Shown in pieces: positions 1 through 64,000 of a stretch of DNA of 64,000 nt. The DNA lies in contig NZ_AKIV01000065.1 in assembly GCF_000282655.1 (NCBI RefSeq), positions 1 to 64,000 on the forward strand, read 5' to 3'. Source of the stretch: Polaromonas sp. CF318 (lineage in GTDB: Bacteria > Pseudomonadota > Gammaproteobacteria > Burkholderiales > Burkholderiaceae_C). Within the stretch, counting starts at the first letter, position 1, and each line of letters begins with the position of its first letter. A model generated the notes under the pieces. The model ran no database searches, was not told the origin of the DNA, and saw nothing but the letters and a program-made list of their open reading frames with translations. The translations under genes were made by a program, and so were the position numbers.

Positions 1-132
1 GCATAGCGCGCCTTTTGGCGAAGCAAAAGAAAAGTGAGTTGCCGCCGGGCAACCCCCGGCCAGCAAGCCTATGCAGAGAGCACAGGCGCGCAAGCCGGTG
101 CGGCCCGTCAATGCCCTAGGGACACCAGGGCC
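1..132. other. Intergenic left edge, no gene seen
   Basis: I see no convincing reading frame here. The segment around 10–40 (CTTTTGGCGAAGCAAAAG followed by AAAGTGAG) resembles a short dispersed motif that I associate with Comamonadaceae intergenic regions. A GC-rich CCGGG...CCCGG pair follows near 44–60. It could be the end of a repeat belonging to sequence left of the window. The recognition is from memory only. Confidence 0.3.
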
Positions 133-498
133 TCAATGAGCGTGGTGATGCGATCTCCAGACCTTGAACTTGTCATAGAGCACGCGCTCCAGGGCCCAGC
201 CCGAGGTCAGGGTCACCAGCAAGCCCATGAGCAGCGCATTGAGCAGGGCGTTGTCGTGCCCGCTGTAGCCCCAGACCCAGGGCGAGATCATCAGGCCCAC
301 GCCGAGCAGGACGTTGGCCCAGTCGTCCATGTGGTTGGGCAGGAAGAGATCTTGCGATGCGAGGACGATGACGGACACGCCCACGACCACCGAGCACCAT
401 GCCGCCGCCGCGGGCAGCGCCAGCGCCCATGGCGCGATGCACAGCCAGAGTCCCGCGAAAATCTCCAGCCTGTCCTGCCAACGATTGAGGGTATCCAT
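133..498 (-). CDS. SPW-repeat integral membrane protein
   Basis: This 121-residue membrane protein carries two copies of the SPW-type motif, IAPWAL at residues 21–26 and ISPWVWGY at 71–78. Each lies in a hydrophobic segment, the layout of the SPW repeat family, whose biochemical role is unknown. About four membrane segments are visible, and the C-terminus is His-rich. I chose the ATG at 498 because GGAGG lies about six bases upstream; an in-frame ATG at 522 has no such site. It is downstream of fusA on the same strand, but the gap of over 120 bases makes a shared operon uncertain. Confidence 0.75.
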   Translation of the reverse strand: MDTLNRWQDRLEIFAGLWLCIAPWALALPAAAAWCSVVVGVSVIVLASQDLFLPNHMDDWANVLLGVGLMISPWVWGYSGHDNALLNALLMGLLVTLTSGWALERVLYDKFKVWRSHHHAH

Positions 499-624
499 GA
501 CAACCTCCGCAAGTGAAGCCAAGGGAATTTCAGTGTAGAACTCCGGCGGAAATACGCAACGGGCGCCGGCAGACCCTGAGGGCGTAGATGTCTTTGCCCC
601 CCCGGGGCCCGCACGGTCCTCCCG

Positions 625-2730
625 TCAGCCGCCTTTGCCGCGCATGATGGCCGCGGCCACGTCGGAGGTGGTCTCGGCGTAGCGCTTGAACTCCATGGTG
701 TAGGTCGCGCGGCCCTGGGTCAGCGAGCGCAGGGTGGTGGAGTAGCCGAACATTTCCGACAGCGGCACCTCGGCGCGCACCAGCTTGCCGCCGCCGCCCG
801 CGATGTCTTCCATGCCCTGCACCATGCCGCGCCGCGACGAGAGGTCGCCCATCACATTGCCCATGAAGTCCTCGGGCGTTTCCACCTCCACGGCCATCAC
901 CGGCTCCAGCAGCACCGGCTTGGCGCGGCGCATGGCTTCCTTGAAGGCCAGGGAACCGGCCATGCGGAAGGCGTTTTCGTTGGAGTCCACGTCGTGGTAG
1001 GAGCCGAACACCAGCGTGGCCTTCACGTCCACCACCGGGTAGCCCGCGAGCACGCCGGCCTTGAGCGTTTCCTGTATGCCCTTGTTGACGGCGGGAATGT
1101 ATTCGCGCGGGATCACGCCGCCCTTGATGGCGTCGACGAACTCATAGCCCTTGCCCGAGGGCTGGGGCTCCAGGTTGAGCACCGCGTGGCCGTACTGCCC
1201 GCGCCCGCCCGACTGCTTGATGAACTTGCCCTCGACGTCATTGACCGCCTGCTTGATGGTTTCGCGGTAGGCCACCTGCGGCTTGCCGACGTTGGCCTCG
1301 ACGCTGAACTCGCGCTTCATGCGGTCCACCAGGATTTCCAGGTGCAGCTCGCCCATGCCCGAGATGATGGTCTGGCCCGACTCCTCGTCGGTGTGCACGC
1401 GAAATGACGGGTCCTCCTGCGCCAGGCGGTTCAGCGCGATGCCCATTTTTTCCTGGTCGGCCTGGGTCTTGGGCTCCACCGCCTGCGAGATCACCGGTTC
1501 GGGGAACACCATCTTCTCAAGGATGATCACGTGGGCCGGGTCGCACAGCGTGTCGCCGGTGGTCGCGTCCTTGAGGCCGACGGCCGCGGCGATGTCGCCG
1601 GCGCGCACTTCCTTGACCTCGTTGCGTTCATTGGCGTGCATTTGCAAAATGCGGCCCAGGCGTTCGCGCTTGCCCTTGACCGGGTTGTAGACCGAGTCGC
1701 CCGCGCTGATCACGCCGGAATACACGCGGAAGAAAATCAGCTGGCCGACGTAAGGGTCGGTCATGATCTTGAAGGCCAGCGCCGAGAAGGGCTCGTCGTC
1801 CTTGGGATGCCGCTCGGCCTCGCCGTCGTCCTCGGTGTGGCCCAGGATGGCGGGAACGTCCGCCGGCGAGGGCATGTAGTCGATCACCGCGTCCAGCATG
1901 GCCTGCACGCCCTTGTTCTTGAAGGCGCTGCCGCAGAGCATGGGCACGATCTCGTTGGCGATGGTGCGCTGGCGCAGGCCCTGCTTGATCTCATCCTCGC
2001 TCAGGGGCTCGCCCGCCAGGTATTTGTTCAGGAGGTCGTCATTGGCCTCGGCGGCCGCCTCGATCATTTTTGTGCGCCATTCGTTGGCGGTTTCCAGCAG
2101 CTCCGCAGGGATGTCGCCGTACTCGAAGTGCACGCCCTGGCTGGTGTCGTCCCAGATGATGGCCTTCATCTTGACGAGGTCCACCACGCCCTGGAAGTGC
2201 TCTTCCGCGCCCACCGGGATCTGCACCGGTACGGCCACGCCTTTGAGGCGCTCGCTGATCTGGCGCTGCACGCGGAAAAAGTCGGCGCCCACGCGGTCCA
2301 TCTTGTTGACGAAGGCCAGGCGCGGCACCTTGTACTTGTTGGCCTGGCGCCAGACGGTTTCCGACTGCGGCTGCACGCCGCCCACGGCGTCGTAGACCAT
2401 CACGGCGCCGTCGAGCACCCGCATGGAGCGCTCGACCTCAATGGTGAAGTCCACGTGGCCCGGCGTGTCGATGATGTTGATGCGGTGCTCGGGGTAGTTG
2501 CCGGCCATGCCTTTCCAGAAGGCCGTGGTCGCGGCCGAGGTGATGGTGATGCCGCGCTCCTGTTCCTGCTCCATCCAGTCCATGGTGGCCGTGCCCTCAT
2601 GGACCTCGCCTATCTTGTAGTTCACGCCCGTGTAAAACAGGATGCGCTCGGTCGTGGTGGTCTTGCCGGCGTCGATGTGCGCGCTGATGCCGATATTGCG
2701 GTAGCGCTCTATGGGGGTATGGCGGGGCAT
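625..2730 (-). CDS. fusA: Translation elongation factor G
   Basis: EF-G is the ribosomal translocase GTPase that moves tRNA and mRNA after peptide-bond formation and helps RRF in ribosome recycling. The 701-residue product is full length. It has the P-loop AHIDAGKT at residues 17–24, the G3 motif DTPGH at 88–92 and the G4 motif NKMD at 142–145, followed by the usual domains II–V. AAGGAG lies upstream of the ATG. The gene is not in a str operon: there is no rpsL, rpsG or tuf beside it, and its neighbours are an SPW protein and a GST gene. It may therefore be a second EF-G copy, as many Burkholderiales carry two. That is inference, because the rest of the genome is not visible. Confidence 0.97.
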
Positions 2731-2861
2731 GGCGGACTCCTTGTTTTGCCGGCCCGCCTATTGGGAGGGAGTTGTAGCGTGGCCGGGCCGCCAGTTTGCG
2801 CCAAAGCAGCGGTTTTTGCATGGCTCATTTGCAGCAGCCCCTCTGCCGCCAGGCCTGAAGC

Positions 2862-3566
2862 TCAGTCGCCCTGCAGCATTTTTGCCATGAAGGCAGGCAA
2901 AGGCCAGCCGATGGACAGCAGGTATTGCGCCATGGGGACCACCACGCTACGCACCGAAGGCCGCGCGCTCATCCTGTCCCGCCAGGCCAGCAACAGTGGC
3001 GTGGCCGGTGTGAGGGGAGCGCCCTGGCGTTCGCCGAACAGCATTGCCATATAGAGCGCGATATCGGCAAAGGAAAAACTTTCCATGATGAACTCGCGGC
3101 CCTGCAGGCGCTTTTCAAGCCGTGCGTAAAAGTCGCGCGCGCCTTCGATCGCCGCGACGGCTTGCGGGTCCTTCAGGTCGTGCTGCAGGCCCATGAGCCG
3201 GATGATGTGGGGAAAGTAAACCTCATCCGACATGTGTTCCATCTGGCGTGCGCGCGCACGGGCGGCGATGTCGGCGGGCCAGAGCGCCGGTTCGGGTTTC
3301 AGGTCCTCCAGGTACTCCAGGATCTGCGTTGAATCGAACAGCTCAAGGTCGCCGTTGATCAGCACCGGGACCTGCTTCTTGGGGTTGATGCGCACGACCT
3401 CCGGGTGCTTGGGCGAGTAGCCCTCGGTCTGCGTGAAGGGCACCATGACGATATCAAGAGGTATGCCTTTTTCAAATGCGGCGATCTGCACCTTGGCGCC
3501 GAACATGCTGAGGGAGGCCGAGTACAGGCGGATGGAGGGTGATGTGGACAGGGGTGTGGAGGGCAT
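2862..3566 (-). CDS. Glutathione S-transferase family protein
   Basis: The product is a 234-residue cytosolic GST-like protein. Residues 11–90 form a thioredoxin-like N-terminal domain, including the cis-Pro segment KKQVPVLI and the glutathione-contacting stretch LFDSTQILEYLE. Residues about 105–220 form the all-alpha C-terminal domain. Such proteins conjugate or reduce electrophiles with glutathione, but the substrate cannot be predicted. The start has a short Ser/Thr/Pro-rich N-terminal extension before the first beta strand. It lies 30 bases downstream of ogt on the same strand, so co-transcription is likely. Confidence 0.85.
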   Translation of the reverse strand: MPSTPLSTSPSIRLYSASLSMFGAKVQIAAFEKGIPLDIVMVPFTQTEGYSPKHPEVVRINPKKQVPVLINGDLELFDSTQILEYLEDLKPEPALWPADIAARARARQMEHMSDEVYFPHIIRLMGLQHDLKDPQAVAAIEGARDFYARLEKRLQGREFIMESFSFADIALYMAMLFGERQGAPLTPATPLLLAWRDRMSARPSVRSVVVPMAQYLLSIGWPLPAFMAKMLQGD

Positions 3567-3596
3567 GGGTGTTGATGTTCCGTGTGAAGCAAAAAA

Positions 3597-4175
3597 TCAG
3601 TGTGTGGAAAGCGGGGGCTCGCGGTCGAACAGGCCGGGCTCGCCGCCGATTTGGGCGCCCTCGATCAGCAGCATGCGCAGCTTGGTCGAGACGCCGCCCG
3701 GTGCCGAGAAGCCGCCCGAACGCGCGCCCGAAGCCAGCACGCGGTGGCAGGGCACGATGATGGGAAAGGGGTTGTGGCCCAGCGCCTGCCCCACGGCGCG
3801 CGCCGCACCGGGTTCGCCCAGCAGCGCCGCGATTTCGCCATAGGTCTTGGTCTTGCCGGGCGGGATGTCCTGCGCGGCTTCGTACACGCGCCGGTGGAAG
3901 GGTGTCTCGCGGCGCAAGTCCAGCGCGCAAAAGCGCAGGTCGCGCGCTTCGCCTTCCAGCAGGGCCACCATGGCGTCAATGGCCTGCTGCGCGGCCGTTG
4001 GTGGCGTGCCGGCTTCCAGTTGCGGGAATCGCCCGTGCAGGCGCGACAGCATGCGGCCGTCGGTCTGCTCGGGCAGGCGCACGGCGGCGATGCCGTGTTC
4101 GTTCCACACCAGTGCGCACCGCCCGATGGCGGTGGCAAAAAGCGTGAAGTGGTGAAGCTCGCTGTCGGTGCTCAT
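3597..4175 (-). CDS. ogt: Methylated-DNA–[protein]-cysteine S-methyltransferase
   Basis: This suicide repair protein transfers alkyl groups from O6-alkylguanine or O4-alkylthymine to its own cysteine. The active-site motif is PCHRV at residues 142–146, with acceptor Cys143. The preceding segment with PPGKTKTYGEIA is the typical DNA-binding helix-turn-helix region of the family. At 192 residues it is a stand-alone Ogt-type enzyme without an Ada regulatory domain. It is divergent from the bactofilin gene and probably heads an operon with the GST gene that follows 30 bases downstream. Confidence 0.9.
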   Translation of the reverse strand: MSTDSELHHFTLFATAIGRCALVWNEHGIAAVRLPEQTDGRMLSRLHGRFPQLEAGTPPTAAQQAIDAMVALLEGEARDLRFCALDLRRETPFHRRVYEAAQDIPPGKTKTYGEIAALLGEPGAARAVGQALGHNPFPIIVPCHRVLASGARSGGFSAPGGVSTKLRMLLIEGAQIGGEPGLFDREPPLSTH

Positions 4176-4308
4176 GCTGCGCTACATGCTACACACTTGG
4201 TGCCGCCGCTGCTGAATGTAAGAATTAATTTCGTTACCTCTCTTGCATGCTGCTCAAGCTTTTAATTTTTCGCAGACGTACCATGCCTTCTTTTTTGAAG
4301 GAACTCAC

Positions 4309-4863
4309 ATGGCAACACCGTTCTTTGGCAAGCGAGAAAACGAGACACCGACGGGCCTGCGAAACAGCCCCGGAAACGGCTACAGCAACAGCGGCTCGGC
4401 CAGCACGCTGCATTCGGCCCCGCTGTCCGGCCAGCAGAACAATGCCGCCAAACCTGTGAACGAAGCCTCGCCTTCCACCACTGCCACCAAGGAAGGCGGC
4501 AGCAAGCTGACGGTGGGGCCCAACATCAAGCTCAAGGGCGTGGAGATCACCGACTGCGACACCCTCGTCGTCGAAGGCCTGGTGGAAGCCACCATGGATT
4601 CCCGCGTGATCCAGATCTCCGAGCAGGGCGCCTTCAAGGGCTCGGCGGAAATCGACGTGGCGGAAATCCGCGGCGAGTTCAACGGCAACCTCACGGTGCG
4701 CCAGAAGCTGGTGATTTATTCGACCGGCAAGGTGACGGGCATCATCCGCTACGGCAAGCTGGTGATTGAAGAAGGCGGCCAGCTTTCGGGCGAGATTTTG
4801 TTCGGTGCACTGGCTGCGGCAAAACCCGCCAGCGTGGTGAAGCCGGGTTTGCAGGCGGTGTAG
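4309..4863 (+). CDS. Bactofilin (polymer-forming cytoskeletal protein)
   Basis: Bactofilins polymerise without nucleotide into filaments that scaffold cell-wall or polar processes. This 184-residue protein has a Ser/Asn/Thr-rich disordered N-terminus (about 1–65). The central right-handed beta-helix domain (about 66–165) consists of short repeats rich in Gly, Val and Ile, and the C-terminal tail is Ala/Val-rich. I chose the ATG at 4309 because GAAGGA lies upstream and the N-terminus MATPFF fits the family; an upstream in-frame start at 4243 has no such support. It stands alone on the plus strand between divergent ogt and convergent lrgB. No M23 peptidase partner is adjacent. Confidence 0.85.
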   Translation: MATPFFGKRENETPTGLRNSPGNGYSNSGSASTLHSAPLSGQQNNAAKPVNEASPSTTATKEGGSKLTVGPNIKLKGVEITDCDTLVVEGLVEATMDSRVIQISEQGAFKGSAEIDVAEIRGEFNGNLTVRQKLVIYSTGKVTGIIRYGKLVIEEGGQLSGEILFGALAAAKPASVVKPGLQAV

Positions 4864-4885
4864 GAGACTTCTAAAGCAACAAACA

Positions 4886-4904
4886 GGCGCGGTTCAGCCG
4901 CGCC
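4886..4904. terminator. Possible convergent terminator hairpin after bactofilin
   Basis: GGCGCGG (4886–4892) and CCGCGCC (4898–4904) form a perfect 7-bp stem with a 5-base loop, 22 bases after the bactofilin stop. No T-tract follows on either strand, so it is not a classic intrinsic terminator. A second, looser structure (CATCAC...GTGATG) lies further on before the convergent lrgB gene. Confidence 0.4.
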
Positions 4905-4970
4905 ATCGAAAAGCCACATCACCGCCTTGCCGTTCACGGCGGGAAGTGATGCGGCATTTCTGCGTTCGTC

Positions 4971-5696
4971 CTAGAAAAAGCGAAACGCCAGCGGTATCAG
5001 CGCGGAGGCCAGCACCACCTGCAGGCCCAGCGCCAGCCCGGCATAGGCGCCCGCATCGGCATTGACCTGCAGCGCGCGCGCCGCGCCCAGGCCGTGGGAG
5101 GTTGTTCCCAGCGCAAAACCGCGCGCGGCCCAGCCTTCGGGGCTGCGTGGAATGCGCAGCGCGTCAAACAGGTATTTGCCGCTGAGCGCGCCCACCAGGC
5201 CGGTGATCACCGCGAACACGGCCGCCAGCGCCGGGATGCCGCCTATCTTTTCGGCAATGCCCATGGCCACCGGCGCGGTGACCGATTTGGGCGCGAGCGA
5301 CAAGGTCACTTCCCAAGGCAGGCCCAGCGTCCAGCCCATCAGCAAGGCGGAGCCGCTGGCCGCGATGCCGCCGGCCAGCGCGGCCAGCAGCAGCCGGCCC
5401 CAGCGCCGTCGCAACTCCTCGCGCCGCAACCACAGCGGCCAGGCCAGCGCCACCACCGCAGGCCCAAGCAGGAAATGGATGAACTGCGCGCCCGCGAAAT
5501 AGGTGGGGTAGGGCACGCCGGTGGCCAGCAGCGCGCCGGCCAGGCACACCACCGTCCAGAGCACCGGGTTGGCCCAGGGCGCTTGCCCCAGGCGGGCATA
5601 CACCGTTTGCGCCAGCACATAAACCACCAGCGTGGCTGTCAGGCCGAACAGCGGCGTGGCCGACAGGTAAACCCACAACTCCACGAATTTAGGCAT
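4971..5696 (-). CDS. lrgB: LrgB/CidB family membrane protein
   Basis: The 241-residue polytopic protein has roughly seven hydrophobic segments and the LrgB-family landmarks KSVTAPVAMGIAEKIGG and GTTSHGLGAARAL near the C-terminal half. In other bacteria LrgAB/CidAB pairs influence murein hydrolase export, programmed lysis or export of small metabolites such as pyruvate or glycolate. The exact role is not settled. The gene overlaps the preceding lrgA by eight bases, as expected for a two-gene operon. Confidence 0.88.
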   Translation of the reverse strand: MPKFVELWVYLSATPLFGLTATLVVYVLAQTVYARLGQAPWANPVLWTVVCLAGALLATGVPYPTYFAGAQFIHFLLGPAVVALAWPLWLRREELRRRWGRLLLAALAGGIAASGSALLMGWTLGLPWEVTLSLAPKSVTAPVAMGIAEKIGGIPALAAVFAVITGLVGALSGKYLFDALRIPRSPEGWAARGFALGTTSHGLGAARALQVNADAGAYAGLALGLQVVLASALIPLAFRFF

Positions 5697-6060
5697 CCGG
5701 CGACTCCCCGGGTGCGGTGTCGCCGCTGTCCCGCAGCAGGTGCAGCGTCAGCACGGTGACCAGCAAACCCGCCAAAGTGGACACCACCAGGGCCAGCAAA
5801 ATGCGCGCGCCGTACTCGCTGACCAGCGAAAGATGGGTCATGACGCCCACGCCGACGGGTACAAAGAGTAACGAAAGGTGCGAGAGCAGAAAGTCTGCGC
5901 ACACTGACACAGGGCCTCGCACCAGCTCTGAACGCAGGCCAATCAACAGCAAAACCATGCCGATTACCGGTCCCGGAAAGGGCAGGGAAAAGCCGCGCGA
6001 CAGCAGTTCCCCCATGGATTGAAAAACCAGTAACCAGGCCAATCCGCGCAGGGCTGTCAT
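5689..6060 (-). CDS. lrgA: CidA/LrgA family holin-like protein
   Basis: This small 123-residue membrane protein has four hydrophobic segments. Family landmarks are FPGPVIGMVLLLIGL near residues 27–41 and FVPVGVGVMTHL in the third segment. It is the holin-like partner of LrgB and the two reading frames overlap by eight bases. It starts 12 bases downstream of the end of the serine hydrolase gene on the same strand, so all three could be co-transcribed. The functional link is unknown. Confidence 0.87.
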   Translation of the reverse strand: MTALRGLAWLLVFQSMGELLSRGFSLPFPGPVIGMVLLLIGLRSELVRGPVSVCADFLLSHLSLLFVPVGVGVMTHLSLVSEYGARILLALVVSTLAGLLVTVLTLHLLRDSGDTAPGESPDA

Positions 6061-6072
6061 CGCGTCAAGCCT

Positions 6073-7365
6073 TTAGGGGTTGTTGGCAAACAGGTCTCCT
6101 TGCGGCCATTCCTTCACCGCATTGGCCGCGCCCCACAGCGCCTGGTCGATGTCCTTGAAGAAGGCGCGGCGCTCGGCATGTTCCGGCCTGGAGTTGAAAG
6201 CCACCACCCAGGCATAACCCTGCCGGGTCCTGAGCGCCAGGGTTTGCAGGCCCGGCTGGCTGCCCGTGTGCCACCAGTTGTCGCCCTTGTCGCTTCTGAC
6301 TACGTGGATGCCCGCCCCATAAAAGGCGCGCGGGTTGACTTCTTTGGCCAGCACAGGCTCGCTGCGCATGGCCCGCAGGGACTCTTCATTGAGCAGGCGC
6401 TTTCCCCGGGTGCCGTCTATTGCCAGGAAAAATTTCAGGACCTCTGTCGGCGTGGCAAGCCATGCACCCAGGGCATCCATGTTTTCGACCGAATAGGAAC
6501 CATAGGGGCTGGGCACGTTCGCGTTCGAGACGCCGGGCGCGCCGCGCTGCAGCGGTTCGCCGGGAAAGGGGTAGTACTTGGTCTCGCCGGGCCGGCTTTC
6601 GGTGCTGCTGGCGGCCTGAAAACCTTTGCCGATGACGGTCTGCAGAAACTCCCGGCTGCTGAAAGCCCGGTAGGACTCGCCGGTGACGATCTCCACCACT
6701 CTCCCCAGCATGCAGTAGCCGGTGTTCGAATAGGCGAAGCGCTCGCCGGGCGTGAAGTCCAGTTTCTCCTGCAGCGAATCGCGGATGATGGCGTCGCAGC
6801 TGACGGGCGAGACACCTTGCCGGCGAGAAATTTCCCTGAGCCGCGGCTGGAAGAACGGGTCACCCGAGCGCTCCCGGTCAAACCCGCCGGAATGCTGCAA
6901 CAGGTGGCGTATGCGGATGTCCTTCGCGCGCGGGTCGGCGGGCGAAGCGGGGGCTATCCCGGCTTTCTCGAACAGGGGCAGCACCGGGTCGTCCAGCTTC
7001 AGTTTCCCGTCCTCCGCGAGCTTGAGCACCATGACCGCCGTCAAGGTCTTGTTGATGCTGCCCATGCGGGTGAGGGTTTGCGGCGTCATGGCCTCCTGCC
7101 TGTCCTTGTCGGCATAACCGTAGCCTTTGGCGAGCAGCAACCTGCCGTCCTTGGCCACGGCCAGGCTGGCACCGGGAATGTCGTGTTTCCTCATGACCTC
7201 CTGCACGGCCTTGTCGAAAGGCTCGAGCTTGGGCAGTGCAGGGCCTTGCTCCAGGCAAAGCCCCGATTGCGGAAGCCATGCAAGCAAGACGCCTGCGAGA
7301 CCGCAAAGAAGCCGTCCAGGTGTGGTGAGAGAAGTGCTGGCGCCGCTGGACCGTGTTGTGTGCAT
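6073..7365 (-). CDS. Secreted class-C beta-lactamase-like serine hydrolase
   Basis: The 430-residue protein has a signal-peptide-like stretch ending near residue 38 and the three motifs of the penicillin-binding/class-C beta-lactamase fold. These are the nucleophile motif SINK at 103–106, YSN at 212–214 and HTG at 366–368. The architecture fits esterases, D-aminopeptidases or DD-peptidase-like enzymes of the beta-lactamase (PF00144) family. Substrate and true antibiotic hydrolysis cannot be inferred. It is followed 12 bases later by lrgA. Confidence 0.85.
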   Translation of the reverse strand: MHTTRSSGASTSLTTPGRLLCGLAGVLLAWLPQSGLCLEQGPALPKLEPFDKAVQEVMRKHDIPGASLAVAKDGRLLLAKGYGYADKDRQEAMTPQTLTRMGSINKTLTAVMVLKLAEDGKLKLDDPVLPLFEKAGIAPASPADPRAKDIRIRHLLQHSGGFDRERSGDPFFQPRLREISRRQGVSPVSCDAIIRDSLQEKLDFTPGERFAYSNTGYCMLGRVVEIVTGESYRAFSSREFLQTVIGKGFQAASSTESRPGETKYYPFPGEPLQRGAPGVSNANVPSPYGSYSVENMDALGAWLATPTEVLKFFLAIDGTRGKRLLNEESLRAMRSEPVLAKEVNPRAFYGAGIHVVRSDKGDNWWHTGSQPGLQTLALRTRQGYAWVVAFNSRPEHAERRAFFKDIDQALWGAANAVKEWPQGDLFANNP

Positions 7366-7427
7366 GACCTTGCCCCGGGGTTTTTCGCGCAGTCTACGTG
7401 ATCCCCATCTGGCAGCCCTTGCCTTGT

Positions 7428-8930
7428 TTAGAAACGCGGCAAATCAGGATGCTTGATCTGCCCGGCGCGCACCAGCATTTTTCCGTATTCGGCGCAGCGG
7501 TTCAGCGTGGGGATCACCTTGCCCGGATTGAGCAAACCCTTGCTGTCGAAGGCGCGTTTGACGCCGAACATCTGCTCGTTCTCCTCGGCGGAGAACTGCA
7601 CGCACATGGAGTTGAGTTTTTCCACACCCACGCCGTGCTCGCCCGTCACCGTGCCGCCCATGGCGACGCTGGTCTCCAGGATGTCGGCGCCGAAGAGCTC
7701 GCAGCGGTGCAACTGGTCGGGGTCGTTGGCGTCAAACAGAATCAAGGGGTGCAGGTTGCCGTCGCCCGCGTGAAACACATTGGCGCAGCGCAGCCGGTAT
7801 TTCTTTTCCATCTCCGCGATCGCGAGCAGGATGTCCGCCAGGCGCTTGCGTGGAATCGTCGAGTCCATGCACATGTAGTCGGGGCTGATGCGGCCCGAGG
7901 CCGGGAAGGCGTTCTTGCGGCCGCTCCAGAAGCGCAGGCGTTCGGCCTCGTCACGGCTCACGGCGATGGCGGTCGCGCCGCAGCGGCGCAGCACTTCGCT
8001 CATGCGGCCTATCTCTTCTTCGACCTCCTCGGGCGTGCCGTCGCTTTCGCACAGCAAGATTGCTTCGGCGCTGAGGTCGTAGCCGGCGTGCACAAAATCC
8101 TCCACGGCGGCCGTCATGGGCTTGTCCATCATTTCCAGCCCGGCGGGAATGATGCCGGCGGCAATCACGGCGGCCACGGCGTCACCGGCCTTGCGCAGGT
8201 CGTCAAAGCTGGCCATGATGCAGCGCGCCAGCCGGGGCTTGGGCACCAGCTTCACGGTGACTTCGGTGGTCACGGCCAGCATGCCTTCGCTGCCGATGAT
8301 GATGCTCAGCAAATCGAAGCCGGGGGAATTGAGCGCGTCGCCGCCGAACTCGACCTCCTCGCCTTCAATCGTGAAGCCCTTGACCTTGAGCACGTTGTGC
8401 ACCGTCAGCCCGTACTTGAGGCAGTGCACGCCGCCCGAGTTTTCGGCGACGTTGCCGCCTATGGTGCAGGCGATCTGGCTGGAGGGGTCTGGCGCGTAAT
8501 ACAGGCCCAGCGGCGCGGCCGCCTCGGAGATCGCGAGGTTGCGCACGCCGCCCTGCACCACGGCCGTGCGGCTGGCGGCGTCGAGCTTCAGGATTTTGTT
8601 GAACTTGGCCAGCGACAGCGTGACGCCCAGCTTGTGCGGCATGGCGCCGCCGGAAAGCCCGGTGCCGGCGCCACGCGCGACCACCGGCACGTCCAGCGCA
8701 TGGCAGGCCTTGAGCACGGCTTGCACCTGCGCATAGGTTTCAGGCAGGGCCACCACCAGCGGCCGCTGGCGGTAGGCGGTCAGGCCGTCACATTCGTAAG
8801 GTGTGGTGTCCTCGCTGTTCCAGAGCAGGGCGTGGGCCGGCAGCACCGCCTGCAGCGCGCGCACGACCTGGACCTGGCGTTCACGGCGTTCAAGCGGGTG
8901 CTGTTGCCAGGCTTCAGTGGGTGCGTTCAT
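7428..8930 (-). CDS. glcD: FAD-linked oxidase, GlcD-type (glycolate/D-lactate dehydrogenase)
   Basis: This 500-residue enzyme belongs to the VAO/PCMH flavoprotein fold. The FAD-binding PP-loop region is VARGAGTGLSGG (residues 84–95), with a second conserved block containing GGNVAENSGG. The C-terminal FAD-oxidase domain ends in the typical NPGKVIPT motif. Homologues oxidise glycolate or D-lactate and pass electrons to the respiratory chain. The usual partners glcE and glcF are absent from both sides, so it acts either alone as a D-lactate/2-hydroxyacid dehydrogenase or with subunits encoded elsewhere. Confidence 0.87.
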   Translation of the reverse strand: MNAPTEAWQQHPLERRERQVQVVRALQAVLPAHALLWNSEDTTPYECDGLTAYRQRPLVVALPETYAQVQAVLKACHALDVPVVARGAGTGLSGGAMPHKLGVTLSLAKFNKILKLDAASRTAVVQGGVRNLAISEAAAPLGLYYAPDPSSQIACTIGGNVAENSGGVHCLKYGLTVHNVLKVKGFTIEGEEVEFGGDALNSPGFDLLSIIIGSEGMLAVTTEVTVKLVPKPRLARCIMASFDDLRKAGDAVAAVIAAGIIPAGLEMMDKPMTAAVEDFVHAGYDLSAEAILLCESDGTPEEVEEEIGRMSEVLRRCGATAIAVSRDEAERLRFWSGRKNAFPASGRISPDYMCMDSTIPRKRLADILLAIAEMEKKYRLRCANVFHAGDGNLHPLILFDANDPDQLHRCELFGADILETSVAMGGTVTGEHGVGVEKLNSMCVQFSAEENEQMFGVKRAFDSKGLLNPGKVIPTLNRCAEYGKMLVRAGQIKHPDLPRF

Positions 8931-9122
8931 GGATGGCCTTCGGGAATAAAACCGGTTCTCGCCGGTGATGAAGGCACTTTAATGCAAAGCCGGGGCTGGC
9001 GGCGTGAAGAAAATGAGGGTGTTTTGTGAAAACGCTTGCGGGACAAGTTTTTCAGCCGTTGGGCAAAAATTTTCCTTTTTCAGCGACCCATCATGCCCAA
9101 TGCGCCGCACCTCGCCCTTCAG

Positions 9123-10337
9123 TCACTCCTTGCGGATGTCGAACAGTTCCAGGGCTTCGTCGACAAGAAAGAAGTAGATGCCGGTTCCTCCGCGCGTTTT
9201 GGCATCAAATCGCACGACACGGCCAAGTTCAGGCGCGTACCACGCATTGGCGGTGTACACCGCGCTAACCCTGTTGCGTTCCGTAAACCCGGTGAACTCG
9301 ACCCGCATGATGCGAAACTCGCGCTCACCGATGCGCATGGTCGACTCATCCGTTGCGCGGGCAGTGACGTTCATTCCGATTCGCTGGTTTTGCATCCGCG
9401 TTTCGTACTGAAGCTGCCATGTCTGCCCGGGCTCCGGTGTTTTGGTGATCCAGCCGCGCGGCGGCATGGCCAATTCATATTCCCCTGCAATGGCGCTGGT
9501 GAGCGTGACAACCTCGCCGCCGGCCCGCTCCACCCGGCTCCCCTGGTTGAAGATCAGCTGGTCTCCGTCCATGCGTTCCAGCCGGTACCTGATGTTCTGC
9601 GTCAATCCGGTGGTTCGATCGCGCAACCGGTATTCGAAGACTTGCGCATTTCCCGCCTGGTTGGTCGCGGCGGTTTTGCGTTCATTGCGAGCGGCCAGCG
9701 CTGCCGCCGAGCGCGCGGGGACTTCGGCAATCCACGCGGCCGGGAAGGCGAAGTTCAGGTTCTGTGCATCGCGACGGATCAGGGTCGTGATGCCAATCAG
9801 ACGGCCCTGCGCGTCGAAAAGGCCGCCGCCGCTGGAACCCGGCGAAATGGGTACTGTGATTTGCAGCACGATGAACTCATCGTCGTCTGCACGGCGGATT
9901 CCAGACAGAAGACCATCGCTGATCGTCATTTCCATCCCGCGTGGATTTCCAATGGCATAGACCCGGGAGCCAACTTTCGGTGTCTCCGTAGCGATGATGA
10001 CCGGCGGTGCGTTGAAATTTGCCACCTTAAGCTGGCACAGGTCGCGCGCGGGGTCTGCGTACTGCAGGGTGGCGCCGTAAGCCACGTTTTCGCGTGTCAC
10101 CGAAACCTTGCGCGCCTTGATCAGCACATGGCAATTGGTGATGAGCGAGCCGGCTTGAATGACCACCGCGCTGCCTGTGGCAATCTGCCTTCCCGTGTCA
10201 TCAAAGGTTCTGACAACCCAGATACTGGGTGACAGGCGCTCGAAGAGCTGTTCAGGGCTCGGCGTTGCATTTTGCGCAAGGGCATTGCAACCAACTAGCA
10301 ACAGGCCGATGCCGCGAAGCATGAATTGAAGTCTCAC
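9123..10337 (-). CDS. Exported trypsin-like serine protease
   Basis: The 404-residue protein starts with a signal peptide (residues about 1–21, ending NALA) and continues into a chymotrypsin-fold protease domain. The triad is visible: His70 in TNCHVL, Asp99 in ARDLCQL and Ser169 in the GSSGGG motif. The C-terminal 200 residues are a beta-rich region without a recognisable PDZ domain, so this is not a standard DegP/DegQ. It probably acts in the periplasm. A DUF2846-type lipoprotein gene lies immediately upstream on the same strand (24-base gap), suggesting a two-gene unit. Confidence 0.85.
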   Translation of the reverse strand: MRLQFMLRGIGLLLVGCNALAQNATPSPEQLFERLSPSIWVVRTFDDTGRQIATGSAVVIQAGSLITNCHVLIKARKVSVTRENVAYGATLQYADPARDLCQLKVANFNAPPVIIATETPKVGSRVYAIGNPRGMEMTISDGLLSGIRRADDDEFIVLQITVPISPGSSGGGLFDAQGRLIGITTLIRRDAQNLNFAFPAAWIAEVPARSAAALAARNERKTAATNQAGNAQVFEYRLRDRTTGLTQNIRYRLERMDGDQLIFNQGSRVERAGGEVVTLTSAIAGEYELAMPPRGWITKTPEPGQTWQLQYETRMQNQRIGMNVTARATDESTMRIGEREFRIMRVEFTGFTERNRVSAVYTANAWYAPELGRVVRFDAKTRGGTGIYFFLVDEALELFDIRKE

Positions 10338-10361
10338 GGTGCACCTCGTGGCGGGTTCGGT

Positions 10362-10922
10362 TTATCGTGCGGGAGGCAGCAGGCCGCTCAAATCGTCGAG
10401 CGTCACGGGGCCGGATGTGCGGGTTCGTTCGTCGGTGCCGCGCCCTGTGATGCTGTTCGAGGAACTGGCACGCGGTGTGCCAGGCACGAGTGGAATTCCA
10501 CCGGTATAAGCCAGGCGAGACAGGTGTTTTATCGCCGTGCTTTCGCTTTGAAGGCCGAAAACGGGGTGACCCACAAAGAGGCCCATCGTGATGCCGGTCT
10601 GCACATAGGTTGTGCGACCGTCCTCCAGGTCAACGTCCAGGCTCGTCTCGATTTCAGTGCGAGCGCTGACCGTGTATTTACCTGCTGCGCGGTCAACAAA
10701 GAAAAAACCTTCGGGTTGAGACTTGCCGACAACTTCGCCATTGAGTTTGATGTCTGGCTGGACCGCCATCCCGAGACCTCCCGAGCGGTAAACCACCAGG
10801 CGCGCATCACCCGAGCGCAGGGTAGGGAAGCTGGCCTCCACCTCGGCATACTGGGGGCCGGTGGCCGCACAACCGGTGAGAAAAACGGCCACAGCAATGA
10901 CAAGCAGTCGAAAAACCCGCAT
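10362..10922 (-). CDS. DUF2846-like lipoprotein
   Basis: The 186-residue protein has a lipoprotein signal peptide with lipobox LTGC (acylated Cys near residue 17). A beta-rich domain follows, with VVYR, LNGEVVG and YTVSART segments typical of DUF2846 proteins. The C-terminus is Ser/Thr/Arg-rich. A TTG at 10925 is also in frame, but the ATG at 10922 directly follows it and GGGGGAG ends three bases upstream, so I use the ATG. The function of the family is unknown. The protease gene follows after 24 bases. Confidence 0.75.
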   Translation of the reverse strand: MRVFRLLVIAVAVFLTGCAATGPQYAEVEASFPTLRSGDARLVVYRSGGLGMAVQPDIKLNGEVVGKSQPEGFFFVDRAAGKYTVSARTEIETSLDVDLEDGRTTYVQTGITMGLFVGHPVFGLQSESTAIKHLSRLAYTGGIPLVPGTPRASSSNSITGRGTDERTRTSGPVTLDDLSGLLPPAR

Positions 10923-10958
10923 CAACTCCCCCGGCTTATTTGTTGGAATCGCGCGAGT

Positions 10959-11087
10959 CTAACATTCAGTTACGGCTGTGAAGTGCCTCAGCTTGATGCG
11001 GTCCAACGCCGCGCCCATGCCGGCTGCACCGGGCAGCGGGATGGGCGCCTGCAGCGTCAAGGCGACGGTGAGCTGGCGCTGGGCCAT
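10959..11087 (-). other. Short reading frame, possible gene remnant
   Basis: A 42-codon frame lies in the gap between the carbonic anhydrase stop and the DUF2846 lipoprotein start. It is in the same phase as the carbonic anhydrase gene, beginning ten codons after its TGA. The translation (starting MAQRQLTVAL, ending HFTAVTEC) is not low-complexity, but I do not recognise it. There is no good ribosome-binding site. It may be a decayed gene fragment or chance. Confidence 0.2.
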
Positions 11088-11114
11088 GAACCCGTCCAGC
11101 CATTCAGGAGGTTC

Positions 11115-11897
11115 TCAGGACTTCGTGCCAGGGGCCTTGCTGGCGCCCGGCGTGTCATAGAACTTCACCTTGCCGGTCTTCACGTCGTACATGGCGCCCA
11201 CGATCATGATCTCGCCCTTTTGCTCCATCTCGCGCAGGATGGGGCTTTTCTCGCGGATGGTCTCCACCGTGAGGCGTACATTGCTCTCGGCCACCATCTC
11301 GACAAAGGCGTAATTCTTGGAAGTGCGGTCCTTGATGTCGGCGGAGACCAGGTTTGCGGCCGGTTTGATCTTGCCGATCAGGCCGGTCAGGTTGCCCAGC
11401 TGGGCATCGTCACACGCGCCCTTGATGGCGCCGCAGCTGGTGTGGCCCATCACCACCAGCAGCTTGGCGCCCACGACCTTGTGCGCGAATTCCAGGCTGC
11501 CCAGGATGTCTTCATTGACGATGTTGCCGGCCACGCGTGCGTTGAAGAGGTCGCCTATGCCCTGGTCGAACACGATTTCGGCCGGTGCGCGCGAGTCTAT
11601 GCAGGACACCACGCTGGCCAGCGGGAACTGGCCGTCCGCCGTGGCCTTCATTTCCTTGAGATAGTTTTGGTGGCGCGGCTTGCCGGAGACAAAGCGCGTA
11701 TTGCCGGCCTTGAAGCGCGACAGGATTTGAGCGGGCGTCACGGCGTCTTGGCAGGCCTTGGCGTCCTGGATGGTGCAAAAGGTGCCGGGCTTGACGGACT
11801 TGGCCGCGGGCTTGCCCTCGGCATGGGCCAAGGGCGACATGGCAAGCATGGACAAAACGATGCCGGCTACGCTGGCGCTGAACTGGTTCTTCTTCAT
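11115..11897 (-). CDS. Exported beta-class carbonic anhydrase
   Basis: The enzyme interconverts CO2 and bicarbonate with a Zn ion. Ligand motifs are visible: Cys99, Asp101 and Arg103 in SCIDSRAP, and His152 with Cys155 in GHTSCG. The ATG at 11897 is preceded by GAGGGG and gives a clear Sec signal peptide (residues 1–26, cleavage after AHA). The product is therefore likely periplasmic, unlike the usual cytosolic beta enzymes. A start 81 bases upstream would bury the signal peptide. Length after cleavage (about 234) fits the family. No neighbour suggests a dedicated pathway. Confidence 0.88.
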   Translation of the reverse strand: MKKNQFSASVAGIVLSMLAMSPLAHAEGKPAAKSVKPGTFCTIQDAKACQDAVTPAQILSRFKAGNTRFVSGKPRHQNYLKEMKATADGQFPLASVVSCIDSRAPAEIVFDQGIGDLFNARVAGNIVNEDILGSLEFAHKVVGAKLLVVMGHTSCGAIKGACDDAQLGNLTGLIGKIKPAANLVSADIKDRTSKNYAFVEMVAESNVRLTVETIREKSPILREMEQKGEIMIVGAMYDVKTGKVKFYDTPGASKAPGTKS

Positions 11898-12224
11898 GGA
11901 AATCCCCTCGCGAGATGGTTGGTTTTTAGGCTTGTTTGAGGCTGAAGCCGGAACAAGCTGACACTTGCCCGGCCGCAACCGACCCCACTCTAACCCTGAG
12001 CGATCCGGATGTCACCTGCCGGCGCGGCTCCTCTCGCCGCCGCCGCTGCGGCCTGTTCAGTAGCTGTTAATGCTATTTGTGTCATGTGCGTTGCGAGCCA
12101 AAACAGCATGGCGCAAAGCGCAAAACGCCGGCGGGGCCAAGCCCGTCAAGGCGCGGCGCGAAGTGGCGACTTCCTCACCATCCATTCGCAATTCGCATGA
12201 ATAGCTAAATAGTGCCAGCCGGTC
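11898..12224. other. Intergenic region upstream of carbonic anhydrase
   Basis: These 327 bases hold no convincing gene. They should contain the carbonic anhydrase promoter (minus strand). AT-richer stretches near 12060–12085 (TAGCTGTTAATGC) and 12195–12212 (ATAGCTAAATAG) resemble a short motif that I associate with Comamonadaceae intergenic repeats. That recognition is weak. Confidence 0.3.
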
Positions 12225-13115
12225 CTAGCCCAGGCTTTTGCGCAGCCAGTCCGCAAAAGCCGCGCATTCCCAGCGGTCCATGGTGCCGGTGCGCCAGCAC
12301 AGGTAGTGCGCATGCGGGCTGGGGACATTCCCGGCGAAGACGGCGTTGCTGCCCAGGCGCACCAGCGAGCCGTTCTCCAACCAGGGCGCGCCCAGCTTGA
12401 GGCGTATCAGCGCGATGCCCATGCCGGCCGCGGCGGCGTCGCACATCAGGCCTATGTCGTTGAACTGGGAGCCGTCGGCGGGCTCGGGCCAGTCGAGCTT
12501 GTGGGCGGCAAACCAGGTGCGCCAGGGCTCCAGCGGCGAACGCAGCAGGCTTTCGCCTTCGAGGTCTTCGGCCGCTTCAAAAGGGCCGTGCTCGCGCACA
12601 AAAGCCGGCGAGGCCAGCGGCGCGACTTCGTCCTTGCTCAGGCAGACGTGTTCGAGGTCCGCATAGCGGCCGGTGCCGAAGCGCACGATCAGGTCGGCAT
12701 CCTCGGCCACCACGTCCAGCAGCGGAATCGACACCTGCAAGGTCAGGTCGATCTCGGGATAGGCATCGGTGAACTGGCGCAGGCGCGGAATCAGGATGGA
12801 GCGCGCAAAGGTCGGCGTCACCGCCAGGCGCAGCTTGCGCTTGCCGGGCGTGCTGCTTTGCCCGGCCGCGCCGGGAAACTTCTGCAAGGTGGCCAGGCCT
12901 TCGCGCACATGGGCCAGGTATTCGCTGCCCTCGGTGGTCAGCGAAAAATCGGCGCGCCCGAACAGCTTGGTGCCGATGATTTGCTCCAGTTGTTTGACGC
13001 GGTGGCTGACCGCGCTGGGCGTGACGCACAACTCTTCGGCCGCCTGCGTCACGCTGCGCAGCCGCGCCAGCGCCTCGAAGGTCAGCAGGCATTGAATGGG
13101 CGGGATTCTGCTCAT
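12225..13115 (-). CDS. LysR-family transcriptional regulator (GcvA-like)
   Basis: This 296-residue regulator has an N-terminal winged helix-turn-helix (residues about 8–65, with the segment RSVTQAAEELCVTPSAVSHR). The C-terminal effector-binding domain is about 95–295. The N-terminal pattern resembles the GcvA subgroup, which often controls amino-acid or beta-lactamase genes. AGGAGG lies just upstream of the ATG and inside the end of the preceding DUF2927 gene (11-base gap). Translation is therefore probably coupled to that gene, which is not the usual divergent LysR arrangement. The target is unknown. Confidence 0.88.
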   Translation of the reverse strand: MSRIPPIQCLLTFEALARLRSVTQAAEELCVTPSAVSHRVKQLEQIIGTKLFGRADFSLTTEGSEYLAHVREGLATLQKFPGAAGQSSTPGKRKLRLAVTPTFARSILIPRLRQFTDAYPEIDLTLQVSIPLLDVVAEDADLIVRFGTGRYADLEHVCLSKDEVAPLASPAFVREHGPFEAAEDLEGESLLRSPLEPWRTWFAAHKLDWPEPADGSQFNDIGLMCDAAAAGMGIALIRLKLGAPWLENGSLVRLGSNAVFAGNVPSPHAHYLCWRTGTMDRWECAAFADWLRKSLG

Positions 13116-13126
13116 GATTCAGCCTC

Positions 13127-14236
13127 CTATTCCGACGGGGAGGTCTGGGCGATCTCCGGCTCAATGCGTGGTGGACACAGGGTGAGTTCAAGCCTGCGCA
13201 GCTCGGTTTTTCTCATGGTGCTGTATGACGGAGCCGCCCGGGTGTACCACATACAGGCAGCTTGCTGGTCTCTCTCAACGCCTGTTCCGCGAGCCAGGGT
13301 CAGGCCCCACATGATCTGCGCAGCGGCATACCCTTGCTCAGCCGTTCGCTTGAACCATTGCGCGGCCAGGGACGTGTCTTTGGCAACGATGGTTCCCTGC
13401 AGGTAGGCCCGGCCGACAAAAAGACCAATTTGTTGCCGGGCAGTGTCCATATGCGTGCCGCTGGCTTTGCCTGAGCGTTTGATGATGGTGGGGATGTCGC
13501 CTTGACCCGAGGCGAAGGCTTCCATTTCCTTGAAAACGGCGAGGGTAAAGGCCTCTGCCTTCTTTCGCGCGTCCTCTGGCGGCAGACCGAGATCGGCTTG
13601 CCGCGCCACCGCTTCGCTGAGCACCGCCAATGCCTCAAAGGGAGTGGCCTCACGTGGCATTGCCGGGGAGTACCACGCGGCCAGCATCAGTTTGTCGAGA
13701 TCCATCAAGGTGTCGCGGCGGTAAGGAAAATAGCTCAAGACGGTTTTGCCGGACGGATGGCCTGGTATGCCCATGGCATGCATGACTTCATGAAAGGTGC
13801 AGCTCCATGTGGATCGGGATCGCATTCTGATCTGCACTTTGCTGAAGATACGATTCGACCATTGGAGGGGGCGCATAAAGCACGCTTGATGGTCCGGCAG
13901 GTCGGGGTCGTTGTCATTGGCTACTTCAATCTGCAATGCGGCGGTTTTTTCTCCATCGGCGTCGTCCGAAACATTGATCATTCGCAAGCGCGTTGCTTGG
14001 CCGGCGGCCTCCAGGGCGCGAATGATGTGTTCCCGGTGACGGGGCGCGTCGACGCCAAAGATGCGATACCGGACTTCGTGCTCCCAGCGCATCAGTTGCC
14101 ACGGCGTGCCTCGCTCGTCCCACAAGCTTTCCCAAACTGTTTGCAAGTCGTCGTCGAGTTTGTCGGCGTGCGCCGTGCCCAGGCAAAGGCACAGCAGCAC
14201 GCTGCTGAACAGGAGGCGCGGCAATCGCGTTGTCAT
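13127..14236 (-). CDS. Exported DUF2927-like putative metalloprotease with Sel1 repeats
   Basis: The 369-residue protein has a signal peptide (about 1–24, ending AHA). Its N-terminal domain carries the zinc-protease-like motif HEVMHAMGIPGH (residues 149–160). The two His and the Glu of HExxH are present and a further His lies one residue later than in the metzincin consensus. Residues about 270–340 contain two Sel1-type helical repeats (e.g. AAQWFKRTAEQGYAAAQ), which usually mediate protein interaction. DUF2927 is a family assignment from memory. Proteolytic activity is inferred from the motif only. It lies between purU and a LysR regulator on the same strand with short gaps. Confidence 0.65.
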   Translation of the reverse strand: MTTRLPRLLFSSVLLCLCLGTAHADKLDDDLQTVWESLWDERGTPWQLMRWEHEVRYRIFGVDAPRHREHIIRALEAAGQATRLRMINVSDDADGEKTAALQIEVANDNDPDLPDHQACFMRPLQWSNRIFSKVQIRMRSRSTWSCTFHEVMHAMGIPGHPSGKTVLSYFPYRRDTLMDLDKLMLAAWYSPAMPREATPFEALAVLSEAVARQADLGLPPEDARKKAEAFTLAVFKEMEAFASGQGDIPTIIKRSGKASGTHMDTARQQIGLFVGRAYLQGTIVAKDTSLAAQWFKRTAEQGYAAAQIMWGLTLARGTGVERDQQAACMWYTRAAPSYSTMRKTELRRLELTLCPPRIEPEIAQTSPSE

Positions 14237-14254
14237 GGGACGTAAGCTGTGGGC

Positions 14255-15103
14255 TTACTTGAAGATGACGGTCTTGTGGCCGTTGAGCAGCACCCGGTGC
14301 TCGCTGTGCCATTTGACGGCGCGCGCCAGCACCTGGCTTTCGGTGTCGCGGCCCATGGCTGTCAGGTCTTCCACGGTCTTGCTGTGGTCGACGCGCGCCA
14401 CGTCCTGCTCGATGATGGGGCCTTCGTCGAGGTCGGCCGTCACATAGTGGGCGGTCGCGCCTATCAGCTTCACGCCGCGGTCGTGCGCCTGGTAATAAGG
14501 CTTGGCGCCCTTGAAGCTGGGCAGGAAGGAGTGGTGGATGTTGATGGCGCGGCCCGAGAGCTTCTGGCACAGCTCGTTGGAGAGCACTTGCATGTAGCGC
14601 GCCAGCACCACAAGTTCGGCGCCTTCGGACTCGATGATCTCCAGCTGCCTGGCCTCGGCCTGGGCCTTGGTGGCCGCCGTGACGGGGATGTGGTGAAACG
14701 GGATGTTGTAGCTGGCCGCCAGCTGGTAGAACTCGCGGTGGTTGGAGACGATGGCGCGCACGTCGACCGGCAGCAGGCCCGACTTGCAGCGAAACAGCAG
14801 GTCGTTGAGGCAGTGGCCTTCCTTGCTGACCATGATGACGGTGCGCATGGGCTGGGTGGTGGCGTGCAGCTTCCAGTTCATGCCGAAGGGCCCGGCAAAG
14901 GCCTTGAGCCGGCTGGAGAGCTCCTCATGGCCCAGCTTGTCGCAGGCGAACTGCACCCGCATGAAAAACAGGCCCGTGTCGTGGTCGTTGTATTGCGCGG
15001 CTTCTTCGATATTGCCGCCGTTGTCCAGCAGGAAGCCGGACACGGCATGAACAATGCCCATACGGTCCGGGCAGGACAGGGTGAGGATATAAGCGTGATT
15101 CAT
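14255..15103 (-). CDS. purU: Formyltetrahydrofolate deformylase
   Basis: PurU hydrolyses 10-formyl-THF to formate and THF, balancing one-carbon pools and feeding formate to PurT. The 282-residue product has an N-terminal ACT-type domain (about 1–80, starting with LTLSCPDRMGIVHAVSGFL). A formyltransferase catalytic domain follows, with HHSFLPSFKGAKPY and the downstream Asp in TADLDEGP. I chose the ATG at 15103 because it matches the usual family N-terminus. A start at 15193 would overlap the divergent transaminase gene. No clear ribosome-binding site precedes it. The DUF2927 gene follows after 18 bases. Confidence 0.92.
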   Translation of the reverse strand: MNHAYILTLSCPDRMGIVHAVSGFLLDNGGNIEEAAQYNDHDTGLFFMRVQFACDKLGHEELSSRLKAFAGPFGMNWKLHATTQPMRTVIMVSKEGHCLNDLLFRCKSGLLPVDVRAIVSNHREFYQLAASYNIPFHHIPVTAATKAQAEARQLEIIESEGAELVVLARYMQVLSNELCQKLSGRAINIHHSFLPSFKGAKPYYQAHDRGVKLIGATAHYVTADLDEGPIIEQDVARVDHSKTVEDLTAMGRDTESQVLARAVKWHSEHRVLLNGHKTVIFK

Positions 15104-15191
15104 AGGGGATGAATTGTCGCAGGTGGGGCCGGCGCCCGCCCGGAAGTGCCAGAATGCCAGAACACCCCCTTTCAGACGCAGGAAACACGCC

Positions 15192-16532
15192 ATGGCCTAT
15201 CAGGACTTCAACATGGAGCACCACTGGCTCCCTTTCACGCCGAATCGCAGCTTCAAGAAGGATCCACGCGTGTTCGTGGCCGCCGACGGCATGCACTTCA
15301 CCACGCATGACGGCAAGCAGGTCATCGACGGCATCTCCAGCCTGTGGTGCGTGGGCGCCGGCCACAACCGAAAGCCCATCAACGATGCCATCAAGAAGCA
15401 GCTGGACACGCTGGACTACGCGACCGCCTTCCAGGCCAGCAACGACCAGGCCTTCAAGGCCGCCGAAGTCATCGCCGGCATGGCGCCCGGCGACCTCAAC
15501 AAGGTGCTGTTCTGCAACTCGGGCTCGGAAGCGGCCGACACCTCGCTCAAGGTCGCGCTGGCCTACCACCGCGCGCGCGGCGAAGGCCACCGCAACATCT
15601 TCATAGGCCGCGAAAAGGGCTACCACGGCGTCGGTTTCGGCGGCATGAGCGTGGGCGGCATTCCGGCCAACCGCAAGGTCTACGGCGCCGCGCTGCTGCC
15701 GCGCGTGGACCATATGCGCTTCATCCACGACCCGGTCAAGCACGCCTACATCAACGGCGCCGAGCCTGTGTGGGAGGAAGACCCGTTGCTGGAACTGGAA
15801 AACCGCATCCTGCCGCTGCACGACCCCAGCAATGTGGCCGCCGTCATCGTGGAGCCCGTGGCCGGCAGTGCCGGCTGGTATCTGCCGCCCAAGGGCTACC
15901 TCAAGCGCCTGCGCGAGATCTGCGACAAGCACGGCATCCTGCTGATCTTCGACGAGGTCATCACCGGCTTCGGCCGCCTGGGCACGGGCTTCGGCGCCGA
16001 CTACTACGGCGTGGTGCCCGACATGTTGAATTTCGCCAAGTGCGTGACCAACGGCGTGATCCCGCTGGGCGGCGTGATCTGCTCGGACCGCATTTACGAC
16101 GGCATGATGAACGCCAACAGCGGCGCGCCCGAGCATGCCATCGAGTTTTTCCATGGGTACACCTATTCGGGCCACCCGGTGGCCTGCGCGGCGGCGATCG
16201 CGACGCTCAGCCTGTTCAAGGAAGAAAAGCTCTATGAGCGCGCCGGGCAAATGGGCAAGGTGCTGGGCGACGCCATGCACAGCGGCCTCAAGGGCCTGCC
16301 CAATGTGATCGGCATCCGCGCCCTGGGCATGGCCGGCGCGGTGGAACTGGCGCCCGTGGCCGGCGCGCCCGGCAAGCGTGCTTACGACGTCTTCATGGAA
16401 TGCTTCCACCATGGCGTGCTGGTGCGGCCGGCGGCCGACAACATCGTGGTCTGCCCGCCCTACATCGTGGAGAAAGAGCACATAGACCGCATCGTCAACG
16501 TGGTGGCCGACGCGATCCGCAAGTACGCCTGA
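15192..16532 (+). CDS. Class III aminotransferase (beta-alanine/omega-amino acid:pyruvate type)
   Basis: This PLP enzyme of 446 residues belongs to the omega-transaminase class III family. Visible landmarks are CNSGSEAADTSLK (residues 108–120), the PLP-ring Asp254 in FDEVITGFGRLG and the Schiff-base Lys283 in FAKCVTNGVIPLGG. The N-terminus HHWLPFTPNR fits the beta-alanine:pyruvate transaminase subgroup. The likely role is catabolism of beta-alanine or other omega-amino acids to semialdehydes. The ATG at 15192 has AGGAAA upstream. It is divergent from purU across an 88-base promoter region, with a repeat pair immediately downstream. Confidence 0.88.
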   Translation: MAYQDFNMEHHWLPFTPNRSFKKDPRVFVAADGMHFTTHDGKQVIDGISSLWCVGAGHNRKPINDAIKKQLDTLDYATAFQASNDQAFKAAEVIAGMAPGDLNKVLFCNSGSEAADTSLKVALAYHRARGEGHRNIFIGREKGYHGVGFGGMSVGGIPANRKVYGAALLPRVDHMRFIHDPVKHAYINGAEPVWEEDPLLELENRILPLHDPSNVAAVIVEPVAGSAGWYLPPKGYLKRLREICDKHGILLIFDEVITGFGRLGTGFGADYYGVVPDMLNFAKCVTNGVIPLGGVICSDRIYDGMMNANSGAPEHAIEFFHGYTYSGHPVACAAAIATLSLFKEEKLYERAGQMGKVLGDAMHSGLKGLPNVIGIRALGMAGAVELAPVAGAPGKRAYDVFMECFHHGVLVRPAADNIVVCPPYIVEKEHIDRIVNVVADAIRKYA

Positions 16533-16544
16533 GAACGGGTTCAC

Positions 16545-16630
16545 CCCTGTCCAAGCTCACTGCGTGTAGCTTGCTCCCCCTCAAGGGGGCGGCGCCTGGG
16601 GCCGGCGGAGCCGGACCCTCGGCCCCCACT
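16545..16630 (+). repeat. Dispersed GC-rich repeat, copy R1
   Basis: The copy starts about 13 bases after the transaminase stop. It contains the family landmarks in order: a C-rich end, CACTGCGTGTAGC, a self-complementary CCCCCTCAAGGGGG block, GGCGCC, and GGCCGGCGGAGCCGG. The same order is found in six other places in this window. Confidence 0.75.
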
Positions 16631-16679
16631 GGTGAAATACCACCCCGCTAGTGACACCCTGAATCTTCAAGCCAGCATG

Positions 16680-16763
16680 AGCCGCGGAACCGGCTTTGCC
16701 GGGCCGCAGGCGGGCGGCCCCCTCGAGGGGCAGCGCATTACACGAAGTGAAAAGCGTGGGGGC
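16680..16763 (-). repeat. Dispersed GC-rich repeat, copy R2 (inverted to R1)
   Basis: This copy is in the opposite orientation to R1. It has CCGCGGAACCGGCTTTGCCGG, the CCCCCTCGAGGGG block, ACACGAAGTGA and GTGGGGG. Its C-rich end directly abuts the stop codon of the minus-strand ChaN gene, so R1 and R2 sit back to back between two convergent genes. Confidence 0.75.
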
Positions 16764-17627
16764 CTACTTTTTTGGCGCCAGCTGTTTGTCCAGGCCCGCG
16801 CAGTAGTCTTTTTCGGGCAGGGCGGGCGTTTCCCACACGGCATCGAAGGCCTCGGCCTTGTCGCTGGTCGCGGCGCCGCCGGCGCGCAGGCGAACGGCCT
16901 TGGCCTTCACGTCCGCGGGCAGGTGCTGCGGCACGCCCAGCTGGCGGTCCGCGTGGCCGCTGCCGGCCAGCAGCAGCACGGTTTTCCCCGGCAAGGCGGC
17001 CTGGGCCAGGGTGTTGGCCATGGTGATGTCCTTGGCGATCTGCAGGCGTGCCATGGGCGTGACCTGGCTCTCGGGCAGCAGGTTGCAGTGGCCGGTGCGC
17101 ATCAACTGCTGCTGCGCCTTCAGGGCCGGGCCCGGCAACTGCTGGTCGAGCCGGCTGTCGGCCATGCGGGCCGGCATCAGCGCGCGCGGCAGGTTGGCGC
17201 CCAGCACCGGCACGCCGGCGCGCACGGCCGTCATCACGGCGGGACCGTAGGTGGCCCAGGGCCAGCCCTTGTCGTTCCAGGCCAGCGCGTTGCGCACCTG
17301 CTGCTCGGTGGCGCTGGGCTTGAGCGCGGAGGTGCTGGCGCCGGTGTCGGCCATTTCCAGCGCCAGTGCGGCCAGTGTGCCGCGCGCCGCGAGCAATGCG
17401 ACGACCTGCTGCTGGATCTGCTGGTGTTCGGCCGCATCGTGCTGCTCGCCGAGGATCAGTACCTCCGCCGGAAGCACGGCTTCCAGCCGGGCGGAGGTTT
17501 GCGCGCTTTCAAGGCCGGGCGCCTGCAGGATGGGCGCCTCGGGCCGGCCCGCGCAGCCGGCGGCCAGGGCCATCGCGGCGGTGCAGGCAAGCCATGCCAA
17601 AGGACGAGGGGCGGCAAAATAAGGCAT
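16764..17627 (-). CDS. ChaN-family lipoprotein
   Basis: The 287-residue protein has a lipoprotein signal with lipobox LAAGC (Cys near residue 25). A ChaN-type domain follows, with the conserved LILGEQHDAAEHQ stretch and later LLAGSGHAD. ChaN-family proteins are outer-membrane-associated lipoproteins; one (Campylobacter ChaN) binds haem, and a role in iron or haem handling is proposed. No iron-uptake genes are adjacent. It is divergent from the AbrB-family gene, with 51 bases between start codons. Confidence 0.78.
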   Translation of the reverse strand: MPYFAAPRPLAWLACTAAMALAAGCAGRPEAPILQAPGLESAQTSARLEAVLPAEVLILGEQHDAAEHQQIQQQVVALLAARGTLAALALEMADTGASTSALKPSATEQQVRNALAWNDKGWPWATYGPAVMTAVRAGVPVLGANLPRALMPARMADSRLDQQLPGPALKAQQQLMRTGHCNLLPESQVTPMARLQIAKDITMANTLAQAALPGKTVLLLAGSGHADRQLGVPQHLPADVKAKAVRLRAGGAATSDKAEAFDAVWETPALPEKDYCAGLDKQLAPKK

Positions 17628-17678
17628 CGATGGATACTACTGCCTCCAGCCGGTTTTTTGTCGGCCGCGCCCTAAGCC

Positions 17679-18791
17679 ATGCCGTTCTTTTCCCTCCCCG
17701 CCCGCGCCTTTTCCACGCGCGTCGTCCTGACGCTGCTTATTGCCTGGGCTGCCGCCTCGCTGTGCGTCTGGTTGCGCACGCCTTTGCCCTGGATGATCGG
17801 CCCGCTGCTGGCGACCGCTGTGGTCTCCATGCTGGGCGGCCCAACGGCCAGCTGGACGCCGCTGCGCAACACCGGGCAATGGGTGATCGGCTGCGCGCTG
17901 GGGCTTTACTTCACGCCGCAGGTCGTCACCCTGCTCGCCGGCCTGTGGTGGGCTATTGTGCTGAACATCGTCTGGGCATTGGCCCTGGGGCTGGCTTTCG
18001 GGGCCTGGCTTTACCGGGTGCACCATGGCCCCGGGCCGTTCCAGGTGAAAGGCCTGTCGCGCATCACGACCTACTTTGCCGCGCCCATAGGCGCTGCCTC
18101 GGAAATGACGCTGATGGCCGAGCGCCACGGCGCGCAGACCGACCTGGTGGCCTCGGCGCACAGCCTGCGCGTGCTGCTGGTCACGTTGGTCATTCCCTTC
18201 GGTTTCCAGTGGGCGGGCCTGCACGGGCTGGATGCCACCCTGCCGGGCGCGCGCGTGGTGCAGTGGCCCGGCCTGGCTTTGCTGGCCGCGCTGACCGGCA
18301 TAGGCTGCTGGATCATGCTCAAGCTGGAGCGCACCAACCCCTGGTTCATAGGCGCATTGGTGGTGTCGCTGCTGCTGACGGCCTTTGGCTTCACGCTCTC
18401 AGCCCTGCCGCAGTGGATGACCAATGCCGCGCAGCTGGTCATAGGCATCAGCCTGGGTGTGCGTTTTACCAGCGGCTTTGTGCACATGGCACCGCGCTGG
18501 CTGGGTTCGGTGGCGCTGGCCACGCTGGGAATGATCGCGCTGTGCGCGGGGTTTGCGTGGTCGCTGGCCCAATTCACCAGCCTGCACTGGGCCACGCTGC
18601 TGCTGGGCACCTCACCGGGCGGAATCGCCGAAATGGCCATCACGGCCAAGGTCCTGCAGCTGGGTGTGCCGGTGGTCACGGCCTTTCACGTCACACGGCT
18701 GGCGGCCGTACTGTTGCTGGCCGAACCCATGTACCGGTGGATCTACGAGAAGCACTCAGCCGCGCAAGCCGAAATCCCACCCGCAGAGTAA
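17679..18791 (+). CDS. AbrB-family integral membrane protein
   Basis: The 370-residue polytopic protein shows an internal duplication. Each half contains a PWMIGPLLATA-like or NPWFIGALVVSLL-like segment followed by further membrane helices. Glycine-rich stretches such as LLGTSPGGIAEMAITAKV appear in the second half. This is the AbrB duplication family (once misnamed ammonia monooxygenase), distinct from the DNA-binding AbrB. Transport or a regulatory membrane role has been suggested, but the function is unknown. A repeat (R3) follows the stop. Confidence 0.8.
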   Translation: MPFFSLPARAFSTRVVLTLLIAWAAASLCVWLRTPLPWMIGPLLATAVVSMLGGPTASWTPLRNTGQWVIGCALGLYFTPQVVTLLAGLWWAIVLNIVWALALGLAFGAWLYRVHHGPGPFQVKGLSRITTYFAAPIGAASEMTLMAERHGAQTDLVASAHSLRVLLVTLVIPFGFQWAGLHGLDATLPGARVVQWPGLALLAALTGIGCWIMLKLERTNPWFIGALVVSLLLTAFGFTLSALPQWMTNAAQLVIGISLGVRFTSGFVHMAPRWLGSVALATLGMIALCAGFAWSLAQFTSLHWATLLLGTSPGGIAEMAITAKVLQLGVPVVTAFHVTRLAAVLLLAEPMYRWIYEKHSAAQAEIPPAE

Positions 18792-18814
18792 GCGCGTGGC
18801 CTCTTCAATCAAGT

Positions 18815-18902
18815 AGGGGCCGCGGAACCGGCTTTGCCGGGCCGCAGGCGCAGCGGCCCCCTCGGGGGGCAGGGAACTACACGAAGTGAGTGACCGTGGG
18901 GG
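18815..18902 (-). repeat. Dispersed GC-rich repeat, copy R3
   Basis: The copy is in the same orientation as R2, with GGGGCCGCGGAACCGG, TTTGCCGGGCCGC, the CCCCCTCGGGGGG block, ACACGAAGTGA and GTGGGGG. Its C-rich end (reading the minus strand) begins immediately after the stop of the DUF3567 gene. Confidence 0.78.
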
Positions 18903-19184
18903 CTAGTGAAGTGACATGGGAGTGTTTGCCAGCCCGCTGTAGCCCTCCAGCGTATCTTCGATTTCTTCCTGCGTGGGCGTGTTCTGTGCCCATGCGCTCA
19001 GGCGCTGCTGGAACATTTCGGCCCAGGAGCCATCCAGGTAGACCTCTTTGCCCGAGCGTTTGTCCACGATTTCAAAGCCGTGGCGGGCCAGCTGGGGAAC
19101 GGCGGGCGCGGGTGCGGATTCTTCCGGCGCATTCGCGTGAATCTGCAGCACGGCAAAGGAGTCGGAGTCGTAAAGCATTTGCAT
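18903..19184 (-). CDS. DUF3567 family protein
   Basis: This small soluble protein of 93 residues starts with MQMLYDSDSFAVL, contains GFEIVDKRSGKEVYLDGSWAE in the middle and ends with a TQEEIEDTLEGY helix. These match the DUF3567 family, which I know only from Betaproteobacteria. The function is unknown. It is monocistronic. A 168-base region upstream, toward the DUF3108 gene, should hold its promoter. Confidence 0.8.
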   Translation of the reverse strand: MQMLYDSDSFAVLQIHANAPEESAPAPAVPQLARHGFEIVDKRSGKEVYLDGSWAEMFQQRLSAWAQNTPTQEEIEDTLEGYSGLANTPMSLH

Positions 19185-19352
19185 GGTGAAGTCCTTTCTC
19201 GTCAGATAGCTACGATGAGGCCAAGTTCAAGAGTTGGCACGCTACGGCATGCAAGTGTTCGGTAAAGACGCGGTACAGCGTGTGAAACCGCACAAAAAGT
19301 GGGCACCAGCGTGCGGCAATCGCAACGCGGTCCAGCGCGGGATAAGAGGTCC

Positions 19353-20429
19353 TCAACCCTTGCTGAGGGCGCGGAGCTGCTGGTCGATGAAATCCCCGTT
19401 GGACTGGGTGATCTTGTTGCGCACCGGCAGGTAGCCCAGTGAGGGCGCGTACCAGATCTCGACTTTCTGGTCGAATTCACGCCGCGGCTGGCGTGTGAGC
19501 TTGACCGCGGCCAGTTCGCCGAAAGGCAGGGACATTTTTTCCTCGGCCTCCACCAGGAAAGTCCAGGTTTCGGCATCGCGCGGCCCCACGGTGTAGATCG
19601 AGATGGTGGAGCCTGCCGGAAACCCTGCCGGGTTGCCCGCCAGCATGCCGCCCAATTGCATGAACACGCTGACCCGGTCTTGCGCGCCCTTGACCCAGGG
19701 CAGTGTGGGCGTGTTGGCGCTGAAGCTGATCTGGTTTTTCTCGGGCTCAAAATGCGCAGCCACTTCGGTTCTGGATTTGTCTGAAAAGCGCGTGGGTGCC
19801 AGGCCCTCGGGGCCCAGCTGCCCGGTGCTGGCCATGCTGCGCGAACCGAGGAACAGGGCGCTGACGCGCATCAGGGCGTCATAGGCGTCGCCGGTGTTCT
19901 GCCAGCGCAATTCGGCGTTCGCGTGGTAGTTCAAGCCCTTGGCGCTGCCGGTCATTTTGTAGTCGAGCACGATGCTCGCGGGCAAGGCGATGGTGGTCAC
20001 CGGCGCCTCGGCGGGGCCGGCGGGCGCGGCCTCGGATGCGCTCGCGGCGGGGGCTTCGGCCCTGGCGGCTGCCTCCGCGAGCAGGTCTGTGGGGGTGGGC
20101 GCGTCGGGCACGTAGTCGGCTGGCCGCTGTTTGGGCGCCCGCACGGGCTCGACCTCGTTGTCCTCTTCTGCGGGGTCTGCCATGGCCGCCACCGGCTTTT
20201 TTCTTGCAGGTGCGGGCGCTGTCTCGGGCGCCGGGGCCGGTTGCGGCGGCGCAATGATGCGCGTCACGAAGGGCCGCTCGGTCAGCGGCGCGGTGTCCCG
20301 TCCGAGGCCGAAGCGCGCCGGCACGAAGGTCAGCACCAGCGTATGCACGATCAGCACCAGCATGGCCAGCAAAGCCAGCGCGCGCCGTGGCGGCGCGGTG
20401 TGGAGGGAGGCGGGCGCCGGCGTGCTCAT
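19353..20429 (-). CDS. DUF3108 domain protein with N-terminal membrane anchor
   Basis: The 358-residue protein has a single N-terminal membrane segment (about 15–36) and then a long Pro/Ala/Glu-rich linker (about 55–145), a TonB-like layout. A C-terminal beta-rich DUF3108 domain follows (about 148–350), ending with EIWYAPSLGYLPVRNKI. The linker suggests it spans the periplasm; the function is unknown. Its ATG overlaps the TGA of the IclR regulator (ATGA at 20426–20429), so the two are translationally coupled. Confidence 0.75.
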   Translation of the reverse strand: MSTPAPASLHTAPPRRALALLAMLVLIVHTLVLTFVPARFGLGRDTAPLTERPFVTRIIAPPQPAPAPETAPAPARKKPVAAMADPAEEDNEVEPVRAPKQRPADYVPDAPTPTDLLAEAAARAEAPAASASEAAPAGPAEAPVTTIALPASIVLDYKMTGSAKGLNYHANAELRWQNTGDAYDALMRVSALFLGSRSMASTGQLGPEGLAPTRFSDKSRTEVAAHFEPEKNQISFSANTPTLPWVKGAQDRVSVFMQLGGMLAGNPAGFPAGSTISIYTVGPRDAETWTFLVEAEEKMSLPFGELAAVKLTRQPRREFDQKVEIWYAPSLGYLPVRNKITQSNGDFIDQQLRALSKG

Positions 20430-21277
20430 GCCGCTTCGAAGCCCAGGTCGCGGGAAAGTTGCCGGGCCGCCGCCGCCAGGGGCCGGGCCACCGCGCCGTC
20501 CCAGTCGGCGTCAAAGGTGGCCAGCGAACCCAGCGCCACCATGCCCAGGGCCAGGTGGCCGTCGGCGTCGAAGACCGGCGCGCAAAAGCCGGCCACGCCC
20601 GGCAGCAAGGTATTGACGGCGCGCGCGATGCCGCGGCGGCGCACTTCTTCCAGCACTTCGGCCAGGCCGGCCATGGTGGTGGGGACGTCCTGGCGCGCCA
20701 GCTTCTGGTTGCGCGCGAGCTCGTCCTTGACCAGCAGCGCCAGCCGGCCCTGCGGCCTGCCGGCGGCCAGCAGGCGCGGCGATGAAAACGCGGTAAAGCA
20801 CAGGCCGGTGGCCGAAGACAGCAGCGGCATCACGTCGCCCAGCCGCAGGTTGACCGTCACCGCCCGCGGTGACTCTTCCCAGTGCACCAGCGTGGGCCCC
20901 TGGTTGCCCCAGACGGCCAGGGCCAGGGTCTGGCCGGTCTGCGCCATCAGGGGCTGCAGGCGCTGCCGGGCCAGTTTCACGCTGTCCAGCCTGGAAAGGG
21001 ACGCCAGCCCCAGCTTGAGCGCCGCCGGGCCCAGGTCGTACAGCGTGGTGGCCGGGTCCTGGACCACCAGGCCCAGCCGCTGGAAGCTCACCAGGTAACG
21101 GTGGGCCTTGGCCGCGCTCATGCCGGCCGCCGCCGCCAGGTCGCGCAGCATCAGGGCGCCGGGCGAGCTGGAGAGCACTTCCAGCAGGGCAAAACCGACT
21201 TCGAGCGACTGTATGCCCGCGCGCTGCGGCGCCGTGCTGCGGCGTGCGGGGGCGGTGGCGCCGGGGCTTGCTTTCAT
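20426..21277 (-). CDS. IclR-family transcriptional regulator
   Basis: The 283-residue regulator has a basic Ala/Pro-rich N-terminus, a winged helix-turn-helix (about 22–85, with RDLAAAAGMSAAKAHRYLVSF) and an IclR effector domain (about 95–280). Such regulators commonly control catabolism of aromatic or organic acids. It is divergent from the FAH-family hydrolase, which makes that gene the best candidate target. I chose the ATG at 21277 because the longer frame from 21382 is Arg/Cys-rich noise that would run into the divergent promoter. It overlaps the following DUF3108 gene by four bases. Confidence 0.85.
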   Translation of the reverse strand: MKASPGATAPARRSTAPQRAGIQSLEVGFALLEVLSSSPGALMLRDLAAAAGMSAAKAHRYLVSFQRLGLVVQDPATTLYDLGPAALKLGLASLSRLDSVKLARQRLQPLMAQTGQTLALAVWGNQGPTLVHWEESPRAVTVNLRLGDVMPLLSSATGLCFTAFSSPRLLAAGRPQGRLALLVKDELARNQKLARQDVPTTMAGLAEVLEEVRRRGIARAVNTLLPGVAGFCAPVFDADGHLALGMVALGSLATFDADWDGAVARPLAAAARQLSRDLGFEAA

Positions 21278-21426
21278 GGGCTTGGGGGCTTGACTAGAAT
21301 TTCGGGTGACCCGTCGGGCCGGGATGCATGGATCGTAACGCGGGTCCGGACACCGCCGCCGGCCACGGCATACACGGCACAATCAAGGCCTGCGGCGAAA
21401 GCCGGCAGCCACCCACCAGGATATCG

Positions 21427-22410
21427 ATGAAACTCGCCACTTACAAAGACTCTTCACGCGACGGCCAGCTCGTCGTGGTGTCGCGCGATCTCTCCACGGC
21501 CCATTATGCGACCGGCATTGCGGGCAAGCTGCAGCAGGTGCTGGACGACTGGAACTTCATGTCGCCGCAGCTGCAGGACCTCTATGAAACGCTGAACAAC
21601 GGCAAGGCGCGCCACGCCTTTCCCTTCGAGCCCTCGCGCTGCATGGCGCCGCTGCCGCGCGCCTACCAGTGGGCCGACGGCTCGGCCTACATCAATCATG
21701 TGGAGCTGGTGCGCAAGGCCCGCAATGCCGAAGTGCCGGAGAGCTTTTACAGCGATCCGCTGATGTACCAGGGCGGCAGCGACGACTTCATAGGCCCCTG
21801 CGACGACGTGGTGGTGGCCAGCGAGGATTTCGGCATCGACTTCGAGGCCGAAGTCGCCGTGATTACGGGCGACGTGCCCATGGGCGCCACGCCGGCCCAG
21901 GCGCTCGAGGGCGTGCGCCTGCTGATGCTGGCCAATGACGTCTCGCTGCGCAACCTCATTCCCAACGAGCTGGCCAAGGGCTTCGGCTTCTTCCAGAGCA
22001 AGCCGGCCACGGCCTTCAGCCCGGTGGCGGTAACGCCGGACGAGGTCGGCGATGCCTGGGACAAGGGCCGTTTGCACCTGACCTTGCAAAGCACCTGGAA
22101 CGGCCGCAAGGTCGGTATGTGCGAGGCCGGCCCCGAAATGACCTTCCACTTCGGCCAGTTGATCGCCCACATCTGCAAGACGCGCAATGTGCGCGCCGGC
22201 AGCATCGTGGGTTCGGGCACCGTCAGCAACAAGGACTGGAGCCACGGCTACAGTTGCATCGCCGAAAAACGCGCGATCGAAACCATTGAAGACGGCAAGC
22301 CCAAGACCGAATTCATGAAATACGGCGACACGATCCGCATCGAAGCCAAGGGCAAGGATGGGCAGTCGGTGTTCGGTGCGATAGATCAGAAAATAGTCGA
22401 GAACGTCTGA
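21427..22410 (+). CDS. Fumarylacetoacetate hydrolase family protein
   Basis: This 327-residue FAH-superfamily enzyme contains the metal-binding acidic region VVVASEDFGIDFEAEVAVITGDVP (conserved Glu/Asp) and GSIVGSGTVSNKD near the C-terminus. The family cleaves or decarboxylates 1,3-diketo acids in aromatic and tyrosine catabolism. The specific substrate is not evident and no tyrosine-pathway genes are adjacent. The ATG at 21427 has AGGA upstream. The divergent IclR regulator, 149 bases away, probably controls it. Confidence 0.82.
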   Translation: MKLATYKDSSRDGQLVVVSRDLSTAHYATGIAGKLQQVLDDWNFMSPQLQDLYETLNNGKARHAFPFEPSRCMAPLPRAYQWADGSAYINHVELVRKARNAEVPESFYSDPLMYQGGSDDFIGPCDDVVVASEDFGIDFEAEVAVITGDVPMGATPAQALEGVRLLMLANDVSLRNLIPNELAKGFGFFQSKPATAFSPVAVTPDEVGDAWDKGRLHLTLQSTWNGRKVGMCEAGPEMTFHFGQLIAHICKTRNVRAGSIVGSGTVSNKDWSHGYSCIAEKRAIETIEDGKPKTEFMKYGDTIRIEAKGKDGQSVFGAIDQKIVENV

Positions 22411-22424
22411 TCAGGGCTCATTTC

Positions 22425-22591
22425 CGTTCGCCCTGAGCCGCCTCACCGTTCGGGAAGTGGAGCGGCGCAACCCCAACAGGTGGACTCCGCCTTCTTCTTC
22501 AATCTGCGGATAAAGAGAATTCGTCCGTAGATTACGCGGATTTACACAGATAAAGGTCATCAGAGGAGGCTTCGATTGCTCAGGGCGAACG
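22425..22591. repeat. 167-bp element with 14-bp perfect inverted ends
   Basis: CGTTCGCCCTGAGC at 22425–22438 is exactly inverted at 22578–22591. The interior is AT-richer and holds a second imperfect inverted pair (AATCTGCGGA at 22501–22510, TCCGTAGATT at 22524–22533) and CGCGGATTTACACAG. Both the ends and the interior resemble REP-like motifs widespread in proteobacterial genomes, so this may be a REP doublet or a small non-autonomous element. No coding content is visible. Confidence 0.6.
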
Positions 22592-22610
22592 CGCATTTTG
22601 TGAGTCACGG

Positions 22611-23786
22611 CTACTTTGAATAGGCTTTTCTAGAGCCGTCCTCAAATACCGCATCATCGCTCAGCAGTTTGCCTTCGTCGTCCCAGGTTTTCTCGCGTGT
22701 GATGCGGCCACGGTCGTCGTAGCTCGATTCGGCCACCAGCTTTCCGGCCTCGTTGAAGCGCTGGTGTGTGCCCAGGGGGAGTTGTCGGTAGCGGCTGGAA
22801 TTGCTGTAGCGGCCGGTCCTGGCAACTGCTCCGTTGTCGAAATAATCGGTGGCTTGCAACCAGGCGCTGTCGCCCTCGCCACCAAACTCGGTTTTGCTGC
22901 GCGGCTGGCCGTTGAGGTAATAAGACTGGTCGCTCACCAATTTGCCTTCGGACCATTTCCGGTCGCGCGTCAGGGTGCCGCTGTCGGCGAACTCCTGCTC
23001 CCGCTCCTTGAGCGAATTCCGGGGCGTTTCACCGTCCAGCTTCCATTGGATTTCCCGCCGCTTCACGCCGGCGTTATTGAAATGGCGCTCGATGCGGGTG
23101 CTGCCCGATACCTCGTCCAGGTAATCCGGCTTGCCGCCCTCGCCCAGAGTTTCATGGCGGATGCGTTTTCCGGCCAGGTAACTGCTGCTGCCGTTCAGCA
23201 CGCCCTTGCTGCTGAACAGCTCGACCTTGGAGGCGCCGCCCGAAAAACCGCACCAGCGGGCGTCGTCGGCCGGCGCCGCCAGCAGCGGCTTGTCTGCGCA
23301 GCGCATGGCCTGGAGCTGGCCGCGATCGTTGAATTCGGCATAGGCCTGCTCGATGCTGCCGCCCGCGCGCGGGCCGTAAAACACGATGCGCCGCAGTTGC
23401 CCGTTGTCGTGAAAGCTGCGCGCCAGGCCGGCCTCGGTGCCGTTGTCGTACACGGCATCGCGCAGCACCTGGCCGCTAGGCGCGAACTCGCGCGCGCGGC
23501 CGTGCCGGTTGCCGCGCTCGTTTTCGCTGTATTCACGCTGCAGTTTGCCGTTCTGGTAGGCGCGCACCAGGCCCATGAACTTGCCGCCCTGCAGTTCCTG
23601 TTCACGCATCAGCTGGCCTGAATCCCGGTCCTTGCAGCGCATGATGCCGGTCTTGCCGGCGGTGGTGTTTCCATTGTTGGGGTTGACGCTTTCGCCGTTG
23701 ATTTCACAGTCTTGCACGGCATGTGCCCAGGGCGAGGCCAGCGCGCAGGCGCAAAGCAGCACCACGCGTTGCGCGGACTTTTTCAT
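22611..23786 (-). CDS. Exported YwqK/MORN-variant repeat protein
   Basis: The 391-residue protein has a Sec signal peptide (about 1–23, ending AHA). Many copies of a 20–25-residue repeat of the MORN-variant/YwqK type follow, e.g. GKLQREYSENERGNRHG, DNGQLRRIVFYG, GKLVAESSYDDRGRITRE. YwqK homologues are often labelled as antitoxins, but an exported protein of this length is more likely a periplasmic or surface binding protein. Its start overlaps the marC stop by four bases (23783–23786). Confidence 0.75.
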   Translation of the reverse strand: MKKSAQRVVLLCACALASPWAHAVQDCEINGESVNPNNGNTTAGKTGIMRCKDRDSGQLMREQELQGGKFMGLVRAYQNGKLQREYSENERGNRHGRAREFAPSGQVLRDAVYDNGTEAGLARSFHDNGQLRRIVFYGPRAGGSIEQAYAEFNDRGQLQAMRCADKPLLAAPADDARWCGFSGGASKVELFSSKGVLNGSSSYLAGKRIRHETLGEGGKPDYLDEVSGSTRIERHFNNAGVKRREIQWKLDGETPRNSLKEREQEFADSGTLTRDRKWSEGKLVSDQSYYLNGQPRSKTEFGGEGDSAWLQATDYFDNGAVARTGRYSNSSRYRQLPLGTHQRFNEAGKLVAESSYDDRGRITREKTWDDEGKLLSDDAVFEDGSRKAYSK

Positions 23787-24388
23787 GCGGCAGCCCCGGT
23801 CTGGGTGATGAACAGCCGTATGCCGCGCAGGAACATCTCGACCGAAATCGCCACCAGGATCAGGCCCATCAGCCGCTCAAACGCCATCATGACGCGGTCG
23901 CCGGCCACGCGCTGTATGCGCTCGGACAGCACCAGCACCACGGCGCAGACGGCCATGGTGACGCAGAGCGCGGCAATCCATTCCAGCCGGCGCTCCGGCG
24001 CCTGCGACACCAGCAGCATCACGGTGGCCAGGGCGGACGGGCCGGCCAGCGCGGGAATGGCCAGCGGCACGATCAGCGGCTCGCCCAGCAGCGGCGCGGC
24101 CTCAGGCTGGTCCGAGGGGAAGATCATGCGCAGCGCGATCAAAAACATCACAACGGCGCCGGCGATCTGCAGCGACAGGTCGCTGAGGTTCATGAGGCGC
24201 AGAAAACCGTCGCCGACGAACATGAAAGCCAGCAGCAGCAAAAAGGCGATCAGCACCTCGCGCAGGATGACGAACATGCGCCGCTCGGGCGCCACGCCTT
24301 TGAGGGCATTGGCAAAAATCGGGATGTTGCCGAAAGGGTCGGTGATCAGCAGCAGGAGCACCGTGGCGGAGGCGAAGGTATAGGCCAT
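23783..24388 (-). CDS. MarC-family integral membrane protein
   Basis: The 201-residue protein has six hydrophobic segments and the MarC family landmarks TDPFGNIPIF near the N-terminus and IPALAGPSALATVMLL in the middle. Despite the name there is no solid evidence that MarC causes antibiotic resistance, and the substrate is unknown. It lies upstream of and overlaps the YwqK-like gene. It is divergent from phaM across 155 bases. Confidence 0.87.
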   Translation of the reverse strand: MAYTFASATVLLLLITDPFGNIPIFANALKGVAPERRMFVILREVLIAFLLLLAFMFVGDGFLRLMNLSDLSLQIAGAVVMFLIALRMIFPSDQPEAAPLLGEPLIVPLAIPALAGPSALATVMLLVSQAPERRLEWIAALCVTMAVCAVVLVLSERIQRVAGDRVMMAFERLMGLILVAISVEMFLRGIRLFITQTGAAA

Positions 24389-24543
24389 GGCGCAAGCTTA
24401 TCAGGCCGTGCCCGCGGGCGAGGGCCAAAAACCGGTTGACGTCCTGCCCCGGCGCTGCACAATGAAGACAAGGGCGCGAGCCGGGCCGTCCTGCCGCCCC
24501 GCCCTTCAATGCCATCATGCACAACATGCCAGGAGACACATTC

Positions 24544-25404
24544 ATGAGTGACGCAGACAACCCTTCCTTCCCCGGTTTCGGCAAGCTGGTGCCCGGCTTT
24601 GATTTTCTGCAGAACCTGGCCAAACAGGCGGCCGGCAGCGCCACGCAGAACATCCCGCAGCTGCCCAACCTCGGAAACTGGGTGGCGCCTACCCTCAATG
24701 TCGAGGAGCTGGACAAACGCATCGAGGAGCTCAAGGCCGTGCAGTTCTGGCTGGACCAGAACGCCACGGCGCTCAAGGCCACCATCCAGGCGCTGGAAGT
24801 GCAGAAGATGACACTGGCCACGCTCAAGGGCATGAACTTCAACATGGGCGACGTGGCGAACGCCTTCAAGCTCAAGGTCGCCGACAGCGTGGCCGGCGGC
24901 GTGCAGCGCGTGGCCGACAAGGCCCGGACGTTTTCGGGGCTGGAAGTTCCGCCCACGAGTTTTGGGACGGGCAAGCCCGCCGCCAAGGCCGCTTCCAAGG
25001 CCAAAACCCCCGCCGAGGGCAAGGCCTCCGCCGCGCCGGCCGGGGTGGTCGACCCCATGCAGTGGTGGGGCGCGCTGACCCAGCAGTTCCAGGCGATCGC
25101 GACCGACGCCATGAAGGATGCGGCCAAAAAAGCCGCGATGGACACGACCAAGAATCTGGCCACGGGCCTGGCCAAGGACGCGATGAAAACCGCCACCGGC
25201 ATGGCGACGGGCATGGCCCGCAACATGGCCGAGACGGCGGGCAAAACCATGGCGGGCGGCGCGCGCGCGGCCATGAACACCGCGCTGCGCAGCAGCCAGG
25301 GCTGGCCCACGCCGGCCGCCGGCAAGACGCCCGCCAAGCCCGCCGCCAAAACCAGAGCCAAGGCGCCGGCCCGCAAGGCGGCCGCCCGCAAAACCGCACG
25401 TTGA
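24544..25404 (+). CDS. phaM: PhaM-type polyhydroxyalkanoate granule regulatory protein
   Basis: PhaM binds PHB synthase and DNA, activating the synthase and tethering granules to the nucleoid. The 286-residue product has a conserved N-terminal part (about 1–110) with GFDFLQNLAKQA and NVEELDKRIEELKAVQFWLDQN. The C-terminus is basic, Ala/Lys/Pro-rich (PAKPAAKT-like) and histone-H1-like, as expected for DNA binding. An amphipathic Ala/Met/Lys-rich region lies at about 185–260. The ATG at 24544 has AGGAGA upstream; an upstream ATG at 24517 lacks it. No phaC is adjacent. Confidence 0.82.
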   Translation: MSDADNPSFPGFGKLVPGFDFLQNLAKQAAGSATQNIPQLPNLGNWVAPTLNVEELDKRIEELKAVQFWLDQNATALKATIQALEVQKMTLATLKGMNFNMGDVANAFKLKVADSVAGGVQRVADKARTFSGLEVPPTSFGTGKPAAKAASKAKTPAEGKASAAPAGVVDPMQWWGALTQQFQAIATDAMKDAAKKAAMDTTKNLATGLAKDAMKTATGMATGMARNMAETAGKTMAGGARAAMNTALRSSQGWPTPAAGKTPAKPAAKTRAKAPARKAAARKTAR

Positions 25405-25452
25405 ACTGCGCTGGACCCACCCCCGACCTCCACTGAATTTCACCAGGACCCC

Positions 25453-26745
25453 ATGAAGCTTTTCCCCTACGGCCACGCCACCCATCCGCAATGGCAGATG
25501 GCGGCCGGCCTGGTGCTGGCGCAGCTGCGCGCCTACCAGGCGCTGCCCGGCTACGCCAAGTCGCCCACGCTGGCGCTGCTTTACATCACCGACCACTATG
25601 CGGCCCATGCGCAGGACATCCTGGACCACCTGAGCGCCGAGCTGCCCGACATCACCGACTGGAGCGGCACGGTGGGCGTGGGCATCGCCTCCAACAATGT
25701 CGAGTACTTCGATGAGCCGGCCCTCACGGTGATGCTGTGCGAGCTGCCGCACGACCAGTACCGGGTGTTTTCCGGCGTGTCGCCGCTGCCGCCGGCCAGC
25801 AGCGGCCGCTTCAAGGCGCACACCGCCCTGGTGCACGCCGACGCCGCCACGCCCGATGTGGCCGAACTCATCGCTGAAATGGCCGAGCGCACCGACAGCG
25901 GTTATGTGTTCGGCGGCCTGGCCTCCAGCCGCTCAGGCACCGTGCAGTTCGCGCTCAGCGGGCACGGCAACGTCAAGGGGCAGGGTGCCGCCGGCGGCGT
26001 GTTCAGCGGCGGCCTGAGCGGCGTGGCTTTCGGCCGGGGCGCGGCGCTGATGTCGCGCATCACCCAGGGTTGCCGGCCGGTGTCGGCGGACCATGAAATC
26101 ACCGCCTGTGAGTCCAATGTGGTGACGGAGCTTGACGGCAAGCCCGCGCTCGACGTCATGCTGGCCGACCTGGCCGTGTCGCTGGACCAGCCGCGCGAGG
26201 CGCTGGCCAAGGTGCGCACCACGCTGGTTGGCCTGAGCCGGCCGGCCGACATTCCCGACGATGGCGCGGCCCACGCCGCGGGCCGGCGCGCGGGCCAGTT
26301 CGGCGCCGAGGTGCGGGTGCGCCACCTGATAGGGCTGGACCCGTCGCGCCGCGGCATCGCCATCGCCGAGGTGCCGGCTGTGGGCATGAAGCTGGCCTTT
26401 TGCGAACGCAATATGGAAGCCGCGCGCGCCGACCTGATCCGTGTCTGCGCTGAAATCCGCGAAGAGCTGGAGCCCGAGGAAGTCACGCTGGAAGTCGCCA
26501 GCGCCCTGAGCGCATCGGAAGCCGAATCGGCGCCGCATGCGGCCAGACGTATCGCCGGCGCGGTTTATGTGAGCTGCTCAGGCCGCGGCGGGCCGCACTT
26601 CGGTGCGCCCAGTGCCGAGATGCAGATCGTGCGGCGCGCGCTGGGTGACGTGCCGCTGGTGGGTTTTTTCGCCGGCGGCGAGATCGCACGGCACCATCTT
26701 TACGGCTACACCGGCGTGCTCACCGTATTCACAGCGCAGGACTAG
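25453..26745 (+). CDS. FIST domain sensory protein
   Basis: The 430-residue cytosolic protein has a FIST N domain (about 1–230), with SGTVGVGIASN, SGYVFGGLASSRSG and GGVFSGGLSGVAFG. A FIST C domain (about 240–410) contains the conserved GRGGPHFG and VPLVGFFAGGEI. FIST proteins are ligand-binding sensor modules, often beside signalling genes. Here there is no kinase or cyclase neighbour, so the output is unknown. It follows phaM after 48 bases and could share its transcript. Repeat R4 starts right after the stop. Confidence 0.85.
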   Translation: MKLFPYGHATHPQWQMAAGLVLAQLRAYQALPGYAKSPTLALLYITDHYAAHAQDILDHLSAELPDITDWSGTVGVGIASNNVEYFDEPALTVMLCELPHDQYRVFSGVSPLPPASSGRFKAHTALVHADAATPDVAELIAEMAERTDSGYVFGGLASSRSGTVQFALSGHGNVKGQGAAGGVFSGGLSGVAFGRGAALMSRITQGCRPVSADHEITACESNVVTELDGKPALDVMLADLAVSLDQPREALAKVRTTLVGLSRPADIPDDGAAHAAGRRAGQFGAEVRVRHLIGLDPSRRGIAIAEVPAVGMKLAFCERNMEAARADLIRVCAEIREELEPEEVTLEVASALSASEAESAPHAARRIAGAVYVSCSGRGGPHFGAPSAEMQIVRRALGDVPLVGFFAGGEIARHHLYGYTGVLTVFTAQD

Positions 26746-26749
26746 GCTT

Positions 26750-26840
26750 ACCCCTATCGACGCTCACTGCGTGTAGCGCCTTTTCCCCTTCCAGGGGACG
26801 GGCGCCTCGCGGCCGGCAAAGCCGGACCGCGGCCCCCGGC
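26750..26840 (+). repeat. Dispersed GC-rich repeat, copy R4
   Basis: The landmarks run in plus orientation: CCCCTATCGACGCTCACTG, CGTGTAGCGCC, a degenerate CCCCTTCCAGGGG block, GGCGCC and GGCCGGCAAAGCCGG. It begins about five bases after the FIST stop codon. Confidence 0.72.
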
Positions 26841-26858
26841 TTGCGCGACATAGGGACG

Positions 26859-28016
26859 TTATAAAACCTGCGCTTCCAGCAACTCCATCGGATCGCCGTA
26901 ACGCGCGGCCATCGCCACCACGGCCGGGTCGCGCAGCGCGCACAAAAAGCCGTCCTTGATCAGCGTGCTGCCGCCCGCGGTCACCGTGGCGTCCAGTGTG
27001 ATCAGGTCCATGTGCACCGGCGGCTCTTCCCAGTCGGGCATGACGCGGCGTATGTAGTCGCTGGGCTGGGCCAAGTCTATGCCGAAGTGCAGCGCACCGG
27101 GCGCGTTGGAACCTGCCGGGTAGACCGTGTGGCGCGGCGCCTTGGGGTTGAAGCCGCAGCCGCCGCCTTCGATCATGCGGCCGCCCACCAGCATCTCGCG
27201 CAGGATCTGGGCTTCTTCCGAGATGCCGTCGACCGCCGAAATCGTGTCGCCCTCAAAACGCACGGCGATTTTTTCCTCAAAGGGTTTGGCAAAGCCGACC
27301 GCCCACTGCGGATACAGCACACCGGCCATGGGCACCACGGCCTTGAAGTCGTTCTTGACCGAGTTGTGGTCCCAGAGGTTGGGGCCGTGCGTCGGCAGGT
27401 AGTGCACATAGCAGCCGTCTTCTTCGGCCGTCATCTGGCCGCGCCAGCGATTCGTGGCCAGCTGGTTGGCGCGCATTTCCTGCGTGAAGCTGATGCGAAA
27501 GTCGCTGCCGCGCGGGTCGGTAAAGCGCAGGTCAAAGCCGCCCTCGGTCGGGTAGCGGGCCGCCGTGCCGCGGATGATTTCGCCGATCAGGTCGACCGGA
27601 AAACGCGCCTGCGGCGTGTGCAGCAAATCGAGGTTGCGAAAGTAGGTGATCTTGACCCAGCGCTGGCCGGTGCGGCGCAAGTTGATGCACAAAGGATCGA
27701 GGATGGAGCAGAACCAGGTCGACACCACAAAACTGGCCTTTTTGAGCATGGCGTGCACTTCTTCCGGCACGGCCGTCACCTGGGTGCTGGGCTCCATATA
27801 GATGCGCACTTCGGCGCCGCGCGATTTGGCGATGCCGATCACCGCGTCGATCACCCGCGGGTCCAGCAGCGGGTCCGCCAGCATCAGCACCCGGTCCCCC
27901 GGTCGTACCGCCATCACGCGCGAAAAATTGTCCAGCGCCTGGAAAAAATACTTGGTGTCGGTCAGATTGGCCGCCACGGGGATGGGCAGGCCGACATAGG
28001 TGGAGCTGGTATTCAT
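26859..28016 (-). CDS. M29-aminopeptidase/NicX-like putative metalloenzyme
   Basis: The 385-residue protein resembles the COG2309 group, which holds M29 aminopeptidases and dihydroxypyridine dioxygenases. The C-terminal half has conserved blocks EGGGCGFNPKAPRH, GALHFGIDL and HMDLIT that could supply His, Glu and Asp metal ligands. No signal peptide is present. Family assignment is at fold level only; substrate and peptidase activity are uncertain. The ATG at 28016 has AGGTGA upstream. Two GC-poor palindromic sites upstream suggest specific repression. The XRE gene further upstream is on the same strand but separated by a repeat. Confidence 0.5.
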   Translation of the reverse strand: MNTSSTYVGLPIPVAANLTDTKYFFQALDNFSRVMAVRPGDRVLMLADPLLDPRVIDAVIGIAKSRGAEVRIYMEPSTQVTAVPEEVHAMLKKASFVVSTWFCSILDPLCINLRRTGQRWVKITYFRNLDLLHTPQARFPVDLIGEIIRGTAARYPTEGGFDLRFTDPRGSDFRISFTQEMRANQLATNRWRGQMTAEEDGCYVHYLPTHGPNLWDHNSVKNDFKAVVPMAGVLYPQWAVGFAKPFEEKIAVRFEGDTISAVDGISEEAQILREMLVGGRMIEGGGCGFNPKAPRHTVYPAGSNAPGALHFGIDLAQPSDYIRRVMPDWEEPPVHMDLITLDATVTAGGSTLIKDGFLCALRDPAVVAMAARYGDPMELLEAQVL

Positions 28017-28031
28017 CGTGATTTCACCTGA

Positions 28032-28042
28032 AATTGCATGCA
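28032..28042. promoter_or_regulatory. Putative operator, proximal copy
   Basis: AATTGCATGCA here is repeated exactly at 28116–28126. It includes the palindrome TGCATGCA and lies 16 bases upstream of the M29/NicX-like start codon, so it would fall in the leader. The spacing between the two copies is 84 bp, about eight helical turns. Operator function is inference. Confidence 0.5.
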
Positions 28043-28100
28043 TAAAAACCGTGTTTCCGGCCTCTTTTGGCTAAATACTACCAGTAAATCCAATATTTTC

Positions 28101-28130
28101 TTAGTTGACTAATGCAATTGCATGCAATTG
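28101..28130. promoter_or_regulatory. Putative operator, distal copy with 16-bp perfect palindrome
   Basis: CAATTGCATGCAATTG (28115–28130) is a perfect 16-bp palindrome. It is preceded by the dyad TTAGT-TG-ACTAA (28101–28112). The segment is strikingly AT-rich for this genome and sits in the promoter region of the minus-strand M29/NicX-like gene. The site type fits GntR- or IclR-like dimers, but the regulator is unknown. Confidence 0.55.
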
Positions 28131-28155
28131 ACTCCGGCATCTTCTCTGCAAGCCA

Positions 28156-28244
28156 GTGGGGGCCAAGGGTCCGGCTCCGCCGGCCCAAGGCGCCGCCCCC
28201 TTGAGGGGGGAACAGGCTACACGAAGTGAGCCTGGACGGGGGTG
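28156..28244 (-). repeat. Dispersed GC-rich repeat, copy R5
   Basis: The orientation matches R2 and R3: GTGGGGGCC, GGTCCGGCTCCGCCGG, GGCGCCGCCCCC, TTGAGGGGGG, CTACACGAAGTGAG and GACGGGGGTG. Its C-rich end on the minus strand begins directly after the stop codon of the XRE regulator. Confidence 0.75.
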
Positions 28245-28976
28245 TTACCTGCGTAGCGCGGCGAAAGCCTCAAACTCCCAGCTCCGCATGGCCAGCAACA
28301 GCGTAAAACCTTCGCGGTCTTTCTCGCCCAGCTTCTGGTCCGTCTGGTGCTGCTGGGCAAAATCCTGGGCCACGCGCTGCATGCGCTCCAGGAAGGACGG
28401 CGCCAGGCCGCGGCTGATGGAGCCGTGCACCAGCAGCAGGCCTTCGCCCTCGCCATCGAAGCCGCCGGAAAAATAGTCGAGCAAGGCGTTCTCGCGGAAA
28501 TAGTCCATCACCGGCCCATGCGGCCGCCAGCGAAAGGTCTTGGCGAGCTTGAGCCGGTAGCGGTTCAGAGGCTTGAGCTCGATGATGCCTATGCGGTCCA
28601 GCTGCGCGAGGTATTTGATGCATTCGGCCTCCGAGAGCCGGTAGCTGCTGGTGATCTGCTCCAGCGTCCATTGCGAGAGCACGCAAATCGCGGTCAGCAG
28701 CAGCTTTTTATCGGCCACCACGGCTTTTTCCTGCGCCTCGGCCAGTTCCGCCAGCAGCGGCTGGGTGTCGGCGATGCGCCTGGCGAGATCGGCAAAGTCC
28801 AGCTTGAGCGCGCGGCAGATCGCGTCTATGCGCGACAGCGGCATGTCCCCTTTGGCCAGCATGCGCTTGACGCTGGATTCGGCCATGCCCAGTTTGGCGG
28901 CCAGGTCCGCATACGTCATGCGCGCGGCCTTGAGTTCTTTTTTGAGGACGGTGACGAGGTCGGCGGTGGTGCTCAT
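28245..28976 (-). CDS. XRE-family (Cro/CI-type HTH) transcriptional regulator
   Basis: The 243-residue protein has an N-terminal Cro/CI helix-turn-helix (about 6–62, with MTYADLAAKLGMAESSVKRML). The C-terminal region of about 170 residues has no cupin or peptidase motif and may be a second winged-helix-like or ligand-binding region (WTLEQITSSYRLSEAECIKYL). It is divergent from the CREST operon. The 21-bp dyad shared by three promoters of this region ends one base before its start codon, making it a candidate regulator of that set and of itself. This is inference. Confidence 0.82.
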   Translation of the reverse strand: MSTTADLVTVLKKELKAARMTYADLAAKLGMAESSVKRMLAKGDMPLSRIDAICRALKLDFADLARRIADTQPLLAELAEAQEKAVVADKKLLLTAICVLSQWTLEQITSSYRLSEAECIKYLAQLDRIGIIELKPLNRYRLKLAKTFRWRPHGPVMDYFRENALLDYFSGGFDGEGEGLLLVHGSISRGLAPSFLERMQRVAQDFAQQHQTDQKLGEKDREGFTLLLAMRSWEFEAFAALRR

Positions 28977-29059
28977 GGGTATCGATTATCGGTACTTTGG
29001 GTTTGAAGTGTCTCCACCGCACTGAATTTTGATGCCTGCGGCCCATCCCGCCCCGCACA
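28977..29059 (+). promoter_or_regulatory. Regulatory region P1 of the CREST operon (dyad plus CCGCACA box)
   Basis: A dyad-like site GGTATC-N7-GGTACT lies at 28978–28996, one mismatch per half relative to the two perfect copies at 36694 and 40828. CCGCACA follows at 29053–29059, beginning 58 bases after the end of the right half-site core. CCGCAC-A-GTGCGG at 29053–29065 is itself palindromic. The first gene of the operon starts 38 bases after the box. Confidence 0.6.
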
Positions 29060-29097
29060 GTGCGGCTCACTCATATATAGACAGAGGAGCTTTCCAC

Positions 29098-30009
29098 ATG
29101 CAGACCACCCCCTCCATTCTTCACCGCCGGGTCGCGCCTCTCCCCTGGCACGCGCGGCCGGCTGCCCTGGCCTGGCGCCGTGAGTGTGTGCTGGCCCTTG
29201 TCTTCCTGCTGTTGCTGGCGGCCGCGCTGCTGGGGCCTCCGGTGGCGCAGCCCGCCCACTACCACGACTTCGCCGACCAGCGCAGCTGGGGCTGGCTGCC
29301 GCACGCGATGGACGTCACCAGCAACCTGCCCTTCGCGCTGTGGGGCATGGTCGGCCTCTGGGCGCTGCTGCGGGCCATTCGTGAGCAGGCCGTCAGCGCC
29401 ACGGCGGCGGCCATGGCCGGGCTTTTCTTCGGCGGGCTGTGGGTGACGGCGGCGGTGTCCGCGGCCTACCACCTGCAGCCCGGCGATGCCGGCCTGGCCT
29501 GGGACCGCGGCGGCATGGTGTTGGCCTTTGCCGGCTTGCTGGGTCTGGCGGCGATGCGGGCCGTCAGCACGCGCGCCGGGATGGCGCTGGCCACCGCCGT
29601 GCTGGTGCTGGGGCCGCTTTCCGTCTATGCCTGGTCGCTGGGCGGCAATGTGCTGCCCTGGGCGGTGCTGCAGGGAGGGGGCATGGCGCTGATCCTGGGC
29701 TTTGCCTGCCTGCGTCCCGCCCAGGCCTGGGAGCTGCCGGTGCGCTGGGGTCTGGTGACTGCCATCTATGCGCTGGCCAAGCTGCTGGAACTGGGTGACC
29801 ACGCGGTCTACGAGTGGACCGGCCAGCTGGTGTCGGGCCACAGCCTCAAACACATGGTGGCTGCCTGCGCCGCCTGGCCCGTGGTGTCGGCGCTGCTGGC
29901 CGCGCGAAAAATCAGGGCAGAATCCCATGCACCATTCAAAAACAGAGCCGGCCAGTCGCTCAGGCGCGAAGCCCGTCGCACAACAATCAAAACGAGGAGT
30001 CACGCATGA
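29098..30009 (+). CDS. CREST-superfamily (alkaline ceramidase-like) membrane protein
   Basis: The 303-residue polytopic protein has about seven membrane helices. It shows the polar signature of CREST hydrolases: Ser121 and His125 in SAAYHLQPGD, Asp136 in LAWDR, and His248/His252 in SGHSLKH. Eukaryotic members hydrolyse ceramides and bacterial members are uncharacterised. A lipid amidase or similar activity is possible. I chose the ATG at 29098 because GAGGAG lies eight bases upstream. The C-terminal tail (after about 270) is basic. It overlaps the next gene (ATGA at 30006–30009) and heads a six-gene operon. Confidence 0.65.
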   Translation: MQTTPSILHRRVAPLPWHARPAALAWRRECVLALVFLLLLAAALLGPPVAQPAHYHDFADQRSWGWLPHAMDVTSNLPFALWGMVGLWALLRAIREQAVSATAAAMAGLFFGGLWVTAAVSAAYHLQPGDAGLAWDRGGMVLAFAGLLGLAAMRAVSTRAGMALATAVLVLGPLSVYAWSLGGNVLPWAVLQGGGMALILGFACLRPAQAWELPVRWGLVTAIYALAKLLELGDHAVYEWTGQLVSGHSLKHMVAACAAWPVVSALLAARKIRAESHAPFKNRAGQSLRREARRTTIKTRSHA

Positions 30010-31964
30010 GTGTTGATAAGGCCACGCCGGTGTCGCCGCCGCCTGTCCAGGGGCATCCGAACCAGTTCGCGCTGCTCAAGCAGCGCCGCTTCGCGCCTTT
30101 TTTCTGGACGCAGTTTTCCGGCGCGGCCAACGACAACCTCTTCAAGTTCGCCTTCACCGTGATGGTGACCTACCAGCTCAGTGTGAGCTGGCTGCCCCCG
30201 GCGCTGGCCGGGCTGGCCATAGGCGCGCTGTTCATCCTGCCCTTCCTGCTGTTCTCGGCCACCAGCGGGCAACTCACCGACAAGTTCGAAAAAACCCGGG
30301 TGATCCGTTTCGTCAAGAACCTCGAAGTCGTGATCATGCTGATCGCGGCCGTCGGTTTCATGAGCGGCAACGCCAATGTCCAGGTGCCGGTGCTGCTGGG
30401 CTGCACCTTTCTGATGGGCCTGCATTCCACCATCTTCGGCCCGGTCAAGTTCGCCTACCTGCCGCAGGCGCTCAACGAGCGCGAACTCACGGGCGGCAAC
30501 GGCATGGTCGAGATGGGCACTTTTGTGGCCATCCTGCTGGGCCAGGTTGTGGGCGGGCTGATGGTGGCCGTGCCGCAGGTCGGGCCCGACTATGTGGCCA
30601 TGGCCTGCGTGGGCCTGGCCCTGGTGGGCCGGCTGGTTTCGCAGTTCATTCCGCTCACGCCGGCGACCGACCCGGGCCTGAAGATCAACTGGAACCCGGT
30701 GACGGAAACCTGGCGCAACCTCAAGCTCGCCAGCGACAACCTGGTGGTGTTCCGCTCCATGCTGGGCATCAGCTGGATGTGGTTCTTCGGCGCCGTGTTC
30801 CTGAGCCAGTTCCCGAGTTTTGCCAAGGAAGTGCTGCACGGCAACGAGCAGGTGGCGTCCCTGCTGCTGGTGGTGTTTTCCGTCGGCATCGCGACCGGCT
30901 CGCTGCTCTGCGAGGTGCTCAGCAAGCGCCACGTGGAGATCGGCCTGGTGCCGGTGGGCGCCATCGGCATGAGCGTGTTCGCGGTGGACCTGTATTTCGC
31001 CTCGCGCGGCCTGCCTGCCGTGCCCATCATGAGCGTGGGCGAGTTCATGGCGCAGCATGCCCACTGGCGCGTGATGATTGACCTGGCGCTGCTGAGCCTG
31101 TTCGCGGGCCTGTACAGCGTGCCCATGTATGCCCTGATCCAGCTGCGCAGCCAGCCCACGCACCGGGCCCGCATCATCGCGGCCAACAACATTCTGAACG
31201 CGCTGTTCATGATCGTCAGCGCCATCCTGGCCGGCGCCCTGCTCAAGGCCGGCTTCAGCATTCCGCAGATATTCCTCTTCGTGGGCCTGGCCAATGCGGT
31301 GGTGGCCTTCTACATCTTCATGCTGGTGCCCGAGTACCTGCTGCGCTTTATCGCGCTGATCGCCTCGCGCCTGGTCTACCGTTTCAAGATCAGCGGCGAC
31401 GACCACATCCCGGCGCAGGGCGCGGCCGTGCTGACCTGCAACCATGTGAGTTTTGTCGACCCGGTGCTGCTGATGGCCGCCAGCCCGCGTCCCATCTACT
31501 TCGTGATGGACCACCGCATCTTCAAAATGCCGGTGCTGGGCTGGCTGTTCCGCCTGGCCAAGGCCATCCCCATCGCGCCGCGCACGGAAGACCCAGCGCT
31601 CTACGAAGCGGCCTTCGAGGCGGCCGCCAAGGTGCTGCGGGACGGCGACCTGCTGGCCATTTTCCCGGAAGGCGGCATCACCAAGAACGGCGAACTCCAG
31701 GCCTTCAAGGGCGGCGTCATGAAGATCCTGGAAAACGCGGAGCGCGACGGCCTGCAGGTGCCCGTCGTGCCCATGGCGCTCACCAACCTCTGGGGATCGT
31801 TTTTCAGCCGCGTCGAAAGCGGGACCGCGATGAGCAAGCCTTTTCGCCGGGGGTTTTTCAACCGGGTGGGGCTTAACGTAGGCGCCCCTCTGGCGGCTGA
31901 AAAGGTGGCGCCCGCGGACCTGCAGGTCCGGGTGGCACAACTTCTGCAACAGGGAAACACATGA
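30006..31964 (+). CDS. LplT-like MFS transporter fused to PlsC-type acyltransferase
   Basis: The 652-residue fusion has an N-terminal major-facilitator domain (about 25–435) resembling the lysophospholipid flippase LplT. The C-terminal 1-acylglycerol-3-phosphate acyltransferase domain (about 450–645) has the catalytic motif NHVSFVD at residues 479–485 and the substrate motif FPEGG at 553–557. Together they could import lysophospholipid across the inner membrane and re-acylate it. Unlike E. coli Aas, no acyl-ACP synthetase domain follows, so an acyl donor must come from elsewhere. GAGGAG precedes the ATG. It overlaps both neighbours by four bases. Confidence 0.85.
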   Translation: MSVDKATPVSPPPVQGHPNQFALLKQRRFAPFFWTQFSGAANDNLFKFAFTVMVTYQLSVSWLPPALAGLAIGALFILPFLLFSATSGQLTDKFEKTRVIRFVKNLEVVIMLIAAVGFMSGNANVQVPVLLGCTFLMGLHSTIFGPVKFAYLPQALNERELTGGNGMVEMGTFVAILLGQVVGGLMVAVPQVGPDYVAMACVGLALVGRLVSQFIPLTPATDPGLKINWNPVTETWRNLKLASDNLVVFRSMLGISWMWFFGAVFLSQFPSFAKEVLHGNEQVASLLLVVFSVGIATGSLLCEVLSKRHVEIGLVPVGAIGMSVFAVDLYFASRGLPAVPIMSVGEFMAQHAHWRVMIDLALLSLFAGLYSVPMYALIQLRSQPTHRARIIAANNILNALFMIVSAILAGALLKAGFSIPQIFLFVGLANAVVAFYIFMLVPEYLLRFIALIASRLVYRFKISGDDHIPAQGAAVLTCNHVSFVDPVLLMAASPRPIYFVMDHRIFKMPVLGWLFRLAKAIPIAPRTEDPALYEAAFEAAAKVLRDGDLLAIFPEGGITKNGELQAFKGGVMKILENAERDGLQVPVVPMALTNLWGSFFSRVESGTAMSKPFRRGFFNRVGLNVGAPLAAEKVAPADLQVRVAQLLQQGNT

Positions 31965-32317
31965 AATCACTTCAATTCTTCAAGGCCGGGGGGCGTTTGT
32001 CGCGCGGTGGCTTCTGGCTTCATGGCCTCATCGTCTGGGGAGTGTTCTACCTGGTCTGGGCTGCGCTCGGAAATTCATCGTCCGACATCCTGACCTGGGT
32101 GATCAACCTGCCGGTGCTGGCGGCGCTGGTGCTGATCTGCATCCGGCGCCTGCATGACCGGAACTACTCCGGCTGGTGGCTGTTGCTGGCCGCCGTCCCC
32201 GTGCTCGGGGCGCTCTGGCTGGTCTGGCAGCTGGCGCTCAGGCGCGGCGTCGCCGATGGCAACCAATGGGGCCCGGATCCCCTGCAGGCGCGCGGCGACT
32301 ACCTCGTGGTGCGCTAG
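31961..32317 (+). CDS. DUF805 membrane protein
   Basis: This 118-residue inner-membrane protein has three to four hydrophobic segments and the DUF805 signature: GRLSRGGFWLH at the start, IRRLHDRNYSGWWLLL in the middle, and a terminal GxNQWGPDP. Its function is unknown. It overlaps the stop of the LplT–PlsC gene (ATGA at 31961–31964) and precedes the FAD–methyltransferase gene by 23 bases. It is therefore part of the lipid-type operon. Confidence 0.85.
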   Translation: MKSLQFFKAGGRLSRGGFWLHGLIVWGVFYLVWAALGNSSSDILTWVINLPVLAALVLICIRRLHDRNYSGWWLLLAAVPVLGALWLVWQLALRRGVADGNQWGPDPLQARGDYLVVR

Positions 32318-32340
32318 GGTTCAAAAAAAGGGAGCGAGGG

Positions 32341-34614
32341 ATGCAGCAAAACACATTGATCGTCAACGACGTCACCGGTTTGAACCCGGTGGCGGTCTGG
32401 GCCATCAGCAAGCCAAAAACCGTGGCCGACGTGGCTGATGCCATCCGCCGCACCGACGGGCCGGTTTCCGTGGGCGGCGGGCATTTCAGCATGGGCGGCC
32501 AGACCGCCAGCCCGGGCAGCCTGCACCTGGACATGCGGGACATGAACCAGGTGATGGCCTTCTTTCCGCAGGACAAGGTCATTCGTGTGCAGGCCGGCAT
32601 ACGCTGGTGCGATATCCAGCGCTTCGTCGATCCGCACGGCCTGGCCGTCAAGATCATGCAGACCTATGCCAACTTCACGGTGGGCGGCGCGCTGAGCGTC
32701 AACTGCCACGGCCGCTACATGGGGCTGGGGCCGGTGGTGCTGTCGGTGCGCGCGATCAAGGTCGTGCTGGCCGACGGCAGCGTGCAGGAAGCTTCTCCGG
32801 CCGCGAATGCGGAGCTGTTTTACGCGGTGATAGGCGGCTATGGCGGCGTGGCGGTGATCGTCGAGGCGGAACTGAGCCTGGCGGACAACGTCAAGGTCAA
32901 GCGTCTGGCGCGCAAGATGAGCGCCGCGGAATACATCAGCCATTTCAAGGCCAAGGTCCGGTATTTCCAGGACGCCGTTTTCCACAATGCCGACCTGTAC
33001 CCGCCGCATTACCGCAAGGTCCGCTCGGTGACCTGGGCGCGCACCGACGAGGCGACGACCGAGCCGCGGCGCCTGCAGCAGGGCGGCCAGAGCTATCCGC
33101 TGAACCGCTACTTCGTCTGGGCGGTGACGGAGACCCCGCTGGGGAAATGGCGCCGCGAGTACCTGATCGACCCGCTGCTCTATAGGTTCCGCAAGGTGCA
33201 CTGGCGCAATTTCGAAGCCGGTTACGACGTGGCGGAACTCGAACCCGCTTCGCGCAAGCACACCACCTATGTGTTGCAGGAGTACTTCATCCCGGTGGAA
33301 CGCTTCGACGATTTTGTGCCCAGGATGGCGGAGATCCTGCAGCGCCACAAGGTCAACGCGCTCAACGTGTCGGTGCGCCACGCGCAGCAGGACCCGGGCA
33401 CCCTGCTGGCCTGGTCCCGAGGGGAGACCTTCGCCTTTGTGCTGTATTACAAGCAGCGCACGCGCGACAACGCGATCAACCGCGTGTCGGTCTGGACGCG
33501 CGAACTCATAGACGCGGCCATCAGCGCGGGTGGCAGTTACTACCTGCCCTATCAGCCGCACGCCACGGCCCGGCAGTTTCACGCGGCTTACCCGAGGGCC
33601 CAGGAGCTGTTCGCGATGAAGCGGCGGCTTGACCCGCAGTTCAGGTTCCGCAACGTGCTGTGGGACACGTATTACGCTCCCACGCTTGCCGCATCCCCCC
33701 ATCCCGCTCATCCCGCCACTTCGATTGATGCCATGGACAACACCAAACCCGCTTCGGAATTCAGGGCCGTTTTTTCCGACGTCGGCTGGCGTGACGGTTT
33801 TTACAAGTTCCTGCAAAACATCTACCGGCTTTATCCCGAAGACCGCTTCCATACGCTGATCAAGAGCACTTCGGCGGAGCTTGACGACGACGAGGCGATT
33901 TACCGCCGGCTGCAGCGCGAGCTGCCGAAGATCAAGCCCCTGCTGGCCGACCTGACGCATGCGCTGCCCGCGCTCTTCAAGCAGAAAAAGGAGATGGCCG
34001 ACCAGACCCTGCGCCTGCTGGAGGGCAGAAAACGCATCGACGGTTATGTCGAGATCGGCTCGACGGGCCGCTACATCAGCGAGCTGCGCAAGCGCGTGGA
34101 CGTCACTGGCCCCATCACCCTCGTCAACGACCTGGCGCCGACGAATTCGCCGGTCGATATCGCGGAGCGCGGCGGCCTGCGGAAAATCGGCGGCTTTGTG
34201 CCCATGGGCGACTACGATCCGCTGCCCGCCTCCATGCCTGACGCCAGCGCGGACCTGGTGACCTGCTACATCGGCCTGCACCACTGCCCGCTGGACAAGC
34301 TCGACAGTTTTGTCGCTTCCATCATGAGGGTGCTCAAACCGGGCGGCACCTTCATCCTGCGCGACCACGACGTCACGACGCCTGAAATGCACACCTTTGT
34401 GTCGCTGGTGCACGCCGTCTTTAACGCCGGCCTGAACGTGGCCTGGGAAAGCAACCAGCGCGAACTGCGCCATTTCAGGCCCGTCGCGCATTGGGTGACC
34501 TACCTGGGCGAGCGCGGGCTCAGCGATACGGGCAAGCGGGAACTGCAGGCCCATGATCCTTCCGACAATGTCTTGCTGGCCTTCACCAAGGCCGGCGCGC
34601 GGGTGCCGGCATGA
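32341..34614 (+). CDS. FAD-binding oxidase fused to SAM-dependent methyltransferase
   Basis: The 757-residue fusion has residues about 15–450 as a VAO/PCMH-type flavoprotein, with VSVGGGHFSMGGQ at 42–54 and a C-terminal block ending in RLDPQFRFRNVLWDTYY. A Pro/His/Ala-rich linker (about 449–463) leads into a class I methyltransferase region (about 480–750). That region has motif I EIGSTGRYIS near 571 and the later block IGLHHCPLD...RVLKPGGTFILRDHD. An in-frame ATG at codon 465 sits at the junction, so the gene may have arisen by fusing two genes. GGGAG precedes the ATG at 32341. The substrate is unknown; the operon suggests a lipid. Confidence 0.8.
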   Translation: MQQNTLIVNDVTGLNPVAVWAISKPKTVADVADAIRRTDGPVSVGGGHFSMGGQTASPGSLHLDMRDMNQVMAFFPQDKVIRVQAGIRWCDIQRFVDPHGLAVKIMQTYANFTVGGALSVNCHGRYMGLGPVVLSVRAIKVVLADGSVQEASPAANAELFYAVIGGYGGVAVIVEAELSLADNVKVKRLARKMSAAEYISHFKAKVRYFQDAVFHNADLYPPHYRKVRSVTWARTDEATTEPRRLQQGGQSYPLNRYFVWAVTETPLGKWRREYLIDPLLYRFRKVHWRNFEAGYDVAELEPASRKHTTYVLQEYFIPVERFDDFVPRMAEILQRHKVNALNVSVRHAQQDPGTLLAWSRGETFAFVLYYKQRTRDNAINRVSVWTRELIDAAISAGGSYYLPYQPHATARQFHAAYPRAQELFAMKRRLDPQFRFRNVLWDTYYAPTLAASPHPAHPATSIDAMDNTKPASEFRAVFSDVGWRDGFYKFLQNIYRLYPEDRFHTLIKSTSAELDDDEAIYRRLQRELPKIKPLLADLTHALPALFKQKKEMADQTLRLLEGRKRIDGYVEIGSTGRYISELRKRVDVTGPITLVNDLAPTNSPVDIAERGGLRKIGGFVPMGDYDPLPASMPDASADLVTCYIGLHHCPLDKLDSFVASIMRVLKPGGTFILRDHDVTTPEMHTFVSLVHAVFNAGLNVAWESNQRELRHFRPVAHWVTYLGERGLSDTGKRELQAHDPSDNVLLAFTKAGARVPA

Positions 34615-35657
34615 TGCGCGGCATCCGCCGGATGGGCGCTGTGGGCGCGCTTGTCGCGGGGCTTTTTTTGGCATGCGGCATCGCCGCGGCGCCCGCCAGG
34701 CCCGTGGCGAGCGCCGAGCATGTGCGCGGCGTGGAGCAAACGCTGCTGACCTACCCCGAATGGTTCCTGGTGTTCAGCCCCTATGAATACGGTGAGTTCA
34801 TCGCCGCGAACGCACCCAGCCGCTTCCCCTACTACGGGCACATCGCGCAGTTCTGGGAAAGCTACAAGGCGGTGTTTGACGAGACGCGCCGGCGTGCCCT
34901 GGACCTCAATGCCGGCTACCACCTCATGATCATGGTGATAGGCACCAGCACGAGCGTGGAATATGCCTTGAAGTCCGCCTACGAAACTTTGATCGGCCGC
35001 CTTGCCGAGTCGACGGCCGGCCACCCGACGCCGGAAGACCGGCATGCCGCGGCCGTGGCGCAAGACTATGTGCGTTTCATCCGCGTGCAGCCCTGGTACG
35101 AGTACGACTTCGGCAAGGCGATGGCCGGCCTCTGGCAGGGCGTTCCCGCGACCGGCCCCGACATGCTTCGCAAGTGGGAGCGGCGCTTTGCCCTCACGAC
35201 CGAATATGCCGTCAAGATGGCCTACGCCAGGCTGATCAAGTTGGGCACCAAGTCCATTTACGATGCGCCCTTGCCGGTGACGGCCGTGGTGGCCAGGCCC
35301 GCGCCCGCGGCGGATGCGGCCCTGCCTGAGCTCAAGCTGCTGCAGCCCCTGCCGGACGGCGCCGCGCTGGTCACCATTCCGCGCTACGAAGCCTTTATGA
35401 CGTATGCGCAGGCGCTGGCCGGGCAGGGTGTCAACTTCAGCGAAATCGCCGGCAACGATTCCTTCATCCTGGTCAGCGTGCTCGCGCCGGGCGCATGGAA
35501 GCCCGAAAGCCCCGCTGCGGCGCTGCTGGTGCAGCCCATACTCACACAGCCGGGCACCCAGCGCGTGGTGATGACGCTGCCCGTGGCCCACCTGGCCGAG
35601 GCCTTGCGGCAGTGGAAAACGGCGAAGCTGCAAGTCGAGCATGTCTTTGACTACTAG
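34611..35657 (+). CDS. Exported protein of unknown function
   Basis: This 348-residue protein has an N-terminal signal peptide or signal anchor (about 5–27, ending GIAAA). Conserved-looking features include TLLTYPEWFLVFSPYEYGEF (about 44–63), FPYYGHIAQFWESYKAVFDE, and a Trp/Tyr-rich stretch VQPWYEYDFGKAMAGLW. I recognise no catalytic motif. Its ATG overlaps the stop of the oxidase–methyltransferase (ATGA at 34611–34614), and its end overlaps the alpha/beta hydrolase start by 17 bases. It is thus firmly embedded in the operon. Confidence 0.75.
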   Translation: MMRGIRRMGAVGALVAGLFLACGIAAAPARPVASAEHVRGVEQTLLTYPEWFLVFSPYEYGEFIAANAPSRFPYYGHIAQFWESYKAVFDETRRRALDLNAGYHLMIMVIGTSTSVEYALKSAYETLIGRLAESTAGHPTPEDRHAAAVAQDYVRFIRVQPWYEYDFGKAMAGLWQGVPATGPDMLRKWERRFALTTEYAVKMAYARLIKLGTKSIYDAPLPVTAVVARPAPAADAALPELKLLQPLPDGAALVTIPRYEAFMTYAQALAGQGVNFSEIAGNDSFILVSVLAPGAWKPESPAAALLVQPILTQPGTQRVVMTLPVAHLAEALRQWKTAKLQVEHVFDY

Positions 35658-36684
35658 GCCCGGAGCAAAGCGGGCGCCGGCGCCACGCCGTCCCGCGCGC
35701 GGCTGGCCGTCTGTTGCGCTGCGGCTTGTCGGCGCCGCCTTGCTGTGCCTGCTTTTGCTGCTGGGGCTGTCATGGGTGCGCATGCTGTGGGTTGAGGACC
35801 GCAGCCCGCGCCAGGCCGCACCGGCGCAGGGGCGTTGGCTGCATGCGCATGATGTCGAGCTCTACGTGCAGGAGTTCGGCGACCCGGCCGCGCCGCCGCT
35901 GCTGTTGACCCACGGTACAGGCGCCTGGAGCGGCACCTGGGACCAGAACGTGCAGGCCATGGCTGCCGCCGGCTACCGCGTCATCGCGGTCGACCTGCCG
36001 CCTTTCGGCTTCAGCACGCGGCCCGCTTCGCGCGACTACAGCCGCGCCGCGCAGGCGCGCCGCATTGTCGGCCTGATTGATGCGCTGAAGCTCGGCCCGG
36101 TGACGCTGCTGGGTCATTCCTATGGCGGCGGGCCCGCTGCCGAAGCCGCCATGCTGCAGCCGGATCGCGTGCGTCGCCTCATCCTCGTCGACGCGGCGAT
36201 CGGCCTGAGGGAAAATCCCGCGCCGGCGGAAAACGGCGGCGTGGCGGCCGGCCTCTTCGGCGTTCGTCCGCTGCGCACGGCGCTTATCGCCACGGTAGGC
36301 ACCCAGCCGCTGTTCAGCGAGTTCTGGCTGCGCAAGTTCGTGGCCCGCAAGGAAGTCGTCACGCCTTCGCGCACGGCGATTTACCGCCAGCCTTTTGTGC
36401 TGCATGGCTTTACCGAAAGCCTGGGCGACTGGGCGGTGCAGTTTGCCGGCGAAAGCGGCCAGTCCCTGAGCGAAAGGCCTGAGGCTTATCGCAAGCTGTC
36501 CGTGCCGCTCACGCTGGTCTGGGGACAGGAGGACACCATCACACCCCTGTCCCAGGCGCAGGCCCTGCAGCGGCTGGCTGCCGGGTCAAGCTTGCTGGTT
36601 CTGCCGGGCGTCGGACATATCCCGCAAATCGAGGATCCGGCCCTGTTCAATTCGCGAATGGCCGAGCTGTTGAAGCAACCCTAG
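35641..36684 (+). CDS. Membrane-anchored alpha/beta hydrolase
   Basis: The 347-residue protein has a basic N-terminus, one membrane helix (about 27–47) and then an alpha/beta-hydrolase domain. The oxyanion region is HGTGAWSGTW, the nucleophile elbow GHSYGG (Ser near 159), the acid Asp in GQEDTITP and the base His in GVGHIPQIE. It would face the periplasm, tethered to the inner membrane. Esterase or lipase activity fits the operon, but the substrate is unknown. It is the last gene of the operon beginning at 29098, and the stop is followed by the P2 region. Confidence 0.85.
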   Translation: MSLTTRPGAKRAPAPRRPARGWPSVALRLVGAALLCLLLLLGLSWVRMLWVEDRSPRQAAPAQGRWLHAHDVELYVQEFGDPAAPPLLLTHGTGAWSGTWDQNVQAMAAAGYRVIAVDLPPFGFSTRPASRDYSRAAQARRIVGLIDALKLGPVTLLGHSYGGGPAAEAAMLQPDRVRRLILVDAAIGLRENPAPAENGGVAAGLFGVRPLRTALIATVGTQPLFSEFWLRKFVARKEVVTPSRTAIYRQPFVLHGFTESLGDWAVQFAGESGQSLSERPEAYRKLSVPLTLVWGQEDTITPLSQAQALQRLAAGSSLLVLPGVGHIPQIEDPALFNSRMAELLKQP

Positions 36685-36693
36685 CCAGGTGTT

Positions 36694-36775
36694 GAGTATC
36701 AAGATTCGATACTCCCGAGCCATTTTTTAAGGACTGTATTGCCATCTGCATGATTTCCGGGGCGCCGGCCGCACA
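36694..36775 (+). promoter_or_regulatory. Regulatory region P2 upstream of yiaAB-like gene
   Basis: GAGTATC-N7-GATACTC (36694–36714) is a perfect 7-bp-arm dyad lying ten bases after the alpha/beta-hydrolase stop. CCGCACA (36769–36775) starts 57 bases after the right GATAC core. The same arrangement is seen at 40828–40909, and with mismatches at 28977–29059. Confidence 0.65.
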
Positions 36776-36806
36776 GTCGGGGCACCTCAACAACCGCAAG
36801 GTTTTT

Positions 36807-37271
36807 ATGCAGACGCTGATACACCGTGACTCCAAACCCTGGCAACTGCAGGTCTGGGCTTCCTTCCTGATCGCCGTTTTTCTCTGCGCCGTGGGCTTGT
36901 CCTGGCTGCCCGGCAGGGACCTGGACCGCGCGTTCATGGTCATGGGTTATTTCTTCTGCCTGTCGGCGGCTTTTGTGCTGGCCAAGTATGTGCGTGACCA
37001 GCAGCAAAGCAGGGCCGAAGGCAAGCTGGCCGACACGCCCATGTTCAGGCTGGTGGTATGGGGCGGCTTCTTCCTGGCCATGTCGCTGACCGGCTGGGGC
37101 TTGTGGCGCATGGAGATCAACGAAACCTACAAGGCTTTCCTGGGCGTGAGCTGGCTCTACCTGATCACCTGCAGCTTCACGCTGGCCAAGACGCTGCGCG
37201 ACAGCCATGAAGCCGACCTCAGCGAAGCCCGCATGGGCCGCGCCGCCCGCAATCACGCGGCCAACGAATAA
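36807..37271 (+). CDS. YiaA/YiaB-family inner membrane protein
   Basis: The 154-residue protein consists of two copies of a two-helix hairpin (helices near 15–35, 42–60, 85–103 and 110–130). Each copy has a W..F..A/G pattern typical of YiaAB domains. The C-terminus is charged and cytoplasmic. The function is unknown; the E. coli homologues have been linked only loosely to stress. I use the ATG at 36807, with AAGG upstream, rather than an in-frame ATG at 36750 that lies before the CCGCACA box. It heads a four-gene unit. Confidence 0.78.
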   Translation: MQTLIHRDSKPWQLQVWASFLIAVFLCAVGLSWLPGRDLDRAFMVMGYFFCLSAAFVLAKYVRDQQQSRAEGKLADTPMFRLVVWGGFFLAMSLTGWGLWRMEINETYKAFLGVSWLYLITCSFTLAKTLRDSHEADLSEARMGRAARNHAANE

Positions 37272-37300
37272 GCACCGCACACACATACCAAGGAAACATC

Positions 37301-37756
37301 ATGAAGAATCGACTTTCTGCTTACCTTGCCGCTGTTTGCATCACCCTGGCGGGAAGCGCCGCGTTCAACGCGCAAGCCCAGTCGGAAGCCTCGGCCTTGA
37401 GCGCCGTGTCGGCCTTGCCGGTGGCTTCCGTGGTGGTCGGCGCCAGCGCCACCGCGAGTGCCGTGCTGGCCATTCCCGTGGTGTTGTCCACGGCGGGCAC
37501 CGTGCTGGTGGTCAAGACCGTCGAGAGCACGGCCCGCGGAACGCTGTATGTGCTGGAGCGCGCCTCGGACGGCGCCCGCGCCAGTATCGAGGTGGTGGGC
37601 CGGGGTGTTGCCGGCGTGTCCATGGTGGCCGGGACGGCCGTGGTCGTCAGCGTGGTGGGCGCGGGTGTGGTGCTGTCGGCGGCCGGGGAGGCGATTGCCT
37701 TTATCCCCAATGCGCTGGGCCGTGCCCTGCTGCACAACGAACGCCTGACCCCCTAA
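37301..37756 (+). CDS. Small exported Ala/Val-rich protein, unknown
   Basis: The 151-residue protein has a clear Sec signal peptide (about 1–27, cleavage after AQA). An extremely Ala/Val/Ser/Gly-rich body follows, with two hydrophobic stretches (about 40–75 and 100–135) around a central more polar segment, ARGTLYVLERASDGARASIEV. It could be a periplasmic or membrane-associated structural protein. I do not recognise the family. AAGGAAA precedes the ATG. It lies 29 bases after the yiaAB-like gene and 13 bases before the DUF2145 gene. Confidence 0.7.
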   Translation: MKNRLSAYLAAVCITLAGSAAFNAQAQSEASALSAVSALPVASVVVGASATASAVLAIPVVLSTAGTVLVVKTVESTARGTLYVLERASDGARASIEVVGRGVAGVSMVAGTAVVVSVVGAGVVLSAAGEAIAFIPNALGRALLHNERLTP

Positions 37757-37769
37757 GCCGGAGCCATCC

Positions 37770-38582
37770 ATGAAAATCCCGAGAGTCTTCTTGCCGCTGG
37801 TGCTGGCCGTCGCCGTCCTCGGCACGGCGCCGGCTGTCCATGCCGGGCGTTCCTGCGAAGCGCACAAGACCACACCGCAGACCGTGGAGCGCGCCATGGT
37901 GCTGGCTGAAAAGACGCTGGCCTCGCTCAACGCCAGTGGCGAGAAAGTCGTGCTGCTGGCGCGGGCCGGCCAGGATCTCAGCAAATACGGTGTGCGCTAT
38001 TCGCACCTGGGCCTGGCCTACCAGGTGCCCGACGGGCAGGGCGGCATGACCTGGCGCGTGGTGCACAAGCTCAACGGCTGCGGCACCAGCGAGTCGGCGT
38101 TGTACCGCCAGGGGCTGGGCGAATTCTTTCTTGATGATTTGTGGCGCTTCGAAGCGGCCTGGGTCGCGCCGTCGCGCGAAGCCCAGGACCAGCTGCTGGC
38201 GCTGCTGCAGGATCCGGCCCGGCTCACCGCCATGCACCACAAGCCCTACAGCATCGTCAGTTATGCCTGGGGCCGCAAATACCAGCAGTCCAACCAGTGG
38301 GCCATTGAAACCCTGGCCGCCGCCGTGGAGCCCGGCATCACCACGCGCGAGAAAGCGCAGGCCTGGCTGCAGTTCAAGGGCTACGAACCCACGGCGCTCA
38401 AGCTGGGCCCCCTGACCCGGCTGGGCGGCCGCATGACGGCGGCTAACGTCGCATTCGACGACCACCCCAACGACAAGCGCTTTTCCGACCGGATCGAAAC
38501 CGTCACGGTCGACTCGGTCTTCGCCTGGCTGCAAAGGGCCCGCATGACGGACGGCAAGCCTATGGCGGTCGTCAGGCTGTGA
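37770..38582 (+). CDS. DUF2145 family exported protein
   Basis: The 270-residue protein has a signal peptide (about 1–25, ending VHA). The body matches the DUF2145 layout, with GRSCEAHKTTP, VRYSHLGLAYQ, NGCGTSESALYRQGLGEFF, YSIVSYAWGRKYQQSNQW and a C-terminal DDHPNDKRF. Conserved His, Cys and Asn resemble an NlpC/P60-like arrangement, but I cannot confirm a catalytic site. Function unknown. GGAG precedes the ATG. It is the third gene of the unit beginning at 36807. Confidence 0.78.
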   Translation: MKIPRVFLPLVLAVAVLGTAPAVHAGRSCEAHKTTPQTVERAMVLAEKTLASLNASGEKVVLLARAGQDLSKYGVRYSHLGLAYQVPDGQGGMTWRVVHKLNGCGTSESALYRQGLGEFFLDDLWRFEAAWVAPSREAQDQLLALLQDPARLTAMHHKPYSIVSYAWGRKYQQSNQWAIETLAAAVEPGITTREKAQAWLQFKGYEPTALKLGPLTRLGGRMTAANVAFDDHPNDKRFSDRIETVTVDSVFAWLQRARMTDGKPMAVVRL

Positions 38583-38619
38583 GCGATGTATTTGTGACGT
38601 TCAAAAACTGGAGATAAGC

Positions 38620-39702
38620 ATGGCCAATACCTTGCGATTGACGGAAAAATGGATGCACCGCGGCCTTTGGCTGGTGGCTTTTGTGTTCGCCGGCTTCCTG
38701 ATCGGACTGGGCGGCACTGTGGTGGGCGACCTGCCCAAAGTCGAGAAACAGCTGTCGCTCGACGACTTCATGGATGCGAACGCCGCCACCGCGCTGCGCA
38801 ACGCCATCAAGGCCGCCGAGCGCGCAGGGCAGGACGCCCAGATTGCGCTGGAGCAAGCCCAGCTCAAGCGCCGTGCCGCCCAGGCCGATTCTGCCGCGGC
38901 GCGCGAGACCTTTAACAACTGGCTGTCCACGCGGCATGCCACGCAGCTGGCCGAGCAGGACCCAGAGCTGGTCTCGCGCACGCGGGCGCTGGACGCGCTC
39001 AAGGAGCGCGAACGCGCGGCCGGTACGGCCGTCGAGGCCCAGCAGCAGGCCGCGCTCGATGCGCGCCAGGGCGCCGCGCGCGAACGCCGCAAGCTCCGCG
39101 AGATGGAAGAGGCCGCGCAGGTGCAGCTCAATGCCGAATACCGGCGTGTGGAACTGCGCGTCTTTTTATACCGCCTGGCCCTGACGCTTCCGCTGCTGAT
39201 GGCGGCCGGCTGGCTGTTCGCGAAAAAACGCAAAAGCACTTACTGGCCTTTTGTCTGGGGCTTTATCTTCTTCGCCCTGTTCGCATTTTTCGTCGAGCTG
39301 GTGCCCTACCTGCCCAGCTACGGCGGTTATGTGCGCTACATCGTGGGCATTGTTGTCACGGCGCTGGTCGGCCGGCAGGCCATCATCGCGCTGAACCGCT
39401 ACCTCGAAAAGCAGAAACTGGCCGAGCAACTTCCCGACGCGCAGCGCCGCGAGGAGCTGAGCTACGACACGGCGCTCAAGCGCCTGTCAAAAAGCGTGTG
39501 CCCCGGTTGCGAGCGGGCCGTGGACCTCAAGAACGCGGAGATCGATTTCTGCCCGCATTGCGGCATAGGCTTGTTTGACCATTGCTTCAAGTGCACGACG
39601 CGCAAGAGCGCCTTCGCCAGGTTCTGCCATGCCTGCGGCACCACGGCCGACAAGAAACTCCAGTTGCCGCGGGACGGTGCCGACAGGGTGCCGACGCTCT
39701 AG
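38620..39702 (+). CDS. Coiled-coil membrane protein with C-terminal double zinc ribbon
   Basis: The 360-residue protein has an N-terminal membrane helix (about 12–35) and then a long Ala/Glu/Arg-rich coiled coil (about 55–180). A cluster of three membrane helices follows (about 188–265). The C-terminal cytosolic region has four CxxC pairs (CPGC, CPHC, CFKC, CHAC) between about 290 and 345, forming a double zinc ribbon. Such proteins may act as scaffolds. I know of no characterised homologue. GGAGAT precedes the ATG. It ends the yiaAB–DUF2145 unit. Confidence 0.7.
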   Translation: MANTLRLTEKWMHRGLWLVAFVFAGFLIGLGGTVVGDLPKVEKQLSLDDFMDANAATALRNAIKAAERAGQDAQIALEQAQLKRRAAQADSAAARETFNNWLSTRHATQLAEQDPELVSRTRALDALKERERAAGTAVEAQQQAALDARQGAARERRKLREMEEAAQVQLNAEYRRVELRVFLYRLALTLPLLMAAGWLFAKKRKSTYWPFVWGFIFFALFAFFVELVPYLPSYGGYVRYIVGIVVTALVGRQAIIALNRYLEKQKLAEQLPDAQRREELSYDTALKRLSKSVCPGCERAVDLKNAEIDFCPHCGIGLFDHCFKCTTRKSAFARFCHACGTTADKKLQLPRDGADRVPTL

Positions 39703-39711
39703 GCGGCGCGT

Positions 39712-40719
39712 TTAAACCGGGCGGCCGAAGAAGGGATAGCCCGGGTCGTTGTAGCCGTGGCTGGACGCATGGCCGGGCACCACCAGCTCGTTGACGAAAG
39801 CCTCGTCGTCCTTGTCCAGCACCAGGTCCACTGCGCCGTACACGTCTTCCAGGTGCGGCAGGGTGCGTGGGCCCACGATGACCGAGCTGACCAGCGGGTT
39901 GGCCAGCACCCAAGCCGCGGCGAACTGGCCGGGCACCTGGCCTTTGCCTTCGCAGCGGGCCTTGATTTTTTGCGCGATCAGCAGTGACTCCTCGCGGAAC
40001 TCGGTTTCCAGGATGCGTTTGTCGCCGCTGCCGGCGCGCGTGCCTTCGGCCGGCGGCTGGCCGGGCGGGTATTTTCCGGTGAGCACGCCGCGCGCCAGCG
40101 GGCTGTAGGGCACCACGCCCAGGCCGTAATGGCCGCAGGCCGGCAGGATTTCGACTTCCGGGCCGCGATTGAGCAGGTTGTAATAAGGCTGGCACACGAC
40201 GGGTTGCGGCACACCCAGTTCCTTGCACAGCCGCACCACCTCGGCGATGCGCCAGCCGCGGAAGTTGGAGAGGCCAAAGCTGCGCAGCTTGCCGGCGCGT
40301 ATCAAATCGCCCAGCGCGCGCACCGCTTCCTCGAGGTTTTCCTCGTGGTAGTCCCGGTGCAGGTAGAGGATGTCCAGGTAGTCGGTCTGCAGCCGCGCGA
40401 GGATGGCGTCGGTCTGCTGGATCAGCCAGCGGCGCGAGTAATGGCTTTCATTGATGTTGTCGCTGACCGCATTGCCCAGCTTGCTGGCCAGTACCCAGTG
40501 CTGCCGCTGGCCGGCAAGCAGCTTGCCTACGTCTTTCTCGGACTGGCCCTGGTTGTAGACGTCGGCGGTGTCGATGAAGTTGAGGCCGTGCTCGCGGGCC
40601 GAGGCCACGATGCGGGCCGCTTCCTCAAAAGGCGTCTGCTTGCCGAACATCATGGTGCCCAGGCACAGGACGGAGACTTTGAGGTTGCTGTTTCCAAGGC
40701 GGCGGTATTGCATGGTCAT
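39712..40719 (-). CDS. Aldo/keto reductase
   Basis: This NADPH-dependent oxidoreductase of the AKR superfamily is about 335 residues with a (beta/alpha)8 barrel. Landmarks are the N-terminal MQYRRLGNSNLKVSVLCLGTM, catalytic Asp and Tyr in FIDTADVYNQGQSE, Lys in WVLASKLGN and His in YLHRDYHEE. The first ATG at 40719 and a second at 40713 are both possible; no clear ribosome-binding site separates them. It is convergent with the zinc-ribbon gene and divergent from the lipoprotein gene, so it might share the P3 regulatory region. The substrate is unknown. Confidence 0.87.
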   Translation of the reverse strand: MTMQYRRLGNSNLKVSVLCLGTMMFGKQTPFEEAARIVASAREHGLNFIDTADVYNQGQSEKDVGKLLAGQRQHWVLASKLGNAVSDNINESHYSRRWLIQQTDAILARLQTDYLDILYLHRDYHEENLEEAVRALGDLIRAGKLRSFGLSNFRGWRIAEVVRLCKELGVPQPVVCQPYYNLLNRGPEVEILPACGHYGLGVVPYSPLARGVLTGKYPPGQPPAEGTRAGSGDKRILETEFREESLLIAQKIKARCEGKGQVPGQFAAAWVLANPLVSSVIVGPRTLPHLEDVYGAVDLVLDKDDEAFVNELVVPGHASSHGYNDPGYPFFGRPV

Positions 40720-40827
40720 CTTTGCGGCAAAAAACAATGAAGGGGAAGGGCTTGATGTTGCCTCAGCCTGTTGTATTGCGCTGGGCATCGGTTATTTCGC
40801 GGATGGCTGGCATCCTGAATTTCGGTG

Positions 40828-40909
40828 AAGTATCTAATTTTGATACTTTCCGTATACATGGGATGATCTTGTATCTTTAAATGCAACCTTTTGAACGCCC
40901 CGCCGCACA
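40828..40909. promoter_or_regulatory. Regulatory region P3 upstream of small lipoprotein gene
   Basis: AAGTATC-N7-GATACTT (40828–40848) is a perfect 7-bp-arm dyad in an AT-rich stretch. CCGCACA (40903–40909) begins 57 bases after its GATAC core, the same spacing as in P2. The site lies between the divergent aldo/keto reductase and the lipoprotein gene and could affect both. Confidence 0.65.
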
Positions 40910-40948
40910 CTGCGCCCACAAGCATGTGCTTGGGCCTTCGGGTTATTT

Positions 40949-41431
40949 ATGAAGATCGTTTCTTCCTTGTTCTCCCTGTCACGCCTCTCACGGTTGTCTC
41001 GCCGCACGGCCCTGGCCGCCGCGGTGCTGGGCGCCACGGCCCTGACGGGCTGCTACGTTGTGCCGGTCCAGCCTAATCATCCGCCGGTCACTTCCACGGT
41101 CTACGTCACGCCGGCCGTCCCGGCCAGCACGACGTTTGCGGCGCGGCTGTACCCGGCCAACGACCTGGCCCGTGGCTACGGCATGGTGGGCGCGGTGGTG
41201 ACCAATGACATGAACGGGCGCGGGACTTTCACCACCAACATCAATGGCGAGAGCTTTACCGGGGAGGCCACGCGCATCGCGGGCTCATCGACGCGAGAAG
41301 GCGTGGCCAACGGCTCGGGCAGCCGGGGCAACTACATCAGCTGCCGCTACCAGATGAACTCGTCCACGCTAGGCACCGGGCAGTGCAGGCTGTCCAACGG
41401 CGCCGAGTTCACCATGCATGTGGGTGGCTGA
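40949..41431 (+). CDS. Small lipoprotein of unknown function
   Basis: The 160-residue protein has a long basic signal sequence and the lipobox LTGC (Cys near 35). A short Pro/Val/Thr-rich linker follows, then a beta-rich Gly/Asn/Thr/Ser-rich C-terminal domain (about 65–160). That domain has paired Cys (ISCRYQ, GQCRLS) that could form a disulfide. The function is unknown. No strong ribosome-binding site precedes the ATG. It shares the dyad/CCGCACA promoter architecture with the two larger operons to its left, so it is likely part of the same response. Confidence 0.7.
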   Translation: MKIVSSLFSLSRLSRLSRRTALAAAVLGATALTGCYVVPVQPNHPPVTSTVYVTPAVPASTTFAARLYPANDLARGYGMVGAVVTNDMNGRGTFTTNINGESFTGEATRIAGSSTREGVANGSGSRGNYISCRYQMNSSTLGTGQCRLSNGAEFTMHVGG

Positions 41432-41440
41432 AAGCGCGGG

Positions 41441-42229
41441 CTAGCGTTCCAGCTGCTCCGCAGCCACCATCTGCGGGGCCGCCTTGAGGTGGCCCACATA
41501 CCGCAGCGGCTTGTGAATCATGACGGAGGGCACGTCGCCCTCCCTCATGTGCAGCAGGTCGCCGGGGTTGATCAGGCGCGGGTCGGCGTCGGTGAGCGGC
41601 AGGCCCGCGCTGCGGTAGGCCTCCAGGATGAACTGCGAGCAGAAGAACTGGTCGTTGCGCCCCAGGCCCAGCTGCACGGCCGCGATGCCGCGTATGCAGA
41701 AGTCCCGCACCATGGACGGCACCAGCGGCAGTTCGCACATGCGCCGCTCCAGCGCGAAGGGGGCCTGCAGCATCACACCGACGTAGTTGTATTTCTTGCC
41801 TTCGTGGCTGGCCACAAAGGTGTTGATCTTCACGGCCTGCCCCGCCGTGAGGTCGGGGTGGCGAAAAGCCACCACCGTCGCTTCATCTTCGAGCATCGCG
41901 TCCACGCTGCGGATGCGTATGCCCGAACCCACGGCTTCGGCGATCTGCCGGTTGCCCATGTAGACCGCGGCATGGCTCACCGGCGACAGCGTGATCAGGC
42001 GTATGCCGACCGAGTTCAGGCCGTTTTCAGCCGTGAGGATGATGTCGCCCGGACGCAGCGTGTCGGCGGTGACCAGCTCCCCGCCGTTGCCCGGGTTGAG
42101 CGCCATGCTCTGGAAACCCAATGTGGGTGCGCCGCTGGTTTCATGCGGCTTGATGGCCGTGGCGCAACCGCCCAGCGCCAGCATGGCCGCCAGGGCCAAC
42201 ATCCCTGCAAATCTGGTGAATCGGAGCAT
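41441..42229 (-). CDS. Permuted NlpC/P60-like (YiiX/YaeF-type) lipoprotein
   Basis: The 262-residue protein has a lipobox LGGC (Cys22). A circularly permuted papain-like domain follows, with the catalytic His86 in SPVSHAAVYMG and nucleophile Cys197 in FFCSQFILEAY. Homologues of this fold cleave amide or ester bonds in peptidoglycan or lipids. GAGGAAA precedes the ATG at 42229. A longer frame running upstream crosses the glycosyltransferase gene out of phase and is not real. It lies 47 bases downstream of the GT39 gene and is convergent with the small lipoprotein gene. Confidence 0.8.
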   Translation of the reverse strand: MLRFTRFAGMLALAAMLALGGCATAIKPHETSGAPTLGFQSMALNPGNGGELVTADTLRPGDIILTAENGLNSVGIRLITLSPVSHAAVYMGNRQIAEAVGSGIRIRSVDAMLEDEATVVAFRHPDLTAGQAVKINTFVASHEGKKYNYVGVMLQAPFALERRMCELPLVPSMVRDFCIRGIAAVQLGLGRNDQFFCSQFILEAYRSAGLPLTDADPRLINPGDLLHMREGDVPSVMIHKPLRYVGHLKAAPQMVAAEQLER

Positions 42230-42276
42230 GGCGTTTCCTCGTTGTTGTTTGTTTGCAGGGACGGAGCAGCATGGGA

Positions 42277-44046
42277 TTACGGCGCGGCCCGCTCGACCAG
42301 GTACTCTTTGGCGTACCAGAAGGTCTCCGGCGATTTGAAGGCGCCCAGCGTACCTTCTTTTTCGTCCTGGCGCGAACGCAGGTCCCAGCGCTCGTCGATG
42401 ACGCGGCACTGCTCGCAGGGCTTTTGCCCCGGGCGGCGCTGCACCAGGGCGTAGCGCGTGCTCTTGAAGAGCGCATCCACGTCCTGGTAGTCCACCGGCT
42501 GCGCGGCAAAGTAGGGAACGATTTTGGCGCCGGGGATGATGAATTCGTAGCGCTCGAAATGCCCGTTGAAATTGCTGGGCACGGCCACGGCCTGGCCTTT
42601 GAGCAGCGTATTGGTCTCCGCGCGGAAGCGGCCCATGTCGCCGTTGAAGGGCGCGGTGACCCAGGCCAGCGCGAACAGCACGGCGAAGCTGCTGAGCGCG
42701 GCGACGGGGCGGGTCCATCGGGGCTTGGCCATGCCCGTGATGCAGGCGGCGGCCAGCACGGCCAGGAAGGCCCAGTACAGCGGCGAGAACAGCCAGGCGT
42801 CCTGCGTGGCGCGCACGCCGCCATAGCCGATCAGACCCATGGCCAGCGCGCCTATCAGGCAGATCACCAGGGTCAGGCTGAACCAGATGCGCGCGATGCG
42901 GTCCCAGTAGAGGGCGATCAGCACCGCCAGCGCCGGCATGGCGGGAATCAGGTAGCGTGTGGAGCGCTGCGTAGGCACCATGAACACCAGCGCGAAGGCC
43001 AGCAGCCAGATCCACAGGGCTTTTTCGGTGTCGCTGATGGTTTGCGGCGTGCCGCGGCGCTGGCGCCAGGCCTTCCACGCAGCCACGGTGCAGCCGACCG
43101 CGACGGGCAGCAGGAACAGCGCGTTGGAGTAATAGCCTGTGAGAATCGTCAGGATGCCGCTGCTGCCGCTGAAGGCAATGGCGAAGTAGCCTTTGGACGA
43201 ATTCATCTTGCCGGCGTTTTCGCCGACGACAAACTCGCGCCAGACTTCGCCCGGCTGCGGGTCTATGGCAAACCACAGGCCGAAAATCGCCAGGGCCAGC
43301 GCGCAGATCGCCGCCACCTTGAGGCCGTCGGCGACGATGCCGGGCCGGAAAAATTCCCAGGCCGGCTTGCGCGCACCCAGCAGCTGGTAGCACAGCGCCA
43401 GCGCGAAGCCGACCGGCACCACCATGACAAAAGACTTGTAAAGGCAGCCTATGCCGATGGCGATGCCCGCCAGCAGCGGAAACTGCCAGCGCGAGGTCAG
43501 CAGCCTGGCGGGCGACCAGGCAATCGCAAACAACACGCCGAACAGCCAGAAGGTTTCGGGCGCGCTGGTCAGGTAGGGCCGGCCGTAGCGGTAGGTGCTG
43601 AAGAAGGACAGGTAGACGATGGCGGCGATGGCACCCATGGCCAGGGCGTGGCGGCGGCGGTCGGCCGGCGCGGTTTCGCCCTGGACGATCTTCCAGGCCA
43701 GCAGCGCCGTCATCAGGGCGATGGCCCAGGTATAGGCAATGCTGGGCAGGCGAAGGTTCAGCAGCGTCCAGTGCTCGCCCCAGCCGCCGGCCACCATGGC
43801 CTGCCAGAACAGCACGGGCGGCTTGGTGTTGCGCATGAAGTCGTAGGAACTCACCAGCGGCAGCCATTTGCCGGTTTCCGCCGTCAGCCGCGCGATGTGG
43901 GCGTAGACCAACTCGTCGCCGTTGCGCGGAATGTGGTCGCCGCCCAGGCCGAACAGGTAGCCCAGGGCGACCAGCAGGGCCAGCCCTATCCAGATGCGGT
44001 GGGCGGGAAAGCGTGTTTTCAGGGGCTCAGGGCTTGTCATGGACAT
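42277..44046 (-). CDS. GT39/ArnT-like polyprenol-phosphate glycosyltransferase
   Basis: The 589-residue integral membrane GT-C enzyme has about twelve hydrophobic segments. The first periplasmic loop has the acidic motif in RNGDELVYAHIARL, followed by TKPPVLFWQ, the layout of ArnT and protein O-mannosyltransferase-like enzymes. These use undecaprenyl-phosphate sugars to modify lipid A or other envelope glycans. Start choice is between ATGs at 44046 and 44040; neither has a good ribosome site. Both overlap the end of gtrA, so translation is probably coupled. Confidence 0.82.
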   Translation of the reverse strand: MSMTSPEPLKTRFPAHRIWIGLALLVALGYLFGLGGDHIPRNGDELVYAHIARLTAETGKWLPLVSSYDFMRNTKPPVLFWQAMVAGGWGEHWTLLNLRLPSIAYTWAIALMTALLAWKIVQGETAPADRRRHALAMGAIAAIVYLSFFSTYRYGRPYLTSAPETFWLFGVLFAIAWSPARLLTSRWQFPLLAGIAIGIGCLYKSFVMVVPVGFALALCYQLLGARKPAWEFFRPGIVADGLKVAAICALALAIFGLWFAIDPQPGEVWREFVVGENAGKMNSSKGYFAIAFSGSSGILTILTGYYSNALFLLPVAVGCTVAAWKAWRQRRGTPQTISDTEKALWIWLLAFALVFMVPTQRSTRYLIPAMPALAVLIALYWDRIARIWFSLTLVICLIGALAMGLIGYGGVRATQDAWLFSPLYWAFLAVLAAACITGMAKPRWTRPVAALSSFAVLFALAWVTAPFNGDMGRFRAETNTLLKGQAVAVPSNFNGHFERYEFIIPGAKIVPYFAAQPVDYQDVDALFKSTRYALVQRRPGQKPCEQCRVIDERWDLRSRQDEKEGTLGAFKSPETFWYAKEYLVERAAP

Positions 44047-44560
44047 CGGTGGGCGGTGGGTGCGCGGCGGCATCGGCCACAATTTTGGCGCGGCGGCGGC
44101 GGAAAGTCATGCGGTCATTGGCCACAAAATTGCAGACGCTGGACAGCACGATGGCCAGCACATTGGCCAGCAGGTAGTGCATGTACAGGGCCAGCCATTT
44201 GGTCAGCAGCGACTGCAGCACGATGGCCAGGCCGGCGGCCATCACGTACTTGGCGAACAGGAACAGCGCCGAATGGTGGACTTCGTGCTTGCGGTCGCGC
44301 CAGGTCAGGCGCCGGTTCCAGTAGAAGTTGCTGATGGTGGCGACGGTGATCGCCAGCGCGATGGAGTAGTTGAGCCGGTCGTGGAAATCCACGATCCCGC
44401 TGAACAGAAACTCCTGCGCGAGGTACAGCACCGCGACGTTGACCACCGTGCCGCTGGCGCCCACCACACCGAACTTGATGAAGCGCCAGCGCACCATGGG
44501 CTGCAGGCGCTCGGGCAGGCGCCGTATGACGGCTTCGGCAAAGGATCGGAGTGTGGACAT
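44027..44560 (-). CDS. GtrA-family membrane protein
   Basis: The 177-residue protein has four membrane helices with the GtrA signature FGVVGASGTVVNVAVLYL and a NFYWNRRLTW motif after the second helix. GtrA-like proteins are thought to flip undecaprenyl-phosphate-linked sugars, supplying GT-C transferases such as the overlapping GT39 gene. The start at 44560 (MSTLRS) has no strong ribosome site; a GTG at 44599 is possible but would overlap the GT9 gene. A GtrB-type donor synthase is missing nearby. Confidence 0.82.
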   Translation of the reverse strand: MSTLRSFAEAVIRRLPERLQPMVRWRFIKFGVVGASGTVVNVAVLYLAQEFLFSGIVDFHDRLNYSIALAITVATISNFYWNRRLTWRDRKHEVHHSALFLFAKYVMAAGLAIVLQSLLTKWLALYMHYLLANVLAIVLSSVCNFVANDRMTFRRRRAKIVADAAAHPPPTDVHDKP

Positions 44561-44576
44561 CAGGGGGTGTGTGGAT

Positions 44577-45823
44577 TCAGGGCGCCGCCAGGCACTCACG
44601 CGCCTTGGCCAATACGGTGTCCGGTGCGATGACTTTCAGGCACTGGTTGTCGCCGTCGCAGTACGAAGAGCGGTGGTTGTAGGCGGTCAGGCAGGGCGAG
44701 CAGGGCCACTGGCTGTAAAAGGAATGGCATTGCGGCGTGAGCGGCGCATAGAGACCGGGCGTCTCGGGGCCGAACAGCATCAGCGTCCAGATCGGCGTGA
44801 GTGCCGCGAACTGGCCCGGCCCGCCGTCGTTGGTGACCAGCAGGCGCGCCACATGGAACAGCGCCAGCAGCTCGGAAATCGAGCGCGTGTAGCCGGTCAG
44901 GTCTATCACGGAGCTGGTCGGGCTGGCCGGGAAGCCGGCCTGCACGTCGGCCACCAGTTGCCGCGCCAGCGCCTGGTCGTCCTTCAGGCCTATCACGGCC
45001 ACGGCGCAGCCGTCGGCCACTAGGCCCCGGCACAGCGCGGTGTAGGAGTCCAGCGGCCAGGCTCGTATCGGCAGGATGCCGCCGCCCGGGTAGACCAGCA
45101 CCAGCGGCTTGCCGGCGATCGCGGGAAAGTCTTGCGCGAGCCGGGTCTGGATGCCAGGCACCAGTGCTGCATCCAGCTGCACATGCGGCGGCGGCTTGCC
45201 AGTACCGGCTGCTGGAAGGTTGGCCGGCAATTTGGACTTGGGCACGGCGGTCGAATCGATCGCCCGCGCCAGCGTCAGGAACTGCGCGCTGATGTGGTGG
45301 TACGGGTTGTAGGGTACGGGCCGGTTGATGTGCGAGCCCCGGTACAGGCCCTCTTGCGTATGGCGGTGAAAGCCCACGCGGATGCGCGCACCGCTGGCGT
45401 ACGACAACAGGCTGCTGATGCGCGAGAACAGTTCGCAGTCAATCGCGACATCAACATTCGCGCGGCGCAGCTCGCCAATCGCCTTCCACAAGCTGGAGAG
45501 CAGGCCACCCAGCGATTTGTCGTTCACCGTGTGTACGTTGGCCGGGTCCACGACCTTCATGAGGTCGAGGATTTCGCGATTCTTGCCGAACAGCAGGGCA
45601 TGCAGCGGTGCGTCGGGGTAGCGCTGCTTCAGGCGCGCAAACATCTCGTGGGCCAGCACCAGGCTGCCCATTTCCGACAGCAAGATCACCACGATGGCGC
45701 GTGGAGCCTGGTCCGCCTTGCCGTCCTTGCGAAAGCACCGTGCCACGGCGTCTACCGCAGAGACGGCCGCACACAGCGGGATACCGGCCCAGCGGTCTAT
45801 CCAACGTTGCAGCTTGATGTTCA

Positions 45824-45824
<1 letters not shown>
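44577..45824 (-). CDS. Glycosyltransferase family 9 (heptosyltransferase-like)
   Basis: The 415-residue enzyme of the GT-B fold resembles heptosyltransferases I/II. The N-terminal Rossmann part contains LLSEMGSLVLAHEMFARL. The C-terminal nucleotide-sugar part has LVYPGGGILPIRAWPLDSY and the conserved LLVTNDGGPGQFAALT. It likely adds a heptose or related sugar to LPS core. A Cys-rich C-terminal segment (SPCLTAYNHRSSYCDGDNQC) is typical of a subset of such enzymes. Its ATG shares one base with the tgt stop (TAATG at 45822–45826). Confidence 0.83.
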
Positions 45825-47029
<1,205 letters not shown>

Positions 47030-47038
47030 TCAGGCAGG

Positions 47039-48091
47039 TTAAGAGGGGGTTTTGCGCGCCAGCAGCATGGCGTCGCCATAGCTGAAAAAGCGGTAACGCT
47101 GGGTGATCGCATGTCGGTACAGCGCCATGATGTGCTCATAGCCCGAAAACGCGCTGACCAGCATCATCAAGGTGCTTTTGGGCAGGTGAAAGTTGGTCAG
47201 CAGCAGGTCCACCACGGCGAACTCAAAGCCCGGCGTGATGAAGATATTGGTGTCATTGCACTCGGGGCCGAACTTGGCGCGCGACTCCAGCGCGCGGACC
47301 GTGGTCGTGCCTACCGCCACCACGCGGCCGCCGCGCGCCTTGCAGGCGGCAATCGCTTCCCGTGTGGCCGGGGGCACCTCAAAGCGCTCAAAGTGCATGG
47401 TGTGCTCGGCGATGTTCTCGGCCTTGACCGGCTGGAAGGTGCCCGCGCCCACATGCAGGGTCACGCTGGCGCGCCGGATGCCGCGCGCTTCCAGCTCGGC
47501 CAGCACGGCCTCGTCAAAATGCAGCGCGGCCGTGGGCGCCGCCACGGCGCCGGGGTTTTTGGCAAATACGGTCTGGTAACGCTGCTCGTCCTCGGCGGAA
47601 TCGGTGTGGGTGATGTAAGGCGGCAGCGGCACATGGCCGTGCTGGGCCATCAACGCATAGGGGTCGCTGCTCAGGCGAAAGCGGTACAGCGGCCCGCTTT
47701 CCTCGGGCCAGCGGCCCAGCAAGGTGGCGGTGAAGCCGCCGTCCATTTGCAGCACCGCGCCCGGCAGCGGTTTTTTGCTGACTTTCATATGGGCGGCAAC
47801 TTCGTGGCCCTGGTCCGCATGTGGCGACAGCACCCGCTCAATCAGCAGCTCCAGCTTGCCGCCGCTGGCTTTCTGGCCGAAGAGGCGGGCCTTGACCACC
47901 TTGGTGTCGTTAAAGACCAGCAGGTCGCCGGGTTGCAGCAGGCCGGGGAGTTCGGTGAAGCGCCGGTCCACCGGCGGGCTTTCGCGCCCGTCGAGCAGGC
48001 GCGAGGCGCTGCGCTGGGCGGCGGGGTGTTGGGCTATGAGTTCTTCGGGCAGCGTGAAATCAAAATCGCCTAGGCTGAAATGCGTTTTCAT
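47039..48091 (-). CDS. queA: S-adenosylmethionine:tRNA ribosyltransferase-isomerase
   Basis: QueA transfers and isomerises the ribosyl moiety of SAM to preQ1-tRNA, forming epoxyqueuosine, the step after TGT. The 350-residue protein has the typical N-terminal [14 protein letters not shown], the central [11 protein letters not shown] block and the C-terminal [20 protein letters not shown] chose the ATG at 48091 by family N-terminus ([12 protein letters not shown]); no ribosome site is visible upstream. The start codon lies only 17 bases from the divergent recG start, so the two promoters must overlap or lie inside the opposite gene. Confidence 0.95.
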
Positions 48092-48108
48092 GAAGGCACA
48101 ATTGTCCC

Positions 48109-50253
48109 ATGTCGCCACTTGGTGCTCCCGCCCGCAAAACCGCCCCGCCCGCGGCCGGGGAACCGGCCGCGGGCGGGGCCAGGCCTGAAAAAGCCCCGGC
48201 CAAGTCGCCGGCGCAAAAAGCTCTGGAAAAGCTGGGCCTGCGCCGCGACATCGACCTGGCCTTGCATTTGCCCCTGCGCTACGAGGACGAAACCCGCATC
48301 GTGCGCCTGGCCGACACCCGCGACGGCGACCTGGCGCAGATCGAGGGCGTGGTGACGCACAGCGACGTCGCTTTCCGCCCGCGCCGCCAGCTGCGTGTGG
48401 TGGTGGACGACGGCAGCGGCACCTGCACGCTGCGCTTCCTCAATTTTTATCCGGCGCACCAGAAGACCCTCAGCGTGGGCGCGCGCGTGCGTGTGCGTGG
48501 CGAGGTCCGCGGCGGTTTTGTCAGCCGCGAAATGATTCACCCGAGCTTCAGGTTGGCAGAGGGCGACCTGCCCGGGGCGCTGACGCCGGTATACCCCACG
48601 GTAGCGGCCCTGCCGCAAAACTATCTGCGCAAGGCGGTGCTCAGCGGGCTCGCCCGCGCCGACCTGCGCGAGACGATTCCCCCGGAAATCCTGGACCAGC
48701 ACCTGCCCCAGCTCCAGTGGAGCTTGCGCGAAGCGCTGCGGTTCCTGCACCACCCCACGCCCGACGTGTCGCTGGCCACGCTGGAAGACCGCAGCCACCC
48801 GGCCTGGCAGCGCCTGAAAGCCGAGGAACTGCTGGCCCAGCAGCTGTCGCAGCTGCAGGCCAGGCGCATACGCGCGGCCATGCGCGCGCCGGCGCTCACG
48901 GGCCCGGCCATGCGCGGCCCGCAATGCACGCTGGAAGCGCAGTTGCTGGAGCGCCTGCCCTTTCGGCTCACCGCAGCCCAGCAGCGCGTCTGCGGTGAGA
49001 TCGAGGCGGACCTGAAGAAAAACATCCCCATGCACCGCCTGCTGCAGGGCGATGTGGGCGCCGGCAAGACCGTGGTGGCGGCGCTGGCTGCGGCCCGCTG
49101 CATGGACGCGGGCTGGCAGTGCGCGCTGATGGCGCCCACCGAAATCCTGGCCGAGCAGCATTTCCGCAAGCTGATCGGCTGGCTGGAACCCCTGGGCATC
49201 AAGACCGCCTGGCTGACCGGCAGCCAGAAGGCCAAGGAGCGGCGCGAGATGCTGGCGATGATTGAAAGCGGCGACGCCGGCCTGGTGGTGGGCACACACG
49301 CGGTGATCCAGGACAAGGTGAAGTTCAAAAACCTGGCGCTGGCCATCATCGACGAGCAGCACCGCTTCGGCGTGGCGCAGCGCCTGGCCCTGCGCAGCAA
49401 AATGACTGAAGGCGGCGAAGAACCACACTTGCTCATGATGACGGCCACGCCGATTCCGCGCACCCTGGCCATGAGTTATTACGCCGACCTCGACGTTTCC
49501 ACCATCGACGAGCTGCCGCCCGGCCGCACGCCCATTGTGACCAAGGTGGTCAGCGACGCGCGGCGCGACGAAGTGATCGCGCGCATACGCGGCCAGCTCG
49601 CCGAGGGGCGACAGATTTACTGGGTCTGCCCGCTGATCGAGGAAAGCGAGTCTATAGACCTGGTCAACGCGACTCAGACCCACGAAGCGCTGGGCGCGGC
49701 ATTGCCCGGCGTGATGGTCGGTTTGCTGCATTCGCGCATGCCGCTGGCTGAAAAAAAGGCCGTGATGGCGCTGTTCACCGGTGGGCAGATGGGCGTGCTG
49801 GTCAGCACCACGGTGATCGAGGTGGGCGTGGACGTGCCCAATGCCTCGCTGATGGTGATAGAGCACGCCGAGCGTTTCGGCCTGAGCCAGTTGCACCAGC
49901 TGCGCGGCCGGGTCGGGCGCGGGGCGGCGGCTTCGGCCTGCGTGCTGCTGTATTCCACCGGCGATGCGCCCCGGCTCGGCGAGATGGCGCGCGAGCGCCT
50001 CAAGGCCATGGCGCAGACCAACGACGGCTTCGAGATCGCCCGGCGTGACCTGGAAATCCGCGGGCCGGGCGAATTCCTGGGCGCGCGGCAGTCGGGCGCG
50101 CCCTTGCTGCGTTTTGCCGACCTGGCCACCGACACGGAGTTGCTGGCCTGGGCGCGTGGCCTGGCTCCCGCCATGCTGGACAGGCACACCGAACTGGCGC
50201 ACCGGCACGTTCTGCGCTGGCTGGGCGGCAAGGCTGAATACCTGAAAGCCTGA
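48109..50253 (+). CDS. recG: ATP-dependent DNA helicase RecG
   Basis: RecG remodels stalled replication forks and branched DNA. The 714-residue product has an Ala/Pro/Gly-rich N-terminal extension (1–35) and the wedge/OB domain (about 60–160). Helicase motifs follow: Walker [13 protein letters not shown] in motif [12 protein letters not shown] in motif III and [12 protein letters not shown] in motif VI. It is about 20 residues longer than E. coli RecG because of the N-terminal extension, which is partly encoded by a perfect 17-bp hairpin. oxyR follows after 48 bases. Confidence 0.95.
48142..48179. repeat. Perfect 17-bp hairpin inside the 5' end of recG
   Basis: The arm at 48142–48158 (GCCCCGCCCGCGGCCGG) is the exact reverse complement of 48163–48179. 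The arms are separated by the tetraloop GGAA, a GNRA type in the recG mRNA. It covers codons about 12–24 of recG, encoding an Ala/Pro/Gly stretch. The structure is 100 % G+C in the stem and lies 33 bases after the start codon. Confidence 0.9.
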
Positions 50254-50301
50254 GCGCCATTCCTGTGGCACGGCGATTGAGAAAAGCAGCACAATAAGCC
50301 C

Positions 50302-51300
50302 ATGACGCTGACCGAACTCAAATACATCGTCGCCGTTGCCCGGGAAAAGCATTTCGGCAAGGGCGCCGATGCCTGCCATGTTTCCCAGCCCACGCTCAGT
50401 GTGGCCATCAAGAAGCTGGAAGAGGAGTTGCAGGTCAAGCTGTTTGAGCGCAATGCCAATGAAATCACGGTCACCCCGCTGGGCGAGGAGATCGTGCGCC
50501 AGGCCCAGAGCGTGCTCGAGCAGGCCGACAACATCCGCGAAATCGCCAAGCGCGGCAAGGACCCGCTGTCCGGCCCGCTGCGCCTGGGCGTCATTTACAC
50601 CATAGGCCCCTACCTGCTGCCCGACCTGGTGCGCCAGGCCATCGCGATGACGCCGCAGATGCCGCTGATGCTGCAGGAGAACTTCACCGTCAAGCTGCTC
50701 GAGGAGCTGCGTACCGGCGAGATCGACTGTGCCATCCTGGCCGAGCCCTTCCCGGACGCCAACCTGGCGATCGCGCCGCTCTACGACGAGCCCTTCATGG
50801 CGGCCGTGCCCAGCGCGCATGCGCTGGCCGCGCGCGGCGGAGTGACAGCCGAGGAGCTCAAGAAGGAAACCATGCTGCTGCTGGGTACCGGCCACTGCTT
50901 TCGCGACCATGTGCTGGAGGTCTGCCCCGAGTTCGCGCGCTTTTCCAGCAGCGCCGAGGGCATCAGCAAAAGCTTTGAGGGCTCCTCGCTGGAGACCATC
51001 AAGCACATGGTGGCGGCCGGCATGGGCATTACGCTGGTACCCCGTTTGGGCGTGCCCAAGGAAGCGCTGGCCGAGCAGGCCGCCGCCAAAAAGGCGGTGA
51101 AAGGAAAAACCGCCCCAGGCCGCGGCAAGGTGGCCGCAGAGCAACCTTCGTTTATCAAATACCTGCCCTTCGAGGGCGAGGTGCCGAGCCGGCGCGTGGT
51201 ACTGGCCTGGCGGCGCAGCTTCACGCGTTATGAGGCCATCGCCGCGCTGCGCAACGCCATCTACGCCTGCGAGCTGCCCGGCGTCATCCGGCTGTCTTGA
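50302..51300 (+). CDS. oxyR: Hydrogen-peroxide-sensing LysR regulator OxyR
   Basis: OxyR activates peroxide-defence genes when a Cys pair is oxidised. The 332-residue product has the LysR winged helix (about 1–60). The redox pair is Cys199 and Cys208 in GTGHCFRDHVLEVCP, the same numbering as in E. coli. Compared with the usual protein it carries a Lys/Ala/Gly-rich insertion of about 28 residues (255–283) before the final strand. dps lies immediately downstream, a classic OxyR target. The gene starts 48 bases after recG. Confidence 0.94.
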   Translation: MTLTELKYIVAVAREKHFGKGADACHVSQPTLSVAIKKLEEELQVKLFERNANEITVTPLGEEIVRQAQSVLEQADNIREIAKRGKDPLSGPLRLGVIYTIGPYLLPDLVRQAIAMTPQMPLMLQENFTVKLLEELRTGEIDCAILAEPFPDANLAIAPLYDEPFMAAVPSAHALAARGGVTAEELKKETMLLLGTGHCFRDHVLEVCPEFARFSSSAEGISKSFEGSSLETIKHMVAAGMGITLVPRLGVPKEALAEQAAAKKAVKGKTAPGRGKVAAEQPSFIKYLPFEGEVPSRRVVLAWRRSFTRYEAIAALRNAIYACELPGVIRLS

Positions 51301-51392
51301 ATCCCGCCTATGACGCGTATTGGCGGCGGCTGTTGCGGCCGTCATCCCGATTTCGTTAAAGTTGCCCCTGAATTTTTAAAAAAGGAAACACC

Positions 51393-51917
51393 ATGGCCAA
51401 GTCTTCCGCCAAACCCGCCGGCAAATCCGCCGGGAAAGCCGCACCCTCCATCAACATCGGCATCAGCGAAAAAGACCGCGCGGCCATCGCCAAGGGCCTG
51501 AGCCGCCTGCTGGCCGACACCTACACGCTTTACCTCACCACCCACAACTTCCACTGGAATGTGACGGGCCCCATGTTCAACACCCTGCACCTGATGTTCA
51601 TGACGCAGTACACCGAACTCTGGGTCGCGGTCGACCCCGTCGCCGAACGCATACGCTCGCTGGGCCATCCCGCGCCGGGCTCTTATGCGCAGTTCAGCAA
51701 GCTGGCTTCGATTCCCGATGTGCCGGTGGTGCCGCCCAAGGCGCTCGAGATGGTGCGTATCCTGGTGCAGGGCCATGAGGCCGTGGCGCGCACTGCGCGA
51801 GAGCTGTTTCCGCTGGCGGACAAGGCCGGTGACGAACCGACGGCCGATTTGCTGACGCAGCGCCTGACGGTGCACGAGCAGACCGCGTGGATGCTGCGCT
51901 CGCTGCTTGAAGAATAA
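51393..51917 (+). CDS. dps: DNA-protecting ferritin-like protein Dps
   Basis: Dps dodecamers oxidise and store iron with peroxide and protect DNA. In the 174-residue product the inter-subunit ferroxidase ligands are all present: His54 in HWNV, His66 in LHLMF, Asp81 and Glu85 in VDPVAERI. The N-terminus (1–18) is Lys/Ala-rich and could bind DNA. AAAGGAAA precedes the ATG. Position directly after oxyR supports peroxide induction. Its end overlaps the ubiA start by 11 bases, which is an unusual pairing. Confidence 0.94.
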
Positions 51918-52767
51918 GCTCGCCCTCTATCTTCAGCTGATCCGCTGGAACCGCCCGGCGGGCTGGCTGCTGCTGCTGTGGCCCACGCTGTCGGCGCTGT
52001 GGGTGGCTTCGCACGGCTTTCCGGGCTGGCACCTGCTGGCGGTGTTCACGCTGGGAACCATCCTGATGCGCAGCGCGGGCTGCTGCGTCAACGACGTGGC
52101 TGACCGGGACTTCGACCGCCACGTCAAACGCACGGCCCAGCGGCCGGTCACCAGCGGGGCGCTCTCGGTGCGCGAAGCGCTCATCGTCGGCGCGGTGCTC
52201 GCGCTGCTGGCCTTCGGCCTGGTGCTCACCACCAATACAGCCACCGTCACCTGGTCGTTCGCGGCGCTGGCGATCGCGCTGGCCTACCCTTTCGCCAAGC
52301 GCTATGTGTCCATGCCGCAGGCCGTGCTGGGCGTGGCCTTCAGTTTCGGCATTCCCATGGCTTTTGCCGCCGTGCAGTCGCGTGTGCCGCTGCTGGCGTG
52401 GGTGCTGTTGCTGGGCAACCTGTTCTGGGTGGTGGCTTACGACACCGAATACGCCATGGTGGACCGTGACGACGACCTCAAGATAGGCATGAAGACCTCG
52501 GCCATCACGCTGGGCCGCTTCGACGTGGCGGCGGTGATGTTTTGCTATGCGGCCTACCTGGCGATCTGGGCCTGGGCCTTGCCGGACATGGTGCGGCAAT
52601 CACTGGTTTTTTGGGTCGCCATGGGCCTGGCCCTGTTGCAGGCCTTGTGGCATGGCTGGCTGATCCGCAAGCGCGAGCGCGAGGACTGCTTCAAGGCTTT
52701 TCGCCTTAACCACTGGCTGGGGTTTGCGGTGTTTGCGGGCATCGCCTTGTCTTATCTGGGCCGCTGA
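51907..52767 (+). CDS. ubiA: 4-hydroxybenzoate polyprenyltransferase
   Basis: UbiA attaches the polyprenyl chain to 4-hydroxybenzoate in ubiquinone synthesis. The 286-residue membrane protein has about eight helices and both Asp-rich motifs, NDVADRDFD in the first half and [12 protein letters not shown] in the second. The likely initiation codon is TTG at 51907, inside the end of dps. The resulting N-terminus ([26 protein letters not shown]) fits the family and no later ATG would preserve helix 1. Translation is therefore probably coupled to dps. Confidence 0.92.
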
Positions 52768-52793
52768 CCGCGCCAGGCCCGGAAGGCGCCCAT

Positions 52794-52821
52794 AAAAAAG
52801 CCCGCTCGAAGCGGGCTTTTT
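52794..52821. terminator. Bidirectional intrinsic terminator
   Basis: GCCCGCT (52800–52806) and AGCGGGC (52810–52816) form a perfect 7-bp stem with loop CGA. It is followed by TTTTT on the plus strand and preceded by AAAAAA, so it also works on the minus strand. It lies between ubiA (plus) and the small exported protein (minus). Confidence 0.93.
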
Positions 52822-52836
52822 GCGTCAGCGTGCTGC

Positions 52837-53058
52837 TTAGACGGCGGCTTTTTTAGCCTTGGCCTTGCGCTTGGCCTTCTTGGTGGCCTTTGCCTTGGCG
52901 GGAGCGGCGGCCTTTTTCTCAGGGGCTGCTGCGGGTGCAGGCGCTGCCGCTGGTGCGGCGGCGGGAGCGGCGGCCTGGGCCGATGCGGACGTGGAAATCA
53001 CGGCCAGGGGCATGGCGAGGACGGCTGCGCTGATGAGGGTGGACAGGACTTTGTTCAT
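52837..53058 (-). CDS. Small exported Ala/Lys-rich protein
   Basis: The 73-residue protein has a signal peptide (about 1–27, ending ASA). The mature part of about 46 residues is made almost only of Ala, Pro and Lys, ending in a KATKKAKRKAKAKKA-like basic tail. If exported, it would be a short cationic peptide in the periplasm or cell surface. GGAG precedes the ATG at 53058. A terminator follows the stop. Longer upstream frames are noise. The function is unknown; histone-like or envelope-charge roles are speculation. Confidence 0.7.
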   Translation of the reverse strand: MNKVLSTLISAAVLAMPLAVISTSASAQAAAPAAAPAAAPAPAAAPEKKAAAPAKAKATKKAKRKAKAKKAAV

Positions 53059-53204
53059 GTGAAGCTCCGGATGTTGGAAAAAGTTGTAACGCGGATGCCG
53101 CCGGGGGTGTCCCACTGTGCGTGGACCAAGACAAGCTGCACGTACGCCTGTGTTCAACGCCTGCCCGGGCCGGGCGGTTGACGCGCCGCGAGGCCGGACA
53201 AGGC

Positions 53205-54041
53205 TTAGGCGCCGCCGAATTCGTCGCCGAGTTCGGCGGCGCGTTGCCGGGCGGCGTGGATAGCGCGCATGAACTGCATCTTGACGCGGTCCTGCTCCAT
53301 CGATGTCAGCGCAGCGTAAGTGGTCCCGCCTTTGGAGGTGACCCGCGCGCGCAGCTCCTGCGGGGGCTCGTCCGAAGCCTGCGCCAGCGCGGAAGCGCCT
53401 ACAAAAGTGCCGATCGCGAGCTGGCGCGCCTGCGCGGCGGGCAGGCCCATGTCGGTGCCGGCCTCGATCATGGCCTCGATGAAATAGAACACATAGGCCG
53501 GGCCCGAGCCGGACAGCGCGGTCACCGCATCGAGCTGGGCCTCTTCGGCCAGCCACAGAAATTCGCCCGTGGGCTTGAGCACTTTCTCAATCGCCAGCTT
53601 GTCGGCGCCGGTGGCGGCCGCGCGGGCGAACAGGGCCGTCATGCCCTTGCCGACCAGCGCCGGCGTGTTGGGCATGGCACGCACCACGCGCTCGGTGCCC
53701 AGCCAGTGCGCGATGCTGCCGGATCGCACGCCGGCCGCCACGCTCAGGTGCAGGGCGGTTTTGGTGTGAAAGCGCGTCTGCAGCGCCGCATCCTTGAAGA
53801 CCTGCGGCTTGACCGCCCAGACGACCAGGCCGGCGGCGGCCAGCCAGGCGCCCGGGCTTTCATGGACCTCAACGCCGAATTGCTGCGCGAGTTTGGCGCG
53901 CTGCTCGGCGAAAGGCTCGACCACCTGGATCTGGCCGGCGGGCAGGCCCTGCTTGAGCAGGCCGCCGATGATGGCGCTGGCCATGTTGCCGCCGCCTACG
54001 AAGGCGATGTGTTCGGTGTTTGCGCGGGAAGTGGAAGTCAT
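53205..54041 (-). CDS. proC: Pyrroline-5-carboxylate reductase
   Basis: ProC performs the last step of proline synthesis, reducing P5C with NAD(P)H. The 278-residue product has the Rossmann motif AFVGGGNMASAIIGGL (about 13–28), the conserved RAMPNTPALVGKG and the dimer/active-site stretch TALSGSGPAYVFYFIEAM. Length is typical. It lies six bases downstream of the phytase-like esterase gene on the same strand, so the two are probably co-transcribed. Confidence 0.95.
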   Translation of the reverse strand: MTSTSRANTEHIAFVGGGNMASAIIGGLLKQGLPAGQIQVVEPFAEQRAKLAQQFGVEVHESPGAWLAAAGLVVWAVKPQVFKDAALQTRFHTKTALHLSVAAGVRSGSIAHWLGTERVVRAMPNTPALVGKGMTALFARAAATGADKLAIEKVLKPTGEFLWLAEEAQLDAVTALSGSGPAYVFYFIEAMIEAGTDMGLPAAQARQLAIGTFVGASALAQASDEPPQELRARVTSKGGTTYAALTSMEQDRVKMQFMRAIHAARQRAAELGDEFGGA

Positions 54042-54047
54042 GCGTTG

Positions 54048-55211
54048 TCAGTCCAAAAATTCAAAGGCCAGCCACTGGCTGATTTGCCGGGGGCTGAAAT
54101 TGTCGTCGCTGATGAACATCAGGCTGCGGCGCCCGTTGGGGAGCACCGGGCCCCAGCTCATGCCTTCGCTATTGTCCAGCTGTTTAAGCCGCGGGCCGGC
54201 GCCGGGGCCGGTAAAGGCCGAAAAATCCGCCAGCAGGGTTTTGCCTGCGGCCTGGTAAGCGCCCGGTTGCAGGGCGGGTAGGGCCAGCGTGTCGGAAGCC
54301 TGGCGGGTGTCGATGAGATAAAGGCGCAGCGAATTGCCCGAGCCTGTCACATAGGCCCGCTCCAGCACCAGCATGCGCTCGGCGTCCAGCATCAGGATTT
54401 CCGCCACACCGTTGTCGGCGAAGGTGGTGGGTGGCATGGGCGCGCGCGGGATGGCGTCGGGCACATAAGCGATCTGCCGCAGGGCCTTGCCGCTCGCGAG
54501 GTCTATCTGCGTGAAGCGGCAAGGCCCGCCCGGTGCCTGCACGCTGGGCATGGGGCCGTCCTGCAGCAAGGCGTTTTCCATGGCGATCCAGGCTGTCTGC
54601 CCGTCGGGCGCCAGCGCCAGGCCTTCCAGGGTCAGGTTGCCGCGCGGCCCCGCGCCGGCCTGGAAATTAAACATCGCCGGCAGGGCGAATTCGCGCACAA
54701 AGCCGCCGTCGGGGCGCGTTTCGCGCAGCCAGGGCGCGGTGCCCGTGGGTGCATGGCCTTCGCTGGACCACAGCAGGGTGTTGCTGGCCGCGCGCCAGCG
54801 TATGGCTTCCGGGTCCGGCACGAGGCCGCCCTGCAGCGCCGAAGGATAGGGCTTGCCGTCGGCCTGGCGCAGCGTGGCCACGCCCAGTAGCTCGGGCGCG
54901 CCCAGGCTGTCCATACCCAGCGCGATGCGCGCGGTGTAAAAGCGCGCCGGGTTGATGCTGGAGCTGTCGTCGCTGATCAGGTAATAGAGGTCAGCGGCGG
55001 GGTCGTAGTCCATGCCCGACAGCCCGCCCACGGTGCTGCCCTGGAATTGCAGGCGGTGCGCAAAACGGGATTCGCCGATCAGGCGCAGGCGTGCGCGCGG
55101 CGGCTGGCCGGTCGCGGCCGGGGCTTGCGGTGCCGTGCAACCGGCCAGGCCCAGCACGGCGGCAGCGCCAGAGCCGAGGATGAGCCGGCGCCTCGAGAGG
55201 GACGTGTTCAT
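54048..55211 (-). CDS. Exported phytase-like esterase domain protein
   Basis: The 387-residue protein has an N-terminal signal with twin Arg (SRRRLILGSG) and a lipobox-like LAGC (Cys25). It may be a Tat-exported lipoprotein. The rest is a beta-propeller-like domain of the 'esterase-like activity of phytase' type, with GGLSGMDYD, DPEAIRW, NLTLEGLALAPDGQTAWIAMEN and SEGMSWGP. Substrates of the family are poorly known. It is followed after six bases by proC. Confidence 0.8.
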   Translation of the reverse strand: MNTSLSRRRLILGSGAAAVLGLAGCTAPQAPAATGQPPRARLRLIGESRFAHRLQFQGSTVGGLSGMDYDPAADLYYLISDDSSSINPARFYTARIALGMDSLGAPELLGVATLRQADGKPYPSALQGGLVPDPEAIRWRAASNTLLWSSEGHAPTGTAPWLRETRPDGGFVREFALPAMFNFQAGAGPRGNLTLEGLALAPDGQTAWIAMENALLQDGPMPSVQAPGGPCRFTQIDLASGKALRQIAYVPDAIPRAPMPPTTFADNGVAEILMLDAERMLVLERAYVTGSGNSLRLYLIDTRQASDTLALPALQPGAYQAAGKTLLADFSAFTGPGAGPRLKQLDNSEGMSWGPVLPNGRRSLMFISDDNFSPRQISQWLAFEFLD

Positions 55212-55266
55212 GCGGCCAGTCTAGCGGCCGCGCCTGTGGGAAATGTGACAGCGGCGCAGGCAGCGT

Positions 55267-56760
55267 TCACTGCAGCACGGTCTGCCGCACCGCCTGCTCC
55301 CAGCGCGCCATCAGTTCGGCCGCCCGGTCCGCGCCCAGCGTGGGCAGGAATTTGCGCTCGGCGCGCCACATGCCGGACAGCTCGTCAATGCTGCCGTACA
55401 CGCCGCTGGACAAGCCGGCCAGGTAGGCGGCGCCCAGCGCGGTGGTCTCGATCACGGCCGGGCGAATCACCGGGATGCCCAGCAGGTCGGCCTGGAATTG
55501 CATCAGCAGGTCGTTGACGCAGGCGCCGCCGTCCACGCGCAGCTCGGCCACGGGCGCGGCGCCGGCACCGACCGCGTCGCGGCTCATGGCCTGCAGCAGG
55601 GCTGCGCTCTGGTAGGCGATGCTTTCGAGCGCGGCGCGCGCGATGTGGGCCACCGTGGTGCCGCGCGTGAGGCCGGTGATGGTGCCGCGCGCGTCGGGTT
55701 TCCAGTAGGGCGCGCCCAGTCCGGTGAAGGCCGGCACCATCATCACGCCACCGGAGTCGGGCACGCTTTCGGCCAGCGCCTGCACTTCGGCGCTGCCCTT
55801 GATGGCATGCAGGCCGTCGCGCAGCCACTGCACGACGGCGCCGCCCACGAACACGCTGCCTTCGATGGCGAATTGCGTCTGTGCGGTGGTTTGCGCCGCG
55901 CTGGTGGTCAGCAAGCCGTTTTGCGAGGTCTGGAACTGCCCGCCGGTGTGCATCAGCATGAAGCAGCCCGTGCCGTAGGTGTTCTTGGCCATGCCGGCTT
56001 TGAAGCAGGCCTGGCCGAAGAGCGCGCTTTGCTGGTCACCGGCGACGCCGCCTATGGTGATCGCATGGCCCAGCAGGTCGGGGCGTACTTCACCGTAATG
56101 CGCGCTGGAGGGAAGCACCTTGGGCATCAGCGAGGCCGGGATGCCCAGCAGGTCCAGCAGTTCCGTGTCCCACTGGTTGGTGTGCACATTGAAGAGCATG
56201 GTGCGCGAGGCGTTGCTGACGTCGGTGGCATGCAGCGCGCCGCCCGTGAGCTGCCACATCAGCCAGCTGTCTATGGTGCCGAAAGCCAGCTCGCCGCGTT
56301 CGGCCTGGGCGCGCGCGCCGGGCACGTTGTCGAGCAGCCATTTGAGCTTGGTGCCGGAAAAATAAGCGTCGATCAGCAGGCCGGTTTTGGACTGGATCAG
56401 TTTTTCCTTGCCCTGCTCGCGCAAGGCGGCGCAGGTGGCTTCCGCGCGCCTGTCCTGCCAGACGATGGCGTGGTGCACCGGCTGGCCGGTCTTGCGGTTC
56501 CAGAGGGCGGTGGTCTCGCGCTGGTTGGTGATACCCAGCGCGCGTATGTCGCCGGCCTTGATGTTGGCCTTGGCCAGCACCTCGCGCGCCGTGGCCAGCT
56601 GGGTGCGCCAGATTTCATTCAAGTCGTGTTCGACCCAGCCGGGCCGGGGATAGATCTGCGGCAGCTCCTGCTGCGCCAGGGCCACGATGTGGCCGTGTTC
56701 GTCAAACACGATGCTGCGGGAACTCGAGGTTCCCTGGTCAAGGGCGAGGAGGTAGGTCAT
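55267..56760 (-). CDS. glpK: Glycerol kinase
   Basis: GlpK phosphorylates glycerol to sn-glycerol-3-phosphate. The 497-residue FGGY-family enzyme has the N-terminal phosphate loop [13 protein letters not shown], the FGGY-type [14 protein letters not shown] region and the C-terminal ATP-binding block [19 protein letters not shown]. Length is typical. It lies 38 bases downstream of the DeoR-type glpR gene on the minus strand. It is divergent from the glycerol ABC transporter operon, so import and phosphorylation of glycerol are encoded back to back. Confidence 0.97.
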
Positions 56761-56798
56761 GCGCTGGAGTGTATGAAAACTGCCCTGTCCGGGCGGGC

Positions 56799-57566
56799 TC
56801 AGGGATGGGCCACCTCGCAGCTGACGTCCGCTTCTTCCAGCAGGGCCGGGAAGGGCTCGGGCGGTGGCATGTCGGTGAACAGCCGGTCGATCTGCGAGAG
56901 CCTAGCCAGCTCGACCATGGCCGGGCGGTTGAATTTGCTGCTGTCGGCGGCCAGCCAGACCTCGCGGGCGTGCTCGATGATGGTTTGCGCGACCTTGACC
57001 TCGCGGTAGTCGAAGTCGCGCAGCGAGCCGTCGGGCTCTATGCCCGAAATGCCGATGACGGCGATGTCGACGCGGAACTGGCGCATGAAGTCCACCGCCG
57101 CCTCGCCCACGATGCCGCGGTCACGCGCGCGCACCACGCCGCCGGCCACGATGACCTCGCAGTCGGTATTGCCGCACAGGATGGCCGCCACATTGAGGTT
57201 GTTGGTGATGACGCGCAGCCCCTTGTGGTTCAGCAAGGCCTTGGCGACGGCTTCGGTGGTCGTGCCGATATTCAGGATCAGCGAGCAGTCGTTGGGGATG
57301 CGCCTGGCAACGGCCTCGGCGATGCGCGCCTTGCCTTCGGCGTTGAGGCTTTCGCGCTGGCGGTGCGCGATGTTTTCAATGGTGGAGGTGGGCACCCGCA
57401 CGCCGCCGTGAAAGCGCGTCAGCAAGCCGGCTTCGGACAGGCGCTGCACGTCCCGCCTGACGGTCTGCAGGGTCACATTGAGCTTGTCGGCAAGCTGCTC
57501 GACCGAGGCCGAGCCGTGGGCGCGGACCACGTCAAGAAGCTTGATTTGCCTGGGATTGGAGTTCAC
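56799..57566 (-). CDS. glpR: DeoR-family glycerol regulator GlpR
   Basis: The 255-residue DeoR-family repressor has an N-terminal helix-turn-helix (about 18–52, [22 protein letters not shown]). A DeoR sensor domain contains the sugar-phosphate-binding segment [15 protein letters not shown] and [18 protein letters not shown]. In other bacteria GlpR represses glp genes and is released by glycerol-3-phosphate. It probably controls both glpK and the divergent glpS operon. A TATCGAAA half-site-like stretch occurs near 57654 in the intergenic region. Confidence 0.9.
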
Positions 57567-57865
57567 GCGGGTCCAAGTCTGGGGGAATCTGGGGGGAAAT
57601 CGGGAATTAAAAGGACCTAAGAATGACAGCTGTATGGCCTTGGAGAAACTTTATATCGAAACAAAAGGAAACAGATAAGGGAAAACAATTAGATAAAACA
57701 ATCACAAAGGAAGAAAAATAGAAAAAAACCGAACTTATCCGGTTCAGTCCACACATCCTCGGGAGAGTCTTTCTTGGTGATCGTTTTAAATTTCTTGTCC
57801 ATCGCAGCCCCGGTCGGGGTGTGCGGCGGCCTGTTCCAGCCCCTGCGGGGCGGGGGAGCGGCGTG
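57567..57865. promoter_or_regulatory. AT-rich divergent promoter region between glpR and glpS
   Basis: About 57605–57795 is A-rich and low in GC, in sharp contrast to the rest of the window. It contains TTTATATCGAAACAAAA (about 57649–57665), which resembles a GlpR half-operator. AACCG...CGGTT (57727–57744) could form a small hairpin. The divergent promoters of glpR–glpK and glpSTPQUV should lie here. Confidence 0.5.
57623..57721 (+). CDS. Possible 32-residue Lys-rich leader peptide
   Basis: This short frame starts at an ATG with AAGGA seven bases upstream and ends at TAG. The product (beginning MTAVWPWRNF) is Lys/Glu/Thr-rich. It lies entirely in the AT-rich stretch upstream of glpS. It might be a leader peptide or chance, since stop codons are not scarce in such sequence; I regard it as weak. 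Confidence 0.2.
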   Translation: MTAVWPWRNFISKQKETDKGKQLDKTITKEEK

Positions 57866-60017
<2,152 letters not shown>

Positions 60018-60039
60018 GCGCAGCGCAGAACCGCTTCAA

Positions 60040-60096
60040 GCAAGCTCCGGCCCCCTCGGGGGGCAGCGCGGTACACGCAGTGACAAGCGTGGGGGT
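60040..60096 (-). repeat. Dispersed GC-rich repeat, partial copy R6
   Basis: GGCCCCCTCGGGGGGC, AGCGCGGTACACGCAGTGA and AAGCGTGGGGG match the C-rich half of the repeat family, here inside the glycerol transporter operon. Its GGGGGT end lies just before the glpP ATG and provides the only purine-rich stretch there. It lacks the GGCCGGC..GCCGG half. Confidence 0.65.
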
Positions 60097-60102
60097 AAAT
60101 CC

Positions 60103-60989
<887 letters not shown>

Positions 60990-60993
<4 letters not shown>

Positions 60994-61802
60994 ACACACC
61001 GAGATTCCAGGCGCGCACGCTGTTCCTCATCGCCTACATCCTGTTCGCGCTGCTGCCCATCTACTGGATGGTCAACATGAGCTTCAAGACCAACAGCGAG
61101 ATCCTGTCGAGCTTTTCCTTCTTCCCCCAGCAATTCACCTGGGACAACTACAAGACCATCTTCACCGACCCGTCCTGGTACTCCGGCTACATCAACAGCC
61201 TGATCTACGTCGCCATCAACACGGTGATCTCCATCACCGTGGCCTTGCCGGCCGCCTATGCGTTCTCGCGCTACAGCTTCCTGGGCGACAAGCATGTGTT
61301 CTTCTGGCTGCTGACCAACCGCATGACGCCGCCCGCGGTGTTTTTGCTGCCCTTCTTCCAGCTCTACACCACCGTGGGCCTGATGGACACCCACATCGCG
61401 GTGGCGCTGGCCCACCTGCTGTTCAACGTACCGCTGGCGGTGTGGATCCTGGAGGGTTTCATGAGCGGCATTCCGCGCGAGATCGACGAGACCGCCTACA
61501 TCGACGGCTATTCCTTCCCGCGCTTTTTCATGCGCATCTTCCTGCCGCTGATCAAGGCCGGCGTGGGCGTGGCGGCGTTTTTCTGCTTCATGTTCAGCTG
61601 GGTGGAACTGCTGCTGGCGCGCACGCTGACCAGCGTCAACGCCAAACCCATCGTCGCGACCATGACGCGCACGGTGTCGGCCTCGGGCATGGACTGGGCC
61701 ACCTTGGCCGCGGCCGGGGTGCTGACCATAGTACCGGGCGCCATCGTGATCTGGTTTGTACGCAATTACATCGCGAAGGGTTTCGCGATGGGCAGGGTAT
61801 GA
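60990..61802 (+). CDS. glpQ: Glycerol ABC transporter permease 2
   Basis: The 270-residue MalG-like permease has six helices and an EAA loop, IPREIDETAYIDGYSFPRFFMRIFLPL, near residues 165–191. It ends with FVRNYIAKGFAMGRV, typical of CUT1 permeases. It pairs with GlpP to form the channel. Its start codon overlaps the glpP stop. The name follows the glpSTPQV scheme and is unrelated to glycerophosphodiester phosphodiesterase GlpQ. A partial repeat (R7) begins directly after the stop. Confidence 0.88.
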
Positions 61803-61850
61803 CCCCCCGAAGCGCCACCTGCGGCCCGGCGAAGCCGGTTCCGCGATGGC
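61803..61850 (+). repeat. Dispersed GC-rich repeat, partial copy R7
   Basis: CCCCCCGAAGCGCCACCTGCGGCCCGGCGAAGCCGGTTCCGCG follows directly on the glpQ stop codon, in the orientation expected for the family. The central GTGTAGC and palindromic C/G block are missing, so it is a deleted copy. Confidence 0.6.
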
Positions 61851-61877
61851 ACCTGGATGAGAAACAGGAGATGACAG

Positions 61878-62186
61878 ATGTTTGAGTGGATGGCCTGGAC
61901 GACGCCGGTGGCGATTTTTTTCAGCTGCATCGTGCTGATGCTGGTGGGCATGACGGTGTGGGAGTTCAAGTCGCCGACGACGCTGCGGCGTGGCTTCCTG
62001 CCGCTGGAAACCACGCGTGGCGACCGGCTGTTCATAGGCCTGCTCAGCGCGGCCTATGTGAACCTGATTTTTGTCGGCATCAGCGGCAAGCTGGCCGGCT
62101 GGCTGGGGCTGGAGGGCGACCCCTCGATCTGGATCAGTTTTGTGCTGTCCATGGTCTTGCTCGCATGGATCATGCGCAGGGGCTAG
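61878..62186 (+). CDS. glpU: Small DUF2160 membrane protein of the glycerol transporter
   Basis: The 102-residue protein has three hydrophobic segments (about 8–28, 50–72 and 82–100) and begins MFEWMAWTTPVAIFF, as in DUF2160 proteins. These are always found in glpSTPQUV-type operons. The role in transport is not defined. AGGAG lies seven bases before the ATG. It sits between glpQ and glpV as in Rhizobium. Confidence 0.82.
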   Translation: MFEWMAWTTPVAIFFSCIVLMLVGMTVWEFKSPTTLRRGFLPLETTRGDRLFIGLLSAAYVNLIFVGISGKLAGWLGLEGDPSIWISFVLSMVLLAWIMRRG

Positions 62187-62294
62187 GCAGGACGTGAAGA
62201 AAAGAGAAGTGCGTAGAAAAAGGAACCCGGCTCATATTCCCCGGAGCCGAACAAGCCTTCAACCACGGGGAGTGAACCAATGAGGAGACAAGTC

Positions 62295-64000
<1,706 letters not shown>

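Follow-up and report, generated by a model that had tools for sequence, protein, structure and literature searches.

A conserved operator and box at three promoters of a probable XRE-family regulon in Polaromonas sp. CF318

Three promoters in the 64,000-nucleotide stretch of Polaromonas sp. CF318 DNA analyzed here (the window) carry the palindrome GTATC-N7-GATAC, or a close variant of it, followed at a fixed distance by a common box. The same combination turns up next to a single regulator gene across many related genera and therefore looks like a real gene switch for membrane-related genes. The operators, the box, their spacing, their conservation and their linkage to the gene for a XRE-type regulator (XRE) all emerge from the comparison of genomes, and at this level a regulon with a common operator-box promoter is well supported. 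We further believe, with reasonable confidence, that each of the three sites is a promoter dependent on an activator, and that together they make up one small XRE regulon whose regulator would repress its own gene.

A first-pass annotation of the window had placed the dyads GAGTATC-N7-GATACTC at 36694–36714, AAGTATC-N7-GATACTT at 40828–40848 and the degenerate GGTATC-N7-GGTACT at 28978–28996, with CCGCACA beginning at 36769, 40903 and 29053, or 57, 57 and 58 bases past the last base of the right core. All are found exactly there. The 7-mer, however, is only the front part of a longer conserved element, xACAxTGCGC. Each copy does stand ahead of a unit of its own, but the promoters do not serve the whole of the 12-kb block once assigned to them: an aldo/keto reductase gene within it (39712–40788, minus strand) faces the opposite way, and the third unit's lipoprotein gene (40949–41431) falls outside the range that had been given. 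The box scores of the window promoters are 10.5, 8.5 and 11. The relevant features are as follows, with operators (O1 to O3) given without strand.

28245–28976, minus strand: XRE regulator gene, 243 aa, with an N-terminal Cro/C1-type helix-turn-helix (HTH_26, Pfam PF13443) and a predicted winged helix behind it
28979–28995: putative O1 of unit 1, GTATC-N7-GGTAC, separated by 2 nt from the start codon of XRE
29001–29017: degenerate O2 position of unit 1, retaining GT...AC, read in the register of centre distance 22
29019–29035: putative O3 of unit 1, GCACTGAATTTTGATGC, centre near -41, score 4.8, start +24
29056–29061, plus strand: -10-like CACAGT inside CCGCACAGTGCGG, unit 1
29098–30009, plus strand: ceramidase-like membrane protein (Pfam Ceramidase matched only by an orthologue, below cut-off)
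29814–31964, plus strand: MFS and PlsC-type acyltransferase protein, LplT/Aas-like, its true start probably downstream of 29814
36696–36712: putative O1 of the yiaA unit
36718–36734: strongly degenerate O2 position of the yiaA unit, retaining only the AC end, read in the common register
36736–36752: O3 position of the yiaA unit, GTATTGCCATCTGCATG, a register reading not among the sites scoring above 4
36772–36777, plus strand: -10-like CACAGT, yiaA unit
36807–37271, plus strand: YiaAB-domain membrane protein (PF05360, E 3.8e-30)
37770–38582, plus strand: DUF2145 protein (PF09916, E 1.4e-83)
38620–39702, plus strand: protein with a C-terminal double zinc ribbon (weak, below cut-off)
40830–40846: putative O1 of the lipoprotein unit
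40852–40868: O2 position of the lipoprotein unit, GTATACATGGGATGATC, read in the common register
40871–40887: putative O3 of the lipoprotein unit, GTATCTTTAAATGCAAC, score 8.5, start +25
40906–40911, plus strand: -10-like CACACT inside CCGCACACTGCGC, lipoprotein unit
40949–41431, plus strand: putative secreted lipoprotein of 160 aa, its signal and LTGC box recognized by eye

With only three copies in the window, a chance resemblance or a dispersed repeat must be considered, but we give this explanation virtually no credence in light of conservation at orthologues, controls with wrong spacings and shuffled sequences, and an exact search of 399 genomes. Exactly three occurrences of GTATC-N7-GATAC exist in the 5.0-Mb genome of the organism itself, two of them in the window; 20 occur when up to one mismatch is tolerated. 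When the 17 sites outside the window were each read on both strands, only two reached the box threshold of 8.0, and then just barely (L107 at 63 nt, L110 at 59 nt); both of their boxes lack CACA, and the other sites score lower. Thus, random occurrence across the genome, which was to have counted against the proposal, is not what is seen: at up to one dyad mismatch, a correctly placed CACA-type box is present only at the three window sites. A larger regulon comprising the 17 further dyads was accordingly rejected.

Beside XRE orthologues, a dyad matching at least 8 of 10 positions is present in 53 of 61 sequences (60 loci and the window), and in 41 of those 53 the best box lies 59–62 nt away. 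Nine loci left out of that set have the dyad in eight cases and the box at 59–61 nt in seven. In an independent set of named loci, the dyad (at least 8) was found at 74 of the 79 that were usable; searching offsets 0–99 after it, we located the best CACAnTGCGC-like box at 58–62 nt in 68 of the 74, against a shuffled mean of 3.8 and maximum of 11. The dyad is missing in 8/61, 1/9 and 5/79 loci of the three sets, respectively. Over 1.02 Mb there are 49 composite sites, compared with 5, 2, 4, 0, 3, 3 and 2 at seven wrong spacings. These figures bear out the initial judgment that the matching pair is unlikely to be fortuitous, although the locus counts overstate the number of events because related genomes are not independent. 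An exact search for the pair in 399 family genomes yields ten matches, spread over 9 genomes and invariably at the starts of regulon genes (eight at the XRE side of unit 1, one at yiaA, one at the organism's own lipoprotein gene), and the reversed pattern none in the same genomes; being exact, the pattern misses most true sites. Among more distant XRE proteins in the family (L161–L165), three of five regions have a dyad of 8–10 with a box at 59–60 nt, one does not conform, and in the fifth, L163, the gene is split and its start therefore uncertain. In other families of the order, the dyad adjoins XRE at 8 of 11 loci and the dyad-box pair at 5 of 11. Together with the sites before yiaA orthologues, these loci provide the conservation upstream of orthologues that the proposal of one regulator and one promoter type for the three units had called for, and that proposal is supported at the level of sequence.

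The yiaA orthologues have a dyad of at least 8 upstream in 28 of 30 cases (window included), and it persists in six of eight where yiaA is on a different contig from XRE or more than 500 kb away. In five weak YiaAB relatives, the dyad never exceeds 7. By a CACA-tuned score, the best box falls at 58–62 nt in only 19 of 32 yiaA promoters (1.6 shuffled); ten of the 11 listed misfits have a different xAxxxT hexamer in that place, such as CACCAT or CACGAT, and L143 has none. A possible small upstream reading frame, ATGTTCAAC, lies just past the box in yiaA leaders and is in frame, by eye, in several genomes; the window lacks it.

Is XRE the protein that reads the dyad? XRE is present in 73 of 74 genomes with a strong yiaA, where 40 are expected (P 8e-26, counted by eye and ignoring phylogeny). 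This co-occurrence, the adjacency of XRE to the dyad, and promoters that follow the target genes away from XRE (at L049 they are found at target genes and none beside XRE) are our reasons for taking XRE as the regulator and the likely binder of the dyad. That a different, unlinked regulator binds instead, with XRE a passenger target, is quite improbable. The dyad is indeed found at the start of XRE, as would be expected of a target, and one genome (G040, 74% complete) has yiaA with the dyad and no XRE that could be found; the dyad nevertheless stays beside XRE across the family and at most of the loci from other families, and the near-constant companionship of strong yiaA and XRE also argues against the notion.

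The regulator, a 243-residue protein conserved over its length among orthologues, is matched in 111 of 200 family genomes. Its match to PF13443 (E 1.4e-11, 44.9 bits against a cut-off of 22) identifies a Cro/C1-type helix-turn-helix. The structure model has a pLDDT of 86, and its nearest folds include C.Esp1396I and ClgR, with no Foldseek row for the whole model below E 0.057. Modeled alone, the C-terminal part (pLDDT 75) gives best rows that are mostly winged-helix regulators, none below E 0.19. A search of the PDB by sequence returned a single meaningless row (E 0.34).

In the 74 named loci, the unselected letters at offsets 60–68 peak as C-A-C-A-C-T-G-C-G. The likeliest reading of CCGCACA is as the leading part of a weak -10, [C/G]A[C/G]A[C/A]T, which is followed by a GC-rich discriminator. 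This putative -10 retains A(-11) and T(-7), as a sigma-70 -10 requires; C and then A occupy the expected -1 and +1 in 32 and 22 of 43 promoters with a gap of 60, and start codons follow at leader distance. A TTGACA-like -35 at 16–18 bp is not evident in 75 promoters (mean match 2.44/6 versus 2.29 ± 0.09 shuffled, about 1.7 s.d. above). It is conceivable, but improbable, that xACAxTGCGC is instead recognized by an alternative sigma factor or by another protein bound next to XRE. In its favor, the first base of the box is C or G rather than T in 68 of 75 promoters (the selection score slightly favored C/G), and the conserved, GC-rich TGCGC is partly palindromic in some copies (29053–29065 in the window). 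Against it stand the retained A(-11), A(-9) and T(-7), the C/A at the expected start, the position of the start codons, and the lack of any further strong element at a -35-like place. CCGCACA as an independent operator was disfavored, since the conserved element is xACAxTGCGC and the first letters of the 7-mer vary. The sigma-54, flagellar and heat-shock promoter types were considered by their general consensus sequences and set aside.

If the box is a -10, O1 would have its centre near -81, and its degenerate copies would lie near -59 (O2) and -41 (O3). A second site scoring above 4 is present in 11 of 75 promoters (0.9 shuffled) and absent from 64; its distance from the O1 centre is 40–41 in nine cases, 22 in one and 52 in one. 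The distance of 22, corresponding to O2, has a z of 4.2 over the 75 promoters; when distances are anchored on the box, z is only 2.1 for O2 and 2.0 for O3, behind a position at the box itself. The signal at 40–41 would fall near the class II position of -41.5, and it is clear in 9 of 75 promoters only. We propose that a XRE dimer would bind the O1 palindrome and cooperatively fill the weaker O2 and O3, and that the O3-bound protein, in the usual class II position, would recruit RNA polymerase to a promoter without a -35 box, whose weak -10 has lost T(-12) but still has A(-11), A(-9) and T(-7). The genes turned on in this way would be the ceramidase-like/MFS-acyltransferase unit divergent from XRE, the yiaA-DUF2145-zinc-ribbon unit and the lipoprotein gene.

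The same binding to O1 may repress XRE itself, because O1 covers that gene's putative -10 and start. On the minus strand, the N7 of O1 in unit 1 holds GATAAT, a candidate -10 lying 8 nt ahead of that gene's ATG. Where O1 is 2 nt from the ATG in the named loci, the N7 has GATTAT in 17 of 20 cases (17 of 54 in others), and TATAAT-like hexamers show a peak 8 nt ahead of the ATG. A Shine-Dalgarno 4-mer is found at none of these 20 loci; where O1 is farther from the ATG, the counts are 5 of 26 and 15 of 28; the XRE start abutting O1 is apparently leaderless.

Cro/CI-type regulators are better known as repressors, and we must weigh the opposite sign: XRE would repress all three units, occupancy of O1 and O3 blocking RNA polymerase at -35 until a signal releases it. 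The type of helix-turn-helix, C.Esp1396I and ClgR among the nearest folds, and the overlap of O3 with the -35 region would all suit a repressor. We nonetheless consider this unlikely. The strongest operator would be upstream near -81 and is nearly invariant at 59–62 nt from the box, neither of which a simple repressor needs, and by itself the promoter, with no clear -35 and usually no T at -12, seems so weak that repression would hardly be required.

The activation we favor resembles known systems in part. C proteins of restriction-modification systems are autoregulated, act cooperatively at tandem operators, and both activate and repress. XRE residues 1–74 are modeled as similar to one of these, C.Esp1396I (3ufd, Z 10.6, rmsd 2.0, 74 aligned, 15% identity). 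C proteins are small, single-HTH molecules of about 80 aa, however, whereas XRE continues for about 170 residues more, in which a winged helix is predicted; their operators differ in sequence and layout from the XRE dyad array, and no restriction-modification genes were detected among 20 window proteins scanned. Regulators of the lambda CI type use several operators between divergent genes, one site repressing one promoter and supporting another. Likewise, several putative operators lie between XRE and the divergent unit, and one site is expected to repress one promoter and support the other; unlike CI, XRE has no CI-type cleavage/oligomerization domain among its Pfam matches, and its regulon has several promoters, some far away. 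Class I and class II activator-dependent promoters can have a site near -41, no clear -35 and a weak -10, as the XRE promoters appear to, but the best-conserved site here is near -81, with an intermediate one near -59. More speculatively, and with considerable doubt, we suggest that a family of regulators with tandem HTH and winged-helix domains, found across the Burkholderiales, may read a 60-bp array of three operators (about -81, -59 and -41) as one unit that replaces the -35 and T(-12), with the -10 of the leaderless regulator gene inside the first operator. If so, one DNA element would be activator site, repressor site and promoter core at once. A promoter of this kind, lacking a -35 and fixed in phase, would offer a clean setting in which to study how Cro/CI-type proteins activate. 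In full-text literature, coverage of which mostly excludes subscription papers, no description of this XRE regulon was found.

The MFS and PlsC parts of the acyltransferase protein align with the acyl-ACP-phospholipid O-acyltransferase (LplT-Aas fusion) model NF005291 over residues 83–697, but at only 512 bits against a cut-off of 1349, and the AMP-binding ligase, third part of the fusion, has no match in it. DUF2145 is described as a papain-like family (PMC10318531). That lipid-handling genes would be controlled together is suggestive of a response for membrane upkeep; a role for XRE in membrane-lipid or envelope upkeep, if real, becomes directly testable. A candidate regulator, operator, promoter and set of targets are thus supplied for the DUF2145, YiaAB, ceramidase-like and MFS-acyltransferase families, which have no assigned role. 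All four are common in the sampled family.

We regard a regulon run by XRE, the regulator encoded beside the first of the three window promoters, as well supported. The first-pass annotation had reported that each of these promoters carries a dyad (GTATC-N7-GATAC, here O1) followed by a CCGCACA box; on rereading the window sequence, the three dyads and three boxes lie where it had placed them, and the distance from right core to box is 57, 57 and 58 nt, as claimed. Full-text literature searches found no description of this regulon. The block is composed as follows.

Genes and promoters of the block
28245-28976, minus strand: XRE, with a Cro/C1-type HTH
Diverging from XRE (unit 1): ceramidase-like membrane protein; Pfam Ceramidase match in an orthologue only (E 1.4e-4, below cut-off)
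29814-31964, diverging from XRE (unit 1): MFS + PlsC-type acyltransferase, related to LplT-Aas fusions
31961-36684: DUF805, FAD-oxidase/methyltransferase, an unknown and an alpha/beta hydrolase
Second promoter: upstream of the yiaA-ORF-DUF2145-zinc-ribbon genes
Third promoter: upstream of a putative lipoprotein gene

The XRE protein of the window and the one in a Polaromonas sp. JS666 record have the same sequence over 243 residues. The AlphaFold model of the window protein (pLDDT 86) has a predicted HTH domain close to small Cro/CI-type proteins, namely 3f6w (Z 11.8, rmsd 1.9, 73 aligned) and C.Esp1396I (3ufd; Z 10.6, rmsd 2.0, 74 aligned). The remainder, predicted alone (pLDDT 75), resembles winged-helix regulators in most of the best-scoring rows, if weakly (E at least 0.19). 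The MFS-acyltransferase fusion matches Aas/LplT over its first two parts only, and no AMP-binding ligase part was found in it. DUF2145 is, according to an excerpt of PMC10318531, a papain-like family in which serine replaces the active-site cysteine. Directly behind the lipoprotein gene, an 808-residue protein (41441-43867, minus strand) has a weak permuted papain-like C92 (YaeF/YiiX) domain. For the genes in 31961-36684, tblastn at 1e-6 found nothing in 60 related neighbourhoods (about 3-17 kb each), which points to a probable local insertion between MFS-acyltransferase and yiaA, a local gain by unit 1. The GC content of this segment (0.655) resembles the rest.

Random scatter of the motif pair was checked across the source assembly (5,008,816 bases in 159 contigs). 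Three copies of the exact dyad exist there, two of them inside the window; with one mismatch allowed it occurs at 20 places. None of the 17 outside the window has a CACA-type box, and two just reach the threshold box score of 8.0, with the box at 63 and 59 nt.

The pair is conserved among relatives. XRE has a match in 111 of 200 family genomes, and neighbourhoods were taken for 60 of the other 110. These contain MFS-acyltransferase (55), DUF2145 (35), yiaA (34) and the ceramidase-like gene (31), all oriented away from XRE. At the XRE start, 53 of 61 sequences (60 loci plus the window) have a dyad matching 8 or more of the 10 core letters, and the best box lies 59-62 nt behind it in 41 of the 53; nine further loci, outside that count, gave 8/9 and 7/9, respectively. 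Named records formed an independent set: the dyad is present at 74 of 79 XRE-side loci, and the best box falls at 58-62 in 68 of these 74, against a mean of 3.8 and a maximum of 11 with shuffled flanks (offsets 0-99 compared, ties broken at random). Further, the composite (dyad at least 9, box at least 8) occurs at 49 sites over the 1.02 Mb of the 60 neighbourhoods and the window; seven wrong spacings gave 5, 2, 4, 0, 3, 3 and 2.

Two exact pair patterns, both so strict that most sites are missed, were also searched. The first matched 3 of 200 genomes (the source assembly, G003 and G178, all with an XRE match; control 0), and the second matched 10 sites in 9 of 399 genomes (reversed pattern, none): eight of these belong to unit 1 on the XRE side, one to yiaA and one to the window lipoprotein promoter. 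Order-wide, XRE has a match in 40 of 150 genomes. Among 11 loci from other families, the dyad (at least 8) is present in eight, five of them with the box at 59-61 (L258, L261, L263, L264 and L266; identity 64, 43, 42, 44 and 41%) and three with the best box elsewhere (L259, L262, L265); L260, L267 and L268 have no dyad.

The pair likewise holds upstream of yiaA. The dyad precedes 28 of 30 orthologues (box sought at 57-63 only) and, picked without regard to the box, 32 of 35; the best CACA-type box lies at 58-62 in 19 of these 32 versus 1.6 shuffled. Ten of 11 listed misfits have another xAxxxT hexamer at about 60, mostly CACCAT/CACGAT-like; L143 has none. Among five weak YiaAB relatives no dyad exceeds 7, and one (L160) has a good box alone. 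Eight genomes have yiaA and XRE on separate contigs or over 500 kb apart; the dyad upstream of yiaA scores at least 8 in six of them (G132, G015, G113, G079, G194, G136), 6 in G109 and 7, with a perfect box, in G140. At L049 the ceramidase-like gene, MFS-acyltransferase and yiaA are each relocated from XRE and from one another, each with its own composite promoter, and the XRE start has no dyad. Strong yiaA occurs in 74 of 200 family genomes and strong XRE in 73 of these versus 40 expected (P 8e-26, counted by eye, phylogeny uncorrected). In G040, a 74% complete genome, yiaA (L153) has a good dyad and no XRE was found; perhaps a contig is missing, or else the operator is an orphan.

In the box alignment, the A, A and T of xACAxT are nearly invariant, followed by G-C-G and then C + A at the expected start. 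The hexamer letters served as a selection criterion in these sets; in the named loci, where the offsets were left unselected, they again rank first. No clear -35 signal was found in the promoter set scored. If the box is the -10, the O1 centre falls near -81. Scored with the O1 matrix, the spacer has an excess at two positions, centred 22 bp (z 4.2) and 40 bp (z 2.4) from the O1 centre; with the box as the anchor, they give z 2.1 and 2.0 and rank behind one at the box itself. A clear second site is present in 11 of 75 promoters versus 0.9 shuffled, nine of the 11 at 40-41. The window O3 sites, degenerate copies nearer the box, are these.

O3 sites in the window
29019-29035: unit 1, GCACTGAATTTTGATGC, score above 4
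36736-36752: yiaA unit, GTATTGCCATCTGCATG, not among the window O3 sites above 4
40871-40887: lipoprotein unit, GTATCTTTAAATGCAAC, score above 4

XRE could possibly repress the regulon. We choose to read it as an activator because the main operator is an upstream site whose phase is fixed, and because the core promoter seems defective.

At XRE's own start, 20 of the 74 named loci share the window arrangement in which O1 ends 2 nt from the ATG; these 20 are related and represent fewer events. N7 begins GATTAT in 17 of the 20 versus 17 of the 54 others; read towards XRE this is ATAATC, and a TATAAT-like hexamer peaks 8 nt before the ATG. A Shine-Dalgarno 4-mer occurs in 0/20 at the 2-nt offset versus 5/26 at offsets 3-15 and 15/28 at 16 or more. 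From these sequence features we infer that the XRE message may be leaderless, its -10 being covered once O1 is bound.

In many yiaA leaders (e.g. L120, L123, L126) a ATGTTCAAC-like stretch is conserved after the -10 box, in several in frame with the yiaA start, and the window leader has a CTCAACAAC variant near 36786. This stretch would be an initial transcribed element or a short N-terminal extension.
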